Assembly: GCF_000737325.1 (NCBI RefSeq)
Contig: NZ_CP011125.1
Span: 6,882,001-6,946,000, forward strand
Length of the DNA stretch: 64,000 nucleotides
Source: Sandaracinus amylolyticus
GTDB lineage: Bacteria > Myxococcota_A > Polyangia > Polyangiales > Sandaracinaceae
Direction of reading: 5' to 3'
Part shown: piece after piece, positions 1 to 64,000 of the stretch
How positions within the stretch are numbered: position 1 is the stretch's first letter
How the letters are laid out: every line of letters starts with the position of its first letter
Position numbers and translations under genes: made by a program
Notes under the pieces: model-generated
Seen by the model: only the letters and a program-made list of their open reading frames with translations
Databases searched by the model: none
Told to the model about the DNA's origin: nothing

Positions 1-1
1 G

Positions 2-460
2 CAGCTCGAAGAGAGCGCGCCCGAGACGGTCGCGAGGCGCGCCGCCGCGCTGCTGCAGCGCCCGCTGCCGGTCGACAAAGCGCGCGCCGGGCACGCGGTG
101 CACTACGCGTTCGGCGGCGCATGGGGCGCGGCGTATGGCGCGACGGCCGCGACCTTTCCGAAGGCGTCCGGCCCGATCGGCGGCGCAGCGTTCGGCATGC
201 TGGTGTGGGTCGCGAGCAACGACCTGCTGCTCCCCGCGTTCAAGCTCGCGGCGTGGCCGACGCACTACCCGGTGCGCTCGCACCTGTACGCGATCGCGGC
301 GCACCTCGCGTACGGCGCGGTGATGGGCGCAGCGCTCGACAAGCTCACGCCGAAGAAGCCGGCGGCCAATCTGATCGTGCACGCATCCGAGAGACCGCCC
401 GAGCCGGTGCACATGCGAACGCACGCGCCGGACATGTTGGAGGCGGGCGCGGGGATCTGA
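2..460 (+). CDS. Small multi-helix membrane protein (DUF1440-like), 5' end outside window
   Basis: The reading frame is open from the first bases, so the real start lies upstream; the GTG at 98 is probably internal. The visible part has glycine/alanine-rich hydrophobic segments (around HYAFGGAWGAAYG, then GGAAFGMLVWVASNDLLL, then AIAAHLAYGAVMGA) and a charged tail, as in a small inner-membrane protein. The pattern resembles proteins usually labelled DUF1440, but I cannot confirm that and no function is known to me. It ends one base before the convergent phosphopantetheinyl transferase gene, leaving no room for a terminator. Confidence 0.5.
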   Translation, partial: QLEESAPETVARRAAALLQRPLPVDKARAGHAVHYAFGGAWGAAYGATAATFPKASGPIGGAAFGMLVWVASNDLLLPAFKLAAWPTHYPVRSHLYAIAAHLAYGAVMGAALDKLTPKKPAANLIVHASERPPEPVHMRTHAPDMLEAGAGI

Positions 461-461
461 C

Positions 462-1148
462 TCACGGCTCGATGCGAACTGCGGTGATCACTTCGCCCGC
501 AGGGAACGCATCGAGCCGATATCGACCCGGCGCGACGAACCCCTTCGTGAACGGGCCGACGTCGTTCTGGAACACGCACTCGAGGCGACCGCGCGTCTCC
601 GTCTCCGCGATCATCTCGACGCGCAATTCGTGGAATCCCATGAACTGCGTCGAGCGCGGATATTGCGCTTTGTAGAGCGCTTCTTTCGCGGAGAAGAGCG
701 CGAGCGCCATCTTGCCGCGCACGTCGCTCGCGAACTGCGCGTCGAGCGCGTCGATCTCGTCGCGCAGGAACACCGTCTTCCAGAGCTCGCGCTTGAGCTC
801 GTCGCGGTGCTCGACGTCGATGCCGATCGTGCCGACGCTCGCGCGATCACCGACCGCGACGACCGCGCGCGTGTCGCAGTGCGAGATGCTCCCGGTGATG
901 TGCGCAGGCCAGATCGGCGCGCGATCCGGCGCGTTGAGCAGCTCGTAGTCGGGCAGTCCGAAGCGCGCGAGCGCCGCGCGCGCCAACACCCGCGCCGTCG
1001 CGAACTCGCGCTTGCGCTTGTCGACCGCGCGCGCGACGAGCTCGGCCTCGCGCGGCGTGATCGCAGCGAGCGCGACGTCGCTCACGTGCGCGCTCACGAC
1101 GAGCACGTCGTCCGCGAAGAGCTCGGTCACGCGCTCCGAGGGCACCAT
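462..1148 (-). CDS. 4'-phosphopantetheinyl transferase, EntD/Sfp type
   Basis: Transfers the phosphopantetheine arm from coenzyme A to carrier-protein serines (polyketide, peptide or fatty-acid synthases). The 228-residue protein shows the family signatures: KRKREFATAR near residues 44-53, PAHITGSISH near 81-90, IGIDVE at 108-113 (metal-binding D111 and E113) and FSAKEALYK at 152-160 (K155, E156, K160). Length and motif order fit the EntD branch. It lies 30 bases downstream of the kinase gene on the same strand, so both may be read from one promoter beside the T6SS. No carrier protein is encoded nearby, so its partner is unknown. Confidence 0.9.
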   Translation of the reverse strand: MVPSERVTELFADDVLVVSAHVSDVALAAITPREAELVARAVDKRKREFATARVLARAALARFGLPDYELLNAPDRAPIWPAHITGSISHCDTRAVVAVGDRASVGTIGIDVEHRDELKRELWKTVFLRDEIDALDAQFASDVRGKMALALFSAKEALYKAQYPRSTQFMGFHELRVEMIAETETRGRLECVFQNDVGPFTKGFVAPGRYRLDAFPAGEVITAVRIEP

Positions 1149-1178
1149 CGTGACTTGTATAGCCCGACCTCGCGTCGC

Positions 1179-3062
1179 TCACCCGTCGAGCGGAAAGCGC
1201 ACGACGACGCGCTCCGTCGTCTCGCTCGCGACGTCGATCGAGCGGCGCTCCTCGCGCTCGCCGTTGCGCACGACGATCACGTGGTGCCCCGGACGCAGCG
1301 TCGCGGTCACCGGCGACGTGCCGTGCTCGCGACCGTCGATCGTCACCTCGCCCATCGGCAGCACGACGACCGTCACACGACCCGGCGGCAGCTCCGGCGC
1401 GGGCGAGGGCGTGCTGACGTCGTGGCGCGCGCGCCCGCGCTCGGTCCGCTCGCGATCGACTTGCTCGCGCTCCGTCGGCTCACGGCTCACGACGCGGGGT
1501 GCCTCGGGCGTCGTCGTCCCCACGACGGGCACCGCCTCCGTCGTCGTCGTCGCGACGACGGGGGGCCGCGCGGCGGGTTGATGCTGCTGCGCCTCCACGA
1601 TCGGCGGATCGACGTGCGCGGGCGGCGGTGCGGTCACCGCGACGGGCGGCGGCGGCGCGTGCGCCCGGATCCACCACACGCCCACGGCGACGACGACGCC
1701 CACGAACGCAATCCCCAGCGACATCGCGAGCGCGATCCACGCGCCCAACGACACTCCCGCTCTCGGTTGCGACGCGACGACCCGCGGGATCGAGATCTCC
1801 GATGCCGCGACTGGCACGCTCGAGTCGCTCTCGAACGCGACCGCGGGGCGCGTGCGCGTCGAGGGCAACGGCGGCTTCGAACCGACCGGGCCGGTCTTCT
1901 CTCCATCGCTCGCGACGACCACGCGACGTCCGGCCGGGACCGTGCGCGGATCGTGCGCGTCGTTCTGCGCAGGCGGCGTCCAGCTCTTCTCCTGCGCCGC
2001 CCGATCGAGCGCCCGGGCGACGTCTTCGCGCGGCTGCGCGGCCATCGCGAGCGCGCGCTGCGCGAGCTCTCCCGCGGTGCGCGTCCGGTCGTTCGCGGGC
2101 TCCTCCGGCAGCGACTCGGTCCTCGCGAACCCGCGCATCTCGGAGATCGACTTCGGCACTTCGCGCTGGACGCGCTTCACCAGATTGCCGAGCAGCCTCC
2201 GCGCGTTCGTCGGGGGCGGCGACGCGGCGAGCGCATCGAGCACGTCGGCAGCGTTGTCGAATCGCGCGCTCGGGTCGGGACGAATCAGGCGCTCGACGAC
2301 GTCCGCGAGCGCCGGCGGCGTGTGTGGCGCGAGATCGAGCAAGCGCGAGTGCTGGCCTTTGCTGATCCGCTGCAGCGTGTCGAGCTCGGTCACGCCGACG
2401 TACGGCCTCTTCCCTGCGAGGCACTCGAAGAGGACCACGCCCAGCGCGAAGAGATCGACGCGGTGATCCATGTCCTCGCCGAGCGCTTGCTCGGGCGGCA
2501 TGTACGGCACCTTGCCCTTCACGATGCCAGTGCGCGTGTGGTGCCCGTGCGACGCGGCCTTCGCGATGCCGAAGTCCGCGAGACGAATCGCGCCGTCCGT
2601 GCTGACGAGGATGTTCGACGGCGTGACGTCGCGATGGATGATGCGCGCCGGCTTGCCGTCGATCTCCACTTCGTGCCCGTAGAGCAGCGCCGACGCGAGA
2701 TCCGCCGCGACGAGCAGCACGAGGTCGGTCGGCATCGGCTGCGAGAGCTTGCCGAGCCCGCTCAGCAGCGTCCGCAGGTCCGATCCGTCGACGTACTCCA
2801 TCGCCATGAACCACGTCCCGTCGACCTCGCCGAAGTCGTGGATCCCGGCGATGTGCGGGTGGTCGAGGCGCGCCGCGAGCCGCGCTTCGTCCTGGAAGAG
2901 ACGCACGAACTCGGGATCCTGGTTGTAGCCGGGGAGCACGCGCTTCAGCGCGACGCGCTTCGCGAACCCCTCGGGCCCGCGACGTTGCGCGAGGAACACC
3001 TCGGCCATTCCGCCTGCCCCCAGGCGCTTCTCGATCTCGTACGCGCCGAAACGCTCCGGCAT
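1179..3062 (-). CDS. Transmembrane Ser/Thr protein kinase with C-terminal PEGA-like domain (candidate T6SS PpkA-type kinase)
   Basis: The cytoplasmic N-terminal Hanks-type kinase domain covers about residues 1-285: glycine loop GAGGMAEV at 15-22, lysine K40, HRDVTPSN at 143-150 with catalytic D145, DFG at 163-165, and MPPEQ in the activation segment. A Pro/charged linker follows, then one membrane segment (AMSLGIAFVGVVVAVGVWWI, roughly residue 435-455), a proline/valine-rich periplasmic stretch and a final PEGA-like beta domain (GEVTIDGREHGTSP). It is divergent from hcp, and FHA and TagF genes lie in the same cluster, which suggests the T6SS threonine-phosphorylation pathway. No PppA phosphatase is seen here. 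A purine-rich ribosome site (GGGAGG) precedes the ATG. Confidence 0.85.
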   Translation of the reverse strand: MPERFGAYEIEKRLGAGGMAEVFLAQRRGPEGFAKRVALKRVLPGYNQDPEFVRLFQDEARLAARLDHPHIAGIHDFGEVDGTWFMAMEYVDGSDLRTLLSGLGKLSQPMPTDLVLLVAADLASALLYGHEVEIDGKPARIIHRDVTPSNILVSTDGAIRLADFGIAKAASHGHHTRTGIVKGKVPYMPPEQALGEDMDHRVDLFALGVVLFECLAGKRPYVGVTELDTLQRISKGQHSRLLDLAPHTPPALADVVERLIRPDPSARFDNAADVLDALAASPPPTNARRLLGNLVKRVQREVPKSISEMRGFARTESLPEEPANDRTRTAGELAQRALAMAAQPREDVARALDRAAQEKSWTPPAQNDAHDPRTVPAGRRVVVASDGEKTGPVGSKPPLPSTRTRPAVAFESDSSVPVAASEISIPRVVASQPRAGVSLGAWIALAMSLGIAFVGVVVAVGVWWIRAHAPPPPVAVTAPPPAHVDPPIVEAQQHQPAARPPVVATTTTEAVPVVGTTTPEAPRVVSREPTEREQVDRERTERGRARHDVSTPSPAPELPPGRVTVVVLPMGEVTIDGREHGTSPVTATLRPGHHVIVVRNGEREERRSIDVASETTERVVVRFPLDG

Positions 3063-3095
3063 GGACCCGCCTCCCTGCTCTGCGCAGCGGGCCTC

Positions 3096-3124
3096 TCATC
3101 TGCGCGTCCGAGCCCGCGTTGCGT
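3096..3124 (-). promoter_or_regulatory. T6SS-type bipartite promoter element upstream of the kinase
   Basis: On the minus strand ACGCAAC (3124-3118) is followed after 16 bases by AGATGA (3101-3096). It differs from the ACGCAAC-N16-CGATGA element of the other seven island sites at one base. It lies 33 bases before the kinase ATG and is divergent from the hcp site at 3148, so one factor could fire both directions. Confidence 0.6.
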
Positions 3125-3147
3125 GCGCGACTTTTTTTCATCGCACC

Positions 3148-3176
3148 ACGCAACGCCGTGCGGGTCGCCGCGATGA
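3148..3176 (+). promoter_or_regulatory. T6SS-type bipartite promoter element upstream of hcp
   Basis: ACGCAAC at 3148-3154, 16-base spacer, CGATGA at 3171-3176; the hcp ATG is 72 bases further on. A run of seven T residues (3132-3138) lies just upstream, like an UP element. Its position suggests it drives hcp-tssE-tssF-tssG. Confidence 0.65.
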
Positions 3177-3248
3177 GGGGCTTGCGTGCGGGCAGTGGGC
3201 CCGTCGCGGAGACGACCCCTCGCACGGGGGAGAACGAAGGAAACGAAG

Positions 3249-3752
3249 ATGAGCCAGCAGAGCGTGTATCTGAAGCTGAAGGTCGGCGGCAACGACGTCG
3301 CGGGCGAGTCGACCGTTCACAACATGGGCGGCGAGGACGTCCAGAACGCCATCGAGTGCGTCGGGTTCGAGCAGCTCCTCAGCGTCGGCTACGACCCGCG
3401 CGTCTCGCGCCCCACCGCGCCGCCCGCGTTCGGCCCGGTGCGCATCCGCAAGGAGATCGACAAGTCGACGCCGGTGATGGCGCAGGCCCTCACCGCGACG
3501 AGCCCCGCGGAGGCGGTGTTCCACTTCTTCCGCCAGTCGAGCTCGGGCTCGGGCACGAAGGAGTTCTATCGCGTGAAGCTCGAGAACGCGCGCATCGCGC
3601 GGATGGAGTCGAACGTGCTCGAGCGTGAGGGCGACGAGCTCCCGCGCGAGGTCGTCGACTTCGTCTTCAGCAAGATCAGCTGGACGTACATCACGGAGGA
3701 CGGGGACACGACCGAGCACTCGTGGGACTGGGCGCAGCAGCCGAACTCGTGA
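3249..3752 (+). CDS. hcp: Hcp, T6SS tube protein (TssD)
   Basis: Hcp forms the hexameric rings that stack into the inner tube expelled by the sheath. The 167-residue product begins MSQQSVYLKLKVGG and keeps typical Hcp features: an early aromatic-basic strand, PVRIRKEIDKSTP, long central strands (EAVFHFFRQ, KEFYRVKLENARI) and the late VVDFVFSKISWTY strand. I chose ATG 3249 because a purine-rich site (GAAGGAAACGAAG) lies directly before it; the upstream in-frame ATG at 3186 gives a non-conserved arginine-rich extension. First gene of the rightward cluster, 42 bases before tssE. Confidence 0.93.
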   Translation: MSQQSVYLKLKVGGNDVAGESTVHNMGGEDVQNAIECVGFEQLLSVGYDPRVSRPTAPPAFGPVRIRKEIDKSTPVMAQALTATSPAEAVFHFFRQSSSGSGTKEFYRVKLENARIARMESNVLEREGDELPREVVDFVFSKISWTYITEDGDTTEHSWDWAQQPNS

Positions 3753-3794
3753 TCTCGCGCGAGCGCGTGAGTCGATTCGTGTGGAGGGCGGGTG

Positions 3795-4139
3795 ATGCGA
3801 CGCGGTCTGTTCGATCGTCTCGAGTCCGGTGCTCGTCAGATCGGCGAGGCGGAGTCGATCGTCGCCCACCTCCACGCGCTCCTCAACGCGCGCGGCATCG
3901 TCGACTTGACGGATCTCGTGCACACGCTGCCCGACGGCATGCGTAGCGTGGAGCTCACGATCAAGAAGGCGATCGAGAGCCACGAGCCGCGGCTCGCGCA
4001 GGTGAGCGTCCGACACCTGCCCGGCGACGACGCGCTGCGGCTCGATTTCCAGGTGCAAGCGCGCCTCGCGGCCGATCCGCGGCGCGCGCTGCGCCTGCGC
4101 ACGTGGGTGCGACTCCCCGGTCGCTTCCGCGTCGATTGA
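3795..4139 (+). CDS. tssE: TssE, T6SS baseplate protein (gp25-like)
   Basis: Baseplate wedge protein related to phage T4 gp25, needed to start sheath assembly. The 114-residue product starts RRGLFDRLE, a normal TssE opening, and contains the gp25 pattern IVAHLHALLNAR, DLVHTLPDGMRSVELTIKKAIESHEPRL and a C-terminal strand region (ALRLDFQVQARL). I chose ATG 3795; the GTG just before it would add one residue. A GGAGGG ribosome site lies at about 3784. The family's EPRL segment is present. Confidence 0.9.
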   Translation: MRRGLFDRLESGARQIGEAESIVAHLHALLNARGIVDLTDLVHTLPDGMRSVELTIKKAIESHEPRLAQVSVRHLPGDDALRLDFQVQARLAADPRRALRLRTWVRLPGRFRVD

Positions 4140-4164
4140 CGTCCTCGCAGAAGGAGACCGACTC

Positions 4165-5913
4165 GTGTTCTCTCGTTATTACCAGAGCGAGCTCGCCTAT
4201 CTGCGCGACATGGGTCGCGAGTTCGGGCTTCGTCACCCCGGGCTCGCCGAAGCGCTCACCGAGCGCGGCACCGACCCCGACGTCGAGCGATTGCTCGAGG
4301 GCTTCGCGTTCCTCGCCGCGCGGATTCGCGAGCGCACCGAGGCCGCGGTGCCCGAGCTCGCGGAGCCGCTCGCCGAGCTGATCGCGCCGCACACGCTGCG
4401 CGGGATTCCCGCGGCGACGATCCTCGAGCTGGAGCCACGCGCCGGTGCACTGCGTGCACGACACGAGATCAAGGCCGGTGCGATCTACGGATCACGTGCG
4501 GTGCAGGGCACGGCGTGCCCGTTCCAGACGCGCGCCGACGTCGCGCTCACGCCCGCGCGCATCGAGGTGACGCGGCTCGACGAGATGCGCGCCGACGCGC
4601 CCGAGATCGTCGCGCGGATCCGTATCCCCGAGGCGGCGCGCGATGCGGTGCTCGGCCCGGCCCCGCTGCGCCTCTTCCTCCACGGCACGCACGCCCTCGC
4701 GACCACGCTGCTGCTGTGGATCGCGCGCCATCTCGATCAGATCTCGATCCGCCTGGCGCCCGGCGACGAGATCCACCTCGGCGCATCGGCCGCGCGACTG
4801 CCCGCGCTCGACGGAACGATCGGAGATCTCTGGCCGTGGCCCGAGACCGCACCGATCGGACCGCGGCTCGCCGCCGAGTACTTCACGTTCCCCGAGAAGT
4901 TCTTCTTCGTCGACGTGCACGGCCTCGAGCGTGTGCCCAGCGCACGAGCGCGCGAGACGCTCGAGCTCGTCTTCCGGTTCCGCAAGCCGCCTGCGCTTCC
5001 CGAGCGACTGCCCACCGACGCGCTGCGCCTGCACTGCGTGCCCGCGATCAACCTCTTCACCACGTCTGCCGAGCCGATCCGCCGCGCGCCGCTGCGCGAA
5101 GAGCTGCATCTCCGTGCATCCGGTCTCGCTCCACACCAGGCGGAGGTCCACACGGTCGATCGCGTGATCGGCCGGCGCATGCGGCGTGGTGGCGAGATCC
5201 ACTACGGCGCGCTCTCGCTCTTCGATCACGGTCGCGGTGGCGCACACGACGCGTTCTTCACGTTGCGGCGCCGCCGCTCTCCGCTCGACGGCGGCCTCGA
5301 CGCCTACTTGCTGCTCGGCGACGACGGAGCGCCGGATGACGGTCTGGTCGACGAGACCGTCTCGGTCGAGATGACGTGCACGAGCCGCCTGCTCGCGTCC
5401 GAGCTCCGCGCTGGCGACGTCGGCGCACCGCTCCCCGCGTCACCGACGCTCGCCACCGCACGGAACGTGAGCCGCGTGTCGAAGCCGATCCCCGCGGCGC
5501 TCGGCACCGAGCTGCAGTGGCGACTGCTCGGCTATCTCGCGAGCACTCATCGATCGCTCGCGAGCCCCGACGCGCTGCGGAGCCTGCTGTCCTCGTTCAA
5601 CGTGCCCGAGCTCGTCGACGTGCACATCGAGCGCGCGAACTCGCTCCGTCTCGAAGGCATTCGCGAGGTGCGCGCCCACGCCGCGACGCGCGCACATCGC
5701 GGCGCGGTGGTGCGCGGGGTCGAGACGCGCGTCGAGCTCGAGGAGTCGCGCTTCTCGGGGCCCGGTGACGCGTTCCTCTTCGGGTGCGCGCTCGATCGAC
5801 TGCTCTCCGCCGAGGTCCCGATCAACGCGTTCTGCGCGCTCTCGGTCGGCCTGCATCCGTCGATGAAGGAGCTCACGTGGACGCCGCGGACGGGCACGCA
5901 GTCGATCCTCTGA
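4165..5913 (+). CDS. tssF: TssF, T6SS baseplate protein (VasA/ImpG)
   Basis: A core T6SS baseplate wedge component that pairs with TssG. The 582-residue protein opens with the hallmark YYQSELAYLRDMGREFGLRHP and continues with DPDVERLLEGFAFLAARIRERT, then PELAEPLAELIAPHTLRGIPAATILEL, all typical of TssF; the length matches the family. GTG start with AAGGAGA eight bases upstream. Its 3' end overlaps the start of tssG by 37 bases, implying translational coupling of the two wedge subunits. Confidence 0.93.
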   Translation: MFSRYYQSELAYLRDMGREFGLRHPGLAEALTERGTDPDVERLLEGFAFLAARIRERTEAAVPELAEPLAELIAPHTLRGIPAATILELEPRAGALRARHEIKAGAIYGSRAVQGTACPFQTRADVALTPARIEVTRLDEMRADAPEIVARIRIPEAARDAVLGPAPLRLFLHGTHALATTLLLWIARHLDQISIRLAPGDEIHLGASAARLPALDGTIGDLWPWPETAPIGPRLAAEYFTFPEKFFFVDVHGLERVPSARARETLELVFRFRKPPALPERLPTDALRLHCVPAINLFTTSAEPIRRAPLREELHLRASGLAPHQAEVHTVDRVIGRRMRRGGEIHYGALSLFDHGRGGAHDAFFTLRRRRSPLDGGLDAYLLLGDDGAPDDGLVDETVSVEMTCTSRLLASELRAGDVGAPLPASPTLATARNVSRVSKPIPAALGTELQWRLLGYLASTHRSLASPDALRSLLSSFNVPELVDVHIERANSLRLEGIREVRAHAATRAHRGAVVRGVETRVELEESRFSGPGDAFLFGCALDRLLSAEVPINAFCALSVGLHPSMKELTWTPRTGTQSIL

Positions 5914-6866
5914 GCGCGCTGCACGGCGCGCTCGCGACCTCGGGTCGTCGCGCTTCGTTCTTCGCGCTCGTCGCCGCGCTCGAGCGACGCCTCGGCAGCG
6001 CGGCGCTCGGCACGGAGGCGCGGCCCGCAGACGAACGAGTGCGGCTGGGCCACAGCCCCGCGCTCACCTTCGCGGCGAGTGATGTGTCGAACGTCGCGCT
6101 CGACGGTGACCGCGCGCGCGTCGAGAGCACGTTCCTCGGCACGGCGGGCACGATCGGTCCGCTCCCGCTCTTCATGCTCGAGGAGATCGCGGCCGAGGAT
6201 CCCGATCGCGCGGTCCGCCGCGATCTGCTCGACGTGTTCCACCATCGCGCGCTCTCGCTGCTCTATCGCAGCGTGCAGCGCCTCCGCCCGAGCGCGGTCC
6301 TGCGCGACGACGGCTCGGACTTCTGGAGCCGACGTCTCGTCGCCGCGGCGGGCGCCGACGCGAGCGCGCTGACGATGCCCGAGCGCATCGCGATCCTCCC
6401 GCTGCTCGCGACGAGCCGTCGCAGCGCGCTCGGCTTCCAGCGCGCGCTGCAGATCCTGGTGCGCCGTCGCGTGCCGGCAGCGCGCCTGGTGATCGAGATC
6501 CGCGAGCTCGCCGGTGATCGCGTCCCGATCGCCGAGCGGAGCCGCATGCGCCTCGGTCGCTCGTCGCACGCGCTCGGTCGCGAGACCGTGCTCGGCGCGA
6601 ACGCCGCGGATCCGGGCGGGCGCTGCGTCGTGGTGATCCGCGGGCTCGACGCGACGACGCACCCTCGGTGTCTGCCGGGCGGTGATCTCCACGCGCTCGC
6701 GCGCGAGACGTTCCGCCTCTTCGATCCCGCGGGCATCGAGCTCGAGCTCGAGCTGCACGTCGACGCGCAGCGCAGCGGGTTCCCGCTCTCGCACACCACC
6801 GGCCTCGGCCACCGCACGTGGCTCGCGAGCGCACGCACGTCGCGCACGGTGCGCGTGGCCGCGTGA
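5877..6866 (+). CDS. tssG: TssG, T6SS baseplate protein (VasB/ImpH)
   Basis: The wedge partner of TssF. I place the start at GTG 5877, inside the end of tssF, because AAGGAG at about 5865 is correctly spaced and the product (329 residues) then opens with SALHGALATSGRRASFFALVAALERRLG, the normal TssG start. Family features further on are VRLGHSPALTFAASDVS, the FLGTAGTIGPLPLFMLEEI segment (usually written GLxGxxGPLP) and FLDVFHHRALSLLYR-like helix (LLDVFHHRALSLLYR here). An in-frame start at 5784 lies fully within tssF and is unlikely. Confidence 0.9.
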   Translation: MDAADGHAVDPLSALHGALATSGRRASFFALVAALERRLGSAALGTEARPADERVRLGHSPALTFAASDVSNVALDGDRARVESTFLGTAGTIGPLPLFMLEEIAAEDPDRAVRRDLLDVFHHRALSLLYRSVQRLRPSAVLRDDGSDFWSRRLVAAAGADASALTMPERIAILPLLATSRRSALGFQRALQILVRRRVPAARLVIEIRELAGDRVPIAERSRMRLGRSSHALGRETVLGANAADPGGRCVVVIRGLDATTHPRCLPGGDLHALARETFRLFDPAGIELELELHVDAQRSGFPLSHTTGLGHRTWLASARTSRTVRVAA

Positions 6867-6872
6867 TTTCCG

Positions 6873-6901
6873 ACGCAACGAGATCGCCGCGCGATCGATG
6901 A
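6873..6901 (+). promoter_or_regulatory. T6SS-type bipartite promoter element upstream of clpV
   Basis: ACGCAAC at 6873-6879, 16-base spacer, CGATGA at 6896-6901, in the 56-base gap between tssG and clpV and only 21 bases before the ATG. Confidence 0.6.
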
Positions 6902-6922
6902 CGCGGCTCAGGAGACAACCCC

Positions 6923-9577
6923 ATGCGAGTGCACCCCCAGAAGGTCGTCGCGCGCCTGACGCCGACCGCGAAGCGATACCTCGAGCAAGCCGTCGGCAAG
7001 GCGGTCGAGGCACAACATCCCGAGATCATGCCCGAGCACGTGCTCCTCGCGATGAGCGCCGAGCACGGCGGCGACACCGAGGTGCTGTTGCGCGCGCTGG
7101 ATCGTGATCCGCGCAAGCTGCGCAGCGAGCTCGAGCAGTCCCTGCGCACGTTCCGCGCGGGCAGCGCGTCGAAGCCGCGCATCTCCGACTCGCTGGTGCG
7201 CTGGCTCGAGGACGCGTGGGTGCTCGCGTCGCTCGAGTGGGGCGAGACCGCGCTGCGCTCGGGCGCGCTGCTCGCGCAGATCGTGCTCGGCGGTGGACGC
7301 TATCTCTCGGAGACCGTCGCCACGCTGAGCGGCATCTCGACCGACGCGCTTCGCGCGTGCGCATCCGACGCGCTGAGCATCACGCCGGAGTCGACCGAGG
7401 CCGTCCCTGCACGCACGAGCGAGCGGGCGGCGAGCGATCCGCGCGTCGAAGGCGCGCCGGGCCCGGGGAGCGCGCTTTCGCGGTTCACGCACAGCTTCAC
7501 GGATGCCGCGCGCGCGGGGCGCATCGACCCGGTGTTCGGCCGCGAGCGCGAGATCCGTCAGGTGATCGACGTGCTCTGCCGTCGCCGCAAGAACAACCCG
7601 ATCCTCGTGGGCGAGCCGGGCGTCGGGAAGACGGCGCTCGTCGAAGGGCTCGCGCGCGCGATCGTCGCGGGTGAGGTGCCCGAGTCACTGCGCACCGTCG
7701 ATCTGCGCGGCCTGGATCTCGGGTCGCTCGAGGCGGGCGCGAGCGTGAAGGGCGAGTTCGAGGCGCGCCTCAAGAGCGTGATCCACGAGGTGCAGACCTC
7801 CACCACGCCGATCGTGCTCTTCATCGACGAGGCGCACACGCTCATCGGTGCGGGCAACCAGAAGGGCGGCGCCGACGCGGCGAACCTGCTCAAGCCGGCG
7901 CTCGCGCGCGGTGAGCTGCGCACCATCGCGGCGACGACGTGGGCCGAGTACAAGCAGTACTTCGAGAAGGACGCCGCGCTCGAGCGTCGGTTCCAGCCGA
8001 TCAAGGTCGAAGAGCCCAGCGAGGACGTCGCGATCGGGATGGTGCGCGGGCTCCGCACGATCTACGAGGACGCGCACGACGTGATCATCCGCGACGAAGC
8101 GGTGGAGGCCGCGGTGCGCCTCGGGCATCGCTACATCACGGGCCGTCAGCTCCCGGACAAGTCGGTCGATCTCCTCGACACCACTGCGGCACGCGTGCGC
8201 GTGGAGCGCAGCGCGCGTCCCGAGAAGATCGTCGCGCTCGACGCGGAGATCGCGTCCACGACGCGCCGGAAGGAAGCGATCGCGCGCGACCTCGTCGATC
8301 ACCACGATGCACAGCGCGCGACCGAGCTCATCCAGCTGCAGCGCCGCATCTCGGAGCTCGAGGGAGCGCGCTCGGAGCTGATGGCGCGCTGGGCGGCACA
8401 GCGCGAGGCCCTCGAGCGCGCGTTGGGCGCGCGACGCGCGATGCACGAGGCGGCGAACGAGGCGGACGACGGCGACCGGGAGGCGGCGGACCGCATCGAC
8501 GCGCTCGAGTCCGATGCGAAGCAGGCGATGCACGCCCTGCGCGCGCTGTGTGCGAGCGAGCCGCTGGTCGCGATCGACGTCGACGCCGCGGCGATCGCGC
8601 GCACCGTCGAGCTCTGGACCGGAGTGCCCGTCGGCGCGATGCAGAGCGCGACGAGCCAGGCCGTGCTCACGCTGGGTGAGCGCCTGCGCACGCGCGTGCT
8701 CGGTCAGGACGCCGCGCTCGATCGCGTCGCCGCGTCGCTGCGCGTCGCGCAGGCGGGGCTGCGCAACCCCGACGCGCCGATGGGCGTGCTCCTCCTCGTC
8801 GGCCCGAGCGGCGTGGGCAAGACGGAGACCGCGTACGCGATCGCCGATCTGCTCTTCGGCGGCTCGCGGTTCCTCACGACGATCAACCTCAGCGAGTACC
8901 AGGAGCCGCACACCGCGACGCGCCTCATCGGCTCGCCGCCGAGCTACGTCGGGTACGGAGAAGGCGGCGAGCTCAGCGAGGCCGTGCGCCAGCGGCCGTA
9001 CTCGGTCGTGCTCCTCGACGAGTGCGAGAAGGCCGCGCTCGAGGTGATGAACACCTTCTACCAGGTGTTCGACAAGGGCGTGCTCAGCGACGCCGAGGGA
9101 CGACAGATCGACTTCCGCAACACCTGCATCCTGCTCACGAGCAATCTCGCGTCGGATCGCGTCGTCGAGCTCTACGCGCAGGGCAAGTCGATCGACGAGG
9201 TCACGGAGGCGATCCGCCCGGCGCTCGCGAGGCACTTCAAGCCCGCGCTGCTCAACCGCATGACCGTCGTGCCGTACGCGCCGATCGGCGAGAGCACGCT
9301 CGGCCGCATCGTCGACATCGAGCTCGCGCGCGTCGCCACGCGGGTTCGCTCGGCGCACGACGTGGAGGTCTCCTTCGCCGCCGCAGTGCGCGATCGCGTC
9401 GTCGCGCGCTGCAGCGAGATCGAGGGCGGAGTGCGCTACGTGCGCCAGATGCTCGAGCGCGCGGTGCTCGTGCCGCTCGCGACCGAGCTGCTCGTCGCGC
9501 GCGGCGACGGCGCGGACCTCACCCACGTCGACGTCGCGATCGCCGAGTCCGGCGACGTGTCGATCACCACGCGCTGA
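6923..9577 (+). CDS. clpV: ClpV (TssH), T6SS sheath-recycling AAA+ ATPase
   Basis: Disassembles contracted TssBC sheaths for reuse. The 884-residue double AAA+ protein has a Clp N domain (HPEIMPEHVLLAMSAEH near residues 32-48), a first ATPase with Walker A GEPGVGKT at about 230-237 and Walker B VLFIDEAHTLIGAG, a coiled middle region of about residues 420-530, and a second ATPase with GPSGVGKTE at about 627 and VVLLDECEKA. It starts LTPTAKRYLEQAV, as ClpV proteins rather than ClpB do, and sits in the T6SS cluster. The TTG/GTG alternatives are not needed; ATG 6923 follows GGAGACAACC. Confidence 0.95.
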   Translation: MRVHPQKVVARLTPTAKRYLEQAVGKAVEAQHPEIMPEHVLLAMSAEHGGDTEVLLRALDRDPRKLRSELEQSLRTFRAGSASKPRISDSLVRWLEDAWVLASLEWGETALRSGALLAQIVLGGGRYLSETVATLSGISTDALRACASDALSITPESTEAVPARTSERAASDPRVEGAPGPGSALSRFTHSFTDAARAGRIDPVFGREREIRQVIDVLCRRRKNNPILVGEPGVGKTALVEGLARAIVAGEVPESLRTVDLRGLDLGSLEAGASVKGEFEARLKSVIHEVQTSTTPIVLFIDEAHTLIGAGNQKGGADAANLLKPALARGELRTIAATTWAEYKQYFEKDAALERRFQPIKVEEPSEDVAIGMVRGLRTIYEDAHDVIIRDEAVEAAVRLGHRYITGRQLPDKSVDLLDTTAARVRVERSARPEKIVALDAEIASTTRRKEAIARDLVDHHDAQRATELIQLQRRISELEGARSELMARWAAQREALERALGARRAMHEAANEADDGDREAADRIDALESDAKQAMHALRALCASEPLVAIDVDAAAIARTVELWTGVPVGAMQSATSQAVLTLGERLRTRVLGQDAALDRVAASLRVAQAGLRNPDAPMGVLLLVGPSGVGKTETAYAIADLLFGGSRFLTTINLSEYQEPHTATRLIGSPPSYVGYGEGGELSEAVRQRPYSVVLLDECEKAALEVMNTFYQVFDKGVLSDAEGRQIDFRNTCILLTSNLASDRVVELYAQGKSIDEVTEAIRPALARHFKPALLNRMTVVPYAPIGESTLGRIVDIELARVATRVRSAHDVEVSFAAAVRDRVVARCSEIEGGVRYVRQMLERAVLVPLATELLVARGDGADLTHVDVAIAESGDVSITTR

Positions 9578-9588
9578 GGAGCGACGTC

Positions 9589-10899
9589 ATGGAGCTCCGC
9601 GTCGCCATCCACGACCCGCGCACCGGCGTCGACGAAGAGGCGTTCTTCCGCATCTCGCCGATCCGCATCGGGCGCAACGCGCTCAACGACCTGCTCCTCG
9701 ACGAGCCGAGCGTCTCGCAGTGGCACGCGCAGCTCGCGTTCGACGAGCACCACGTCTGGTTCACCGACGTCGGCTCGTCGAACGGCAGCGTCGTCGACAT
9801 GCAGCGCGTCGCGGCGCACCACGCGGTCGCGGTGCACGCGGAGACGCGTGTCGAGGTCGGCCCCGTGGTCCTCCGGGTGAGCCGCGCGGCCGATGGCGAG
9901 CGCCGCTCGCGGCGCGTCGCGATGGGCGGTGCGATGCCCGACGATCTGCGCACTGCGATCTCGATGATCGACGTCACGCGCATCAGCGGCGACGACCTCG
10001 CGACCGAGGGCGTCGGCAACGATGCGCAGACGGCGCTGGCCAGCAGCGCGATGAGCCAGCTGCAGTACCTGCGGACGCTTCTCGCCGCAGTGGAGCCTGC
10101 GCGACGGGCCTACCTCGAGGTGCTCGCGGATCAGATCGAGAGCCTGCCGTCCGCATCGCGCCAGAAGATCATCCCGCAGCTCGCGCGCGAGCTCCCCGAG
10201 CTCTCGCGATTGCCGGAGTACGTCGAGATCGCGGCGCGACACGGCGTCGACGGCATGAGCGTCAAGGAGGTCACCGCGCGCGAGTGGCTCGAGAAGCTCG
10301 CGGGTGTCCCGCTCACCGGCCCGCACGGCGAGGACGTCGATGATGCGCGCGTCCTCGCGCGCGTCGCCGCGCTGCTGCAGACGTTCGCGCAGTCGCTGTT
10401 CGAGCTGATGCGGGCGAAGGAGCACGTCGCGCGCGAGCTCGGGCTCGGCAGCGGCGACGGAGTGCCGCAGTCGGGTCAGGAGATCCTCGCGTATCTCTGC
10501 GACTTCCGCGTGGACGGCGAAGAGCGCGTCGGCGCGCTGACGCGGGTCTTCGCAGATCTCGCGATGCACCAGATCGCGATGGTGAGCGCGACGCGAGAGG
10601 GCGTGCGCTCGTTGATCGAAGAGATCTCACCGCAGGCCGTCGGCGCGCGCGCGAAGGGCGGAGGACTGCTCGATCTGCTGCCCCTGCGCGGCGCGAGCCT
10701 CTGGGACCTCTACACGCGCGTGCACGCGGATCTCGCCGAGGGCGACCGGTTCGCGCGTCACGTCTTCGGCGCGCGGTTCAGCCGCGCGTACCTCGCGATC
10801 ACGGGACGGCGCGCGCAACAGCGCGATGCGGCGCCCCCTCCGCCGCCGCCGACGACGGTGCCGGAGCAGCAGTCGATCCCGGTCACGCGCATCCGATGA
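9589..10899 (+). CDS. tagH: FHA-domain T6SS regulator/scaffold (TagH/Fha, ImpI-like)
   Basis: Phosphothreonine-binding protein of the T6SS post-translational switch. The N-terminal FHA domain (about residues 1-95) keeps IRIGRNALNDLLL, the SVSQWHAQL loop and DVGSSNGSVV, which bind phosphothreonine in the family. After a linker comes a helical C-terminal region (about 240-420) typical of TagH/VasC proteins (VLARVAALLQTFAQSLFELMRAKEHVARELGLG; YLCDFRVDGEERVGALTRVFADLAMHQIAMV). ATG 9589 follows a GAGGA site at the clpV stop. It fits as the reader of the divergent kinase's phosphorylation. Confidence 0.9.
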   Translation: MELRVAIHDPRTGVDEEAFFRISPIRIGRNALNDLLLDEPSVSQWHAQLAFDEHHVWFTDVGSSNGSVVDMQRVAAHHAVAVHAETRVEVGPVVLRVSRAADGERRSRRVAMGGAMPDDLRTAISMIDVTRISGDDLATEGVGNDAQTALASSAMSQLQYLRTLLAAVEPARRAYLEVLADQIESLPSASRQKIIPQLARELPELSRLPEYVEIAARHGVDGMSVKEVTAREWLEKLAGVPLTGPHGEDVDDARVLARVAALLQTFAQSLFELMRAKEHVARELGLGSGDGVPQSGQEILAYLCDFRVDGEERVGALTRVFADLAMHQIAMVSATREGVRSLIEEISPQAVGARAKGGGLLDLLPLRGASLWDLYTRVHADLAEGDRFARHVFGARFSRAYLAITGRRAQQRDAAPPPPPPTTVPEQQSIPVTRIR

Positions 10900-11858
10900 G
10901 GCACGCGATGGCGCCGCGCGTCGCGATGATGGTCCTGATGCTCGGCGCGCTCGCAGCGTGCGAAGCACCGATGCGTCCACTTCCGACGACGGTGTGCCAC
11001 GAGGCGCGCCGCGCGGCGCCGAGCGCCGGCGGCGAGTCGATCGAGGTGCCCGAGCCGACCGACGCGGAGTGGATCGCGCTGCTCACCGACGACGAAGAAG
11101 GGCGTCCTTCGTCGTGCGAAGAGCTGCTCGCTCGCACGCCGCCGCAAGAGCCGCAGTGCGCGAGCGACCGACCGCGCGCGCTCGGCACGCTGCACCCGAT
11201 CGCGCCCCGCATCGTCGCGCGCCTGCACCGCGAGGGCGAGGACGACGTGCTCTGGGTCGCGACGCACACGACGGCCGCGGGGCTCCACGTCGGCCCGCTC
11301 GCGCTCGTGCGTCGCACCACGCTCGGCCTCGAGGTGCAGGCGATCGGTCGTCACGCGGGCTCCGCGGACCACGCGGAGGCGCGCGTGCTGCGGACCGACG
11401 ACGCGATCGTGGTGTCGATCGAGAGCGAGCTCGCGGGCGATCGCGTCGCCGATCTGCTCGTGCGCTCCGGAGGCGCGCTGGTCCCCGCGGCGCTCGACGA
11501 GCCCGAGGTCGGATGCCAGGCGCCCGCGCGCATCGTCCTGCGCCACCGCGCCGAGCAGCACGCCGACGACGGCTGGACCATCCGCACCGTGCGCACCGCG
11601 GTGCTCGACGAGGACCCACACGCGGTCGTCCTGCGCGAGCACCTCACCGTGCGCGAGATCGACGCCGCCGATCCCGATGCACCGCCGCGCGCCACGCACG
11701 ACGCCGACGGGATTCGCCGGCTCACGCCGACGGGCGTCCGCCTCCGCGCCGATCGCGGCCCCCTCGCGCCCCGCCGCGCGAGCCCCGCGCGGGGCGAGAT
11801 CGTCGCACGCGCACGTCGCATCGCTGAGCACGCAACGCGCGCCGACGTCGCTCGATGA
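10896..11858 (+). CDS. T6SS-cluster lipoprotein, unknown function
   Basis: The 320-residue product has a clear lipoprotein signal (MVLMLGALAAC, lipidated C22), so it should be anchored in an envelope membrane. The rest has no domain I recognise; it is rich in Arg/Asp/His and beta-like segments and contains several cysteines (for example SSCEELLA and PQCASDRP). Its ATG overlaps the tagH stop (ATGA), so it is part of the same transcript. Its 3' end carries the promoter element of the next gene. Possibly an envelope accessory of this T6SS lineage. Confidence 0.7.
   Translation: MRHAMAPRVAMMVLMLGALAACEAPMRPLPTTVCHEARRAAPSAGGESIEVPEPTDAEWIALLTDDEEGRPSSCEELLARTPPQEPQCASDRPRALGTLHPIAPRIVARLHREGEDDVLWVATHTTAAGLHVGPLALVRRTTLGLEVQAIGRHAGSADHAEARVLRTDDAIVVSIESELAGDRVADLLVRSGGALVPAALDEPEVGCQAPARIVLRHRAEQHADDGWTIRTVRTAVLDEDPHAVVLREHLTVREIDAADPDAPPRATHDADGIRRLTPTGVRLRADRGPLAPRRASPARGEIVARARRIAEHATRADVAR
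11830..11858 (+). promoter_or_regulatory. T6SS-type bipartite promoter element upstream of the lysozyme-like gene
   Basis: ACGCAAC at 11830-11836, 16-base spacer, CGATGA at 11853-11858. The box overlaps the stop of the lipoprotein gene, and its ATG is the first in-frame start of the next gene. If this is a -10 box, that ATG lies upstream of the transcript start and the true start must be further down (GTG 11900 or ATG 11912). Confidence 0.6.
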
Positions 11859-11899
11859 GCACCTCGGCGCGACGACGAGCGCGCGAGGACGGACGAGCG

Positions 11900-13330
11900 G
11901 TGACGCTGCGGATGAGCTCCATGATCGTGATCGCGTGCGCGTCGCTCGGCGCCATCGTGCTCGGCGCCGGGCTCGGGGTGATGCTCGAGCCCTGGGCGCC
12001 CGCGTGGGACGTGCCCGCGGCCGAGCCGGAGCCGGAGCAGGAGCCCGAGTTCGACGTGCGCGCCGATCTCGACGACGAGGCCTGGGATGCGCCGCGCGAT
12101 CTCCCGAACGCGCTCGTCGCGGCGGAGCTCGAGGCCGAGCGATACGTCGCGGTCGGAAACGCCCCCGGACGCCGCGCAGCCGCAGCAGACGGAGTCGCGC
12201 CCGTGCCGGAGGCCCCGCGCGAAGAGGGCCTGCTCGGCACGATCACCGACGCACGCCTCGGCGGTGAGGACCGTGACGCGTTCTACCTCGCGGTCGACGC
12301 GAACCGACGCGCCGAGTCGGGCACCGCCGGCGCGCGCTTCTCGTCGCTGCGCACGACCGCGGGCGTCGATCACCGTGCGTCGTACGGCGTCGCGCAGCTC
12401 ACCATCCGCGATCACCTCTTCCACCTCTCGCGCCTGACCGACGCGCAGCTCGCGGAGATCGGCATCGGACGGCTCGAGATCGGGCTCATGCAGCGGCGCG
12501 GCGAGGCCCTCGGCGCGTGGTACGAGATCGTCGTCGAGCGTCGCGCCGCGAGCGACACCGCGTCGCGTGCGGGCCTCGACGCGGCGCAGGTGCGCGACGC
12601 GCAGACGCTCGCGGCGAGCGGCGATCGCCGCGCGTTGATCGCGCGCCACGGCCGCCGTTTCGCGGGCTCCACCGGCCTGCCGGCGGAGGCGCTCGCCGAG
12701 CTCGCCGACACGCTCGTGCTGCGCCGTCGCGAGGTGCGCGACGCGTTCCTCCGCCGCTACGAGCGCGACCACGGCATCGGGTTCGATCGCGCCTCGCGCG
12801 AAGGCGCGCGCATGACTACGACGGCGCGCGCGATCGCACGCGAGCGGCCCGACGTGCAGCGCGTGCTCGAGCGCTTCGGTGGTGGGGACGCGGGCGCGGT
12901 CTCGCTCGCGCACTATCTCGGCGTCGGCGACGTCGCCGAGAACTACTACGGCTGGTACGCCCGCGCGGCGGCCGAGTCGGTGGGTCGCGTGCGCTACGCG
13001 CGCGTGCTCGAGATCGCCGACCCGATCAGCTCGCGTCTGCGTGAGCTCTCGAACTTCGAGCACGCGCTCGCCGCCGTGATCGGCGTGCGCGATCTCGCCG
13101 GGATCGAGCGCGCGCGCATGCTCGCGCGCATCGGGCGCTGCTTCCACGGCGCGCCCGGTCGCGCCCGCGACGCGTTCTTCTTCGACGGAGATCCGCGCCG
13201 CCCGCGCGCGACCAGCGCCGCCGAGCTCGAGGCCGGCATCCAGGAGTACCGCCTCGGACGTCAGTGGTCCGACGAGCGTGTGCAGCGAGCGTTCGACGAG
13301 CTCGCCGCAGAAAGGGGATTGCTCCCGTGA
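11900..13330 (+). CDS. Membrane-anchored lysozyme/transglycosylase-like protein of the T6SS cluster
   Basis: The 476-residue product (from GTG 11900) has one N-terminal membrane anchor (MIVIACASLGAIVLGAGLGV), an acidic Pro/Glu linker and a large periplasmic domain. Within it E139 (in RRAESG) is followed by SYGVAQLT at 161-168. That is the pattern of lysozyme-fold lytic transglycosylases, in which a catalytic glutamate precedes a G-x-x-Q-L motif. This would fit a peptidoglycan-opening enzyme that makes room for the TssJLM channel, as the unrelated MltE and TagX do elsewhere. The assignment rests on this motif alone. I prefer GTG 11900 (GGAC/GAGGA upstream) over ATG 11855, which lies inside the promoter element. 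The GTGA end overlaps tssJ. Confidence 0.5.
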   Translation: MTLRMSSMIVIACASLGAIVLGAGLGVMLEPWAPAWDVPAAEPEPEQEPEFDVRADLDDEAWDAPRDLPNALVAAELEAERYVAVGNAPGRRAAAADGVAPVPEAPREEGLLGTITDARLGGEDRDAFYLAVDANRRAESGTAGARFSSLRTTAGVDHRASYGVAQLTIRDHLFHLSRLTDAQLAEIGIGRLEIGLMQRRGEALGAWYEIVVERRAASDTASRAGLDAAQVRDAQTLAASGDRRALIARHGRRFAGSTGLPAEALAELADTLVLRRREVRDAFLRRYERDHGIGFDRASREGARMTTTARAIARERPDVQRVLERFGGGDAGAVSLAHYLGVGDVAENYYGWYARAAAESVGRVRYARVLEIADPISSRLRELSNFEHALAAVIGVRDLAGIERARMLARIGRCFHGAPGRARDAFFFDGDPRRPRATSAAELEAGIQEYRLGRQWSDERVQRAFDELAAERGLLP

Positions 13331-13878
13331 CACGACCCGCGATCCACGTCCTCACGCTGCTCGCGCTGGGTTGCGCGAGCACGCCCGAGCCGCGCCCGGA
13401 CTGCGGCGATCCCGCACCCATCGCGCTCACGATCGAGGCGACGCCGCGCATGAACCCCGACGCCGAGGGTCGCGCGCTGCCGACCGAGCTGCGCCTCTAT
13501 CAGGTGCGCGACGCGAGCGCGCTCGAGATGGCGTCCTTCGAAGACGTCTGGCAGGACGCCGCGACGGTGCTCGGCGACGCGCTCGTCTCCGAAGAGACGC
13601 TCACCGTCTACCCCGAGGCCCGCCTGACGCGCGAGCTGCATCCGTCGCCGGAGGCGCAGGCGATCGTCGCGGTCGTGATCGTGAGGCAGCCCGCGGGACG
13701 CACCTGGCGCGCGGTCGTGCCGATGACGCGCAGCGAACGGTCGGAGGAGAGCTGTCCCGCGCTCGAGCCGGGCCGTCTCCTCCTCCGCCTCGACGACTAC
13801 CGCGTCGAGGCGATCACGCCTCGCCGCAGCACGCCTCGTCGCACCACGTCACGCCGAACCACGGAGACCCGCGGATGA
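13327..13878 (+). CDS. tssJ: TssJ, T6SS outer-membrane lipoprotein (SciN)
   Basis: Outer-membrane anchor of the TssJLM envelope complex; it binds the periplasmic tip of TssM. From GTG 13327 the 183-residue product has a short lipoprotein signal (VLTLLALGC, C16) and the TssJ beta-sandwich pattern: IALTIEATPRMNPDAEGRALP, TELRLYQVRDASALEMASFEDVW and a late VVIVRQPAGRTWRAVVPM. The overlap with the preceding stop (GTGA) and the ATGA overlap with tssK show tight coupling. The arginine/threonine-rich tail is probably disordered. Confidence 0.88.
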   Translation: MTRPAIHVLTLLALGCASTPEPRPDCGDPAPIALTIEATPRMNPDAEGRALPTELRLYQVRDASALEMASFEDVWQDAATVLGDALVSEETLTVYPEARLTRELHPSPEAQAIVAVVIVRQPAGRTWRAVVPMTRSERSEESCPALEPGRLLLRLDDYRVEAITPRRSTPRRTTSRRTTETRG

Positions 13879-15257
13879 ACCGCTCGACGCAGCTCAAGGT
13901 GCTCTGGACCGAGGGCCTTCTCATGGGGCCCCAGCACCTCCAACAGTCCGACCGCTATCACGAGTCGCTCGTCGTGCAGCGCCTCGATGCGCTCGAGCCG
14001 AACAACTGGGGCGTGGTGCGCTGCGCGCTCGATCGCCACGCGCTCGGCGAGGGGACCGTGCGGCTCGACGCGTTCGTCGGCGTGATGCCCGACGGCGGCG
14101 TGCTCGCGATGGACGCCGATCACCCCGAGGCCCCGCCGTCGCGCCCGGTGGAAGGGCTGAGCGCAGAGCGCGCGACGCTCGACGTGTACGTCGCGCTGCC
14201 GCGCGAGCGCGAAGGTCAGGCCCAGGTCGGCGCGCGTGCCCGCTACACCGCGCACGCGCGGCGCATCGCGGACGTGATCACCTCGGGCGGCGAGCCCGCC
14301 GAGGTCGACCTCGCGCTGCGCAACGTGCGCTTCGTCTTCGGGCACGAGCCGCGCGAGGATCTCGAGGCGATCAAGATCGCCGAGGTCCGCCGCGAGTCGC
14401 AGGGACGCTACGTGCTCGACGAGAGCTACGTGCCGCCCTCGCTGCAGATCGGCGCGTCGCCCGTCCTCACCGCCTGGCTCGAGCGGCTCGTCGAGCGGAT
14501 GCACACGCGACGTCGCGCGCTCCTCGACGCACGGCGCGAGCGCGACGCGCACACCGTCGAGGCCGACGCCACCGACGTGACGCGCTTCGTGCTGCTCCAC
14601 GCGCTCGGTGCCGCCCTCCCCGCGCTGACGCACTTCGCGAAGAGCGGCGATCGCGCGCCGCGCGAGCTCTACGTGCGTCTGCTCGATCTCGTGGGCGCGC
14701 TCTCCGCGTTCACCATCGACGCGTCGCTCGACGTCCCCGAGTTCGATCCGCTCGATCTCCGCGCGACGTTCCGGCCGCTCTTCGACCGTCTGGAGCGCAT
14801 CCTCGGCGACACGCATCGCGAGACCTGTCTCGTGATCGATCTCGAGGGCCGCGAGGACGGCATGCACTTCGGGCAGATCGACGAGCGCGTCGCGCGCTGC
14901 GATCGCTTCCTCCTCGCAGTGCGCACCAGCGTGCCCGCGAAGGACGTCGCGACGCTGCTGCCGTCGATCGGCAAGGTCGCGTCGTGGCAGCAGGTCACGC
15001 AGGTCGTGAACGCCGCGATGCCGGGCGCGAAGCTGGAGATCGCGCACCGCCCTCCCCCCGAGGTGCCGGTCAAGGCGGGCGAGGTCTACTTCACCATCGA
15101 GGCGCGCGGCTCGTACTGGTCGGAGATCGCGAAGGAGCGCGCGATCGCCGTGTTCCTCCCGCGCCCGTTCGAGGCGCGGCACACGCGCGTCTCGCTCCTC
15201 GCGCTTCCCCCGCGCGGCGCGCAGCCCGCGGGGCCTTCCCCCCACGCGCGTGCATGA
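13875..15257 (+). CDS. tssK: TssK, T6SS baseplate-membrane complex connector
   Basis: Trimeric protein joining the baseplate to TssL/TssM. The 460-residue product opens with KVLWTEGLLMGPQHLQQSDRYHE, the defining TssK N-terminus, and ends with the typical ARGSYWSEIAKERAIAVFLP segment. The ATG overlaps the tssJ stop. Length is normal for the family. Confidence 0.93.
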   Translation: MNRSTQLKVLWTEGLLMGPQHLQQSDRYHESLVVQRLDALEPNNWGVVRCALDRHALGEGTVRLDAFVGVMPDGGVLAMDADHPEAPPSRPVEGLSAERATLDVYVALPREREGQAQVGARARYTAHARRIADVITSGGEPAEVDLALRNVRFVFGHEPREDLEAIKIAEVRRESQGRYVLDESYVPPSLQIGASPVLTAWLERLVERMHTRRRALLDARRERDAHTVEADATDVTRFVLLHALGAALPALTHFAKSGDRAPRELYVRLLDLVGALSAFTIDASLDVPEFDPLDLRATFRPLFDRLERILGDTHRETCLVIDLEGREDGMHFGQIDERVARCDRFLLAVRTSVPAKDVATLLPSIGKVASWQQVTQVVNAAMPGAKLEIAHRPPPEVPVKAGEVYFTIEARGSYWSEIAKERAIAVFLPRPFEARHTRVSLLALPPRGAQPAGPSPHARA

Positions 15258-15285
15258 GCACGCGCTCATACCTCGAGGCCCGATC

Positions 15286-15936
15286 ATGAACGAGATTCTC
15301 CCCATCCTCGAAGAGACCCTGCGCCTCGTGCGCTACGTCCGTCAGTGCCCGCCCGGCTCCGCGCTCGACGCGGCGCAGCTGCGCTCGCTCTTCCGCGGCG
15401 CGCTCGGGCGCATGCGCAAGCTCGGCGAGCAACAGAGCATCGACTCGCGCGATCTCGACGAGATCGGCTTCGCGCTCGTCGCGCTGATCGACGAGGTCGT
15501 GCTCGCGCGCGGCGGATCGCTCGCCTACGAGTGGATGCGCGAGCAGCTGCAGCTCTCGCTGTTCGGCGAGAACACGGCGGGCGAGACCTTCTTCGTGAAG
15601 CTCGACGCGCTGCGACGCGACTCGACGCGCGCGCGCGTGCTCGCCGTCTACTACCTCGCGCTGACACTCGGGTTCCGCGGTCGCTACGCGGTGCACGGCG
15701 AGCTCGCGCTCCAGGAGCTCACCGACTCGGTGCGACTCGACCTCGAGCGCTTCGGGGTGATCCGCGAGAGCGCGCTCTCGCCCAGCGGCACGCGCCCGCG
15801 CGACGCGATCGCGCAGCGCACCGAGGGCTGGATCGTCCTGGGCATCGGCGTCGCCGCGCTGCTGCTCGCGTGCGTCTTCTACACCGGCGTGTTCGTCGAC
15901 CTGACGTACCGCATCCACCCGGTCCTCGGCGGCTGA
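15286..15936 (+). CDS. tssL: TssL, T6SS inner-membrane protein (DotU-like, short form)
   Basis: Cytoplasmic hook of the envelope complex. From ATG 15286 the protein has 216 residues with the DotU pattern ILPILEETLRLVRYVRQ, DEIGFALVALIDEVVL, LFGENTAGETFFVKLD and VYYLALTLGFRGRY, then one C-terminal membrane helix (about 182-208). There is no OmpA-type peptidoglycan-binding extension, so wall anchoring must come from another protein. An in-frame GTG at 15250 would add 12 non-conserved residues. Confidence 0.92.
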   Translation: MNEILPILEETLRLVRYVRQCPPGSALDAAQLRSLFRGALGRMRKLGEQQSIDSRDLDEIGFALVALIDEVVLARGGSLAYEWMREQLQLSLFGENTAGETFFVKLDALRRDSTRARVLAVYYLALTLGFRGRYAVHGELALQELTDSVRLDLERFGVIRESALSPSGTRPRDAIAQRTEGWIVLGIGVAALLLACVFYTGVFVDLTYRIHPVLGG

Positions 15937-15956
15937 CGCGCGATCTCGCCGACTCG

Positions 15957-15985
15957 ACGCAACGCGCGCGACGACGGGCCGATGC
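15957..15985 (+). promoter_or_regulatory. T6SS-type bipartite promoter element upstream of tssM
   Basis: ACGCAAC at 15957-15963, 16-base spacer, CGATGC at 15980-15985 (last base differs), 24 bases before the tssM ATG in the 73-base tssL-tssM gap. Confidence 0.6.
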
Positions 15986-16009
15986 GAGCAGCACGGAAGG
16001 ACGACACCG

Positions 16010-19000
16010 ATGCTCGCACTCGTCATCGCGGGGCTTCTCCTCGTGCTCGCCTGGATCGCGGCGTGGCTGCTCGAGCTCCCGCTGTGGATCCCGCTCCTGC
16101 TCACGGTCCTGACGCTGATCGGGATCGCGTTCGTGCTCGTGGTCCGGCGCATCCTCGCGCAGCGGAAGGCCGGACAGATCGAGCGTGCGCTCATGGCCCA
16201 GGCCGCGAGCGCCCAAGACAGCATGCGGCCCGATCTCGCGGCCGAGATCGAGAGCATGACCGCCGAGTTCCACAAGGCGGTCGCAGCGCTCAAGACGTCG
16301 AAGCTGAAGGGCGGCGGCGCCGGCGCGCTCTACGCGCTCCCCTGGTACGTGATCATCGGCCCGCCGGGCGCGGGCAAGAGCACCGCGCTGCGCAACTCGG
16401 GCCTGCCCTTCCCGTACGTGCCGAGCCAGTCGCGCGGCAGCATCAAGGGCATCGGCGGCACGCGCAACTGCGACTGGTGGCTCACCAACGACGCGGTGCT
16501 CCTCGACACGGCGGGCCGCTGGACGACGCAGGAGGACGATCAGGAGTGGTTCGCGTTCCTCGATCTCCTGAAGAGGCACCGCCCGCGTCAGCCGCTCAAT
16601 GGGATCCTCGTCGCGGTCAGCGTCGACGACCTCGTCTCGACCGGCGACGAAGGCCGCGTGGTGCTCGCGGCGCGAGTGCGCGAGCGCATCGACGAGGTGA
16701 TGTCGCGCCTCGGGATCGCGCTGCCGGTGTACGTGCTCGTCACGAAGTGCGATCTCGTGCCCGGGTTCGTCGAGACGTTCGCCGAGCTGCCGCGCTCGGA
16801 GCGCGGTCAGCTCTGGGGCTACACCCTGCCGTTCCGCGAGCTCGGGCTCGAGCTCGCGCCCACCGTCGACGCACGGTTCGCGGAGCTCGTGCAGAGCGCG
16901 CGGCAGCGGGTGATGACGCGCATCGGCCACGAGCGACGCCTCGAGACGCGCGAGCTCATGGCGGGCTTCCCGAGCCAGCTCGCGACGCTCGGAGAGCCGC
17001 TCACGCACTTCCTCGTCGAGCTCTTTCAGCCGAACGTGTACCGCCAGTCGCCGGTGCTGCGCGGCACGTACTTCACGAGCGGCACGCAGGAGGGCACGCC
17101 GATCGATCGCCTGCTGGGCCGTCTCGCGGAGGCCGCGAACCTGCCGTCGCACCTCGCGCTCCCGGAGCCGGTGCTCGAGCCGAAGAGCTACTTCCTCACC
17201 AAGGTCTTCTTCGACGTCCTCTTCCCCGACGCGAAGCTGGTCGCGCCGACCGAGCTCAGCGCGCGACGTCGCCAGATCGTGCAGGTCGCGTCGGGCCTCG
17301 CGCTCTGCGCGACGGCCGGGCTCGCGCTCGTGGGCAGCGCGGTCTCGTGGCGCCTCAACCGCGAGATGGTGCGCGACACCGCGCAGCTGCTGCGCGCCGT
17401 CGGCGAGAGCACGAAGGACGGCGAGGCGCTCGCAGCGCCGCTCGCGCCGAGCACGCTCGAGGCACTGCGCGGGCGCGCCGACGAGCTGCGGTCCTACGAC
17501 GCCGCGGGTCCGCCGTGGTTGATGCGCCTCGGGCTCTACAGCGGCGGGCCGCTCGTGCAGCCGACGACGCAGGCGTACGCGCGCGCGATGCGCGAGGGTG
17601 TCGTCGCGCCGCTCGTGCGTCGCGAAGCCAGCGCGCTCGACACGTGGGGACGTCGCTTCGAGCAGGAGCTCGATGCGCAACCGAGCGCGGAGGAGCACCA
17701 GCGCTTCTACGCCGCGCTCGAGCGGCACCTGCGCCTCACGATGCCGCGCGCTGCGGACGAGCCCGCGACGAGCGACGTCGATCGTGATCGGCTCGTCGAT
17801 GCGCTCGCCGCGCTCTGGGCCGAGTCGAGCAGCGCGGCGCGCGACGCGGACGGCGCGATGCTCGCGCGTCACGCGCGCTTCTATCTCGAGCTCGCGTCAG
17901 AGAGCCCCGCCCTCTACGTGACGCGCGACGACGACGCGGTGCGCCGCGCGCGCCTCGCGCTCTCGCGCTTGCCTGCGAGCCAGGTCGCGCTCGCCGAGCT
18001 GGTGCGCGAGACCGAGGGTCGCGGATACGACCTCACGCTGCAGCGCCTCATCGGCGCGACCGGCGCGGCGCTCAGCGCGCGCGCCCACGTGCGCGGTGCG
18101 TTCACCCGGCGGGCGTGGGAGGAGCACATCCGCCAGCGCATCGACGATGCCGGCGCACGCCGCGCGGGTGCGGCGTGGGTGCTCGGTCCGATCCACGGCG
18201 ACGCCGACGAGCGGAGCCGCGCGATGCGCGACGAGCTCCGCGCCCAGTACTTCGAGGCGTACGTGCACGAGTGGCAGCAGTTCGTGCGAGGCCTGCGCAC
18301 CAAGACCGCGCACGACGAGACCGAGGCGCTCGCGCTGCTCGAGGACCTCACGCGTGGCAGTCCCGCGCCGCTCGGCCGCTTGGTCGCCGCGATCGATCAC
18401 AACCTCCAGCTCGTCGAGCCGGAGCCGCCTCCCGCGACGAACGGTGCCGCGCAGGGCCTGCTCGCCTCGCTCGAACAGACCGTACGTGGCCGCGTCGGCA
18501 ACCAGGCGGTCGACGCCGCGCGCGACACGCTCACCGACGCCTCGCCCACGCCGCCGGCCGCGCGCCTCACCGGCGACTCCGTCCGCAGCGCGTTCGAGGG
18601 GCTCGTGCAGTTCGGCGTCGCGCCGCCGGTCGAAAGCGGCACGCCGCCGCCGGTCGGGCTGGACGTCTATCAGGAGCAGCTCGTGTTCCTCCGCGACGCG
18701 CTCGCGACGCATCGCGACGACCCGTCGACCGGCGCCCAGCTCGTCTCGCGCTTGCAGACCGCGCGCACCCGCGTGCAGGCGCTGATTGCCGAGCAGCCGG
18801 TCGGGTGGCGTCCCTTCTTCGAGCAGCTGCTCTGGCCGCCGATCGATGGCGCAGCGACGACGTCCAGCGAGTCGATGGCGGGCTCGACCGCGCGCGCCTG
18901 GTGCTCGTCGGTCGCGGTGCCGTTCTTCTCCACGCTCGCCGGGCGGTATCCGTTCGCGCCGGCGGGCCACGACACCGCGATCGCCGACTTCGCGGCGTTC

Positions 19001-19663
19001 TATCGCCCGGCGAGCGGAACCGTCTGGACCTTCTACGAGCAGTCGCTCACGTCGCAGGTCGAGCGCGACGGCGCGCGCTACGTGTTCGCGACTCGCCTCG
19101 GGCGCGACGCGGGCAGCGTGTATCGCAGCACGCTGCCGCTCTTCCTCGAGCGCAGCCAGACGATCACGAGCGCGTTCTTCCCGCCGGGCGCGACCGATCC
19201 GCGCGTCGAGATGGACGTGCGCGTGCACCCCGTGCCGGGCGCGGCGTCGGTTCGCTTCGCGTCGGGCGGAACGCTCATCGACTATCGCAACGGCCCGGAG
19301 AGCTGGACGCGCGTGGTGTGGCCCGGCGAGCGGCCCGACGCGGGCGCGTCGATCGAGGTACTCGGCGCGAACGGCCTGCAGGAGCGCGTGCGCCAGGAGG
19401 GCGAGTGGGGACTCTTCCGCCTGATGGAGCGCGCCGCGCGCATCGGCGGCGGTGGGCCCGGTGCGCGCACGTTCACCGTGACGTGGCACCTGCCCGGCCA
19501 CGATCTCGACGTGACGATCGACGTCCGTCTGGTGCGCGCGGAGAACCCGTTCTTCGCGCCGGACGATCGTCAGGGACGCGTGCTCGGTCCGATGCGCGCG
19601 GTGGGCGTCCAGGCGCCGCGCGTGATCACCGCGCGTGACGGCGAGTGCACGGTCGGCGGCTGA
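16010..19663 (+). CDS. tssM: TssM, T6SS inner-membrane channel protein (IcmF)
   Basis: The main envelope-spanning protein linking TssL to TssJ. Of its 1217 residues, about 1-55 hold two membrane helices and about 100-400 the cytoplasmic NTPase domain, with Walker A GPPGAGKS at 117-124 and DTAGRW further on. A third membrane helix follows (ASGLALCATAGLALVGSAVSW, about 425-447), then a long periplasmic part with the IcmF-related middle region and a C-terminal beta domain (TFTVTWHLPGHDLDVTIDVRL). Walker A is intact, which is not true of all TssM proteins. ATG 16010 follows GGAAGGACGACACCG. Confidence 0.95.
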   Translation: MLALVIAGLLLVLAWIAAWLLELPLWIPLLLTVLTLIGIAFVLVVRRILAQRKAGQIERALMAQAASAQDSMRPDLAAEIESMTAEFHKAVAALKTSKLKGGGAGALYALPWYVIIGPPGAGKSTALRNSGLPFPYVPSQSRGSIKGIGGTRNCDWWLTNDAVLLDTAGRWTTQEDDQEWFAFLDLLKRHRPRQPLNGILVAVSVDDLVSTGDEGRVVLAARVRERIDEVMSRLGIALPVYVLVTKCDLVPGFVETFAELPRSERGQLWGYTLPFRELGLELAPTVDARFAELVQSARQRVMTRIGHERRLETRELMAGFPSQLATLGEPLTHFLVELFQPNVYRQSPVLRGTYFTSGTQEGTPIDRLLGRLAEAANLPSHLALPEPVLEPKSYFLTKVFFDVLFPDAKLVAPTELSARRRQIVQVASGLALCATAGLALVGSAVSWRLNREMVRDTAQLLRAVGESTKDGEALAAPLAPSTLEALRGRADELRSYDAAGPPWLMRLGLYSGGPLVQPTTQAYARAMREGVVAPLVRREASALDTWGRRFEQELDAQPSAEEHQRFYAALERHLRLTMPRAADEPATSDVDRDRLVDALAALWAESSSAARDADGAMLARHARFYLELASESPALYVTRDDDAVRRARLALSRLPASQVALAELVRETEGRGYDLTLQRLIGATGAALSARAHVRGAFTRRAWEEHIRQRIDDAGARRAGAAWVLGPIHGDADERSRAMRDELRAQYFEAYVHEWQQFVRGLRTKTAHDETEALALLEDLTRGSPAPLGRLVAAIDHNLQLVEPEPPPATNGAAQGLLASLEQTVRGRVGNQAVDAARDTLTDASPTPPAARLTGDSVRSAFEGLVQFGVAPPVESGTPPPVGLDVYQEQLVFLRDALATHRDDPSTGAQLVSRLQTARTRVQALIAEQPVGWRPFFEQLLWPPIDGAATTSSESMAGSTARAWCSSVAVPFFSTLAGRYPFAPAGHDTAIADFAAFYRPASGTVWTFYEQSLTSQVERDGARYVFATRLGRDAGSVYRSTLPLFLERSQTITSAFFPPGATDPRVEMDVRVHPVPGAASVRFASGGTLIDYRNGPESWTRVVWPGERPDAGASIEVLGANGLQERVRQEGEWGLFRLMERAARIGGGGPGARTFTVTWHLPGHDLDVTIDVRLVRAENPFFAPDDRQGRVLGPMRAVGVQAPRVITARDGECTVGG

Positions 19664-19704
19664 GCGCCGATGTCGACGACTGACGAGCACGGAGAGCACG
19701 GGCC

Positions 19705-20610
19705 ATGAGCTGGACGGTCTTCGGAAAGACACCGCGCGAGGGCGACTTCGTGCGCCACGAGCTGCGCGATCCCGTCGCGATGGAGTGTTTTCGCTGGGTC
19801 GGCGACTCCGTCGCTCGACTGCCCAACTGGGTGCGCGCCATTCCACAGCAGGGACTGCGATTCGTGTTCTCCGGGAGCGCGAACGACCGCGCTCTCGTCG
19901 GCACGATGATCCGCAGTCAGGATCGTGTCGGTCGCGAGTTCCCCCTGGTCGCGCTGCGCGTCGTGCCGGCGTCGGACCTCTCGCGCGTGTTCCCCGCCGT
20001 CCCGCTCGCGTGGTCGAACGTGCTCGGGAGCGCACGACGCGCGCTCGAGCTCGGCGCGACGCAGCCGCTGGTCGAGGTGGTGCGCTCGCTCGCGGACATC
20101 GCGATCCCGTCGGGCGCCGACACCCGCGACGCGTATGCGCGCGCAGCGCAAGCGCTGCAGCTCGCCGCGACCAACGACTTCCACGATCGCGTGTTCGGCG
20201 AAGGCGATGCGCCTCACTACGCGTACCACACGGTGCGCGTCGCAGCGGCGCAGGTCGGCCGCGCGCAGGGGCCCGCGTTGGTGTGCCCGGTGACGGTCGC
20301 GACCGACGCGATGGCGTGGCTCGAGCTCGCGCGCCGCCTGCTGCCGACGCTCGATCGTCCGCTCTCGTGCTTGTGGACGACCGGCGCCGACGCACGCCTC
20401 GTCGTGTGTCTCGGCGATCCGCCTTCGTCGGCGCTGCACGCGGTCACCGGATGCGCGGTCGACTCGGCGCGCATCTGGCCGCTGTCGACGACGAGCCAAG
20501 CCGCGCGCGCGAAGGCGCGCACCGTGATCGAGCCGCTGCTGCCGCCGCCGAGCGCGCCGCTCGTCGCGGTGATCGACGCGCTGACCCAGAGCCAGAGGAG
20601 CCCCGGATGA
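19705..20610 (+). CDS. tagF: TagF, T6SS post-translational regulator (ImpM)
   Basis: In other species TagF represses T6SS assembly by binding the FHA protein. The 301-residue product opens with the diagnostic VFGKTPREGDFVRHEL and has FRWVGDSVARLP, RFVFSGSANDRALVGTMIRSQDRVGREFPLV and a late PLSCLWTTGADARLVVCLGDPP segment. There is no fused PppA phosphatase domain. With the kinase and FHA protein it points to threonine-phosphorylation control. Its stop overlaps the tssA start (ATGA). Confidence 0.92.
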   Translation: MSWTVFGKTPREGDFVRHELRDPVAMECFRWVGDSVARLPNWVRAIPQQGLRFVFSGSANDRALVGTMIRSQDRVGREFPLVALRVVPASDLSRVFPAVPLAWSNVLGSARRALELGATQPLVEVVRSLADIAIPSGADTRDAYARAAQALQLAATNDFHDRVFGEGDAPHYAYHTVRVAAAQVGRAQGPALVCPVTVATDAMAWLELARRLLPTLDRPLSCLWTTGADARLVVCLGDPPSSALHAVTGCAVDSARIWPLSTTSQAARAKARTVIEPLLPPPSAPLVAVIDALTQSQRSPG

Positions 20611-22184
20611 GCCTCGAGTCATTGACCCCCACCCTCGAGCCGTGGCTTCGCCCGATCGCGGGCGGCGCGCCCGCTGGGCCCGATCCGCGCGCGCTTCCTT
20701 CCTACCAGAGCCTTCGCGAAGAGATCGCGAAGCTCGAGTCCCCCGCGGCCGGGCCGTGTCGCTGGGACGTGGTCGAGCGCGAAGCGACGAGCGTCCTCGG
20801 CGCGTCGAAAGATCTCGCGGCCGCCGCGTACCTCGCGGGCGCGCTGCTGCAGCGCCGTGGTGTCGCCGGTCTCGCGCTCGGCACGGCGCTGCTCGCGTCA
20901 CTGCTCGAGCGCTACGACGCGTTCCACCCCGCACGTCCGCGCGCACGCGCGAACGCGCTCGCGTGGTTCCTCGATCGCGCAGAGCAGCAGGCCGCCGCCG
21001 TGCAGGTCGGCGCGAGCGATCGCGCTCACCTCGTCGCGGTCGAGAGCGCGCTGGCGGCGCTCCGTCGACACGCGGCCGAGCGTCTCGGCGACGACGCACC
21101 GGGCACGCACCGCCTCGCGGAGGCCGTGCAGCGGTGGACGATGTCGCTCCCGCCCGAAACGCCCGCGCCGATGATCGCACCTGCGCCCGCGGCGCAGCCC
21201 GCGATCACGCCGCCGACGCCGACGCCCGCGAGCGCGCCGGTAGCGCCGACGGTCGCGCCCACCGCCGCCGCGCCGAGCGCGACGGACGAGCCGAGCCGCG
21301 TGCCGCAGTTCCTCGTGCAAGTCGGGAGCTCGCTCGTCTCGACCGCGAAGAGCATCCGCGCCGCGAGCCCCAACGACCTCTCCGCGCTGCGTCTCTTCTT
21401 CACCGGGCTCCACCTGCCGATCGCGCAAGCGCCCGCGATCACGAAGGATCGCCGCACCGCGATGCCGGCGCCGCCGGCCGCGATGCGCCAGGAGATCGAG
21501 CGCGCACCGCACGACGCGGACCCGATGCGCACGATCGACCTCTGCGTGCGTGCGCTCGAGAAGCACCGCTTCTGGCTCGACGCGCACGTCCCGCTCCAGC
21601 GTGCGCTCCTCGCCCGAGGTGCGCGCGACGTCGCGGAGCTCCACGCGCACGAGGTGCGCGCGCTCGTGGCGCGATTGCCCGGCGTGCTCGAGATCGAGTT
21701 CTCCGACGGCACGCCGTTCGCCGCGCCGGCGACGCGCGAGTGGCTCGACTCCCTCTCGGGCGACGCCGGACCCCGCGCCGAGACCAAGACCGCGGAGAGC
21801 CCGATCGACGTGACGCTGCGCGACGCGAAGGAGACGCTCCGCGCCGGTCGCACCAGCGACGCGCTCGGTCGCGCGCAGCACGCCGTGCGGCTCGCGACCA
21901 CCGCGCGCGAGCGGTTCGTCGCGCGTCTGGAGCTCGCCGCGCTCGCCCTCGAGGCGAAGGCGCCTGCCGTCGCGCTCGCGCTGTCCGCGGAGCTCCATCG
22001 CGACGCGATCGCGCGCGATCTCGCCGAGTGGGACGCCCCGCTCGCGGCGCGCGCGTGTGCGCTCTACCTCCGCGCGTGCGCCGCCGGCTCCGAGAAGAAC
22101 ACGCTCCCCTTCGCGCCCGCCGACGTGCACGCGCGCCTCTGCCTGCTCGACCCGGCGACCGCCGCATCGCTGCCGCGCGGATGA
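20607..22184 (+). CDS. tssA: TssA, T6SS cap/baseplate-priming protein (ImpA N-domain, VasJ-like)
   Basis: TssA primes baseplate and sheath assembly or caps the growing sheath. The 525-residue product has the ImpA-related N-terminal domain (PIAGGAPAGPDPRALPSYQSLREEIAKLESP, about residues 11-41, then WDVVEREATSVLGASKDLAAAAYLAGALL). A Pro/Ala-rich linker (about 190-230) follows, then a helical C-terminal domain (MRTIDLCVRALEKHRFWLDAHVPLQRAL). Start ATG 20607 overlaps the tagF stop. The conserved SKDL motif of the N-domain is present. Confidence 0.88.
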   Translation: MSLESLTPTLEPWLRPIAGGAPAGPDPRALPSYQSLREEIAKLESPAAGPCRWDVVEREATSVLGASKDLAAAAYLAGALLQRRGVAGLALGTALLASLLERYDAFHPARPRARANALAWFLDRAEQQAAAVQVGASDRAHLVAVESALAALRRHAAERLGDDAPGTHRLAEAVQRWTMSLPPETPAPMIAPAPAAQPAITPPTPTPASAPVAPTVAPTAAAPSATDEPSRVPQFLVQVGSSLVSTAKSIRAASPNDLSALRLFFTGLHLPIAQAPAITKDRRTAMPAPPAAMRQEIERAPHDADPMRTIDLCVRALEKHRFWLDAHVPLQRALLARGARDVAELHAHEVRALVARLPGVLEIEFSDGTPFAAPATREWLDSLSGDAGPRAETKTAESPIDVTLRDAKETLRAGRTSDALGRAQHAVRLATTARERFVARLELAALALEAKAPAVALALSAELHRDAIARDLAEWDAPLAARACALYLRACAAGSEKNTLPFAPADVHARLCLLDPATAASLPRG

Positions 22185-22198
22185 TTTTTCGGCGCGCC

Positions 22199-22227
22199 AC
22201 GCAACGCGCGCCGCGAGCCTCCGATGA
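22199..22227 (+). promoter_or_regulatory. T6SS-type bipartite promoter element upstream of tssB
   Basis: ACGCAAC at 22199-22205, 16-base spacer, CGATGA at 22222-22227, 69 bases before the tssB ATG. A T5 run (22185-22189) precedes it, as a T run does at the hcp site. It should drive the sheath genes tssB-tssC. Confidence 0.65.
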
Positions 22228-22296
22228 AGAGCCCGTCAGCGCGAGGTGCTTCGCCTCGTCGCCCGCGTCCGTTCGCCCGAACAAGGAGCCACCACG

Positions 22297-22791
22297 ATGT
22301 CGAAGGATCAGAGCGTCGCGCCGAAGGAGCGCATCAACATCACGTACAAGTCGGCCACCGGAGACGTCGCGGAGGACGTGGAGCTGCCCTTCCGCACGCT
22401 CGTGCTCGGCGACTTCACCGGCCGCCCGGACGACTCGCTCATCGAGGAGCGGAAGCCGGTCGCGATCGACAAGGACAACTTCAACGACGTCCTCCGCGAG
22501 CAGGACGTGAAGCTCGAGCTGAACGTCCCGGATCACCTCTCGGGGCGCGAGGGCCAAGAGCTCCCGGTCCAGATCGCGATCCGCTCGATGAAGGACCTCG
22601 AGCCCGAGCAGATCGCGGAGCAGGTCCCCGCGATGAAGCAGCTCCTCGAGCTGCGCGCGGCGCTCACCGCGCTGAAGGGCCCGATGAGCAATGCCCCCGC
22701 GTTCCGCAAGCGCCTCGCCTCGAGCATCGCCGACCCGGATGCGCGCGCGAAGCTGCTCGCCGAGCTCGGCCTCGAGAACACGGGCGAGTGA
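22297..22791 (+). CDS. tssB: TssB, T6SS sheath small subunit (VipA)
   Basis: Forms the contractile sheath with TssC. From ATG 22297 (AAGGAG at about 22283) the 164-residue product starts SKDQSVAPKERINITYKSATGDV and has the family core ELPFRTLVLGDFTGRPDDS, LREQDVKLELNVPDHLSG and LPVQIAIRSMKDLEPEQIAEQVP. The in-frame start at 22246 lacks a ribosome site and gives an unrelated extension. Confidence 0.95.
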   Translation: MSKDQSVAPKERINITYKSATGDVAEDVELPFRTLVLGDFTGRPDDSLIEERKPVAIDKDNFNDVLREQDVKLELNVPDHLSGREGQELPVQIAIRSMKDLEPEQIAEQVPAMKQLLELRAALTALKGPMSNAPAFRKRLASSIADPDARAKLLAELGLENTGE

Positions 22792-22816
22792 GCCCTCCCA
22801 TCGACCAGGAGACGCC

Positions 22817-24316
22817 ATGTCCACGCAGCTGAGCCCGCAGACCCAGACCGCCGACGCCGAGACGCGCGAGGTCTCCGTCCTCGACGAGATCCTCGCCGAG
22901 ACGAAGATCGCACCGACCGACGACGGCTACGACATCGCGAAGAAGGGCGTCGAGGCCTTCCTCGCTCACCTCCTCACGAAACAAGGCCTCACCCAGCCGA
23001 GCGCCGGCGACAAGGTCGACAAGCTCGCGGTCGACATGATGATCGCGGAGATCGATCGAAAGCTCTCGGCGCAGCTGAACGCCATCCTCCACCACGATCG
23101 ATTCCAGTCGATCGAGCGCAGCTGGCGCAGCCTCAAGTACCTCGTCGACAACACCGATTTTCGCGCGAATTGCCGCGTCGACATCCTCTCGTGCACCAAG
23201 GACGAGCTCGCGACGGATTTCGAGGACGCGCCGGAGATCACGAAGTCGGGCCTCTATCGACATGCGTACTCCGCGGAGTACGGCACGTTCGGCGGCAAGC
23301 CCTACGGCACGATGGTCTCGAGCTTCGACTTCGGCCCGGGCCCGCAGGACGTGCAGCTCCTGCGCAACTGCGCCGCCGTCGGCGCGATGTCGCACGCGCC
23401 CTTCCTCGCGAACGCGAGCCCGAAGTTCTTCGGTGTCGAGACGTACACCGAGCTCCCGGCGCTCAAGGATCTGCAGAGCATCTTCGAGGGCCCGCAGTAC
23501 GCGAAGTGGCGCGGGTTCCGTGAGACCGAGGACGCGCGCTACGTCGGCCTCTGCGTGCCTCGGATGCTGATGCGCCTGCCGTACGGCCCCGAGTCCAACC
23601 CGGTGAAGGCCTTCCACTTCGAGGAAGACGTCGTCGGAGAGCACGAGCGTTATCTCTGGGGCCCGACGAGCTTCGCGCTCGCAGCGCGTCTGTCGGACTC
23701 GTTCGCTCGCTACAAGTGGGCGGCGAACTGCATCGGTCCGAAGGGCGGCGGCGCGGTGGAGAACATGCATCTCCATCAGTTCGAGGCGATGGGCGCGATC
23801 GAGACGAAGATCCCCACCGAGATCCAGCTCACCGATCGTCGCGAGTACGAGCTCGCGGAGCAGGGGTTCATCGGCCTCGTCTGGCGCAAGGAGTCCGACA
23901 ACGCCGCGTTCTTCAGCGCGAATTCGGTGCAGAAGCCGAAGGTCTTCCCGAACACGCCCGAGGGCAAAGCCGCGGAGACCAATTTCCGCCTCGGCATGAT
24001 GCTCCCGTACATGTTCATGATCACGCGCGTCGCGCACTACATCAAAGTGCTCCAGCGCGAGCAGATCGGAACGTTCAAGTCGCGCGAGGACATGGAGAAG
24101 GGCCTCAACAAGTGGCTCTCTCAGTATGCCGTGGACATGGAGTCGCCGGCGCCCGAGGTCCGCGCGCGGCGCCCGTTCCGCAAGGCGCAGATCGTCGTGA
24201 AGGACGTGGACGGACAGCCGGGCTGGTACTCGTGCCAGATCCTGCTCCAGCCGCACTTCAAGTACGCCGGCGCCGACTTCACGCTCTCGCTGGTCGGTCG
24301 TCTCGACAAGAAGTGA
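22817..24316 (+). CDS. tssC: TssC, T6SS sheath large subunit (VipB)
   Basis: Large sheath subunit, 499 residues from ATG 22817. Clear VipB features: SVLDEILAETKI, ILHHDRFQSIERSWRSLKYLVD (the FQ-E-WRGL region), YSAEYGTFGGKPYG, MSHAPFLANASPKFFG, RFLMRLPYG-type segment (PRMLMRLPYGPESNPV), and the C-terminal ARRPFRKAQIVVKDVDGQPGWYSC. It follows tssB by 25 bases with AGGAG upstream. A strong hairpin lies just after its stop. Confidence 0.96.
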   Translation: MSTQLSPQTQTADAETREVSVLDEILAETKIAPTDDGYDIAKKGVEAFLAHLLTKQGLTQPSAGDKVDKLAVDMMIAEIDRKLSAQLNAILHHDRFQSIERSWRSLKYLVDNTDFRANCRVDILSCTKDELATDFEDAPEITKSGLYRHAYSAEYGTFGGKPYGTMVSSFDFGPGPQDVQLLRNCAAVGAMSHAPFLANASPKFFGVETYTELPALKDLQSIFEGPQYAKWRGFRETEDARYVGLCVPRMLMRLPYGPESNPVKAFHFEEDVVGEHERYLWGPTSFALAARLSDSFARYKWAANCIGPKGGGAVENMHLHQFEAMGAIETKIPTEIQLTDRREYELAEQGFIGLVWRKESDNAAFFSANSVQKPKVFPNTPEGKAAETNFRLGMMLPYMFMITRVAHYIKVLQREQIGTFKSREDMEKGLNKWLSQYAVDMESPAPEVRARRPFRKAQIVVKDVDGQPGWYSCQILLQPHFKYAGADFTLSLVGRLDKK

Positions 24317-24338
24317 GTCGCGCACCGCGCGATCGGAG

Positions 24339-24369
24339 GCCCCACGTGATCGCGAGCGATCCGTGGGGC
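24339..24369 (+). terminator. Stem-loop after tssC (terminator or attenuator)
   Basis: Arms GCCCCACG (24339-24346) and CGTGGGGC (24362-24369) pair perfectly. The inner bases GATCG and CGATC extend the stem around a CGAG loop with one bulged T. It lies 22 bases after the tssC stop and just before the next gene. The following bases are T-poor, so it may act as an mRNA 3'-end stabiliser or partial terminator for the abundant sheath transcript. Confidence 0.55.
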
Positions 24370-24390
24370 TTCGTCGCGTGGAGGTGAACG

Positions 24391-24813
24391 ATGGTGCTGC
24401 TCACGATCGTGATCGCGATCCTGCTGCTCGTCTGTCTGGCGTTCGTGCTCGCGGCGCGACGGCGTCGTCCGCCCGAGCCCGTCGATGCACGCCGGGAGGC
24501 TCCTCCCGAGATCGTCGCGCCGCCGGAGGTCGTCGAGCCTGCCCCCGAGCCCGACGCGGTGTGGCTCGCCGCGCTCGAGATGGCGCGCACCGCACACCTC
24601 GTCGCGCAGCACCTCGGCTTCGAAGCGATCCCGGATCGCGACGAGCCCTCGGTGCGGAGGCTGCGGATCGCGCTGCGCAACGAGCTCGAGCGCCGCGCCG
24701 CGGAGCGCCTCGCGAGCACGAGCGATCTGGCGTGCGTGCGCCGCATCGAGATCACGCCCGACGCGCGGCACGCCGTCGCGCTCGTCGACACGGCGGCACC
24801 GCCGCCGGCGTGA
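24391..24813 (+). CDS. Small single-pass membrane protein in T6SS cluster, unknown function
   Basis: A 140-residue protein with one N-terminal membrane helix (about residues 2-21, VLLTIVIAILLLVCLAFVLA), a basic stop-transfer RRRR, a Pro/Glu-rich linker (about 27-58) and a soluble C-terminal domain (LEMARTAHLVAQHLGFEAIP; RRLRIALRNELERRAAERL). I do not recognise the domain. A GGAGGTGAACG ribosome site precedes the ATG. Its place between tssC and vgrG suggests a lineage-specific accessory. Confidence 0.65.
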   Translation: MVLLTIVIAILLLVCLAFVLAARRRRPPEPVDARREAPPEIVAPPEVVEPAPEPDAVWLAALEMARTAHLVAQHLGFEAIPDRDEPSVRRLRIALRNELERRAAERLASTSDLACVRRIEITPDARHAVALVDTAAPPPA

Positions 24814-24815
24814 GC

Positions 24816-24844
24816 ACGCAACGCGCGCTGCGACACGCCGATGA
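24816..24844 (+). promoter_or_regulatory. T6SS-type bipartite promoter element upstream of vgrG
   Basis: ACGCAAC at 24816-24822, 16-base spacer, CGATGA at 24839-24844. The -10 box contains the first in-frame ATG of the vgrG frame (24841). The ATG at 24871, 26 bases downstream with GAGGAG before it, is therefore the credible start. Confidence 0.65.
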
Positions 24845-24870
24845 GCACCTCGCACCGACGAGGAGCGCAC

Positions 24871-27540
24871 ATGGCCGACGACCGAGAGCACACGCCCGCC
24901 CCCGAGCACGCAGAGCAGACCGAGGACGAGGTCCGCGAAGGTCTCGAGACCGCCCACGAGGTGATCGAAGGCGTCTCGCGCGGCGCCGAGATGGCGCAGC
25001 AGATGGCCGAGGGCGGCGGCGGGACCGGCGACATCGACGCGATGGGCGCGCTCCAGGGGACCGGCGCGGCGCTCGGTGTCGCAGATCAGGTCGCAGGGCT
25101 CGCGGGGGCCGACCCCGCGGTGCGCTCGGTGCTCGGTGTCGCGCAGCAGGCGACCGGCATCGCGGCCGCCGCGTACGAGGCGGGCGAGGCGCTCGTCGAA
25201 GCGGGTGAAGCGATCATCGAGGCGATCACCGGCGAGGCCGAGCAGCACCGCGTCGAGTACGAGCTCGAGTGCGAGGCGCAGTCGGAGGCGGGGTGGCGCA
25301 TTCGCGAGGTCGAGATCGAAGAGGAGCTGAATCGCCCCTATCGAGCGCGCCTGTTGCTCGTCACCGACGACGTCGATGCGCTCCCGAACGACCTCCTCGG
25401 GCAGGACTGCCGCATCCGGATCAAGCGCGGGCAGGACACCAGTCGCTCCGTTCACGGGCTCGTCTCGCGCGTCGAGCACGGACAGCGCAGCGAGCGTCAC
25501 CTCACGACGACGATCGAGGTCGTCCCTGCGCTCGACGTCCTGCGGCACGTGCGCGACAGCCGCATCTTCCAGAACCTCACGTCGCTCGAGGTGATCGACG
25601 CGCTCGTCGGGACCTCGCTGCAGCAGTACGGACGCGAGCTCCGCATCGACGCGACCGCGAAATATCTGAAGCGCGAGTATTGCGTCCAATACCAGGAGAG
25701 CGTCCTCGACTTCTTCCATCGCCTCTGCGAGGACGAAGGGCTCACCTACTTCTTCGAGCAGAATGGCGATCACGAGACGCTCGTCGTCGTCGACGACAAC
25801 GCGAGCTACGCGCCCTGCTATCTGCTCACCACCGCGGCCGACGTCCCCTTCGTCGCGCACCGCGGGGGTGACATCGCGCGCGCGGAGCCCGTCTACGCGC
25901 TCACCGCGGCGGATCAGCTCGGCCCGACGAGCCTCACCCTGGCGGACTTCGACTGGACGGCCGACACGCTCCCGTTCTCCGGCGAGCAGCGGAGCCGCGA
26001 CGCACGCGATCGGGATCGCGAGCAGTACGAGCACGGCGGGACGGTCAGCGCCGACTACGACAAGAACGGCCGCCGATACACGACTCACGACCTCAAGTAT
26101 CGAGTCGAGCGCGGCAGAGAGCGACAGGCGCTCACGACGTTCGAATATCGCGGCGACGGCGCGGTCACCGGCTTCACCGTCGGCACGGTGTTCACGCTGT
26201 CGGGACACCCCGAGCCCGGGCTCGACGGCGAGTACTTGCTGGTCGCCGTGCGCCACCGCGGACGCGATCTCCACGCGGGCGACGCGGCGCAGGATGGAGA
26301 AGGCGAAAGCGACCTCGAGTACGCGAACGAGTTCGTGTGCATCCCGTCGTCGGTCCCTCATCGTCCGTCGCAACGCACGTCGAAGCCGCGCGTCCACGGC
26401 ATCCAGACCGCGCTCGTCGTGGGTCCGTCGAACGAAGAGATCTGGACGGACGAGCACGGCCGCATCCGCATCCAGTTCCACTGGGATCGCGTCGGCACCA
26501 ACGACCAGGACAGCACGTGCTGGGTGCGCGTGATGCAGAGCTGGGCGGGCGCGGGGTTCGGCGCGATGTTCATCCCGCGCATCGGCATGGAGGTCGTCGT
26601 CACGTTCCTCGACGGAGACCCGGACCGACCGCTCGTGACCGGCTGCGTCTACAACGCGAACAACGTCCCACCGATCACGCTGCCCGACGACAAGACGCAG
26701 AGCGTCGTGCGCACCAAGAGCTCGATGAACAGCGACGGATTCAACGAGCTGCGCTTCGAGGACAAAGCGGGGAGCGAGCGAGTCTATCTGCACGCCCAGA
26801 GGGACCTCGCGGAAGACGTCGAGCACGACCACTCGACCCACGTGAAGCGCAACCAGACGAACACGGTGGACGGGACGCAACGCGAGGTGATCGGCCAGGA
26901 CCAGCACCTCCACGTGAAGCGCGATCGCTACAAGATCATCGACGCCGACGAGGACGTGCACGTCGTCGGGAACCGCAATACGCGCGTCGACGTGGACGCG
27001 ACCGATCACATCCGCGAGAACCAGACGACGAAGATCGGGGGTCGCGAGCACAAGGAGGTCGAGCACGAACGCAACCTTCTGGTGAACGGTCCGGTGACGG
27101 AGCGGTTCGCGGATGGCCGGAACTGCCTCATCTCGAAACACGACGTGTTGCACGTCAAACAAAACCGCAGCGTGCGAGTCGACAAGCAGCTCAACATCGT
27201 TGCGGCGGAGCACTTCAAGGTCCAGCGCGGCGAGACCGAGCTCTACCTGAAGGACGTCGGCTATCTCAGCGCCCCCGGCAAGGTGCAGATCCTGAGCACC
27301 GGCAACAAGGTCGAGATCGGCGCCGCAACCGAGCTCAAGCTCGTCTGCGGCGCTGCGAGCATCACGCTCAAATCCAACGGCGAAGTGAGCATCTCCGGCC
27401 CCTCGAAGGTCGCAGTGGCGTCAGGCGGCTCGAACTCGGTCGAGACCGCGCCCACCGGAGTGACCGTGAAGGGCGCGCGCATCGAATCGAACGCGACGGG
27501 GACGCACACCATCGCGGGTGCGCTCGTCCGCATCAACTGA
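24871..27540 (+). CDS. vgrG: VgrG (TssI) spike protein with a 125-residue N-terminal extension
   Basis: Trimeric needle tip of the T6SS. Of its 889 residues, about 126-620 are the gp27/gp5-like body (FFHRLCEDEGLTYFFEQ, the late HGIQTALVVGP, TDEHGRIRIQFHWDR, FIPRIGMEVVVTFLDGDPDRPLVTGCVYN). Residues about 620-889 are the repetitive beta-helix with DUF2345-like SITLKSNGEVSISG strands. There is no C-terminal enzymatic domain. Unusually, residues 1-125 form an acidic then Ala/Gly-rich helical extension (GAALGVADQVAGLAGA, TGIAAAAYEAGEALVEAGEA) ahead of the first barrel. Start ATG 24871 has GAGGAG upstream. Followed by the TPR, PAAR and Rhs genes. Confidence 0.93.
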   Translation: MADDREHTPAPEHAEQTEDEVREGLETAHEVIEGVSRGAEMAQQMAEGGGGTGDIDAMGALQGTGAALGVADQVAGLAGADPAVRSVLGVAQQATGIAAAAYEAGEALVEAGEAIIEAITGEAEQHRVEYELECEAQSEAGWRIREVEIEEELNRPYRARLLLVTDDVDALPNDLLGQDCRIRIKRGQDTSRSVHGLVSRVEHGQRSERHLTTTIEVVPALDVLRHVRDSRIFQNLTSLEVIDALVGTSLQQYGRELRIDATAKYLKREYCVQYQESVLDFFHRLCEDEGLTYFFEQNGDHETLVVVDDNASYAPCYLLTTAADVPFVAHRGGDIARAEPVYALTAADQLGPTSLTLADFDWTADTLPFSGEQRSRDARDRDREQYEHGGTVSADYDKNGRRYTTHDLKYRVERGRERQALTTFEYRGDGAVTGFTVGTVFTLSGHPEPGLDGEYLLVAVRHRGRDLHAGDAAQDGEGESDLEYANEFVCIPSSVPHRPSQRTSKPRVHGIQTALVVGPSNEEIWTDEHGRIRIQFHWDRVGTNDQDSTCWVRVMQSWAGAGFGAMFIPRIGMEVVVTFLDGDPDRPLVTGCVYNANNVPPITLPDDKTQSVVRTKSSMNSDGFNELRFEDKAGSERVYLHAQRDLAEDVEHDHSTHVKRNQTNTVDGTQREVIGQDQHLHVKRDRYKIIDADEDVHVVGNRNTRVDVDATDHIRENQTTKIGGREHKEVEHERNLLVNGPVTERFADGRNCLISKHDVLHVKQNRSVRVDKQLNIVAAEHFKVQRGETELYLKDVGYLSAPGKVQILSTGNKVEIGAATELKLVCGAASITLKSNGEVSISGPSKVAVASGGSNSVETAPTGVTVKGARIESNATGTHTIAGALVRIN

Positions 27541-27550
27541 GGAGCGACTC

Positions 27551-28822
27551 GTGCAGAGAAAGCTCGCGGCCATCCATCGCACCCTGCGCGACTTCGGCGA
27601 TCAACGGCGCGACCTCACGCTCATCGTACGAGCGCGGGACGCCGAAGTTCCGCTCCTCGCCAAGCTCGCCGAGCGCACGCGTCAGGAGCGCCCGGACGAC
27701 CTCGTGCTCGTATTCGCGCACCCCGTCGATTCGGCAGCCCAGTACGTGACGACCATCGTCGACTACGTGCGCGCCGAGGTCGACGATCTCCGTCAGCGCC
27801 CCGAGGGAAGTGAGGTGCCGCCGCCGCTTCCTGCGCTCGTGCTCGATGCGGCGACGCCGCCGACCCGGCGGCTCCAAGAGCTCGCGGCGTATCTCCGCGA
27901 GTGCACGCCGACCGACGAGGGTCGCGTCGTCCTCATGCTCCTCCCGTCCGCGGTGCGAGAGCCGCGAGCCTGGGCCGAGATCGCTTCGGGCTTGTTTCTC
28001 CGCGGAGACGTCGAGCCCTGGATGGTCCGTACGCGCTTCATCCTTCGCGACGATCCGCGGGCGCCGGTTCTCGTTCCGTTCGTCGACCAGCACCGGCTCG
28101 CAGGCGCCTCGATCTACGAGGTCGACCTCCGCACCAAGGCCCTGATCGACTCGCTCGCGGAGGAAGCGCGAGACCCGAGCGTCCCTCGCCCCGAACGGAT
28201 GATGGCGATTCTCCAGCTCGCCTGTCTCGATTTCTCCTACGGCCGGCTCGACGAGGCGCTCGCAAAATATGGCGCGCTCCACAACTATTTCGTGGAGAGC
28301 GAGAATCCCGCGGCGCAGGCCTACTGTCTGCAGGGAGCAGGCGACACGCTTCGCCGGTTGGGCCGGCTCGGGGAGGCGAAGGCTCGATATCAACAAGCGA
28401 TGGTCGTCGCGACCGCCGCGCAGCTGCCAGGCATTTCGCTGAATGCGGCCATCGGCCTCGGCGACACGTGCGCCGCCCGCCAGGAGCTCGCCGAGGCACG
28501 CCAGTGGTATGCGCTCGCAGACCAGATCGCCTCGCAGACTCTGAATGGCGTGGTCCGCTGCGATCTCGCCGAGAAGCTGGGGCAGATGCAGCTCGCGGCG
28601 CGCGATTACGGCGGCGCCGCGACGACTTGGCTGCGCGGCGCGGAGCTCTCACGCGAGCAGCGATATTTCACGCGCTGGGCCGCGATCCTCGAGCGGCTCG
28701 CTGCGCTGTATCGAGAGGCGCGGATGCAGGATCAGGCGCGTCGAGCCGAGGCGACGCTCGGTCAAGTGCGAGCGCTGCTGTCTCGCGGCCACGCGAGCTG
28801 CGACTGCGGAGTCTTCGCATGA
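27551..28822 (+). CDS. TPR-repeat protein between vgrG and the PAAR gene (candidate effector-loading adaptor)
   Basis: A 423-residue protein (GTG 27551, ribosome site GGAG). The N-terminal ~190 residues are an alpha/beta region I do not recognise (LTLIVRARDAEVPLLAKLAERT; DDLVLVFAHPVDSAAQYV; GRVVLMLLPSAV; MVRTRFILRDDP). The rest is tetratricopeptide-like helix pairs (DFSYGRLDEALAKYGALH; AYCLQGAGDTLRRLGRLGEAKARYQQAM; NAAIGLGDTCAARQELAEARQWYALAD). The end SCDCGVFA is cysteine-rich. It overlaps the PAAR gene start (ATGA). By position it resembles the adaptors that load PAAR/Rhs onto VgrG, but it is not a DUF4123, DUF1795 or DUF2169 type by eye. Confidence 0.6.
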   Translation: MQRKLAAIHRTLRDFGDQRRDLTLIVRARDAEVPLLAKLAERTRQERPDDLVLVFAHPVDSAAQYVTTIVDYVRAEVDDLRQRPEGSEVPPPLPALVLDAATPPTRRLQELAAYLRECTPTDEGRVVLMLLPSAVREPRAWAEIASGLFLRGDVEPWMVRTRFILRDDPRAPVLVPFVDQHRLAGASIYEVDLRTKALIDSLAEEARDPSVPRPERMMAILQLACLDFSYGRLDEALAKYGALHNYFVESENPAAQAYCLQGAGDTLRRLGRLGEAKARYQQAMVVATAAQLPGISLNAAIGLGDTCAARQELAEARQWYALADQIASQTLNGVVRCDLAEKLGQMQLAARDYGGAATTWLRGAELSREQRYFTRWAAILERLAALYREARMQDQARRAEATLGQVRALLSRGHASCDCGVFA

Positions 28823-29955
28823 CGATCATCAACGACATCGGCTGGGCACGGATCGAAGGGTGGATGTCGGGTGACGAAGCACCCGCCGAGGGCGACCGCG
28901 TGCGCAGCCCGGGCGAGGACATCCCGCTGCGCTCGCCGCGCGAAGGCCACCCCATCGGCGCGAACACGGGCTTCGTACCGATCGACGTTCTCTCCGACTG
29001 CCTCGATCGCACCATCGCACCGTTCGCCGACGCCCCGCCGCCCGAACAGGGAACGTGGGGCGCGATCGCCCAATACGCCGGTGGAATCGTTGGCCTCGCG
29101 AGCGCGATTCCCGACCTCGTCGACACCGCGATGTCTCAGATTCCGGTGCCGTCGATCATGGAGCTGGTTCCGTTTCCCGCCGCGACGGTCATGTCGCCGC
29201 ACCTCGGCACGCCGCACGGACACCTTCATCCGCCGAGCTGGATCCCCCCGGCAGCACCGATCCCCCTGCCGAGCTTCGGCTTTCCCGTCCCGGCGGGATG
29301 CGTGAGCGTGCTGATCGGAGGGTTCCCGGCGCTGCGCTGCGGCGACATGGGGATCGGGCTCACTTGCGTGAGCCTCGCCCCGGCGTTCGAGGTGATGACG
29401 GGATCGCGCAACGTGTTCATCGGCGGCGCGCGTGCCGCGCGCATCTCCGACATCACGATGCACTGCAACCCGATCGCACTGGCGACGATCGGATCGGTCC
29501 TCAGCGATGTCGCGAACGTCGGTGTCGGAATGGCGAACGCACTCGCTCACCAGCACGCTGGCGAGGAACGCTCGGCGGCTGCGGAGGAGGCGCGCGAGCA
29601 GGTCGACGACGCGAGCTCCGAGGCCGAAGCTTCGGCCGCTGCAGCCGAGGCTTCGGGCATGGCGGCCCAGGCAGCCGGCGAAGCGCTCGCGGGCACGATG
29701 GCGGCTCTGCAGGCGACGTGCGACGCGATGAACGCCACGCTGAAGGCGCTGCTGGGCACCGACGTGGGCATCGCGCCAGGCGTGGGTGTGGTGTCGATGG
29801 GCTCGTCGACGGTGCTGATCGGCGGCGCTTCGATGCCCAGCGCATCACTGGTCCTCGGGCATCTGCGTGAGTCGTTCGCGCGGCGCTCGTGCACGAGCCG
29901 ATTCCGGTTCGTGCGCTGGCTCGGGGAGCGCGTCGGCCGACCGAACTGCGCCTGA
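28819..29955 (+). CDS. PAAR-like spike-tip protein with alanine-rich helical insertion
   Basis: Sharpens the VgrG tip and couples cargo. The 378-residue product has an N-terminal 150 residues including a hydrophobic stretch (GAIAQYAGGIVGLASAIPDLVD). A PAAR-like part follows around 160-220 (PVPAGCVSVLIGGFPALRCGD, then VFIGGARAARISDITMHC). An alanine/glutamate-rich helical segment (about 245-295) comes next, and a second PAAR-like strand set (VGVVSMGSSTVLIGGASMPSAS). Cys and His residues usual for the metal site are visible (GC at 163-164 region, C in LRCGD, HC near 220). Start ATG 28819 overlaps the TPR stop. Confidence 0.75.
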   Translation: MTIINDIGWARIEGWMSGDEAPAEGDRVRSPGEDIPLRSPREGHPIGANTGFVPIDVLSDCLDRTIAPFADAPPPEQGTWGAIAQYAGGIVGLASAIPDLVDTAMSQIPVPSIMELVPFPAATVMSPHLGTPHGHLHPPSWIPPAAPIPLPSFGFPVPAGCVSVLIGGFPALRCGDMGIGLTCVSLAPAFEVMTGSRNVFIGGARAARISDITMHCNPIALATIGSVLSDVANVGVGMANALAHQHAGEERSAAAEEAREQVDDASSEAEASAAAAEASGMAAQAAGEALAGTMAALQATCDAMNATLKALLGTDVGIAPGVGVVSMGSSTVLIGGASMPSASLVLGHLRESFARRSCTSRFRFVRWLGERVGRPNCA

Positions 29956-29963
29956 CGATCGCC

Positions 29964-29992
29964 ACGCAACGGCCGCTGCGAGCGGCCGATTG
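29964..29992 (+). promoter_or_regulatory. T6SS-type bipartite promoter element upstream of rhs
   Basis: ACGCAAC at 29964-29970, 16-base spacer, CGATTG at 29987-29992, 50 bases before the rhs GTG. The spacer forms a GGCCGCT/AGCGGCC inverted repeat. This gives the toxin-immunity pair its own member of the regulon. Confidence 0.55.
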
Positions 29993-30042
29993 GCAAGCAT
30001 GTTCGCGCGGCAACTCGCAGCCCGCTCCCCCGGAGGCCCGTC

Positions 30043-33000
30043 GTGAGCGACTCGCGTCGCGAATGCATGGCGGGCTCGAAGCCCGGCCTCGTCGGAGATC
30101 CGATCGACGTGGTCACCGGCGCGGTGCTCGACCGTGTCGCCGATTTCCGCGTCGTCGACGAGCCAGTGCCGTTCGTCTGGCGCCGCTCGTACGACAGCGC
30201 GCGATCGGACACGGATCGCGGCTTCGGGTGGGGCCATGCGCACGAGCTCGACCACGCGCTCGAGTGGGACCTCGACGGGGTGCTCTACCGGCGACCGCAC
30301 GATCCGGCGGTCGCGTTCCCCCACGCGTTCGCCGACGGCATCGTCGGTGTCGCCGGCGGGCTCGAGCTCGAGCGCATCGACACGCGACATTTCGTCGTGC
30401 GCGGGCACGCAGAGCCCGAGCGTCATTTCGAGCGCGGACCGAGCGCGTCGTTCGCGCGGCTCGTTCGCATCGACCAGGCTGGCGCCTCGGTTCGGCTCGA
30501 GCACGACGGTCTGGGCCAGCTCGCGTCCATCGTCCTCCCGTCGGGCCGGCGCCTGCGCGTCGATTGGGAGCGCGGGCATCTGGTGCAGGTCGTCCTGCTC
30601 GACGCGGCTCGAGGCGGCAAGGCGCTGACCCGATATCGCTACGACGAGCACGGCTGCCTCGTCGAGGGCCGCGACGCCTACCAGCAGACGTTCCGGCTCG
30701 CGTACGACTCGTCGAGGCGCGTCGAGCGCACCGTCGATCGTCGCGGATATACGTTCTCGTTCGAGTACGACCGCGACGGGCGCTGCGTGCGCTCGAGTGG
30801 CGAAGACGGCGTGCTCGAGGTGCGGCTCGAGCACCGCACGCATGAGCGCGCGACCGTCGTTCGCGAGGCGAGCGGAGGCGAGTGGCTCTATCAATACGAC
30901 CCGAGCGGCGCGCTCCTGCAGGTCGTCGATCCATTCGGCGGAGTGCGTTTCTGGGAGCGCGACGGCGCAGGTCGGATCGTGCGCGAGGTCGATCCGACCG
31001 GCGCGACGACGCAGTTCGAGTACGACGCACGCGGCGCGATGATCGCGCGCGTCGAGCCGAGCGGACGGCGAATCCCGCTGCCCGAGGCCGACGACGCGCT
31101 TCCGCCCGACGCCCATCGCGTCCCGGGCTGCGCGCTGCAGTGGGAGCTCGGCGACCTCGAGCAGCTCGCCTTCGACGCGGCGACCTCGTTCCCGGAGACC
31201 ACGTGGCTCGCATCGGAGCGCTCGCTCCTTCGGACACCCGCGAACGAGCTCGCGCTGGCTTCGGTCCGAGAACGACGCGACGAGCAGGGCCTTCTGCTCG
31301 CGCAGCAGCGCGATGGTGCCAGTCGTACTTGGGGCTACGACCCGAGCGGCAACGTTCGTCGCTACACCGACTTCGATGGTCGCACGTACACGAGCGAGCA
31401 CGCCTCGTGGAATCATCGCGTCCTCGAGCGCGATCCGCTGGGCCGTACCACACGGTTCACATACACCAAGGCCGAGAAGCTCGCGTCGCTGCTCGATGGC
31501 GGCGGCACGCTGAGCGAGTATCGCTACGACGCAAAAGAACGCCTCGTCGAGGTTCGTCGCGCCGGCACGACGCGCGACCAGTATGAGTACGATCTCGCCG
31601 ATCGGCTGATCGCAAAGCGCGATGCTTTCGGTCGCATCCTGCTCGAGCTCTCCTATGCTCCGACTGGCTTGCTCGCCGAGCGGAAGCTCGCGACTGGCGA
31701 CGTCCAGCGCTTCGAGCACGACGGGCGCGGTCGGTACCGTGTCGCCGAGAACGACGCCGGAAGAGTCACGTTCGACTACGACGCGTGGGGCCATCGCATC
31801 GCGGATCGGCGAGACGGGCTCGGCGTCGAGCACCGCTACGTCGGCGATCGTCTGGTCCACACCCGGACGCTCGGCCGCTTCGACATCCGATACGAGCGTG
31901 GGGCGGAGAGCTCGGTTCGCATCATCGATCCGACCGGCGCGGCACACACACTGCGCCGCCTCGCACCGGGCGTGTTCCGGCGCGAGCTCGCCGACGGTGC
32001 GAGCGAGCTCGTCCAATACGCACCCGACGGCCGCTGCTTGGCAAAGGCGGTGTCGACGTCCTCGGGCGACACGTGGTCGCGCGAGTACGCCTACGGCGGC
32101 GAGGGTGACCTCGTCGCGAACCGCGACTCGGCTCGCGGCACGATCCATTACGAGCACGACGTCGCTCATCAGGTCGCGAGCGTCCGCCACGAGAGCGATG
32201 AGGAGCCGAGTCGGTACGTCTACGACGGCGCCGGCAACCTCCTCGAGAAGCCGGGGCTGCGCGGCGTCACGCTGATCGAGGGCAATCGCCTCTATGCGGC
32301 GAATGGCGACGCCTTCGAGTACGACCACCGCCATCACCTCGCGGCACGCCGGGGCCCGGACGGCAGCGAGACTCGATTCCATCACGATGCGCGCGATCAG
32401 CTCGTCCGCATCGACCTTCCCGACGGCAGCACGTGGCGCGCCCACTACGACGCGCTCGGCCGCCGCACGAAGAAGCGCCACGACACGCGCGAGAGCACGT
32501 ATTGGTGGGACACAGATCGTCTGGCCGCGGAGCGACTCCCCGACGGCCGAGTCCGCATCTACGTCTACGCCGATGACTTCGCGATGGTCCCCGTGCTCTT
32601 CGTCGAGTACGAGGACATCGAGTCAGCCCCCGAGAGCGGCCGGCGCTATTACGTCTTCGCCGATCACCAAGGCACACCCGAGCTGATCCGCGATCAGCAG
32701 GGCGAAGCGGTCTGGTGGGCGCGACGCGAGCCGTACGGAGTCGTCGTCGAAGGCGGACACGAATTCCACCAGCCGTTCCGCTTCCCCGGGCACTTCTGGG
32801 ATGCGGAGACTCGGTTGCACTACAACCGTTTCCGCTATTACTCGCCGGAGCTCGGCCGATATCTCCAAAGCGATCCGTGGGGTGTCGCGGGCGGGACCAA
32901 CACTCACGCGTACACCGAAAACCCGCTGCGCCAGGTCGACGTCCGCGGACTGATGTGCGAAGCGGCTCGCCGGCCGGTCGAACCGTCCGACACCGACGTC

Positions 33001-33693
33001 GAATCGCCCACGCCCCGCTACCAACAGGGCTCGCCCGAAGGCACCACGCCTCCGCGTATCGTCCAGGGAGATCTCGCGGACCGACTCGCCGTCTACGACC
33101 AGCGGCATGGAGAAGCGGCGCGTCAGTCGGACTCGATTCGACATGCCGCGATGCTCCCGGGCTTCGACCGCGAAATCTTCGATCTCGCTGCTTCAGACGG
33201 TGCCTCCCCAGACCAAGTCGCGGCACGCCAGCTATTGGTCGAGGACTTCATCGGCAGCGATCGATGGGACCAGGGCGAGAAGAACGGATTCGACTTCACG
33301 CATCCGGTATTCGTCGGACCGCCACCTGAGCAGGCACCCGTGCAGGGACAATGGCAAGCGCACTCGGGAGAGGGCTCGTACTTCGCCGATGCCGACGTGG
33401 GAACGACGCCGCACGACGTTGGCGTTCACGAGCAAGGCTTCAACCGGTCCACCGGCAGGATGGAGCCAAAGACGTTCAACGTGCGCGAGATGACGAACGG
33501 CGACGAACCGTACATTCAGGGTCGTGCAGCCGCATGCTATGACGAATGGTCTGAGAAGCCCCCATCGGGACCGGCAAGGCGGCATTGGACGTACGGGGGC
33601 GGCGTCCAGCGGACCTACCGAAACAACCCCGACGGCTCGAAACCGACAAGATCGACCCTACTCGCTCGAACTCCCTTCGAACACAACGACTGA
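30043..33693 (+). CDS. Rhs-repeat T6SS effector with variable C-terminal toxin domain
   Basis: Secreted cargo expected to be loaded on the PAAR/VgrG tip. Of 1216 residues, about 1-930 are the Rhs shell with many YD repeats (TRYRYDEHGCLVEGRDAY; TFSFEYDRDGRCVRSSGEDG; YVYDGAGNLLEKPG). The Rhs-associated core runs about 932-970 (YYSPELGRYLQSDPWG, NPLRQVDVRGL); its final DPxG reads D-V-R-G. The last ~245 residues are the toxin tip, with GFDFTHPVFVG near 1083 and QWQAHSGEGSYFADADV near 1102. This resembles, from memory only, toxin-46 or ADP-ribosyltransferase-like tips; the activity is unproven. There is no built-in PAAR domain. Base composition drops near the tip. GTG 30043 follows CGGAGG. Confidence 0.9.
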   Translation: MSDSRRECMAGSKPGLVGDPIDVVTGAVLDRVADFRVVDEPVPFVWRRSYDSARSDTDRGFGWGHAHELDHALEWDLDGVLYRRPHDPAVAFPHAFADGIVGVAGGLELERIDTRHFVVRGHAEPERHFERGPSASFARLVRIDQAGASVRLEHDGLGQLASIVLPSGRRLRVDWERGHLVQVVLLDAARGGKALTRYRYDEHGCLVEGRDAYQQTFRLAYDSSRRVERTVDRRGYTFSFEYDRDGRCVRSSGEDGVLEVRLEHRTHERATVVREASGGEWLYQYDPSGALLQVVDPFGGVRFWERDGAGRIVREVDPTGATTQFEYDARGAMIARVEPSGRRIPLPEADDALPPDAHRVPGCALQWELGDLEQLAFDAATSFPETTWLASERSLLRTPANELALASVRERRDEQGLLLAQQRDGASRTWGYDPSGNVRRYTDFDGRTYTSEHASWNHRVLERDPLGRTTRFTYTKAEKLASLLDGGGTLSEYRYDAKERLVEVRRAGTTRDQYEYDLADRLIAKRDAFGRILLELSYAPTGLLAERKLATGDVQRFEHDGRGRYRVAENDAGRVTFDYDAWGHRIADRRDGLGVEHRYVGDRLVHTRTLGRFDIRYERGAESSVRIIDPTGAAHTLRRLAPGVFRRELADGASELVQYAPDGRCLAKAVSTSSGDTWSREYAYGGEGDLVANRDSARGTIHYEHDVAHQVASVRHESDEEPSRYVYDGAGNLLEKPGLRGVTLIEGNRLYAANGDAFEYDHRHHLAARRGPDGSETRFHHDARDQLVRIDLPDGSTWRAHYDALGRRTKKRHDTRESTYWWDTDRLAAERLPDGRVRIYVYADDFAMVPVLFVEYEDIESAPESGRRYYVFADHQGTPELIRDQQGEAVWWARREPYGVVVEGGHEFHQPFRFPGHFWDAETRLHYNRFRYYSPELGRYLQSDPWGVAGGTNTHAYTENPLRQVDVRGLMCEAARRPVEPSDTDVESPTPRYQQGSPEGTTPPRIVQGDLADRLAVYDQRHGEAARQSDSIRHAAMLPGFDREIFDLAASDGASPDQVAARQLLVEDFIGSDRWDQGEKNGFDFTHPVFVGPPPEQAPVQGQWQAHSGEGSYFADADVGTTPHDVGVHEQGFNRSTGRMEPKTFNVREMTNGDEPYIQGRAAACYDEWSEKPPSGPARRHWTYGGGVQRTYRNNPDGSKPTRSTLLARTPFEHND

Positions 33694-33704
33694 AGCGAAC
33701 GAAC

Positions 33705-34445
33705 ATGCAATTCAGACAAGTATGGAAACACGTGCGATCCCGTGACGATTTCTGGAGAAATCTGCACATTTGCCGCGAATACTGCGCAAGCGACCGATTC
33801 GTCGTTCCGCCGCTGTCCGACTACTTCGTCGAGGCGCTCACTACGATCGAGGCATGGTGTGCAGGCGGGCGTACCCCGCAGTACTCCGAACGCCAGCACA
33901 ATCGCATGGGCCTCGTCATCCACCGCGAGATCACGGAGGCCGGGGTCCCGCTGGAGGGCCAGTGGCGGGAGATGTCCGCCCGGATGATCGAGGTCGGAAA
34001 CCACTTCGAGTACTGGCCCACTGACGATCAGATCAGGAACGAAGTGGCGTTCTGGTCGGCGCAGACGATGCTCACTGCGAAGGCGCCTTCGATGGACGAT
34101 GTTCGCGACGGCGCGGAGCGCATCGAGCGCGCGATTCGAGACGCGAACCAGTGGGCGTCGACACCAATCGCAAGCGAGAGGATGAACTTCCAACAACCTT
34201 TCGCGGCGGACACCATGACTCCGGTAGAGTGGCTTCAGTTCGTATTCCTGCCGCGAATCAGAAAAATCGACGCAGGTGGCTCGACGCTGCCCAAGTCGAG
34301 CACGCTGACGTATCTCGGCAGTGCACTTGCACATGAGCGCGCGAACTGGCCGATCATGTATGCGCTCAGCGATTTCGACCATCTCTTCGTCGAGCCCGAG
34401 CTCATCGACAACGTGAAGAGGTGGCCGCTGGTGAAGCGACGCTGA
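33705..34445 (+). CDS. Candidate Rhs immunity protein with C-terminal YqcC-like (DUF446) domain
   Basis: The gene begins 11 bases after the rhs stop, where the cognate immunity gene normally sits. Of 246 residues, about 131-230 match the YqcC/DUF446 pattern closely: DGAERIERAIRDANQW, then QPFAADTMTPVEWLQFVFLPRI, KIDAGGSTLP and LSDFDHLF. Residues 1-125 are a helical region I do not recognise (DYFVEALTTIEAWCAGG; QHNRMGLVIHREITEAG). Codon use and GC are clearly lower than in the neighbours, as in recently acquired toxin-immunity cassettes. Start ATG 33705 is chosen because the frame upstream runs inside rhs. Neutralisation of the Rhs tip is inference from position. Confidence 0.65.
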   Translation: MQFRQVWKHVRSRDDFWRNLHICREYCASDRFVVPPLSDYFVEALTTIEAWCAGGRTPQYSERQHNRMGLVIHREITEAGVPLEGQWREMSARMIEVGNHFEYWPTDDQIRNEVAFWSAQTMLTAKAPSMDDVRDGAERIERAIRDANQWASTPIASERMNFQQPFAADTMTPVEWLQFVFLPRIRKIDAGGSTLPKSSTLTYLGSALAHERANWPIMYALSDFDHLFVEPELIDNVKRWPLVKRR

Positions 34446-34465
34446 GAGAGTGGGCTCCACGAGCG

Positions 34466-34504
34466 CGAGCTGGCCTCGGATCCCGCGGATCCGAGGCCAG
34501 CTCG
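34466..34504. terminator. Strong bidirectional terminator closing the T6SS island
   Basis: Two 18-base arms (34466-34483 and 34487-34504) are perfect reverse complements around a CGC loop; the inner part reads CTCGGATCC-CGC-GGATCCGAG. It lies between the stop of the immunity gene (+) and the stop of the AgmX/PglI-like gene (-), so it can end both convergent transcripts. Confidence 0.8.
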
Positions 34505-34518
34505 TCCCAGTCCGGCGC

Positions 34519-35991
34519 TCAGTTCGTCTGGAACAGGAACGGGTACGTCACTGCCGTCATCCCGTCGGTCGCCGGGAACTGCCACCTTCGCACCGCCTGG
34601 AGCACGCACTGCTCGACTTCGGCGTTGCGCAGGTCACTGCCATTCCCGACCACCGCCGTCGTCACGCGTCCCTCCGGGTGCACCGTCCACGCGACGCTCA
34701 GGCGCCCCGCGAGATCCGGGCGCTGCTGCAGCGCCTGCTCGTAGCAGTGGCGCACCTGACCGCGGTTGCGCGTGACCACCAAGCGAATCTGCTCGCGCGA
34801 GAGACCGCCCGCGACCTGACCGCACTGGCCGTCGGGGCCCGGCGCGCAGCGAAGCGTGGGCACTGCGGAGGGACGGCCTTCGCGACCCGGACGGCCGATC
34901 CCGACGTCACCACCCGCCATCCCCGGTGCGCACTGCGCGACCGCCGCGGCGTGGCCCTGCGTCGACTCGATGCGCTCGAACGTCTCGCGACCGCACGTTC
35001 CGAAGCCCATCCCGCCGAGCCCGCCGACGCCGATCGTGCCCTGACCACACGGCTGCCCCGGGAGACATCCGCCACCGCGACCGACGCCGTTCATCCCGAG
35101 CCCGCCGAAGCCGCGCGAGAAGCCCGCCTGGTCCGCCATCAGCGCGCCGTACGCGTCATCCGTCGCGAAGCCCATCGCGTCCGCCGCGCCGTACGGCGAC
35201 GACACCGCGCTCATGCTGCGCGTGAACGCCGCGATCGTTCCGAGCGCGCCCGCGCTCGTGACGCTCTGGCGATCGAGCGGGACGCGCTGATCCTGGCGAT
35301 CACCACGCACGCGCACGCCGCCTCCGGTGCTGCGTGTCTCGTCCGGCGCGCCCGCCGCGCCCTCTTCACCGGGCGAAGGCTGTCCCGACTGCGCACCGCG
35401 CGTCGCGTCCTGGAGCGCGACCTCGGGGATCACCTCCTCGCGCTCGTGCGCCATCGCGTCGAGGCGCACCTGCACCCAGCGCTGCTGATCGTGCGTGAGG
35501 TCGAGCGAGAGCGCGCCCGCGTTGGGCGGCGAGAAGAGCAGCGAGAACAAGAACGCGCCGTGCACCGCGAGCGACACGCCCGCCCAGCGCCAGCTCGCGA
35601 AGTCGGGGCGCGCCATGGGCGTGCGCTCGATCGTGGGCGCGCCCTCCTGCACGAAGAACGTGAACGCGCCGAGCTCGATCTCTGCGCGCATCGCGGGATC
35701 GAGCGCGATCGAGCGCGCGCCCGTCGCGTCGCTCGTCGCCTCCGCGCTCACGTCCGCGCCGTCGCGCGACGCACGCAGGAGCGCGCCCGCGGGCACACGC
35801 AGCAGGAACCCACCCGTCCCGTCGCTCTCGACGAGCGCGAACCGCTCGATCCCCGCGTCCGCCGGCAACAGGAAGTGCGCGGCGCGCTCGCCGATCACGA
35901 CGCAGCGGCCCGCCTTCACGCTGACCTCGCCTTGCGGGTTGCCGCCCCAGCTCATCACGACCTGCACCCTGCGCTCGCTCGCCTGCGCCAT
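34519..35991 (-). CDS. AgmX/PglI-type TonB-like protein with N-terminal FHA-like domain
   Basis: The 490-residue protein (ATG 35991, ribosome site GGAGGAGG) has an N-terminal FHA-like beta domain (about 1-115) and one membrane segment (WAGVSLAVHGAFLFSLLF, about 130-148). A long Gly-rich low-complexity periplasmic region follows (GFGGLGMNGVGRGGG and others). The TonB_C-like AgmX/PglI domain comes last: REQIRLVVTRNRGQVRHCYEQAL, then GRLSVAWTVHPEGRVTTAVV and CVLQAVRRWQFP. Such proteins act in gliding or envelope energy transduction in Myxococcota; the precise role here is unknown. An upstream GTG at 36120 would add an unlikely arginine-rich tail. Confidence 0.8.
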   Translation of the reverse strand: MAQASERRVQVVMSWGGNPQGEVSVKAGRCVVIGERAAHFLLPADAGIERFALVESDGTGGFLLRVPAGALLRASRDGADVSAEATSDATGARSIALDPAMRAEIELGAFTFFVQEGAPTIERTPMARPDFASWRWAGVSLAVHGAFLFSLLFSPPNAGALSLDLTHDQQRWVQVRLDAMAHEREEVIPEVALQDATRGAQSGQPSPGEEGAAGAPDETRSTGGGVRVRGDRQDQRVPLDRQSVTSAGALGTIAAFTRSMSAVSSPYGAADAMGFATDDAYGALMADQAGFSRGFGGLGMNGVGRGGGCLPGQPCGQGTIGVGGLGGMGFGTCGRETFERIESTQGHAAAVAQCAPGMAGGDVGIGRPGREGRPSAVPTLRCAPGPDGQCGQVAGGLSREQIRLVVTRNRGQVRHCYEQALQQRPDLAGRLSVAWTVHPEGRVTTAVVGNGSDLRNAEVEQCVLQAVRRWQFPATDGMTAVTYPFLFQTN

Positions 35992-36147
35992 CGTCGCTCG
36001 ACCTCCTCCGCGAGACGGAGCAGTCCCTTCCGGCGGCCACGCCGGTCGGGGGCTCGTGCGCACGCGGTGCTCTCGCCCGCTCGCGTCCGCGCGCTCGCCC
36101 GTCTCGCTGGGTACCGACACCGCTCTTTCGCGCGGGTTCCGTGCGGC

Positions 36148-36175
36148 TTGACCGGAATCGTTTCCGACTTATCGT
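36148..36175 (+). promoter_or_regulatory. Sigma-70-like promoter of dnaJ
   Basis: TTGACC at 36148-36153, 16-base spacer, TATCGT at 36170-36175; the ATG of dnaJ is 37 bases downstream. The -35 box matches consensus at five of six bases, the -10 box at four. Confidence 0.45.
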
Positions 36176-36212
36176 GGCCGGCCTCTTCCGAGCCCTCGCG
36201 ACCAAAGAAAGC

Positions 36213-37277
36213 ATGGCCAAGCGCGACTACTACGAAGTGCTCGGGGTCGAGCGGACCGCGACGCTGGCCGAGATCAAGAAGGCCTACAAGAAGCTCGCGC
36301 TCGAGCTCCACCCGGACCGCAACCCCGGCGACGCGACCGCCGAGGAGCGCTTCAAGGAAGCGAGCGAGGCGTACGGTGTCCTCCAGGATCAGGAGAAGCG
36401 CGCCGTCTACGATCGTTACGGCCACCAGGGCCTGCAGGGCCAGGCCGGGTTCGGCAACGTCGACGACATCTTCTCCAGCTTCCAGGAGATCTTCGGCGAT
36501 CTGTTCGGGTTCGGCGGCGGCTTCGGCGGCGGACGCGCTCGTCGCGACGGCCCCACGCGCGGCGCGGACCTGCGCACCGGCGTGGTGCTCACGATGGCCG
36601 AAGCCGCGTTCGGCGCGCAGAAGGAAGTCACCGTGCAGTTCCCCTCGCCGTGCACGGCGTGCGACGGAACCGGCGCGGAAGGCGGCAAGGTCCAGGTCTG
36701 CCAGACCTGCAAGGGCGCCGGTCAGGTCGCGCACGCGCGCGGCGGGTTCTTCCTCGGGACGACGTGCCCGACGTGCCATGGAATGGGGCGCATCGCGACG
36801 AAGGCGTGCGCCGAGTGCGGCGGTCGCGCCGAGGTCCCGGTCGAGCGCAAGGTGAAGGTCGCGATCCCGGGCGGCATCGACGAAGGCCAGAGCCTCCGTC
36901 TCGCCGGGCAGGGTCAGCCCGGTCGCAAAGGCGGGCCTGCGGGCCACCTCTACGTGACGGTGCAGATCGAGCCGGATCCGCGCTTCGTGCGCGACGGCAA
37001 CGAGCTGCTGCACGAGCTGCACGTGTCGTTCACCCAGGCCGCGCTCGGCGCGTCGCTGAAGGTCCCGACGCTCGACGGCGAGGCCGAGCTGAAGCTGCCC
37101 GCGGGCATGCAGCCGGGCGAGCACGTGAAGGTGCGCGGCCAGGGCATCCCGCGCCTCGACGGGCGCGGGCGTGGCGACCTGGTCTGCGTGATCCAGGTCG
37201 ACGTCCCGAAGAAGCTGAGCGCGAAGGCGAAGAAGCTCCTGCTCGAGCTGCAGGAGACGTTCGACAAGGAAGGATGA
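36213..37277 (+). CDS. dnaJ: DnaJ, Hsp40 co-chaperone
   Basis: Delivers clients to DnaK and stimulates its ATPase. The 354-residue product has a J domain (1-70) with HPD at 33-35, a Gly/Phe region (about 75-115, [14 protein letters not shown]), and a zinc domain starting at C147. The zinc repeats read [24 protein letters not shown] and CAECGGRA; the last lacks the final glycine of CxxCxGxG. A type I DnaJ C-terminal substrate domain follows. I chose ATG 36213, which gives the standard [12 protein letters not shown] start. Its stop overlaps the patatin gene start. Confidence 0.95.
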
Positions 37278-38047
37278 CGCGCGCGCGTCCGACGCTGCGC
37301 GAGTGGCTCCACGAGGGGCCTTTCGCGCTCGCGATGTCGTCCGGGTTCTTCGGGTTCTTCGCGCACACGGGGGTGCTCTCGGTGCTCGAGGACGAAGGGC
37401 TCGTCCCTTCGCGCGCATCGGGGTCGAGCGCGGGCGCGCTGGTCGCGGGCGCGTGGGCCTCGGGGGTCGACGCGACGACGCTCGGGCGCGAGCTCGAGGC
37501 GCTGCGACGCGAGCACTTCTGGGATCCCGGGCTCGGCGCGGGGCTCCTCCGCGGCGCGCTCTTCCGCGCGAAGCTCGAGTCGATGTTGCCGGCGCGTCGC
37601 TTCGAGCGCGCGCGCGTGCCGATCACGATCTCGACGCACGACGTCGCCTGGAACCGGACCCGCGTGATCGACGCGGGCGATCTCGCGGCCGCGATCCATG
37701 CGTCGTGCGCGGTGCCGCTGATGTTCCATCCGGTGCGCGTGGACGGGCGCTGGCTCGTCGATGGCGGCGTGTCGGATCGGCCCGGGCTGCGCGGCGTGCC
37801 CGAGCGCGAGCGCGTGCTCTTCCATCACCTCGCATCGCGCTCGCCGTGGCGCCGGAAGAACGATCCCGCGCTCGAGGTGCCGCAGCGCGCGGGGCTCGTC
37901 GCGCTGGTGATCGAGGATCTCCCGCGCGTGGGGCCCTATCGGCTCGGCGAAGGTCTGCGCGCGATGAAAGCGGCGCGTGATGCGACGCGCGTCGCGCTCG
38001 ATCGCGTGATCGAGGGCTCGATCGTCAGCGCGCCGGCAGCGTCGTAG
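37274..38047 (+). CDS. Patatin-like phospholipase
   Basis: Predicted acyl hydrolase with a Ser-Asp dyad. The 257-residue product has GSSAG at 50-54 (nucleophile S52) and VDGGV with D163. The oxyanion glycine region is unusual: patatins show GGxxG near the N-terminus, here it reads [16 protein letters not shown] (residues 20-35). The family core [14 protein letters not shown] is present. The ATGA start is coupled to dnaJ, with AAGGAAGG before it. The 3' end overlaps the convergent transglycosylase gene by 23 bases. Confidence 0.8.
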
Positions 38048-40358
38048 GCCAGCTCGGCAGCTGTCCCTCGTCGAGCCACGAGTAGATGCCCCACGTCTGC
38101 AGCACGCGTCGCGAGTAGCGGCGCGTCTCGTCGTACGGGATCTCCTCGATGAACTCGTCGAGCGCGCGATCGCCGCGCTCGCGCAGCCAGCGGTCGACCG
38201 CGCCCTCGCCCGCGTTGTACGCCGCGGGCACGAGCGCGTGCTGCGGGTCGTAGCGACGACGCAGCCCGCTCACGTAGCGCGCGCCGATGCGCACGTTGAC
38301 CTCGGGCGTCCGCAGCGCGCCGGGATCGCTGGGCAGACCGAGCGGACGCGCGACGCGCTGCGCAGTCGGTCGGATGATCTGCATGAGCCCGTATGCGTGC
38401 GCGACGCTGACCGCCTCGGGTCGGAAGCTCGACTCCTCGCGCGCGATCGCGCGCACGAACGACGCGGGGACGCCCTCGTTCTGTGCGGCGTCGTCGATCA
38501 GCGGGTGATAGGCGCGCGGATACGCGATGCGCCAGAGCGCGAGCGCGCGCCCCTCGGGCATCGACGCCATGAGCGGCGCGCGCAGGCGACGGCGGGCGAG
38601 CTCCATCGCCTTGCTGTGCGCGCCCGCGCGATCGAGGAGCGCAGCGGCGAGCCAGAGCGCGTCCGGCGTCGCGTCGGCGGCGAGCAGTCCCGCGTGCTCG
38701 AGCTCGCGCTCGGCCCACGTGATCTCCCCTGCGCGCAAGAGCGCGACCGCACGCGCGAACGCCGGGCGATCGAGCTCCGCGCGGCGCGCGAACCGAAGCG
38801 GCGGGAGCGACCTGCTCGTGGCGGGCATCACCGCGCGCGCGCGCGCCGCGTCGATCGTCGCGAGCCGCGCGACCGCGTGCTGCGCGTAGTACGCGAGAGG
38901 CAGCGCGCGCGCGAGCGCCTCGTACTGCGCCGCCGCATCGCTCGCTCGATCGAGCTGCTCGAGCACGCGACCGCGCCAGTACGCCGCGCGCCCGCGCACG
39001 TCCTCGGCGCCCTCCCCGCTCGCTTCGTGCGCGCCCGGGCCTTCGGCGAGCGCCGCATCGAGCTGCGCCAGCGCGTCCGCGAGGCGCCCCTCGCGCCGCG
39101 CGTTCCACGCGAGCAGAAAGCGCGCTTCGCCGCGCATGTCGCCGCCGACGAACTCGCTCACGACGCGCGTCAGACGCGCGCGCATCCCGTCGGGATCGGC
39201 GCGCTCCTCCGAGAGGCGCGCCGCGTTGATCAGCGCGTCGTCGGCGAGGCGATGGCCGGGGAGCTCCTCGGCGAGCACGTCGTACTGCGCGATCGCCTCG
39301 GGGTACGCCTGGAGCGCCGAGTACGACTTCGCCGCGTAGTAGCGCGCCCACGCGCGCACGTCCTCGTGCTCGCGGCACTCGTCGGCCACGGTGACGAGCA
39401 GCGTCGATGCCTCACGGCGCGCGCGCCTGCGATACATCGAGCGTCCCTGCGCGAGACGCACGTCGCAGCGACGCGCACGATCGTCGCGCAACCGCGGCAC
39501 GAGCGCGGCGTACGCGTCCTCCGCGCCCTGGTGGTCCATCGCTGCAGCGAGGGCATCGGCGCGCGCGATCTGCTGCTCGATCGAGGGCGATGCGAGCGAG
39601 CGCCGGCGCTCCGCGGGCAGCGACGCGAGCACCTCGTTCGCGCGCTCGAGCGCCTCGCGCCCTGCACGCGTGCTCGGTCCGCGCGCGTCGATCCCGCGCA
39701 GCAGCGAGAGCGCCTCGACGCGCGCAGCGACGTCGTCGCGTGATGCGAGCAGGTCCGCGAGCGCACGCTCGAGCTCGACGCGCGTCGCGTTGCGCGCGTT
39801 CGGAATCGCTGCGCGCAGGCGTGCGTCTCCGTCCTCCGCGCCGGCGCGTGCGCGCGCGAGCGCTTCGAGCGCGCGCGCCTCGTCGCGAGCAGGGAAGTCG
39901 AGATCGCCCAGCGGCGCGAGCAGCGTCGCGGCGGTCGCCGGATCGGTCTCGAGCGCCGCGCGCGCCGCCGCGAGCCGCGCCCAGCCACCGAGCGGCGTCG
40001 CAGCGTCGATCGACGACCACGCCTCGATGGCGCGCGGCACTTCTCCTGCGCGCTCCGCGCCGCGCGCCGCGATCCACACCAACGCGTCGCGATCGGGCTC
40101 ACCCTCGCGCGCCGACGCAGCGAGCGCGATGCGCCGGGCCTCGACCGCATCGTTCGCATCGAGGCGCGCGCGCGCCGTGCCCAGCGCACACGTGGGATCC
40201 ACACGCGCCACGTCGGCATCGAACCCCGACGGTGCGCTCTCGGGCGGCGCAGGCTCGGGGTCGGCGTGCGACGGTGTGGGGCTCACTTGCGAGTGACACG
40301 TCACGCACAGCGCGGCGAGCGCGCCGAGCAGCGTGCGACGCGACGCAGCCCCGACCAT
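38025..40358 (-). CDS. Soluble lytic murein transglycosylase (Slt70-like)
   Basis: Cleaves peptidoglycan glycan strands in the periplasm. About 777 residues: an N-terminal export segment ([15 protein letters not shown]), an Ala/Arg-rich superhelical region with TPR-like repeats (about 60-560), and a C-terminal SLT domain. The SLT domain carries the catalytic motif [22 protein letters not shown] (about residue 640), then [25 protein letters not shown] and [14 protein letters not shown] start at ATG 40358, directly before the export segment; GTG 40415 is possible. Confidence 0.88.
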
Positions 40359-40442
40359 CCAGAGCCACTCTAGGGAGCGAGATCCCACCGAGCAAATTCC
40401 CCGCGGCTGCAACACCGCGGGCCCGCGTCGCGCTTCCCGCGC

Positions 40443-40910
40443 TCAGCGACGACGCGACGCGCGCTCGTCGGCCTCGTCTTGTTCCTTCTGCTCCGCGGTG
40501 CGGCGGCGCGCATCGAGCCACGCGCCGTGATGGCGCTCGACCGCTTCACGCTCGGCGCGCACGGTCGCCAGCGCGGCGCGCGCCTCCTCGACAGCGCGCT
40601 CGGACGTTCGCTCCGTTTCGCTCGCGTGGCTCACACGCGACGCCAGCGTACGCTCCTCGCGCCGACGACGCGCGATCCACTCCTCGAGGCGCATCAGGTC
40701 GAGCGCGGTACGCCCGTCCAAGGCGCGCTCCTCGCGCGCGACGCGCTCGGTCTCGGCCGCGTGCGCGCGCCGCGTCTCTTCGGCGCGCTCTCTCGCGCGC
40801 TGGGCCGCGTCGTGCGCGGAGATCGCCGCAGCGAGCGCGCGCTCGGCGACCTCCTGCTCCTCTGCGCGGAGCGTGCGCGCGGCCTCGAGCGGATAACGCG
40901 AGTCGCTCAC
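40443..40910 (-). CDS. Coiled-coil protein, possibly FliJ/SctO-like
   Basis: 155 residues, almost all charged helical heptads (RALAAAISAHDAAQRARERAEETRRA; EERTLASRVSHASETERTSERAVEEA). The opening (YPLEAARTLRAEEQEVAERALAAA) and the tail (EQKEQDEADERASRRR) recall the stalk protein FliJ or its secretion homologue SctO, but coiled coils are easily over-read. No other flagellar or type III gene is present here. The GTG start overlaps the stop of the upstream lipoprotein gene, so the two are co-translated. Confidence 0.55.
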   Translation of the reverse strand: MSDSRYPLEAARTLRAEEQEVAERALAAAISAHDAAQRARERAEETRRAHAAETERVAREERALDGRTALDLMRLEEWIARRRREERTLASRVSHASETERTSERAVEEARAALATVRAEREAVERHHGAWLDARRRTAEQKEQDEADERASRRR

Positions 40911-42571
40911 GGCAGCGGCGAGATGCGCGCGCCGCCGAACGTCGCGTCGATCGGCTCGCCGGTGAGCCCGTCGGCGCTGCGCCATGCGCCGCTCAGCGCC
41001 GCTGCGCGGAGCGCGTCGACCGTGAGGTTCCCGTCGGCGTCCTCGCTCGTCAGCGGTCCCGAGAGCACGACGCGCGCGCGCAGCGCATCGAGAGGCTCCG
41101 TCGCGCCGCGCGCCAGCGTCATCACCGCGGCGCCGACCGCGTCGCACGCCGCCGTCGCGCACTCCGCCGAGCACGCAGCGCCGATCTCGTCCTGCTCCGC
41201 GATCCACGCCTGCAGCACGTCGCAGCCGCCGCGCGACGCGATCAGCCCGCCCGCGCTCTCGACGCCGCGCGCACGAGCGAGCGCGTCGATGCCGGCGAGC
41301 AGGAGCGTCGCGATCGGCAGCTCGATGCGCATCGACTCGAGCTGCAGCACGTCGGTCTCCGCGGTCCAGCGCACGCTCGCGGGCGCTCGCGCGGTGATGC
41401 CCACCTCGCGCAGATCGATCATCACGGGCTCCGCGTCCGCGTCGCCGAGGCGAACCTCGCCGCGCGTGAACGACGCGACGGGCCCGTCCATCGAGCCCGC
41501 GACGAAGAGCACGCCGTCGACGACGAGCGCGTCGTGCAGCGTGACGACCTCGTCGAGCACGAGCTGCAGGCCGCCGACCAGGCTCGCCTCCTCCACCACC
41601 AGACGCGTCGCGAGGTCGCGCTCGGCGGTGCCCGTCGCACGTGCGGCCTCGAGCGCGGAGAGCGCCGCGATCGCGCCGCGATCGCGCAACGCGGACTCGA
41701 GCGCGTCGAGCATCATCGACGCATCGCCGCCGCTCGCGACGACGGCCGCCTCGAGCGCGATCGCGAGCGTGTCGGCCGCGACGCGCGGCGCAGTCCCCGC
41801 CTGCAGCGCGAGCTCGGCGTCGTACTCGCCCTCGATGCCCAGCGTCCGCGGCACGAGCGTCACCGTCGCGCGCGTGTCGCCCGTCGGCTCGAGCGTCACG
41901 TCCGCGACGCACCCTTCCGCGACGATCACCGACGCGCTGCTCGTCGCGCGCGCGACGATCGTGAATCGCTGCGCCGCCGGCAGCGGCGCGAACACCGCCT
42001 CGCCCAGCGCGTCGGTCGTGCGCGAGCGATCCGCCTCGCGCCGCGTCAGCGCGTCCTCGCACGACACGCTCCCGGAGGTCGACTGGTGCACGAGCACCGT
42101 GCGCTGCGCGATGTCGCGCCCGTCGCCGCCCTCCACGGCGACCACGAGCCTGCCGAACCCGTCGCCGCTCACCGCGACGTCGAGGTACGCGGCGCGAGCG
42201 CCGGGCGCGACGACGCGCAGCCGGAACGTCGCCGTCTCGCTCCCCGCGATGACCATCCCGGTGACGCGACCCTCTTCGTCGGTGCGCCCGCCGAGCGAGA
42301 AGAGCGTCGAGTCGCGCGCCATGCCCTCGAGCGCGAACGACACGTCGCGCACCGCGACCGGCCGGCCGTCGGCGTCGGTCCAGCGCGCGACGAACTCCGC
42401 GTGCTCACCCGGCGCGAGCGCGAGCGTGGTCGGCCCTTCGATCTCGATGAGCCCGGTCGCGCCCGGTGGGGACGCATCCGCAGGGCCCGCGTCGAGATCG
42501 AGCGTCGTGCGTTCGTGGCAGCCCGCGAGCGCCACCCACGCCGCGAGCAGCCCAGCCAAGCGAAGGTACAT
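40907..42571 (-). CDS. Large lipoprotein, unknown function
   Basis: 554 residues from ATG 42571, beginning with a lipoprotein signal (YLRLAGLLAAWVALAGC, C18) and a short Asp/Pro linker. Two beta-sandwich, Ig-like segments follow (GEHAEFVARWTDADGRPVAVRDVSFALEG; GSETATFRLRVVAPGARAAYLDVAV), then a longer region I do not recognise with repeated Asp/Glu-rich helices and a cysteine cluster (GAACSAECATAACDAVG). Probably an outer-membrane lipoprotein. ATG 42586 is an alternative start five codons upstream. Confidence 0.65.
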   Translation of the reverse strand: MYLRLAGLLAAWVALAGCHERTTLDLDAGPADASPPGATGLIEIEGPTTLALAPGEHAEFVARWTDADGRPVAVRDVSFALEGMARDSTLFSLGGRTDEEGRVTGMVIAGSETATFRLRVVAPGARAAYLDVAVSGDGFGRLVVAVEGGDGRDIAQRTVLVHQSTSGSVSCEDALTRREADRSRTTDALGEAVFAPLPAAQRFTIVARATSSASVIVAEGCVADVTLEPTGDTRATVTLVPRTLGIEGEYDAELALQAGTAPRVAADTLAIALEAAVVASGGDASMMLDALESALRDRGAIAALSALEAARATGTAERDLATRLVVEEASLVGGLQLVLDEVVTLHDALVVDGVLFVAGSMDGPVASFTRGEVRLGDADAEPVMIDLREVGITARAPASVRWTAETDVLQLESMRIELPIATLLLAGIDALARARGVESAGGLIASRGGCDVLQAWIAEQDEIGAACSAECATAACDAVGAAVMTLARGATEPLDALRARVVLSGPLTSEDADGNLTVDALRAAALSGAWRSADGLTGEPIDATFGGARISPLP

Positions 42572-42715
42572 CTCTACAGCAAGCATATAGGCGGTCGCCC
42601 TCGCCCGGCCAGCACCCGCCGAGAGACCTCTCTCGCCGGCGATCCCACGTTCGGTCGGGGCCCGCGATGGCTCGGCCCGGCGCTGCGTGATAGAGGACCC
42701 GCGCGTCCGCACCGC

Positions 42716-44275
42716 ATGGACTACGCCCTCACGATCGGCCTGCGTTACCTGCGGTCGAAGAAGAAGAAGACCGTCTCGGTCATCACGTTCATCGCGGTCT
42801 CGGGCGTCGCGCTCGGCGTCGCGGCGCTGCTCGTCGTCATGTCGATCACGAGCGGCTTCCAGGTCGAGTTCCGCAACAAGGTGCTCGGCGTCAACGCGCA
42901 CGTGCTCGTCATGAAGTACGGCCTCGACTTCGAGGAGTACGAGGACGTGATGGCGCGCGCGATGGAGATGCCGGAGGTCGCCGGCGCCGCGCCGTTCGTG
43001 ATCAACGAGATGATGCTCGCGCGCGGCGATCGCATCGCGGGCGTGCTCGTGAAGGGCGTCGATCCGGTCGCGATGCCCACGGTGCTCGATCTCCCGACCC
43101 AGCTCGTCGACGGATCGCTCGAAGGTCTGCGTCGCGAGGGCGCCGCGCCGCCGCGGAGGCCCGACGACGAAGGTGGTGCGCGCACCGAGGGCCTCGATCT
43201 CGATGCGTTCCTCGAGCGCATCGCGGACGGGAGCGCGCCCGAGGACGCAGCGCGCGCGACCGAGTCCGCGGCGAGCGCGCCGGCGCCGAGCCAGGAAGAA
43301 CAGACGCCCGACGACGACGAGCCGCTCGACGAGCTCCCGGTCGTGCGCGTGCCGACCCCCGAGGAGGCCGAGGCCGCGCTCGAAGGGACCGACACCAGCG
43401 TGTCCGACGGGCCGGTGGAGGACGTGCTCTTCGAGGACACCGAGGCGCAGGTCACGCCGACCGAGTCACTGCCGGGCGTGGTCGTCGGCGCGACGCTCGC
43501 GCGCACGCTCGACCTCCACGTCGGCGATCGCGTCAGCGTGATCAGCCCGCTCTCCGGGCTCGACACCTCGATGTTCCACGCCGAGGCGCGCACCCCGCGC
43601 TCGCGCGAGTTCCGCGTGATCGGCGTCTTCGAGGCGGGCTTCCAGGAGTACGACTCGCGCCTCGTCTACGCCGATCTCTACGAGGCGCAGGCGTTCTTCG
43701 ATCACGGCGACAGCGTCACGGGCGTCGAGATCCGACTGCACGATCTCGAGCAGGCCCCGGCGATCTCGCGTCGCCTCGAGCGCGTGTTGGGCGGCGGGCC
43801 GTACCACACGCTCGACTGGCAGGAGCTCAACCACAACCTCTTCACCGCGCTCGAGATCCAGAAGGTGATGCTGAGCCTGGTGATCGCGACGATCATCTTC
43901 ATCGCCGCGTTCAACGTGATCGCGACGCTGATCATGATCGTGCTCGAGAAGAAGCGCGAGATCGCGATCCTGAAGGCGATGGGCGCGCACGACCTGCACG
44001 TGCTCGTCGTGTTCCTGGTGCAGGGGCTGATCATCGGGCTGGTGGGCACCGTGATCGGGCTCGCGCTCGGCGGAGGCGTCTCGTTCTGGCTCGAGAGCTA
44101 TCGCTTCCCGCTCGATCCGCACGTGTACCTGATCGACCACGTGCCGGTGCGGACGAGCATGTCGGAGTTCGGCACGACGGTGCTGATCGCGCTGGGGATC
44201 TGCCTCGTCGCGACGCTCCTGCCGAGCTGGTGGGCCGCGCGTCTGCTGCCCGCGGAAGGCGTTCGCTACGAATGA
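42716..44275 (+). CDS. LolC/LolE-type lipoprotein-releasing ABC permease with acidic periplasmic insertion
   Basis: An inner-membrane permease that, with LolD, extracts outer-membrane lipoproteins. The 519-residue product has a first membrane helix (TVSVITFIAVSGVALGVAALLVV, about 19-41). A periplasmic domain follows, and three C-terminal helices (VMLSLVIATIIFIAAFNVIATL; VFLVQGLIIGLVGTVIGLALGG; TVLIALGICLVATLLPSWWAARLLPAEGVRYE) that are typical MacB/LolE features. Residues about 137-252 are an extra Asp/Glu/Pro-rich stretch inside the periplasmic domain, absent from ordinary LolC/E. No LolD lies in the window. Start ATG 42716 follows the divergent promoter gap. Confidence 0.85.
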   Translation: MDYALTIGLRYLRSKKKKTVSVITFIAVSGVALGVAALLVVMSITSGFQVEFRNKVLGVNAHVLVMKYGLDFEEYEDVMARAMEMPEVAGAAPFVINEMMLARGDRIAGVLVKGVDPVAMPTVLDLPTQLVDGSLEGLRREGAAPPRRPDDEGGARTEGLDLDAFLERIADGSAPEDAARATESAASAPAPSQEEQTPDDDEPLDELPVVRVPTPEEAEAALEGTDTSVSDGPVEDVLFEDTEAQVTPTESLPGVVVGATLARTLDLHVGDRVSVISPLSGLDTSMFHAEARTPRSREFRVIGVFEAGFQEYDSRLVYADLYEAQAFFDHGDSVTGVEIRLHDLEQAPAISRRLERVLGGGPYHTLDWQELNHNLFTALEIQKVMLSLVIATIIFIAAFNVIATLIMIVLEKKREIAILKAMGAHDLHVLVVFLVQGLIIGLVGTVIGLALGGGVSFWLESYRFPLDPHVYLIDHVPVRTSMSEFGTTVLIALGICLVATLLPSWWAARLLPAEGVRYE

Positions 44276-44286
44276 CGAAAACGTCC

Positions 44287-44315
44287 TTGACGGCTCCGGG
44301 GGGTCGGGCTAGATA
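44287..44315 (+). promoter_or_regulatory. Promoter of tRNA-Gly
   Basis: TTGACG at 44287-44292, 17-base spacer, TAGATA at 44310-44315, with a GC-rich discriminator. The tRNA begins 12 bases after the -10 box. Confidence 0.6.
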
Positions 44316-44326
44316 GGCCGTCCCTC

Positions 44327-44398
<72 letters not shown>

Positions 44399-44630
44399 CT
44401 CAGTTTCCAGTGATCGATGGCGCCGAGATCCCCGGCACAATCCCCGGCAACCCCGGGGCGCCGGGCGGGCCGTCTCGCTGGAGTGGTATGGCGCCTAACG
44501 GCACAGGCGCGGTACCTTTGCCACAGCTTCGTGCACCGCGGCAGCGCGTTGCACGAGCGGCGCGTCGTTTGCTCAGGTCTTGCCAATGCGAGCAGGGCTC
44601 GCACGTTCCCAACATCCTGACGGCAGGCCG
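44399..44630 (+). other. Gap between tRNA-Gly and the first element gene; likely attL junction
   Basis: 232 bases without a gene I can support. It contains two direct copies of ATCCCCGGCA (44428-44437 and 44440-44449) followed by a GC-rich inverted stretch (CCCCGGGG), which could be integrase arm sites or a structured leader. An in-frame ATG at 44586 for the next gene lies here but lacks a ribosome site. The matching attR would be beyond the window. Confidence 0.35.
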
Positions 44631-45872
44631 ATGCTGAAGGACCTTCTCGAGACTGCGCAGCTGACCAAGGGCGCGTGCGCCAAGATCATCGGGGTGAGCC
44701 CGCGCGTGCTCGACGAGTGGATCGCGGGTCAGAAGACCATCCCCGCAGGGTACGCGCGCTCGCTGAGCGAGTTGTTTGGAACGCCGGTGCCCGCGCTCGC
44801 ACGACGAGGCGAGCTGCCGAGCCCGACCCAGATGGCCGGGGTGTGGTTCCGGATGCGTGAGGACCGCGTATCCGCCACAGATCGGACGTACGTCGCGGTG
44901 CTTCGCCGGCTGGCGCATTCCTGCGATCAGTTCGAATGCGCCACCACCGGCTCCTCGCCTTCGATGATGTGGCGAAACGTCTTCTGGGGTGCGAAGCGCA
45001 AGGCGATGGACGAGACCGCGTCTCCTGCGGAGCAGGGACGGATCGCGGCGCGCGCACTGCGCACCGAGCGGGGCCTGTCGCAGGGAGCGACCGGCATCGG
45101 CAGTGTCTTTCGGCAGCACCTCCGTCATCTCGGCGTCCTCGTGGTGGAAACGCCCGTTCCGGACTCGAAGATCGAAGGCTGTAGCTTCTACGTTCAGTCC
45201 GGGCCGCAGGCGATCCGTCCGTCGATTTTCGCGAACTCGTTCCGCAGCAGCTGGTTCCATCGGAACTTCGTGCTGTGCCACGAGATCGCGCACCTCATCT
45301 TCGACGCCGAGTCGGAAGGGGCATCGATCGATTTCAAGACCGAGGACGAGAGCTCCATCGGCTCGCTGTCGGAATCGGTCACAGAGCAGCGTGCCGACGC
45401 CTTCGCTCAGGAGATGCTGGTCCCGGCGAGCGTCCTTCGCCACGTCGCACAGGCATCCGGCATCAACTGGAAGCGCCTCGAGGCCGAGGACCTCGCGACG
45501 CTCGTCGCGAAGCTCGAGGTCGAGGCGCGCGTGATCTTGAGGGCCGCCGTGGAGGGCAAGTTCCTCGATGCGGAAGGCGCAGCTCGCGCGCAGACGCTCG
45601 ACTACCGCGCGCACCTTGAGCAGCTGACGGAACGGGCGCTGCCCGCGATGAAGTACTTCGGGCGCCATCCTGAGAAGAAGTCGGATTGGCTCGAGAAGCG
45701 CACCGCGACGGCGGTCGGTGTGCCTCTGTACCTGCCGCCTTCGTACGTTCAGGCCGTGGTCGGTGCCGTCGAGCGTGGGACGGTGAGCTGGTCGAAGGGC
45801 GCCGAGCTTTTGATGGTTGATCGTCGCACCTTCATGGAGCGGTTCGGAGATCGAGTGCCCGGGATCGAGTAG
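44631..45872 (+). CDS. HTH plus ImmA/IrrE metallopeptidase fusion protein
   Basis: 413 residues from ATG 44631. Residues 1-60 form an XRE-like helix-turn-helix (TKGACAKIIGVSPRVLDEWIAG, GYARSLSELFG). Residues about 130-290 are an ImmA/IrrE-type zinc peptidase with HEIAH at 217-221 and a downstream EQRADAFAQEMLVP, the usual third-ligand region. The C-terminal ~100 residues are helical. In related modules such proteins cleave or pair with a partner. Here the PIN-like gene starts six bases downstream, so the pair looks like a toxin-antitoxin or defence unit carried between attL and the integrase. Confidence 0.8.
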   Translation: MLKDLLETAQLTKGACAKIIGVSPRVLDEWIAGQKTIPAGYARSLSELFGTPVPALARRGELPSPTQMAGVWFRMREDRVSATDRTYVAVLRRLAHSCDQFECATTGSSPSMMWRNVFWGAKRKAMDETASPAEQGRIAARALRTERGLSQGATGIGSVFRQHLRHLGVLVVETPVPDSKIEGCSFYVQSGPQAIRPSIFANSFRSSWFHRNFVLCHEIAHLIFDAESEGASIDFKTEDESSIGSLSESVTEQRADAFAQEMLVPASVLRHVAQASGINWKRLEAEDLATLVAKLEVEARVILRAAVEGKFLDAEGAARAQTLDYRAHLEQLTERALPAMKYFGRHPEKKSDWLEKRTATAVGVPLYLPPSYVQAVVGAVERGTVSWSKGAELLMVDRRTFMERFGDRVPGIE

Positions 45873-45877
45873 GTCCC

Positions 45878-46564
45878 GTGCAGCCACCCAACCCGCCTCT
45901 GCTCCTGTGCGACGCTGACGTCGTCTTCCAGTTGTTCATCGGGCGCAGCACGCTGCCTCTGAAGTGCTTGCGCGACCGCTTCGGCGTTCAGCCGACCGTC
46001 GTGCCCGAGGTAGACGCGGAGCTCCTCAGTCGCCCACGAAGCGACCTGGCCAGTCGGTATCGAACCGCGAGCGACAGCGGATTGATACAGGTGTTAGGCG
46101 TCCCGACGATCCGGCGCATCAAAAGCCAGCTGAGCGGCGCGATCGCAGAGGAGTCACCTGACGCGATCTGGCAGCGTCTCCAGGATCTCCGTGACGACTA
46201 CTATCGCTACGTCGACATCGGCGAGTCGTCGACGTACGCGGCGGCGCTCACGCTGCAGATGCCGACCACTTCGAACGACGGCAACGCGATCAGGACGCTC
46301 CTGAACAACGACGTCGAAGTGCCGGTGCCGGTGCTGCGGATGTTCGACCTCGTTGCGTTTGCGGTGCAGAGCGGGGAGATGTCGGTGGATGCTGCGGACG
46401 ACCTTCGCTCGCGGCTGCTCGCTGCGAAGGAGCATGTACCGAAGGCGTTTCTCAACGCCGGTTTCGCCGACGGATTGGAGGCGTTCAGGCCTCGTCTGGT
46501 CGACGGTTCCAGCAGGTGCAGCGTGCGTGTCGCGAACGACGTTGTCGTGCTCACGCCTCGCTGA
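45878..46564 (+). CDS. PIN-like nuclease partner of the ImmA/IrrE-HTH protein
   Basis: 228 residues from GTG 45878. The opening LLLCDADVVFQLF has the aspartates of a PIN domain (D12, D14), with further acidic residues in GESSTYAAAL (about residue 115-125) and TSNDGNAIRTLL (about 130-141). PIN proteins are metal-dependent RNases and common toxins. It is very close to the upstream gene, so the two are probably co-translated. Its last 14 bases overlap the convergent integrase gene. Assigned by pattern only. Confidence 0.6.
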   Translation: MQPPNPPLLLCDADVVFQLFIGRSTLPLKCLRDRFGVQPTVVPEVDAELLSRPRSDLASRYRTASDSGLIQVLGVPTIRRIKSQLSGAIAEESPDAIWQRLQDLRDDYYRYVDIGESSTYAAALTLQMPTTSNDGNAIRTLLNNDVEVPVPVLRMFDLVAFAVQSGEMSVDAADDLRSRLLAAKEHVPKAFLNAGFADGLEAFRPRLVDGSSRCSVRVANDVVVLTPR

Positions 46565-47792
46565 GTGCTCGAGCCCGCACTACCGCGGTCACCCGCGAGA
46601 AGGCTGCGCGCTGCTCTTCGATCGCGACGTGCGTGTACGTCTCGACCTCCTCGGCGTGACCGATGATCGAGCGACGCACCTCCTCGGTCGCGTGCTGGCG
46701 CACGAGGTTGTTCATCGTGTGCCGCAGGCAGTAGAGGGCGGGCCGCTCGCCGAGATCGATCCCGGCCGCCTCGATCATTTTCTCGATCGTCTTCCGCGCG
46801 TACGTGTTCGTCGTGAGCTCGACGAGCTCGCCCTTGCGGCGCTTCGCCTTGCTCGGCCGCCCGTAGCGCGGCGACGGGAACACGAGGCCGCTCTCGGTCC
46901 CGGCCCACTGCTGGCGCAGCATCGTCTCGCGGTGCGCGCGCAGGAGCGACGCGAGCTCGGGCGCGATCGCGACGCGGCGCTTCGACGCGCGCGCCTTCGG
47001 GTGCCCGATGATGCCGCGCCAGTGCGAGCGCCGGATGCGGAGCACGCCGGCCTCGAGGTCGACGTCGTCCCATCGCAGCGCGGCCGCCTCGGCCGGGCGG
47101 AGCCCCGTCCACGCGAGCGTCGCGACCAACGCCCACGCGCGCGCCCACCCCTTCGGCAGCGTCTTGAACCGCGGCGTCTTCTTGTCCTCGCGCAGCAGGA
47201 GGAGCGGCGCGCGCGGACCGACGTCGAGCAGCGAGCGCAGCTCGTCGACGGTGAGGCCGCGGCCCTCGTCCTCGGCCGCCTCGTCCTCCTCGAGAGTCGT
47301 CGGGAGCGCCGCGACGCCGTCGACGATGTGCGGCGCGCGCGTGTCCTTCGCGAACGTGCGCAGCACGCGGAGCCTCCCGTTGATGGTCTCGGTCGCGCGC
47401 TCGTTGTCGCGCCACCCGGCGAGCACGCCGCGCACGTCGTCGGGCTCGATCGCGTCGAGGAAGTACTCGCCGATCGCGCCCTTCCACTTCTCGACGGCCG
47501 TCGTGTAGCGGTCGTGCGTGCTCGGTCGGATCGTGAGGACCTTCGACGCGAGCCACGCGTCGAGCGCCTCACCGAGGCGAGCGCGTGCCCTTCGTTCGGC
47601 GCGGCCCGCCGTCGCTTCGTCGAGCAGCTTCGCGCGGATCGATGCCGCATCCAGGTCGTCCGCTGCCTCCACCCTGCGATCGAGCTCGCGGCGCTTCCCG
47701 GTCTTCGGGTCGACGTACTCCCCGCGCAGCCGGTAGCGGCCGTCCGGGAGCCGCTGCACCCCCTCGATCTTCGCTCTGCGTCTTCGACCCAT
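46551..47792 (-). CDS. int: Tyrosine-type site-specific integrase
   Basis: Catalyses integration and excision. The 413-residue product has an N-terminal arm-binding region (GVQRLPDGRYRLRGEYVDPKTGK), a core-binding SAM-like domain (about 70-160) and the catalytic domain. That domain has R232 (TGLRPAEAAAL), K271, R357 in YCLRHT (tyrosine replacing the usual histidine at 354, a known variant), H379 (GHAEE) and nucleophile Y386 (TYTHV). A strong GGAGGGAGAGG site precedes the ATG. It faces the tRNA-Gly end of the element. Confidence 0.93.
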   Translation of the reverse strand: MGRRRRAKIEGVQRLPDGRYRLRGEYVDPKTGKRRELDRRVEAADDLDAASIRAKLLDEATAGRAERRARARLGEALDAWLASKVLTIRPSTHDRYTTAVEKWKGAIGEYFLDAIEPDDVRGVLAGWRDNERATETINGRLRVLRTFAKDTRAPHIVDGVAALPTTLEEDEAAEDEGRGLTVDELRSLLDVGPRAPLLLLREDKKTPRFKTLPKGWARAWALVATLAWTGLRPAEAAALRWDDVDLEAGVLRIRRSHWRGIIGHPKARASKRRVAIAPELASLLRAHRETMLRQQWAGTESGLVFPSPRYGRPSKAKRRKGELVELTTNTYARKTIEKMIEAAGIDLGERPALYCLRHTMNNLVRQHATEEVRRSIIGHAEEVETYTHVAIEEQRAAFSRVTAVVRARALSEA

Positions 47793-48006
47793 CCTCTCCC
47801 TCCAGGTACCGTGCGACGTCGCGCGTGCGGAACAGCATCAGCCCGCGCGCTCCGCGGGTCGAAACGGGGCGGAGCCGGCCACGCTGCACGAGCATCCGGA
47901 CGCCCTGACTCGTCATCCGCAGGACCGCCGCGACCTGCCTCGTGTCGACGAGTTCGCCGTGCTCGCCGACGAGCAGGTCCTCGAGATCGGCGGACGCGCT
48001 CGACAT
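47569..48006 (-). CDS. Excisionase-like winged-helix protein overlapping integrase
   Basis: Residues about 15-70 form a small DNA-binding module (LVDTRQVAAVLRMTSQGVRMLVQRGRLRPV, then GLMLFRTRDVARYLE) like MerR/AlpA-type excisionases. The frame then continues 71 codons into the integrase gene in another frame (224-base overlap), giving low-complexity Gly/Arg sequence that may not matter. Five bases downstream of the zinc-finger gene, same strand. Likely controls integrase direction or expression. Confidence 0.6.
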   Translation of the reverse strand: MSSASADLEDLLVGEHGELVDTRQVAAVLRMTSQGVRMLVQRGRLRPVSTRGARGLMLFRTRDVARYLEGEDGSKTQSEDRGGAAAPGRPLPAARGVRRPEDREAPRARSQGGGSGRPGCGIDPREAARRSDGGPRRTKGTRSPR

Positions 48007-48011
48007 CGCTT

Positions 48012-48218
48012 TCACGCGGGCACCATCCGCACGCGTACCGGCGCGCGCCGAAGTCGCGCGAGGTGCGCGCCCTCGCCGTCCTGCATGCGCCGACCGTCGA
48101 CGCGCAAGCCGAGCTGCGCGCCGACCGCCGAGCTGCACCACTCGCCGTCGGGCGCAGCGCACACGGGGCACACGTCCCACGTCGCGCGCTCCTCCCACGT
48201 CGTCTCGCGCTCACGCAT
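48012..48218 (-). CDS. Small phage-type zinc-finger protein
   Basis: 68 residues. DVCPVCAAPDGEWC holds three cysteines in a CxxC-x7-C arrangement, and a late HLARLRR resembles the His/Arg ending of small phage zinc-finger proteins. Function unknown. The ATG overlaps the preceding gene by 8 bases, so it belongs to the leftward operon. Confidence 0.55.
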   Translation of the reverse strand: MRERETTWEERATWDVCPVCAAPDGEWCSSAVGAQLGLRVDGRRMQDGEGAHLARLRRAPVRVRMVPA

Positions 48219-48570
48219 CGCGGCGCTCCTCGTCGATCACGGGATCGCCTCCGAGCTCGCGGAGGGCGTCCATAGCCGCGCCGAACGCCCAGCTGAGGCC
48301 CTCCACGCGGACGCGGTCGCGTGCCGCCTCGAGATGCCCGCGCGCGCTCTCGATGCGAGTTCCGTGCGCGTCCCGCTCGCGCTCCGCCGCGTCGCGCTCC
48401 GCGATCGCACGCTGCCGCCCGCGCTCGGCGTTCTTCACGAGCTGCCGCTCGAGGTCGATCTCGCGCTCGAGCTGCTCGACGCGCTGCGCCGACGCGAGCA
48501 GCCGCGCGGCCACGCGGTCGACCGCCTCCTCGCTCCCGCCGCCCATCAGCGCTCGCGCTTCATCACGCAT
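48211..48570 (-). CDS. Coiled-coil phage protein, unknown function
   Basis: 119 residues with a central coiled coil (ASAQRVEQLEREIDLERQLVKNAERGRQRAIAERDAAERERD) and a C-terminal helix (SWAFGAAMDALRELGGDPV). Not recognised. It overlaps the helicase gene upstream and the zinc-finger gene downstream by 8 bases each. Confidence 0.5.
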   Translation of the reverse strand: MRDEARALMGGGSEEAVDRVAARLLASAQRVEQLEREIDLERQLVKNAERGRQRAIAERDAAERERDAHGTRIESARGHLEAARDRVRVEGLSWAFGAAMDALRELGGDPVIDEERRDA

Positions 48571-50335
48571 CGTCGTCGCTCCTCTTCGCGAGGAAGCTCT
48601 CGGCGAGCTTCCGGATGTGGTCGGGGTCGATCTGCTGCGCGGCCGCGATCTCGGCGTCGGGGTTCCGCAGGCCTTCGACCTGCACGCGCTTCACGCCGAG
48701 CACGTCCATCACGATCGGGTCGGAGCCCTGATCGGTCGTGAGGTAGTAGGCGACGACGGGGTCGGTCTGGCCGTCGCGGTGCACGCGGCCGATGCACTGC
48801 TCGTGCACGCCCGGCGACCAATCGAGCTCGGCGAACACGACGGTGCGGCAGACCGACTGCAGCCCGTCGAGTCCCGCGCCCGAGCGCAGCGACATGAGCA
48901 GCACGCGCGCCTTGCCGTCGACGAACGCCGCGCGCGCGGCGTCCTTCTGCGTCGCGCTCTCCTCGCCCGTGTAGCGCGCGACGCCGAGGTCTTTGAGGCG
49001 CTCCTCGATGACGTCGTAGACGGCGTGGTGCCACGCGAAGCAGAGCACGCGCTCGCCGCTCTCCACGAGCAGGCGCAGGAAGTCGGCGACGAACGGCGCC
49101 TTCGCGATCCCGGTCGCGCGGCGGAGCTGCCAATCGAGCTCGCCGCCGGCCTTCATCTTGTCGAAGCCCTTCTGGTCCTGCGCGAGGATGATCTTCGCGA
49201 GCTCGGCGGCGCGGCCCTGGATCTCCTCGAGCGGCTTCGCGTCGCAGTCGACGTGCTGCGCGGCGCGCGTCACCGCGGGCAGCTCGCGGCCGACGTCGGC
49301 GCGGGTGCGGCGCAGCATGAAGCCCTGCTCTCGAGCCCACGCGCCGAACGCGCGCGGGTCCTTTAGCTCTGCCTTCTCGCGGTCCGCACCCTCGCTCCCG
49401 CACCACGTCGCGGCGAACTCGGGCCAGCTGCCGAGCGCGCCCGGCGCGAGCACCTCGAGCACGTTGAACATCTCGGCGCCGTAGTTGTAGATGGGCGTCG
49501 CGGAGAGCCCGACGCGCAGGTCGACGGCCTGCGCGATCTGCGTCGCGGCCTCGTACTTGTTCGAGCCGTGCTTGCGCAGCTCCTGCACCTCGTCGAACAC
49601 GACCGACTTCGCGATCGGCGCGAGCACGTCGGCCCACTTCGCGAGCTTCGAGTACGACGTGACGATCACGTCAGGGAGCTTCGGCTCGGTCCCCGCGATC
49701 TCGAGCTGCCCCGCGCGCCGCTTGCGGCGGCGCGGGCCCCACGCCGCAATGTCGTAGATCGCGCCGTCGCGGATCCGGTGCACGCGCATGCCCGGCGCGA
49801 AGCGCGCGAGCTCGGCCTCCCACTGCTTCGGCAGGTGGGTAAGCGTGACCACGAGCGCCGGGCGCGCCGTCGGATCGGTCAGCGCGCAGATTGCCGAGGC
49901 GGTCTTGCCGAGGCCCACGTCGTCGGCGAGCAGGAGCTGCCGCGTGCGGAGGGCGAGCTCGGCCGCGCGGCGCTGGTACTCGCGCGGCTGGATCGCGAGG
50001 TCGAAGGTGCGCGGCAGGTAGCCGGCCGCGAGGATGCGCTCGACGGCTTCCTCCGCCTCACGGTGGCGGCCCGCGCGCTCGGCCGCGTAGTCGGCGGGCT
50101 CGATCGACAGACGCCAGCGCTCGCAGACCCACTCGATGTCGCGACAGGCCTCGAGCGTGTCGGCGACGACGATGCGCTTGCCGCTGCGCGCCGATCCCTG
50201 GAAGAGGCGGCGCAGGCGCAGCATCACCGACGGCGCGGCCTCGATGGACCACCACCGGCGACCGTCATCTCCGATGACGAGGCGGGCGGTGCCGAAGGCG
50301 CGCGGCTCGCGCGCGAGATCGCGCGCGGCGCTCAC
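48563..50335 (-). CDS. SNF2-family DNA helicase/translocase
   Basis: 590 residues from GTG 50335. Superfamily 2 motifs: Q-like QPREYQRRAAELAL, Walker A DDVGLGKTAS (GLGKT 141-145), VIVTSYSKLAKW, motif II VVFDEVQEL, motif III GLSATPIYN, and C-terminal motifs LMSLRSGAGLDGLQ and EQCIGRVHRDGQT. The GRxHRxGQ ending is SNF2-type. Probable role in phage DNA replication or remodelling. It overlaps the PD-(D/E)XK-like gene at a GTGA, suggesting they work as a unit. Confidence 0.9.
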   Translation of the reverse strand: MSAARDLAREPRAFGTARLVIGDDGRRWWSIEAAPSVMLRLRRLFQGSARSGKRIVVADTLEACRDIEWVCERWRLSIEPADYAAERAGRHREAEEAVERILAAGYLPRTFDLAIQPREYQRRAAELALRTRQLLLADDVGLGKTASAICALTDPTARPALVVTLTHLPKQWEAELARFAPGMRVHRIRDGAIYDIAAWGPRRRKRRAGQLEIAGTEPKLPDVIVTSYSKLAKWADVLAPIAKSVVFDEVQELRKHGSNKYEAATQIAQAVDLRVGLSATPIYNYGAEMFNVLEVLAPGALGSWPEFAATWCGSEGADREKAELKDPRAFGAWAREQGFMLRRTRADVGRELPAVTRAAQHVDCDAKPLEEIQGRAAELAKIILAQDQKGFDKMKAGGELDWQLRRATGIAKAPFVADFLRLLVESGERVLCFAWHHAVYDVIEERLKDLGVARYTGEESATQKDAARAAFVDGKARVLLMSLRSGAGLDGLQSVCRTVVFAELDWSPGVHEQCIGRVHRDGQTDPVVAYYLTTDQGSDPIVMDVLGVKRVQVEGLRNPDAEIAAAQQIDPDHIRKLAESFLAKRSDDDA

Positions 50336-50691
50336 GCCACGCCTCCGAGCCACACGACCGCGAGCGGCTTGTCGGCCATCGTCGCGAACGAGCGGAGCGT
50401 CAGGTGCCTCGCACGAGTGGTCACGAGGACAACGCTCGTGACCCGCGGCGAGCGCGCGTAGCGCTCGAGCTGCCGGGCCACCTCGCCCACCGCGCCATCG
50501 ACCTTCACCTCGATCGCGACGCCGTCGTCGGTGAGGAAGTCGACGCGGCTCCGGGCGTCGAGGCGCACCTCGCGCTCGAACTCGACGCCGTCGTAGCGCA
50601 GCGCCGACTCGATACCCTCGTGCAGCTCGTGCTCGTTCGCGGCGAGGAACGCTCGCGAGCGCAGAGCGGTGGTGACTCGTTCGGCGGTCAC
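50332..50691 (-). CDS. Small PD-(D/E)XK nuclease-like protein
   Basis: 119 residues from GTG 50691. NEHELHEGIESALRY (about 23-37), then SRVDFLTDDGVAIEVKVDG (about 50-68) gives the E...D...ExK pattern of the nuclease fold, followed by ARQLERYA and a final beta strand (VTSVVLVTT). The size fits small phage nucleases that sit beside helicases. Both ends overlap neighbours by 4 bases. Confidence 0.65.
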   Translation of the reverse strand: MTAERVTTALRSRAFLAANEHELHEGIESALRYDGVEFEREVRLDARSRVDFLTDDGVAIEVKVDGAVGEVARQLERYARSPRVTSVVLVTTRARHLTLRSFATMADKPLAVVWLGGVA

Positions 50692-51095
50692 GGCGACGCG
50701 CCCTCTCCACAGTCGCACGTGCTGCGCAGCTCGGAGATCTCTCGCGCGCGCCGGCTGTTCAGCTCGCGCGCCTCCTTCAGCTCACGCTCGAGCGCGCTGT
50801 GCTGCGCCTTGAGCTTGCGCCAGTCGTCGACGTGGGGACGCTCCTCGAGGTAGTCGATGTAGTTGTCGAGGTCATCGACGTCCTCGCGGTCGTGCCGCTC
50901 GAGCAGGGAGTCGAGTTCGACGAGACGGCCGCTCACGCGCTCGCGCTCGTTCAGCGCGACAACGAAGGCTTCCGCCGTGCGGTGCGGCCACTCGCCCTCG
51001 ACGCGCGCGACAACTACGCCGCGCGCGTCGACGACCACGTGGGCTCCCTCGCGCAGCTCCGCGCGGAACGGCCCCGGATGCAGCACGGTGTCCAT
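50688..51095 (-). CDS. Hypothetical phage protein with C-terminal coiled coil
   Basis: 135 residues: an N-terminal beta region (GAHVVVDARGVVVARVEGEWPHRTAEAFVVALNERE), an acidic middle (DREDVDDLDNYIDYLEE) and a coiled coil (KLKAQHSALERELKEARELNSRRAREISELR) ending CDCGEGASP. Not recognised. The ATG overlaps the clamp gene stop. Confidence 0.5.
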   Translation of the reverse strand: MDTVLHPGPFRAELREGAHVVVDARGVVVARVEGEWPHRTAEAFVVALNERERVSGRLVELDSLLERHDREDVDDLDNYIDYLEERPHVDDWRKLKAQHSALERELKEARELNSRRAREISELRSTCDCGEGASP

Positions 51096-52195
51096 CACGC
51101 GTTCCTCATCGGCATGGTCACGTTCAGGCGCTCGCGCGCCGCGTCGACGACGACGAGCGGATCGAGGTCTCCCGCGAGCTCGACGGTGATGACGTCGTCG
51201 ACCTGCGCGTTCAGCGCATGCCGCAGGTACACGCCGTTCACCGCGATCCGCGTGTCCGGCCCCTGCTGATCGACGGCGACTGCCGACTGCGCCTCGCCGC
51301 GTTCGGCGGACTCCGCCTTCACCGAGAGCGAGCCCGCCGCGAGCTCGAGCGAGACGCCTCCCGAACCGTCCGGGCTGGCGAGCATCGCGAGGTCGATCGC
51401 CGAGATGAGCTCCGCGCGCGCCGCGCTGATGCGCGTCGGGTGCCCCGTCGGGATGACGCGGTCGTACGCCGGAAAGCCGTCGTCGAGGAGCACCGTCGAC
51501 AGGCGCAGCGCGCCGACCCGCAGCTCGAACAGCTTGTCGCCGCGAAGCACGTCGACGCGCTCGGCGTCGCCCATCGCCTTCGTGATCAGCGAGATCGCCT
51601 CCGACGGCACGACGACGCGGAACGACCCCGCGGGGGCCTCCTTGAGCTTGCTCGTGTGGAGCGCGAGGCGGTGCCCGTCGGCAGCGCACGCGCGCAGGGT
51701 GCGCGCCGAGCCCTCGACCTCGAGGAGCAGTCCGCCCAGGTGCGGGCGCGAGGTGTCGCTGCTGACGGCGTACGACGCCGCGAACACGTCGCGGAGAGCC
51801 TGCGCGGGCAGCTCGATCCACCCCTGTTCGGTCGCGGCGAACGGGGGCACGGGCCAGTCGTCCATGCGCGCCGTGGGCAGGCGCACGCGCGCGCTGCCCG
51901 ACGACACAACGAGCGACGAGTCGGCCGCCGAGAGGCGCACCTCGTCGCCGCCGAGCTTCGCGACCGCCGCCGCGATCGCAGCCGCGCTCACGAGCGCCTC
52001 GCCCGACTTGGCGATCTTCGCCGGCGCCGTCGCGCGCGCGGCGCGGTGCGTCTCGTTCGCAGTGAGGCTGAGCACCGAGTCGCGCGCGACGATGTGCGCG
52101 TTCTCGAGCACGACCATCGTGCTCTTCTTCGTCGCGACCTTCGCGACGGGGTCCAGCGCGCGTGCGAGCGCGCGTCGATCGATCACGACGTCCAT
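51095..52195 (-). CDS. DNA polymerase III beta sliding clamp homologue, element-encoded
   Basis: 366 residues with the three-domain clamp pattern: VIDRRALARALDPVAKVATKKSTMVVLENAHI at the start, then LPTARMDDWPVPPF (the DnaN LPxxxxxDFP region), RTLRACAADGHRLALH, and VVVPSEAISLITKAM in the middle. It ends VDQQGPDTRIAVNGVYLRHALNAQ and LDPLVVVD, and finishes NVTMPMRNA, close to the usual VMPMR clamp tail. It may equip the element's replisome or recruit host clamp partners. ATG 52195 overlaps a 17-codon mini-ORF. Confidence 0.85.
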   Translation of the reverse strand: MDVVIDRRALARALDPVAKVATKKSTMVVLENAHIVARDSVLSLTANETHRAARATAPAKIAKSGEALVSAAAIAAAVAKLGGDEVRLSAADSSLVVSSGSARVRLPTARMDDWPVPPFAATEQGWIELPAQALRDVFAASYAVSSDTSRPHLGGLLLEVEGSARTLRACAADGHRLALHTSKLKEAPAGSFRVVVPSEAISLITKAMGDAERVDVLRGDKLFELRVGALRLSTVLLDDGFPAYDRVIPTGHPTRISAARAELISAIDLAMLASPDGSGGVSLELAAGSLSVKAESAERGEAQSAVAVDQQGPDTRIAVNGVYLRHALNAQVDDVITVELAGDLDPLVVVDAARERLNVTMPMRNA

Positions 52196-52248
52196 CAGCC
52201 TCCTGCCTTTCTCGCGGTCCGGTGCCGCTTCTTCGCGCTCGGATGCAT
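52195..52248 (-). CDS. 17-residue basic mini-ORF bridging methylase and clamp genes
   Basis: ATG at 52248 overlaps the methylase stop by one base (TGATG), and its own stop overlaps the clamp ATG by one base (TGATG). The product MHPSAKKRHRTARKAGG is strongly basic. It may serve only as a coupling device carrying ribosomes across the 52-base gap, or be a tiny peptide. An AGGAGG ribosome site for the clamp lies inside it. Confidence 0.4.
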   Translation of the reverse strand: MHPSAKKRHRTARKAGG

Positions 52249-53699
52249 CACGCCGCGGCCTCCGCGGGATGCCGCACGTTCGCGCGCACGATCGCCTCCG
52301 CGAGAGGCGGGCACACGCTGTTGCCGACGAGCGCGATCTGGTCGGTCTTCGTGAGCGGGCTTCCACCCGCGCCGCGCTCGATCACGTAGTCCTCGGGGAA
52401 GCCCTGGGCGCGCGCGAGCTCGCGCGGGGCGAGCATGCGAGAGCCGATGTCGCCGATGAGGTATCGCTCGCGACCGATCCGGATCGGCCGAGGCTCGATC
52501 CCGTGCGCGCGCAAGAACGCGCCGACGTCGGCGCGGCAGTCGGCGACCGGCGCGAGCGCCGCCGTCGTGAGCGCGTGGTGGTCCTGCGTCGTGACGGTGC
52601 CGATCGGGCGCTCGAGGCCGTGCCCGACGACGCCTCCGTAGTGCTTCGTCAGGAACGCGGCGACGAGGGCGTGCTTCGCGCCGCCCGCGACGACGGTCCC
52701 GAGCGGCTTGTCGAGTCCAGGAACGCGCGGCGTCTGCCCTTCGCGCTCGCCGTACCCGGTCTGGATGAGCGTCGGGACCGCGAGCGCGAACTTCCCGCCG
52801 CCCGCGGTGACCGTGTGCAGCGGCGCGCCGATGTCGGTCGCCGTGCACGTGCCGTAGAACTTCACGACGAACGGGCGCGCCGCCTCGAACACGTATCGGC
52901 GCACGCCCTCGGCGATCCGGCGCAACGTCGCGGGCGCGAGGGGCCGCGAGCGCGTGAAGATCGACGGCGTCGGCAGCGACCAGTCGATCACCTCGGCAGC
53001 GATGCGCCACGGGCGCGCGCGCCCAGGGCCGTGCGTCGGCACGGGCCAAGAGATCGGCGCGCCGTCGCGTCGCGCGACGACGAAGAGCCGGCGTCGCGTG
53101 GTGGGCGCACCGAAGTCGGCCGCGACGAGCAGCCGGTGATCGACGACGTACCCGTAGCTCTCCAGCTTGCGGCGCCACGCGCGGAACGTCTCGCCCGCGC
53201 GCCCCTTGATCGGATGCCCGTCGCGATCGAGCGGGCCCCACGCGAGGAACTCCTCGACGTTCTCGATCACGATGACGCGCGGGCGCACCTCGCGTGCCCA
53301 CCGCACCGCGACCCACGCGAGCCCGCGGATCTTCTTCGAGCGCGGCTTGCCGCCCTTCGCCTTCGAGTGATGCGTGCAGTCGGGCGAGAACCACGCGAGC
53401 CCCACGGGGCGGCCGGCGCAGATCTCGCGCGGGTCGACGTGGAAGACGTCCTCGACGAAGTGCTGCGTCGCCGGGTGGTTCGCGGTGTGGACCGCGATCG
53501 CTTCCGGCCAGTGGTTGATCGCGATGTCGACGGGGCGGCCGAGCGCAGCCTCGATGCCCGTCGACGCGCCGCCGCCGCCCGCGAAGTTGTCGACCACGAG
53601 CTCGCCCGCCAGCCCGTCGAAGAGGTCGACTTGGTGACCACGTCGGCGCTCCGCGAGCGTGGCAGCGCGTCGTGCTCGCTCACCGCGCGGCATGACCAT
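52248..53699 (-). CDS. DNA cytosine-5 methyltransferase
   Basis: 483 residues. Motif I DNFAGGGGASTG (37-48), motif IV SPDCTHHSKAKGG with catalytic C108, motif VI ENVEEF (146-151), motif VIII RRRLFVVARR, and motifs IX/X RELARAQGFPEDYV and QIALVGNSVCPPLAEAIV. The SPDC form of motif IV is known in phage methylases. No restriction partner is adjacent, so it is probably an orphan anti-restriction enzyme. ATG 53699 and 53693 are both possible; both overlap the upstream gene. Confidence 0.92.
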   Translation of the reverse strand: MVMPRGERARRAATLAERRRGHQVDLFDGLAGELVVDNFAGGGGASTGIEAALGRPVDIAINHWPEAIAVHTANHPATQHFVEDVFHVDPREICAGRPVGLAWFSPDCTHHSKAKGGKPRSKKIRGLAWVAVRWAREVRPRVIVIENVEEFLAWGPLDRDGHPIKGRAGETFRAWRRKLESYGYVVDHRLLVAADFGAPTTRRRLFVVARRDGAPISWPVPTHGPGRARPWRIAAEVIDWSLPTPSIFTRSRPLAPATLRRIAEGVRRYVFEAARPFVVKFYGTCTATDIGAPLHTVTAGGGKFALAVPTLIQTGYGEREGQTPRVPGLDKPLGTVVAGGAKHALVAAFLTKHYGGVVGHGLERPIGTVTTQDHHALTTAALAPVADCRADVGAFLRAHGIEPRPIRIGRERYLIGDIGSRMLAPRELARAQGFPEDYVIERGAGGSPLTKTDQIALVGNSVCPPLAEAIVRANVRHPAEAAA

Positions 53700-53889
53700 C
53701 CTCGTCAGCGCTCTCGCGCGCGCTCGGGTCGGCGGGGTCGAACGTCACGCGCACCACGCGGCCGAACGCGCCCGCCTTCGCGAGGTGCGCGACGTCCTCA
53801 GGCTTCATGCGCAGCGTCACCCGCTCGTGGCCGTCGACGTCGAAGCCGATGCCGACGACCTGCGCGCGCACCGTCATCGCCGCGCTCAC
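53680..53889 (-). CDS. Hypothetical small phage protein
   Basis: 69 residues from GTG 53889 (or ATG 53877), beta-rich then acidic (VRAQVVGIGFDVDGHERVTLRMK; GRVVRVTFDPADPSARESADEDG). Not recognised. Overlaps SbcC-like stop (GTGA) and the methylase start. Confidence 0.5.
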   Translation of the reverse strand: MSAAMTVRAQVVGIGFDVDGHERVTLRMKPEDVAHLAKAGAFGRVVRVTFDPADPSARESADEDGHAAR

Positions 53890-56339
53890 GGCCGCACCTC
53901 GACCTTTCCGCCCGCGATCTCGATGCGGGCGTCGCAGAGATCCACGACCTCGGGCGAATGGGAGACGAGCAGCACTCGCGAGGCGCCGACCTGATCGGCC
54001 GCGCGGCGCAGCATCGCGACGTACGAGCGCGAGCGATCCGGATCGAGCGCGGCGCCGCTCTCGTCGCGCACGAGCGTCACGCCCTCGAACCCGCTCTTGC
54101 GCGCCGCGAGCATCGCGAGCGCGAGCGAGACCGCCTCGCCGATGAGCACGCGCTCGCCGCCGCTGAACGTCTCGACCGGCGCCTCGCGCCCGCGCTCGGT
54201 GTCGAGCACGCGCACCTCGAGGCCTTCGAGGACGCGCTTCCCGTCCGCCGAGATCCGCGTCGTGTCGATCGTCACCGTCCAGCGCGACGAGACGCACGTG
54301 TGCAGGAGGTCGTTGATCGTCGCGGAGAGCTCGGGCCCGGCCGCGTCGATCTCCATCGCCTGCAGTCCGTCGCGCCCGAGGTCGGCTGCGAGCCGCGTCC
54401 AGTCCGCCAGCTCGCTCTCGAGGTCGGCGCGCTCCGCGTCGAGCGCGGCAAGACGCTCCGCCGTCGCCCGCGCGTGCTCGAGCTGTCGCTGCGTGACTGC
54501 GACGGCGCCGTGCGCGCGGCGCGCGCGCTCCTCGGCCGCGGCCGAGGCCTCGTCCGCGGCGCGCACGTCGGGCGCCGGCGGGATCGGCGCGGGCTCGGGC
54601 ACCATCTCGAGCTCGCACGCCAGCGTGTCGACCGCGTCGCGCGCCGACTCGAGCTGCGGCTCGAGCTCGGCGAGCCGGCCCTCGGCCGCGTCGAGCTTCG
54701 GCACCAGCTCGAGCACCTTCGCGAGCGACTCGAGCTCCGCGCGGATTGCGCGCGCGGCCGCGGTGCTCGCGTTCGCGGTCGCGTCGGCGCTCGCGCGCGC
54801 CGAGCCCGCGTCCCGCTGTCGCGCGTCGAGGTCGCGCGATCGCCCGTCGAGCGTCCGCAGCTCCTCGCCGATGTCGACGAGCTCGCGCTCGGCGGCCTCG
54901 ATAGCCGGCAGCCGCGACGCGCGCTCGCGCGCGACACGGAGTGTGTCGCTGGCGTGCGCGAGGTTCTCGCGCGCGGACCGCACGGCGTCTCCTGCGGCCG
55001 CGAGCGCAGCGGGGGCTTCGCGCGCCGCGCGCACCGCCGCGTCATCCTGCTCGAGCGTCCTCGCGGAAACGTCGCGGATTTCGTCGGCGCTCGCCCCTGC
55101 GTCCACCAGGTTGACGGTCGACTGCAGCGCGGCGCGGAGCGTCGCGACGCGATCGTCCGCCCCTGCGAGACGACGCTCGCGCTGCTCCTCGAGCGCGCGC
55201 TGCGCCACGTCGACCGCCGCGCTCGCCGTCTCGACGCTGGCCTCGAGCGCGAACACCTGCGCAGCCGCGGCGCGCACCGCGTCGCGCCCGCGCAGGACGT
55301 CGTGCGCGCGGCGCTCGCGATCGCCGAGCACGCGGACGCGCGCCTCGATCTCTCGCGCTTCGCGCGCGAGCGGCTCGACCTGCGCGCTCGCCGCACGCGC
55401 CTGCTCGGCGGCGACGAGCATGTCGGCGTCGGCCGCAGCGAGCTGCTCTCGCAGTTCGGCCGCGCGTCGCACCGCGCCGCGGATCTCCTCCGTGCGCTCG
55501 AGCAGCGCGACGTTGTTGCGCGCGCGCGCCTCGAGGTCGGCGACCTTCGCGCGCGCTGCGGTGAGCTTCGCGTCGAGCTCGGTGCGGTACTCGCGCGCGG
55601 TGCGGGCCGCCTCGACCAGCGCCGCGATCCGGGCTTCCTCGGCGCGGGCATGACGCGCGGCCTCCTGCGCCTGGCGGACGCGCTCGGCCCATTCCTCGAC
55701 ACCGCGCTCCGCGTCGCGCAGCTCGGCCTCCGCGGTCGCCACGTCGACGCACGCACCGCTGACCTCCGCGCGTCGCGCGGCGGCGCGCTCCATCGCTTCG
55801 CGGGCGTCGCGCGCGCGCTCGCGGGCGACCTCGGCGAGGCGCTCGTACCACTCGATCCCGAGCACGCGCAGGAGCAGCGCCTTGCGCTCGCCGGGCTTCA
55901 TCTCGACGAAGCCCGCGGAGCCCTGTACCGCGAGCGTCGACGCGAAGAGCACCTCGCGCGGAGGCAGGTGCTGCGCGGCCCACCCGTCGAACTCGCGCAC
56001 CTTCCCCGCGATGAGCGCGGGCGCGCCGAGCGCGTCGAGCACCATCGACTCGCCCTTGCCGGTGATCGCGTCGACGGTCTGCCGGATCGTCCACGGCGCA
56101 CCGTTCACCGCGCGCACCTCGACGAACGAGTCGCGCGTGGTCGCGAGCGCGGCGAGCGCGCCGCGAGTCGGGCACTCGCGGTAGAGCGCGCCCGCGAGCA
56201 GCTCGAGCAGCGTCGATTTCCCGGCGCCGTTCTCGCCTGTCACCGCGACGAGTCGGCCGCTGATCGACGAGAGATCGACGCGGATCTCGTCGCGGAACGG
56301 ACCGATCCCGCGCGCTGCGATGGCATCGAATCGGATCAC
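53886..56339 (-). CDS. SbcC/Rad50-like SMC ATPase
   Basis: 817 residues from GTG 56339. The N-terminal ATPase half opens VIRFDAIAARGIGPF and has Walker A GENGAGKST (35-43) and the SbcC VQGSAGFVEMKPGERKALLLRVLGIEWYERL region. Two long coiled arms span about 170-650. The C-terminal half has signature FSGGERVLIGEA, Walker B region GVTLVRDESGAALDPDRS and LLVSHSPEVVDLCDA. I see no CxxC zinc hook at the arm tip, unlike typical Rad50/SbcC. With the adjacent SbcD-like nuclease it should process DNA ends. Overlaps both neighbours by 4 bases. Confidence 0.88.
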   Translation of the reverse strand: MIRFDAIAARGIGPFRDEIRVDLSSISGRLVAVTGENGAGKSTLLELLAGALYRECPTRGALAALATTRDSFVEVRAVNGAPWTIRQTVDAITGKGESMVLDALGAPALIAGKVREFDGWAAQHLPPREVLFASTLAVQGSAGFVEMKPGERKALLLRVLGIEWYERLAEVARERARDAREAMERAAARRAEVSGACVDVATAEAELRDAERGVEEWAERVRQAQEAARHARAEEARIAALVEAARTAREYRTELDAKLTAARAKVADLEARARNNVALLERTEEIRGAVRRAAELREQLAAADADMLVAAEQARAASAQVEPLAREAREIEARVRVLGDRERRAHDVLRGRDAVRAAAAQVFALEASVETASAAVDVAQRALEEQRERRLAGADDRVATLRAALQSTVNLVDAGASADEIRDVSARTLEQDDAAVRAAREAPAALAAAGDAVRSARENLAHASDTLRVARERASRLPAIEAAERELVDIGEELRTLDGRSRDLDARQRDAGSARASADATANASTAAARAIRAELESLAKVLELVPKLDAAEGRLAELEPQLESARDAVDTLACELEMVPEPAPIPPAPDVRAADEASAAAEERARRAHGAVAVTQRQLEHARATAERLAALDAERADLESELADWTRLAADLGRDGLQAMEIDAAGPELSATINDLLHTCVSSRWTVTIDTTRISADGKRVLEGLEVRVLDTERGREAPVETFSGGERVLIGEAVSLALAMLAARKSGFEGVTLVRDESGAALDPDRSRSYVAMLRRAADQVGASRVLLVSHSPEVVDLCDARIEIAGGKVEVRP

Positions 56340-57499
56340 GACGCGGCCTCCTCGAGCTCGTGCGCGCGCGGCAACAGCCGGGCGGCGCGGTCCTCGTCGA
56401 CGTCGCCGCGCGCGGCCCACAACGCGCGCAGCTTCTCCTCGAGCGTCCGGGCCTTCGCGACCTCGGGCGCGCGCGCGGCGTTCATCGCCACCACGACGTC
56501 TTCGAGCTTCACGTTGACCGCGCCGCGCGCGCGCCAGTCCGCCTCCACGCGTACGGCAGCGTCGCGCGCCGCGACGCGCTCGTCCGCGCGGACCGTGTAC
56601 CGGAGCCGAATCTCGGCGCCCTCTAGTGGTCCGATCAGGTCCGGCGTCTGGTGCTCGCCGTCCCAGCGGAGCGCGCCCGCTTCCCACGTGGCGCTCACGA
56701 GCAGCATCCGCGCGCACGGCGTCGTGATGCGCGTGACGCGGACGGGCTCGTGGTTCTCGAAGTCGAGGACCACGTACCCCTTCTCCTCGACCTCACCGAA
56801 CGCAGTGCGACGCGGCGAGCCCGGGTAGATCACCGGCGCGGTCGCCTCGTACCAGGGGCGATCGGTGGGCTGCGAGGCCGCTTCCCACTCTTGCGGCATG
56901 TGGATGTGGCCGAGCGCGTACGCGTCGGCGTTCGCGAGCGCGAGGTCCTCGACGCCGAGCTCCATGTCGCAGCCGACGAGCGGCTGCCCGGTGCTCACGC
57001 GCGAGTCGCGCACCATCGCGTGCGAGAGCAACACGCGCGGGCCGCTGTGTTCCGCGAGCTGCTGCCCGAGGCCGAGCAGCACGCGACGCAACGCATCCGA
57101 CGGGTCGAGATCCGGCGCGCGCGCCGCGAGCTCGGCCTTGCGCGGCCACGCGAGGCACGCGACCGCGACGCCGGCCACGACGTGCACGGCCGCGGCCTCT
57201 TCGACGATGATCGGATACTGCGCGCGCAGCTTCGAGAACAGCGCGAGGTCGCCCGGCGCGTCGTGGTTGCCGCGCACGATCACGACGGGTGCGAACCGCG
57301 CGACCGATCGAAGCCAGTCGGCGACCGCGGCGCGCTCGCGCGGCGAGCTCTTGCGCTCGAACACGTCGCCGCTGTGCAGGACGAGATCGACGCGGCGCTC
57401 GCGGATGTCGTCCGCGATCCATTGGTGCACGCGCACGCACTCGTCGAAGCGCGAGTGCTCGTCGAAGTGTGAATCGGCGATGACGGCGATGCGGGTCAC
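56336..57499 (-). CDS. SbcD/Mre11-like metallophosphoesterase nuclease
   Basis: 387 residues from GTG 57499. The phosphoesterase motifs are IAVIADSHFDEH (I), DLVLHSGDVFERKSSP (II), VIVRGNHDAPGD (III), VLLSHAMV (IV) and ALGHIHMPQ (V), in the expected order and followed by a cap-like region. The C-terminal ~40 residues are helical. GTGA overlap with the SbcC-like gene implies a 1:1 complex. Confidence 0.9.
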   Translation of the reverse strand: MTRIAVIADSHFDEHSRFDECVRVHQWIADDIRERRVDLVLHSGDVFERKSSPRERAAVADWLRSVARFAPVVIVRGNHDAPGDLALFSKLRAQYPIIVEEAAAVHVVAGVAVACLAWPRKAELAARAPDLDPSDALRRVLLGLGQQLAEHSGPRVLLSHAMVRDSRVSTGQPLVGCDMELGVEDLALANADAYALGHIHMPQEWEAASQPTDRPWYEATAPVIYPGSPRRTAFGEVEEKGYVVLDFENHEPVRVTRITTPCARMLLVSATWEAGALRWDGEHQTPDLIGPLEGAEIRLRYTVRADERVAARDAAVRVEADWRARGAVNVKLEDVVVAMNAARAPEVAKARTLEEKLRALWAARGDVDEDRAARLLPRAHELEEAAS

Positions 57500-57714
57500 G
57501 TTCCGGTCCTCGGGAGACGGCGCGCGGCGACGCGGCGGGGTGCAGGGCTCGAGCGGCGCGCCTCGCTGATCGCGTGCGCGACCACCATCGCGACGTGCGC
57601 CGCCGCGTTCCGGAGCTTCGGGTCCGAGCTCGCGCCGAGGCCGTGGTGAGCGAGCTGCGCGCAGATCGACTCGTGCCACTCCTCGGCGGAGCGCTCGTGC
57701 GGAGGCTTCGACAT
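57496..57714 (-). CDS. Hypothetical small phage protein
   Basis: 72 residues, helical (SAEEWHESICAQLAHHGLGAS; LRNAAAHVAMVVAHAISEARR) with a basic tail. Not recognised. It starts 11 bases after the stop of the recombination-like gene and its stop overlaps the SbcD-like start. Confidence 0.5.
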   Translation of the reverse strand: MSKPPHERSAEEWHESICAQLAHHGLGASSDPKLRNAAAHVAMVVAHAISEARRSSPAPRRVAARRLPRTGT

Positions 57715-57725
57715 CGCGACTCCGC

Positions 57726-59009
57726 TCAGGTCGGGTAGTCGTCGTCGCTGGGCGGAGCGTCCTCGGGCGGCTCCTCTTCGCCGCGCCGGCGCGCGAGCTC
57801 GCGATCGATCGCGTCGAGCAGCCGCTGGTTGTCGTCGCGGAAGCGCGACTTCTGCGGGTCCTCGACCATCCGCGCGAGCGCGTTGGCGACCCACTCGAGG
57901 TCCTCGTCGTCAGCGGTCCCGATCGTCGTGCCCTTCGCGCGGCCGAACGGGAGGATCATGGAGCTGCCCGCGGGCTCGCCCGCGTCGTCGGTCTCGTCCG
58001 CGCGCTCGTCCTGCGGCGCACGCGACGTGGCGCGCGAGGGCGCGTCGTCGACGACGTGCGTGTCGATCGCGTCTTCGTCGAACCCGTCGTCGAGCGCGTC
58101 TCGGCGCGCCATCCCCACGGGCGGCGGCGGGCTCCCAGGGGGGAGCGCGGCGGGCGCTCCGTAGAGCGCGGTCGTCGTGCCGAGGAACGTGTCGGCGATG
58201 CGCTGCGCGAACATGCGGCGCAGCTCCGGATCGTCGCTGTGCCCGGTGAACATCGGGCGCGCCGCCGCGAACGGCTTCTGCAGCTCTTCGACGGTGTACG
58301 ACGTGCGGATGCCCAGCGATCGGATCGCTCGGTTCTTCGCCTTCGACTCGGCGTGGCCGAGGATGTGGAGGCGGATACCGCGCACCTGGTTCTCGGCGCG
58401 CTCGCGAGCGACGCGGCGGAGCTCCGATTCGCTCTTGTTCTTGTGCTCGGCGAACTTCCGGAGCTTCGCGAGCGACACCGACACGAGGTCTTGGATCGCC
58501 GGCGAGCCCTCGCGGACGTCGACGATCTTCTCGCCCTTCACGACGCGCACGGAGCCGTCGAAGTTCCGGACGTGGCCGACGGCCTGGTAGTGGACGAAGT
58601 AGGGGTCCGAGCCGTCGTCGATGCGGCGCGTCTGCTGCGGGTCCCAGCTGCCGCCCACCGCCGCGAAGATCCGATCGAGCACGCTCTTGCCGAGGCCGCG
58701 CTTGCCGCCGCCGTCGTCGCCCGATCCCGGGATCCCGTAGGTCTCGGTCGCGACGTCGACGAACACCGGCGAGATCGCGACCGAGCATCCGGCCGGGAGC
58801 GCCGACGCGGTCGTCGCGGGCGCGACGAGGTGGCACCGCTCCTGCGCCTTCCGAAGCGCGTCCTCGACCTGCTCGGGGAGGTGGAAGGTGCCGCGCACCG
58901 CGGCGTCACTCTGCGCGCGCGCGAGGGACGCGCCGGGACGCTGCGCGGGCGGGCGCTGCTGCGTGGTGCGTGCCTGCGTCTGCGGTGCCCGAGTACTCGT
59001 CGTCGACAT
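57726..59009 (-). CDS. Putative phage recombination/ssDNA-handling protein
   Basis: 427 residues from ATG 59009 (GGGAG before it). The middle (about 100-260) has an alpha/beta pattern with HILGHAESKAKNRAIRSLGI and TVEELQKPFAAARP, which recalls phage annealing/recombination proteins. The C-terminus has ILPFGRAKGTTIGTADDEDLEWV, a PFGKxKG-type module seen in DUF3820-like and exonuclease-associated proteins. The termini are low-complexity (Gln/Pro start, Glu/Pro/Asp end). Position next to SbcCD-like genes supports a role in DNA recombination. I do not recognise the family with certainty. Confidence 0.5.
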   Translation of the reverse strand: MSTTSTRAPQTQARTTQQRPPAQRPGASLARAQSDAAVRGTFHLPEQVEDALRKAQERCHLVAPATTASALPAGCSVAISPVFVDVATETYGIPGSGDDGGGKRGLGKSVLDRIFAAVGGSWDPQQTRRIDDGSDPYFVHYQAVGHVRNFDGSVRVVKGEKIVDVREGSPAIQDLVSVSLAKLRKFAEHKNKSESELRRVARERAENQVRGIRLHILGHAESKAKNRAIRSLGIRTSYTVEELQKPFAAARPMFTGHSDDPELRRMFAQRIADTFLGTTTALYGAPAALPPGSPPPPVGMARRDALDDGFDEDAIDTHVVDDAPSRATSRAPQDERADETDDAGEPAGSSMILPFGRAKGTTIGTADDEDLEWVANALARMVEDPQKSRFRDDNQRLLDAIDRELARRRGEEEPPEDAPPSDDDYPT

Positions 59010-59218
59010 CACGATCTCCCTTCACCGCGTCGCGCAGCGGCGACGCGCTTCATCCACCTCGCCATCGCGCGCACAGGCGTCGCGCGGCGCTCTTCGGTCG
59101 CGAGCACCGCAGCGGCGAGCACGACGTGCTCGAGCTCGCTCCGGCGCCGCGGGCACGGGCACGGACGGCCGAAGCTCGTCCACGTCGCGCACCGCGTGCA
59201 GTACGTGTTCGCGCTCAC
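59009..59218 (-). CDS. Small zinc-ribbon-like phage protein
   Basis: 69 residues. YCTRCATWTSFGRPCPC carries four cysteines plus a basic PRRR, a likely zinc knuckle; the rest is helical and basic (AMARWMKRVAAARRGEG). Its stop overlaps the next ATG by one base. Unknown role. Confidence 0.5.
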   Translation of the reverse strand: MSANTYCTRCATWTSFGRPCPCPRRRSELEHVVLAAAVLATEERRATPVRAMARWMKRVAAARRGEGRS

Positions 59219-59454
59219 GCGGCCCTCGCGCTCGGCGCGAGACCGTGAGCACTCAGCTCGGCCGCGGTCGCGCTCCGGATCGCGCGGCCGTTCATCTCGC
59301 GCCAGACGCCGTCGTCGTAGAGCCAGCCCCAGCGAGGCTCGTACGCGACGAAGCGCGGCTCACGAGGGCCCGGGAGCGGGCTGCAGTCGCGGCAGCCCGG
59401 GCACTCCTCGAGGTCGCCGCTCCGCATGCGGATGGAGCCGTCGCAGCGCATCAC
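59215..59454 (-). CDS. Hypothetical small phage protein
   Basis: 79 residues with CPGCRDC (a cysteine knuckle) and WGWLYDDGVWREMNG; possibly metal-binding. Start GTG 59454 (4-base overlap) or ATG 59451. Not recognised. Confidence 0.45.
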   Translation of the reverse strand: MMRCDGSIRMRSGDLEECPGCRDCSPLPGPREPRFVAYEPRWGWLYDDGVWREMNGRAIRSATAAELSAHGLAPSARAA

Positions 59455-59894
59455 GCCGCCGCTCCCACGCGCACGGTCTCACCGTCGGTGCGCGGGCTGT
59501 GGTCGCGCTCCGTGCCGAGGTCGGCGAGACCTTCGACCTTCGCGATCTCGGCGTACGTCGCAAGCGTCGGGAGCGGCGCCGGCGCGGGGAGCGGGAGCTT
59601 GCGCGCGAGGTCGAGCTCGGCAGCTGCGACGGTGGCCCCGCATCCCGTGGCGACGAACGCGCTCCGATCGGTCGCGAACGCGCGCACCTCATCGGGGTGC
59701 CCGGGCTTCGACCACGTCGTGTAGCTGACGCGGCGCACCCCGCGCGGGCGGGCGGAGCGCCACGAGTCGATGTGCGCGCAGGCCGCCTCGTACTCGGCGG
59801 CATCGAAAGTCGGCCACGTGCCGCCGCCCTCCTCGACGATCTCCTGGAGCCGCTCGATCGGCATCCAGTCGTCGGTGCTGATCGACGCGCTCAC
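59451..59894 (-). CDS. Hypothetical phage protein
   Basis: 147 residues, opening with a short acidic helix (DDWMPIERLQEIVEEGGGTW), then SWRSARPRGVRRVSYTTWSKPGHPDEVRAF and a Pro/Ala-rich stretch (LPLPAPAPLP). No family recognised. Overlaps neighbours by 4 bases on both sides. Confidence 0.5.
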   Translation of the reverse strand: MSASISTDDWMPIERLQEIVEEGGGTWPTFDAAEYEAACAHIDSWRSARPRGVRRVSYTTWSKPGHPDEVRAFATDRSAFVATGCGATVAAAELDLARKLPLPAPAPLPTLATYAEIAKVEGLADLGTERDHSPRTDGETVRVGAAA

Positions 59895-60103
59895 GACGCG
59901 ACCTCGAGGCCGAGGCTGGTCGCGAGACGCTCGCCCGCGGCGCGCACGCCGTGCGGAAGCACGATGACCGACTCGACGACGCGGCCGTCGCGCTCGAGCA
60001 GCGCGCCGGTCTCCGCGACGCGGAGCACCGCCACCGCGAAGCCCGCGGCCGCCGCCCGTCCCGGTGCCGGCCTGCCCTCGATCGTGACCCGTCGGTTCGC
60101 CAT
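59891..60103 (-). CDS. First gene of the leftward operon, small hypothetical protein
   Basis: 70 residues, beta-rich (RRVTIEGRPAPG; GFAVAVLRVAETGALLERDGRVVESVIVLP). Not recognised. A GGAGG site lies just before the ATG. About 35 bases upstream is the predicted start point of the left operator-promoter, so this gene leads the long leftward transcript. Confidence 0.55.
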   Translation of the reverse strand: MANRRVTIEGRPAPGRAAAAGFAVAVLRVAETGALLERDGRVVESVIVLPHGVRAAGERLATSLGLEVAS

Positions 60104-60144
60104 CCCGCCCTCCGCGTCGCGCTCAGCGCGTCGTCGATGGGCCT

Positions 60145-60184
60145 ACCCTGCGGCGAATCCGACTAGGTGTCAAGTACTAGGCGG
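60145..60184 (-). promoter_or_regulatory. Left operator-promoter (OL/PL-like) of the lysogeny switch
   Basis: On the minus strand: -35 TTGACA (60173-60168), 17-base spacer, -10 CAGGGT (60150-60145). The 40-base block is 34/40 identical to the right block at 61432-61471, including a second CCTAGT box 14 bases from the first. It would drive the leftward operon and be silenced by the XRE repressor. Confidence 0.7.
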
Positions 60185-60193
60185 AGCGTGCTC

Positions 60194-60931
60194 GTGAACT
60201 CGTGCGTTCGCTCACGAGTTTCGTCGTTTTCTCCGTTGGAGATCGATCCGCAGATAGGGATCGATCACCACGTGGAGTCGCCCTGGCTGAGGTGGGAGGG
60301 GACCGCCGCTCGAGCGCTCGAGCGCGCGAAGGTCGGGGCGCCGGTCAGCGCATTCGAGCTCGCGAAGGGGCTCGGCCTGGAGATCGAAGCCTGGTCGGGC
60401 GCGGGCGCGGAACTCGACGCGGACGCGCAGGTAATCCGCGTGAACCCACGGGTGCGGCTGGTCCGCCGCCACGGCTTGATCGCGCACGAATGCGGGCACT
60501 GGGTGCTTCGCATAGAGGGCGACGACAGCGAGAAGGGCGCGCGCTACCTCGCGGGCGCGATGCTCCTACCTCGCTGGGACTTCGACCTCGACTTGAAGCG
60601 CACGGCGTGGTCGCTGCTGAAGCTGCGGGACCGCCACCCGAACGCGAGCGCCGAGATGATCGCGCGCCGCATCGTCGAGGTTCGCGAGGCGGTCGCGACG
60701 ATCATCGACAACGGCCGCGTCACGAGCCGCGTGTTCACGCCGGGTCTGATGGTCGAGCCCCGCCTTCGCCGCGTGTCGCGATGGGAACGCGGCCTCGCGG
60801 ACCAGGCGCTCGAGGCGGGCGCGGAGGTTCGCGGCGACGAGCTCTGTTACGCGGTACCGCTCGTCGACGGGCCGTGGCGCCGCGTCATCGTGGTCTGCGA
60901 GGCCGAGCAGCTCAGCCTGCGGCAGCGATGA
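60194..60931 (+). CDS. ImmA/IrrE-type metallopeptidase (anti-repressor)
   Basis: 245 residues from GTG 60194, which has GGCGGAG seven bases upstream; the earlier in-frame GTG 60167 lies inside the left promoter. The zinc site LIAHECGHWVLR has HECGH at 98-102, and GARYLAGAMLLPRWDF holds the downstream ligand region (ALLLP-type motif). In ICEBs1 and phi105-like elements ImmA cleaves the XRE repressor to induce excision; here the repressor gene is immediately convergent. Inference: induction by proteolysis rather than by RecA. Confidence 0.85.
   Translation: MNSCVRSRVSSFSPLEIDPQIGIDHHVESPWLRWEGTAARALERAKVGAPVSAFELAKGLGLEIEAWSGAGAELDADAQVIRVNPRVRLVRRHGLIAHECGHWVLRIEGDDSEKGARYLAGAMLLPRWDFDLDLKRTAWSLLKLRDRHPNASAEMIARRIVEVREAVATIIDNGRVTSRVFTPGLMVEPRLRRVSRWERGLADQALEAGAEVRGDELCYAVPLVDGPWRRVIVVCEAEQLSLRQR
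60197..60220. promoter_or_regulatory. Inverted repeat at the start of the ImmA gene
   Basis: AACTCGTG (60197-60204) and CACGAGTT (60213-60220) are perfect 8-base arms with an 8-base gap. It sits just inside the peptidase gene and could be an operator or an mRNA hairpin at the ribosome site. Confidence 0.35.
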
Positions 60932-61426
60932 CTACTCCGTGAGCTTCGGCCTCTGGATCGCGCGGCCACGTTTCCGCGCGCGCCACCCGCGCACGAAGCC
61001 GTCGACCACCTCGTAGGTGATCTCGTCGGGTCCACCGCTGCGCCGAAGACGCCGAGCAGCCGCGATTTCGTCGGGCTCGAGCTCCGGGTGGGCCTCGATG
61101 TAGGCCTCGATCTCCGGGTAGCCGAGCTCGTCGTCGCGCTCGACACGCTCCTGTCCGTGCTTCATCGGGCCGTCGCCGGAGTCGAGCCACTCGACGCGCA
61201 CGCCGTAGAGGAGGGCCAGCCGACGCACCTTCGCCATCGACGGCTCGGCCACCTTGCCCAGCTCGTACTTGGAGAGCGTCCCGATATCGACTTCCGCATC
61301 GGCGGCCGCCCGCTGCTGCGTCAGTCCGGCGGCCTCCCTCGCCACCTTGAGGCGCTCGCCCAGCTCCCGCGCGTAGTCGCTCACGCCTGGATAGGCGCAT
61401 GGTGCGTGTTTCGCTGCAAGAGACAT
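60932..61426 (-). CDS. XRE-family repressor (CI/ImmR-like)
   Basis: 164 residues. Residues about 20-75 form the helix-turn-helix (LGERLKVAREAAGLTQQRAAADAEVDIGTLSKYELGKV), followed by PSMAKVRRLALLYGVRVEWL. The C-terminal half (DDELGYPEIEAYIEAHPELEPDEIAAARRLRR) is a helical, likely oligomerisation/protease-target region without a LexA-type peptidase. Directly convergent with the ImmA gene (stops adjacent). AGGCGG precedes the ATG. Confidence 0.85.
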   Translation of the reverse strand: MSLAAKHAPCAYPGVSDYARELGERLKVAREAAGLTQQRAAADAEVDIGTLSKYELGKVAEPSMAKVRRLALLYGVRVEWLDSGDGPMKHGQERVERDDELGYPEIEAYIEAHPELEPDEIAAARRLRRSGGPDEITYEVVDGFVRGWRARKRGRAIQRPKLTE

Positions 61427-61431
61427 CGTTA

Positions 61432-61471
61432 CCGCCTAATCCTTGACGCCTAGTAGGATTCGACGTAGGGT
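61432..61471 (+). promoter_or_regulatory. Right operator-promoter (OR/PR-like) of the lysogeny switch
   Basis: -35 TTGACG (61443-61448), 17-base spacer, -10 TAGGGT (61466-61471). It matches the left block at 34 of 40 positions. The -10 box is only 8 bases before the ATG of the Cro-like gene, so that mRNA is probably leaderless. It also lies directly upstream of the repressor gene on the other strand, allowing autoregulation. Confidence 0.7.
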
Positions 61472-61479
61472 CGAGTCCC

Positions 61480-61737
61480 ATGAGTGACCGAGATCCGCGC
61501 CGCGTCGCGATGGGGCAACGGCTGCGGAGAGCACGCGGGGGGATGACCCAAGTCGCGCTCTCCGAGGCGACGAAGATCAACCAGTCGACGCTGTCGAAGT
61601 ACGAGCGCGGCGAGATCGAGCCCGGCATCGACTCGATCGTCGCGATCGCCGAAGCGACCGGCGCGTGCATCGAGTGGCTCGCTACCGGCGTCGGCGACCC
61701 TCCGGCCGACAGCGCAACCCCGGACGCGGCGGCCTGA
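61480..61737 (+). CDS. Cro-like XRE regulator
   Basis: 85 residues, essentially one helix-turn-helix (MGQRLRRARGGMTQVALSEATKINQSTLSKYERGEIEPG, IVAIAEATGACIEWLATG). The HTH turn matches the repressor's (TLSKYE), suggesting both bind the same operator. First gene of the rightward operon. Confidence 0.85.
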   Translation: MSDRDPRRVAMGQRLRRARGGMTQVALSEATKINQSTLSKYERGEIEPGIDSIVAIAEATGACIEWLATGVGDPPADSATPDAAA

Positions 61738-61739
61738 GC

Positions 61740-61967
61740 GTGGAGCCCTCGACGGTCGACACGCTGGTGCGTGTCCTCTTCGCGTGCCTGCTGCTCGGCG
61801 GGTACGTCGCGTTCGTGATCGCGCGGCTCGACCGCGCGCACGAGCCGCCGCGGAACCGCCGCGTCAGCGACAGCGCGTCCGTATCGAGCTCTGGGATCCG
61901 CGAGGTCGCCACGCCTCGCAACGTGAAGCGCGCCGCGAGCGCGCGTCAGGGAGGTCGCGCGTCGTGA
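61740..61967 (+). CDS. Small single-pass membrane protein
   Basis: 75 residues from GTG 61740, with one membrane helix (LVRVLFACLLLGGYVAFVIA) and a basic, serine-rich tail. Unknown role. Its stop overlaps the next gene's GTG. Confidence 0.5.
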   Translation: MEPSTVDTLVRVLFACLLLGGYVAFVIARLDRAHEPPRNRRVSDSASVSSSGIREVATPRNVKRAASARQGGRAS

Positions 61968-62476
61968 GCATCCCCGAGCAGCCGTTCAGTCTCGTTCCCG
62001 AGGCCGCCCGGAAGCAGGCGGAGATCACGATCGGAGAGCGCATCGAGGCGCTCGTGCATCGCTCCGGCACGCGCGTCGTGGACGTCGCCCGCGCGCTCGG
62101 GCTTCGCGACAACAAGCTGTACGCAGCGTTCCGCGGCACCGAGCACTTCCGCCTCGCGTGGCTGGAGCTCCTGCCCGCCACGGTCGAGAGGCTCTTCATC
62201 GAAGAGCGCGCCGCCGCGCACGGGCTCGAGCTGCGCCCCGTCGCCGACGAGGACGCGCACCCGCGCTCGCTGCACGACGTCGTCGTCGAGCTCGGCGACG
62301 TGCAGCGCGCGGCGAGCGAGGGCGAGCGCGACGGCCACCTCAGTGTCGACGACATCGAGCGAGAACTGCGCGAGTGGGACGACGTCGAACGCGTGCGCGC
62401 CTCGCGCGTGGCGCACCTGCGTCGCCTGCTCGCCGAGCGCGGCGGCGCCGTCGGGTCGCGGAGGAAGTCGCGATGA
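61964..62476 (+). CDS. HTH-containing phage regulator-like protein
   Basis: 170 residues from GTG 61964. Residues about 20-60 look like a helix-turn-helix (IGERIEALVHRSGTRVVDVARALGLRDNKLYAAFRG); a longer helical, acidic C-terminal half follows. By position it could be a CII-like or replication regulator, but I do not recognise it. Confidence 0.5.
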   Translation: MSIPEQPFSLVPEAARKQAEITIGERIEALVHRSGTRVVDVARALGLRDNKLYAAFRGTEHFRLAWLELLPATVERLFIEERAAAHGLELRPVADEDAHPRSLHDVVVELGDVQRAASEGERDGHLSVDDIERELREWDDVERVRASRVAHLRRLLAERGGAVGSRRKSR

Positions 62477-62739
62477 TGCGGCTTCGCGTCGCGCTCGCGG
62501 TCACGCGCGCGCTGTGCTTCATCGCCGCCGACACGCTCGCGCACGTCGGCACGCTCCTCGAGGACTGGAACGCATGGCTCGACCGCACCGAGCGCGCGGA
62601 GGTCGAAGAGCTCGACTTCGCGACGTGCGACGAGTCGGTCGTTGTGATCGGCGAATGCGTATGCCGCGCGCCGATCGTCGGCGACGGCATCTGCGCGAGC
62701 TGCGAGGAGTGGGTCGCGCGTTCTGAGGTGCAGGCATGA
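62473..62739 (+). CDS. Small cysteine-rich phage protein
   Basis: 88 residues with a hydrophobic/basic start and a C-terminal zinc-type cluster (ECVCRAPIVGDGICASCEEW, four cysteines). Starts at an ATGA overlap and ends at an ATGA overlap with the helicase gene. Confidence 0.55.
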   Translation: MMRLRVALAVTRALCFIAADTLAHVGTLLEDWNAWLDRTERAEVEELDFATCDESVVVIGECVCRAPIVGDGICASCEEWVARSEVQA

Positions 62740-64000
62740 GCCCGCCCGCGCCCGCCCCTGGGCACGCGCATCGCCGCGATCGCGCCACGGAGCAAGAGGG
62801 GCAGAACGCCTCGGAGTACGAGCGCTTCCTCGCCGGCAAGCACGTCGAGGCACCGCGCTCTCCCGTGCCGCACGGCGACCTCGACGCGCGGCTCTTCCAC
62901 TTCCAGCGCGACTGCGTGCGATGGGCACTCGAGCGCGGCCGCGCCGCGCTCTTCGAGGACTGCGGTCTCGGCAAGACGCGGCAGCAGCTCGAGTGGGCGC
63001 GCCACGTCGCCGCGCACGCGGGGCGCGTGCTCATCTTCGCGCCGCTCGCCGTCGCTCAGCAGACCATCCGCGAGGGCGCGAACATCGACGTGCCCGTCGC
63101 TTACGCGCGCGACATGGACGAGGCGGGCGCCGCGCCGATCGTCATCACGAACTACGAGCGCCTCGACCGCTTCGCTGCCGCGCTGCGCGCAGGCGTCTTC
63201 GCGGGTGTCGTCCTCGACGAGAGCTCGATCCTCAAGAGCTTCATGGGCAAGACGAAGCGCGCGCTGATCGATGCGTGCGCGAGCGTCCCCTACCGCCTCG
63301 CGTGCACCGCGACGCCCGCGCCCAACGATCACCTCGAGCTCGGCAACCACGCCGAGTTCCTCGGGGTGATGGCTTCGCACGAGATGATCGCGCGCTGGTT
63401 CATCAACGACACGAGCACCTTCGGCACCTACCGCCTCAAGGGCCACGCCGTCGCGCCCTTCTGGGATTGGGTCGCGAGCTGGGCGATGTGCGTCGGGCGA
63501 CCGTCGGACCTCGGGTATCCGGACGACGGATACGCGCTGCCCGAGCTGACGATCACGCCGCACGTCCTCGACGTCGATCTCGTCGCGGACCGCGGCGACC
63601 GGCTCTTCCGGATGCCCGACATGAGCGCGACCGCCATCCACAAGGAGCGGCGCCGCACCGCGACCGCGCGCGCCGCGAAGATCGGCGAGCTCGTCGCGCG
63701 CGACTACGACGAGCAGTGGCTGGTCTGGTGCGAGACCGACTACGAGGCCGACGCGCTCCGCGAGGTGATTCCCGAAGCGGTCGACGTGCGCGGCTCGCAC
63801 GCGCTCGAGCGGAAGGAGCGCGTCGCGATCGACTTCGCCGACGGGCGCACGCGCGTGCTGATCAGCAAGCCGTCGATCTTCGGGTGGGGGCTGAACTTCC
63901 AGCGCTGCGCGCGCGTCGCGTTCACCGGCGCGACGTTCTCGTACGAGGGGTTCTACCAGGCGATCCGCCGGTGCTGGCGCTTCGGCCAGCGGCGCCCCGT
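62736..64000 (+). CDS. SNF2-like helicase, 3' end outside window
   Basis: About 421 residues are visible and the gene runs off the end. Motifs: FHFQRDCVRWALERG (Q region), Walker A DCGLGKTRQQ (GLGKT 77-81), VVITNYERL, motif II VVLDESSILKS, motif III CTATPAPND, then SKPSIFGWGLNFQRC and YQAIRRCWRFGQRRP, the SNF2-type motif VI. DESS replaces DEAH. This branch is common in phages, sometimes followed by or fused to a methylase; the continuation must show that. It differs in sequence from the leftward SNF2 protein at 48563-50335. Confidence 0.85.
   Translation, partial: MSPPAPAPGHAHRRDRATEQEGQNASEYERFLAGKHVEAPRSPVPHGDLDARLFHFQRDCVRWALERGRAALFEDCGLGKTRQQLEWARHVAAHAGRVLIFAPLAVAQQTIREGANIDVPVAYARDMDEAGAAPIVITNYERLDRFAAALRAGVFAGVVLDESSILKSFMGKTKRALIDACASVPYRLACTATPAPNDHLELGNHAEFLGVMASHEMIARWFINDTSTFGTYRLKGHAVAPFWDWVASWAMCVGRPSDLGYPDDGYALPELTITPHVLDVDLVADRGDRLFRMPDMSATAIHKERRRTATARAAKIGELVARDYDEQWLVWCETDYEADALREVIPEAVDVRGSHALERKERVAIDFADGRTRVLISKPSIFGWGLNFQRCARVAFTGATFSYEGFYQAIRRCWRFGQRRP

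Follow-up and report, generated by a model that had tools for sequence, protein, structure and literature searches.

A gene that stands directly ahead of tssJ in a T6SS cluster of Sandaracinus amylolyticus raises the question of whether this cluster encodes its own enzyme for opening the producer's cell wall to the TssJLM membrane complex. The cluster lies in a stretch of 64,000 nucleotides (here called the window), and an earlier note on this DNA had described the product of the gene as a membrane-anchored protein with a lysozyme-type active-site pattern, proposed as a wall-opening or anchoring factor for TssJLM. The predicted models and gene context described below suggest that this previously unnamed enzyme-like protein probably cleaves the cell wall, and most likely does so to give passage to the base of the bacterium's own T6SS. 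No report of the family, which is named here for its predicted lysozyme fold, was found in the open-access literature.

The T6SS Cluster and its Promoter-like Element

The genes of the cluster follow one another in the order hcp, tssE, tssF, tssG, clpV, FHA, lipoprotein, lysozyme-fold gene, tssJ, tssK, tssL, tssM, tssA, tssB, tssC, vgrG, and rhs. The features most relevant to the gene and its surroundings are the following (genomes used for comparison carry G numbers).

3792-4139, tssE (gp25-type baseplate protein), a separate gene (PF04965)
9589..10899, + strand, T6SS FHA protein (PF20232, PF00498)
10896..11858, + strand, lipoprotein accompanying the FHA gene; homologues adjoin FHA in G125 and G319
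11829..11857, + strand, promoter-like element CACGCAAC-N16-CGATG with an ECF-sigma-type layout, recurring before other T6SS genes
11855..13330, + strand, gene of the predicted lysozyme-fold protein, 491 aa from ATG 11855 (longest frame); gc3-gc2 0.35; four homologues
13327..13878, + strand, tssJ, 4 bp overlap with the preceding gene (PF12790, 4.7e-23)
13875..15257, + strand, tssK (PF05936, 1.7e-108)
15250..15936, + strand, tssL, 228 aa, without a peptidoglycan-binding domain (PF09850, 7.4e-37)
16010..19663, + strand, tssM, preceded at 15956 by a promoter-like element of its own (PF14331, PF06761, PF06744)

Coupling of the gene to tssJ, as the earlier note had described it, is borne out by the GTGA overlap at 13327-13330 and by the assignment of TssJ to PF12790. 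The same arrangement, with tssJ directly after the lysozyme-fold gene, occurs in the window, G421 and G125 (4-bp overlap) and likewise in G168, thus in three genera; in the other T6SS clusters examined no homologue of the gene was found ahead of tssJ.

The gene also has, as previously claimed, its own copy of an element that recurs with small variation ahead of hcp, clpV, tssM, tssB, vgrG, and rhs. Exact or one-mismatch copies are located on the + strand before hcp (3147), clpV (6872), the lysozyme-fold gene (11829), tssM (15956), tssB (22198), vgrG (24815), and rhs (29963). With at most one mismatch, the complete genome (10.3 Mb) contains 34 sites vs 5 for the reversed pattern, and seven copies fall within 27 kb of the window. 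Judged from its letters, the arrangement in two blocks is like that of an ECF-sigma promoter. The element is conserved in G421, where it is intergenic and located behind the lipoprotein gene and a T-run hairpin of unexceptional folding energy, the sequence just upstream having diverged. In G149 and G420, which are without the lysozyme-fold gene, the element stands directly before tssJ, at the start of its reading frame. The lysozyme-fold gene thus stands with a T6SS promoter on one side and tssJ on the other, and the linkage of the protein to the T6SS is supported by both operon position and a common promoter-like element.

Provided that transcription begins just past this element, an alternative start at GTG 11900, which gives a protein of 476 aa, is the likelier start of the gene. 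Residues E139 and SYGVAQLT 161-168 counted from GTG 11900 correspond to E154 and 176-183 counted from ATG 11855.

The lipoprotein encoded upstream (10896-11858) has no Pfam match and may represent a T6SS accessory lipoprotein family. The FHA-linked lipoprotein is also present in G319, a genome without the lysozyme-fold gene; the window lipoprotein is T6SS-associated and not specific to the lysozyme-fold gene. It was considered and rejected as an immunity protein because its relatives accompany FHA even where the lysozyme-fold gene is missing. A protein kinase-like gene (1179-3062, - strand; GAYEIEKRLGAGGMAEVFLA) is located beside the cluster with its FHA protein, suggesting possible control of the T6SS by threonine phosphorylation. 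At the other end, the Rhs protein encoded after vgrG (30043-33693) shows a weak C-terminal match to Ntox46 (6.3e-5, below the cut-off) and is likely a T6SS cargo effector. A true SLT-domain protein (PF01464, 5.3e-28) is encoded at 38154-38501 on the - strand, ~4.5 kb past the rhs gene.

The Putative Active Site and its Conservation

The encoded protein comprises an N-terminal hydrophobic segment, followed by an acidic Pro-rich linker and a predicted catalytic region.

11924..11980, + strand, single N-terminal hydrophobic segment, aa 24-42, membrane anchor or long signal sequence (Kyte-Doolittle mean 2.36)
12257..13327, + strand, predicted lysozyme-fold catalytic domain and extra helical lobe, aa 135-491 (AlphaFold pLDDT 86.5; homologue 84.3)
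12314..12316, + strand, putative catalytic Glu codon, E139/E154, invariant in the homologue alignment
12380..12403, + strand, SYGVAQLT motif (GxxQ; possible GLMQ equivalent), from the homologue alignment

The description of the product as membrane-anchored agrees with the one N-terminal hydrophobic segment found (Kyte-Doolittle 2.36), and the positions given before for E139 and SYGVAQLT are exact when translation begins at GTG 11900. In its loose form, E followed 8-30 residues on by GxxQ[LIVM], the pattern turns up in 27% of sequences shuffled from the same residues and is, by itself, weak evidence, while a fuller pattern, ES..[YFW]GxxQ[LIVM][TMPD], appears in 0.025% of shuffles. Conservation across homologues settles the matter at the level of sequence. 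The ES and GxxQ motifs are present in the window protein and its homologues, and none of the five family members, the window protein included (31-90% identity), departs from E-S or from A-S-[YF]-G-x-[GA]-Q-L-T. The putative catalytic Glu, for which the earlier note had regarded loss in homologues as fatal, is retained by every homologue in the five-sequence alignment. Of the 57 invariant columns, 14 lie in residues 149-183, and no other stretch of 35 residues is as dense (hypergeometric p 4e-4).

The spacing from Glu to Gln is 24-27 residues in this family vs ~18 in the SLT domains compared. The AYN motif as such is absent; HYLG or AEN may be equivalent, HYLG being missing in G022. No second acid is conserved between Glu and Gln (D172 is missing from G168 and G022), which would fit a single-Glu, lytic-transglycosylase-like mechanism. 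One acid suffices for lytic transglycosylases.

Predicted Fold

Sequence-based searches retrieved nothing credible for the catalytic region in Pfam, NCBIfam, PHROGs, PADLOC, or PDB sequences. The SLT profile (PF01464/GH23) matched no family member, hhalign comparisons with the SLT domains of the same genome and with GH46 were negative, and Pfam gave no match to the GH46 chitosanase profile PF01374 or, in the window protein, to the VanY/LAS peptidase domain.

AlphaFold models were obtained for the window domain (pLDDT 86.5, pTM 0.82) and for the G125 homologue (pLDDT 84.3, pTM 0.83); both are confident except in the active-site loop, where confidence is lowest. Foldseek returned nothing significant for either model, and its matches to transporters and pore toxins (TM about 0.1) were set aside. 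Structural comparison gave best matches that include lysozyme-superfamily enzymes, clear for the G125 model and weaker for the window model; the other outcome that the earlier note had named as fatal, a fold unrelated to lysozyme, thus did not emerge. The best match of the G125 model is the catalytic domain of Pseudomonas aeruginosa Slt (6fbt, residues 481-628) with Z 7.6 over 140 aligned residues at 3.8 A, a value that falls short of the tool's own level for safe matches, and the runner-up structure reaches only Z 3.9. For the window model, the top-ranking structures include a GH80 chitosanase (Z 5.5 over 193 residues) and the catalytic domain of LtgA (Z 5.0 over 113 residues); these matches tie with cyclins (helical bundles) and are weaker than that of the G125 model. 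In both models the putative catalytic Glu is located in the last turn of the second helix (helix 16-34 and 18-36, respectively). The catalytic Glu of Slt likewise ends the second helix. The fold match is of moderate strength, and on these models a lysozyme-superfamily fold is likely, although not proven.

Distribution of the Family

Searches of the order and phylum identified four relatives: G421, from the same genus (90% identity), G168 (47%), G125 (40%), and G022 (31%). Three of them were recovered in the genome-contig scan, all three from Myxococcota MAGs, and the G168 protein is incomplete, being cut by a contig end. TssK occurs in 90 of the 183 genomes of the order and the lysozyme-fold gene in only 4 of these 90; the family is rare and patchy. 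Searches of phages, plasmids, and viral contigs yielded no homologues. Two weak matches from distant Myxococcota (L101 and L102) were discarded as Arg-/His-rich frames that look like wrong-strand translations.

The single N-terminal hydrophobic segment is also present in the G421 protein. The N-terminus of the G125 and G022 proteins is instead a PG_binding_1 domain, with no transmembrane segment or signal peptide. The G125 gene lies head-to-head with hcp, with tssJ on its other side and no room for an immunity gene. The G022 genome has no TssK, which indicates that the family is not restricted to T6SS; its homologue is encoded on the opposite strand among atp (ATP synthase) genes, and a lipoprotein gene without a family match overlaps its 3' end. 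At this homologue (L019, 5308 and 5361-7858) a similar element, GCAAC-N16-CGATA, was observed, with the overlapping lipoprotein gene behind.

Candidate Functions

The explanation favored here, with a probability of roughly one in two, is that the protein is anchored in the membrane and cuts glycan strands, opening the wall of the producer so that TssJLM can assemble, in a role like that of TagX or MltE. It would be a glycan-strand-cleaving enzyme of the lytic-transglycosylase or muramidase type, with a single catalytic Glu, and would constitute a new sequence family within the lysozyme superfamily. An inner-membrane anchor would hold it with the catalytic domain in the periplasm, co-production with TssJ-K-L would be driven from the T6SS promoter, and local loosening of the producer's cell wall would allow the TssJLM complex to assemble across it. 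The PG_binding_1 domain of two homologues, the invariant motif, the Slt match, the weaker GH80 and LtgA matches, the Glu at the end of the second helix, the position before tssJ, and the promoter-like element in front of the gene count for this reading, as do the lack of an immunity-gene candidate in G125 and the FHA linkage of the window lipoprotein. Against it count the G125 and G022 proteins, which, having neither transmembrane segment nor signal peptide, would lack a Sec route into their own periplasm, the occurrence of the family in the TssK-less G022, the absence of the gene from 86 of the 90 T6SS-bearing genomes of the order, the missing profile relation to SLT or GH46, the null Foldseek result, a Z of 7.6 that is under the safe level, and the low-confidence active-site loop. 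The original proposal of a wall-opening or anchoring factor gains from the fold, the conserved Glu, and the T6SS linkage, and loses the argument drawn from TssL (see below). A more specific version, that of a dedicated T6SS enzyme derived from an endolysin-like family in which the PG-binding domain was swapped for a membrane anchor and the gene set between a T6SS promoter and tssJ, is tentative, with somewhat less than an even chance.

The main rival, rather unlikely but kept in play by the relatives in G125 and G022 that carry no export signal, is an antibacterial T6SS effector: a muramidase delivered to the prey periplasm and encoded beside its firing machine. The endolysin-like build of these relatives (PG_binding_1 plus lysozyme-fold domain) and the head-to-head position of the G125 gene with hcp are in keeping with such a role, and the lipoprotein gene overlapping the homologue in G022 might encode an immunity protein. 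Many T6SS effectors have a lysozyme fold (PMC12135965), and PseM, a T6SS muramidase with a signal, is on record (PMC12494544). However, G022 is without TssK, G125 offers no adjoining immunity-gene candidate, and the window lipoprotein goes with FHA, also in a genome without the lysozyme-fold gene; moreover, the hydrophobic N-terminus and the contiguity with tssJKL suit a part of the machine, and the WHxxxH motif is missing from the window protein.

Less probable still is a non-catalytic lysozyme-fold protein that binds peptidoglycan and anchors TssJLM, replacing TagL/TagP or the TssL peptidoglycan-binding domain. The lack of that domain in TssL, for which the earlier note had the protein compensate, would agree with such an anchor, as would the non-conservation of a second acid near the motif (G168 and G022 have no D172). 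The compensation argument does not hold, since an equally short, DotU-only TssL is encoded in the G149 cluster, which has no lysozyme-fold gene; the invariance of the putative catalytic Glu across 31-47% identity and the sufficiency of a single acid in lytic transglycosylases also argue against an anchor devoid of activity.

The weakest explanation is a passenger gene of cell-wall or endolysin-like type that entered the T6SS operon but serves some housekeeping or lytic purpose unconnected with it, presumably as in G022. It would account for the rare and patchy family and for a T6SS-less genome in which the homologue runs opposite to the atp genes around it, but is improbable given that the position before tssJ is constant in three genera and that G421 keeps 90% identity and the promoter-like element though the sequence just upstream diverged.

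Comparison with Known Systems

TagX, the T6SS peptidoglycan hydrolase of Acinetobacter, has been proposed to open the producer's wall (PMC5061870). The window protein resembles it in being membrane-anchored and encoded in a T6SS cluster, with a C-terminal enzyme domain predicted to be periplasmic and kinship of the phage endolysin type. In contrast, TagX is a VanY/LAS-type L,D-endopeptidase that cuts peptide stems and has two transmembrane segments, whereas the window protein has a single anchor, a predicted lysozyme fold, and predicted glycan-strand cutting. MltE, used for TssJLM assembly in the T6SS of EAEC (PMC10433429), is likewise a glycan-strand cutter of the lysozyme superfamily; however, it is a borrowed housekeeping lytic transglycosylase, while the window protein comes from a gene of the T6SS operon itself and does not belong to the SLT family by sequence.

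Slt and the family 1 lytic transglycosylases (PF01464, GH23) share with the window protein the closest predicted fold (by the G125 model), the Glu-Ser ending a helix, and G-x-x-Q, and differ in the lack of a profile match, the Glu-Gln distance (24-27 vs ~18), the absence of AYN, and the large extra helical lobe of the window family. T6SS muramidase effectors (Tse3, PseM, WHIX-type) are similarly muramidase-type and T6SS-linked; unlike these, the window protein matches no solved structure by sequence, has no immunity partner identified and a hydrophobic N-terminus, and is encoded contiguously with tssJKL. The WHIX motif WHxxxH was not found in it, there being no WH dipeptide anywhere in the 491 aa. 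TssE is labelled 'T6SS lysozyme-like' in some older annotation. The likeness is in name only, TssE being a gp25-type baseplate protein.

Implications for T6SS Assembly

How the T6SS membrane complex crosses the cell wall of its producer has been worked out in few cases only. According to a 2023 review, T3SS, T4SS, flagella, and pili usually have a dedicated lytic transglycosylase, and T6SS clusters only by way of exception (PMC10433429). A lysozyme-fold protein tied into the expression of tssJKL would represent such an exception.
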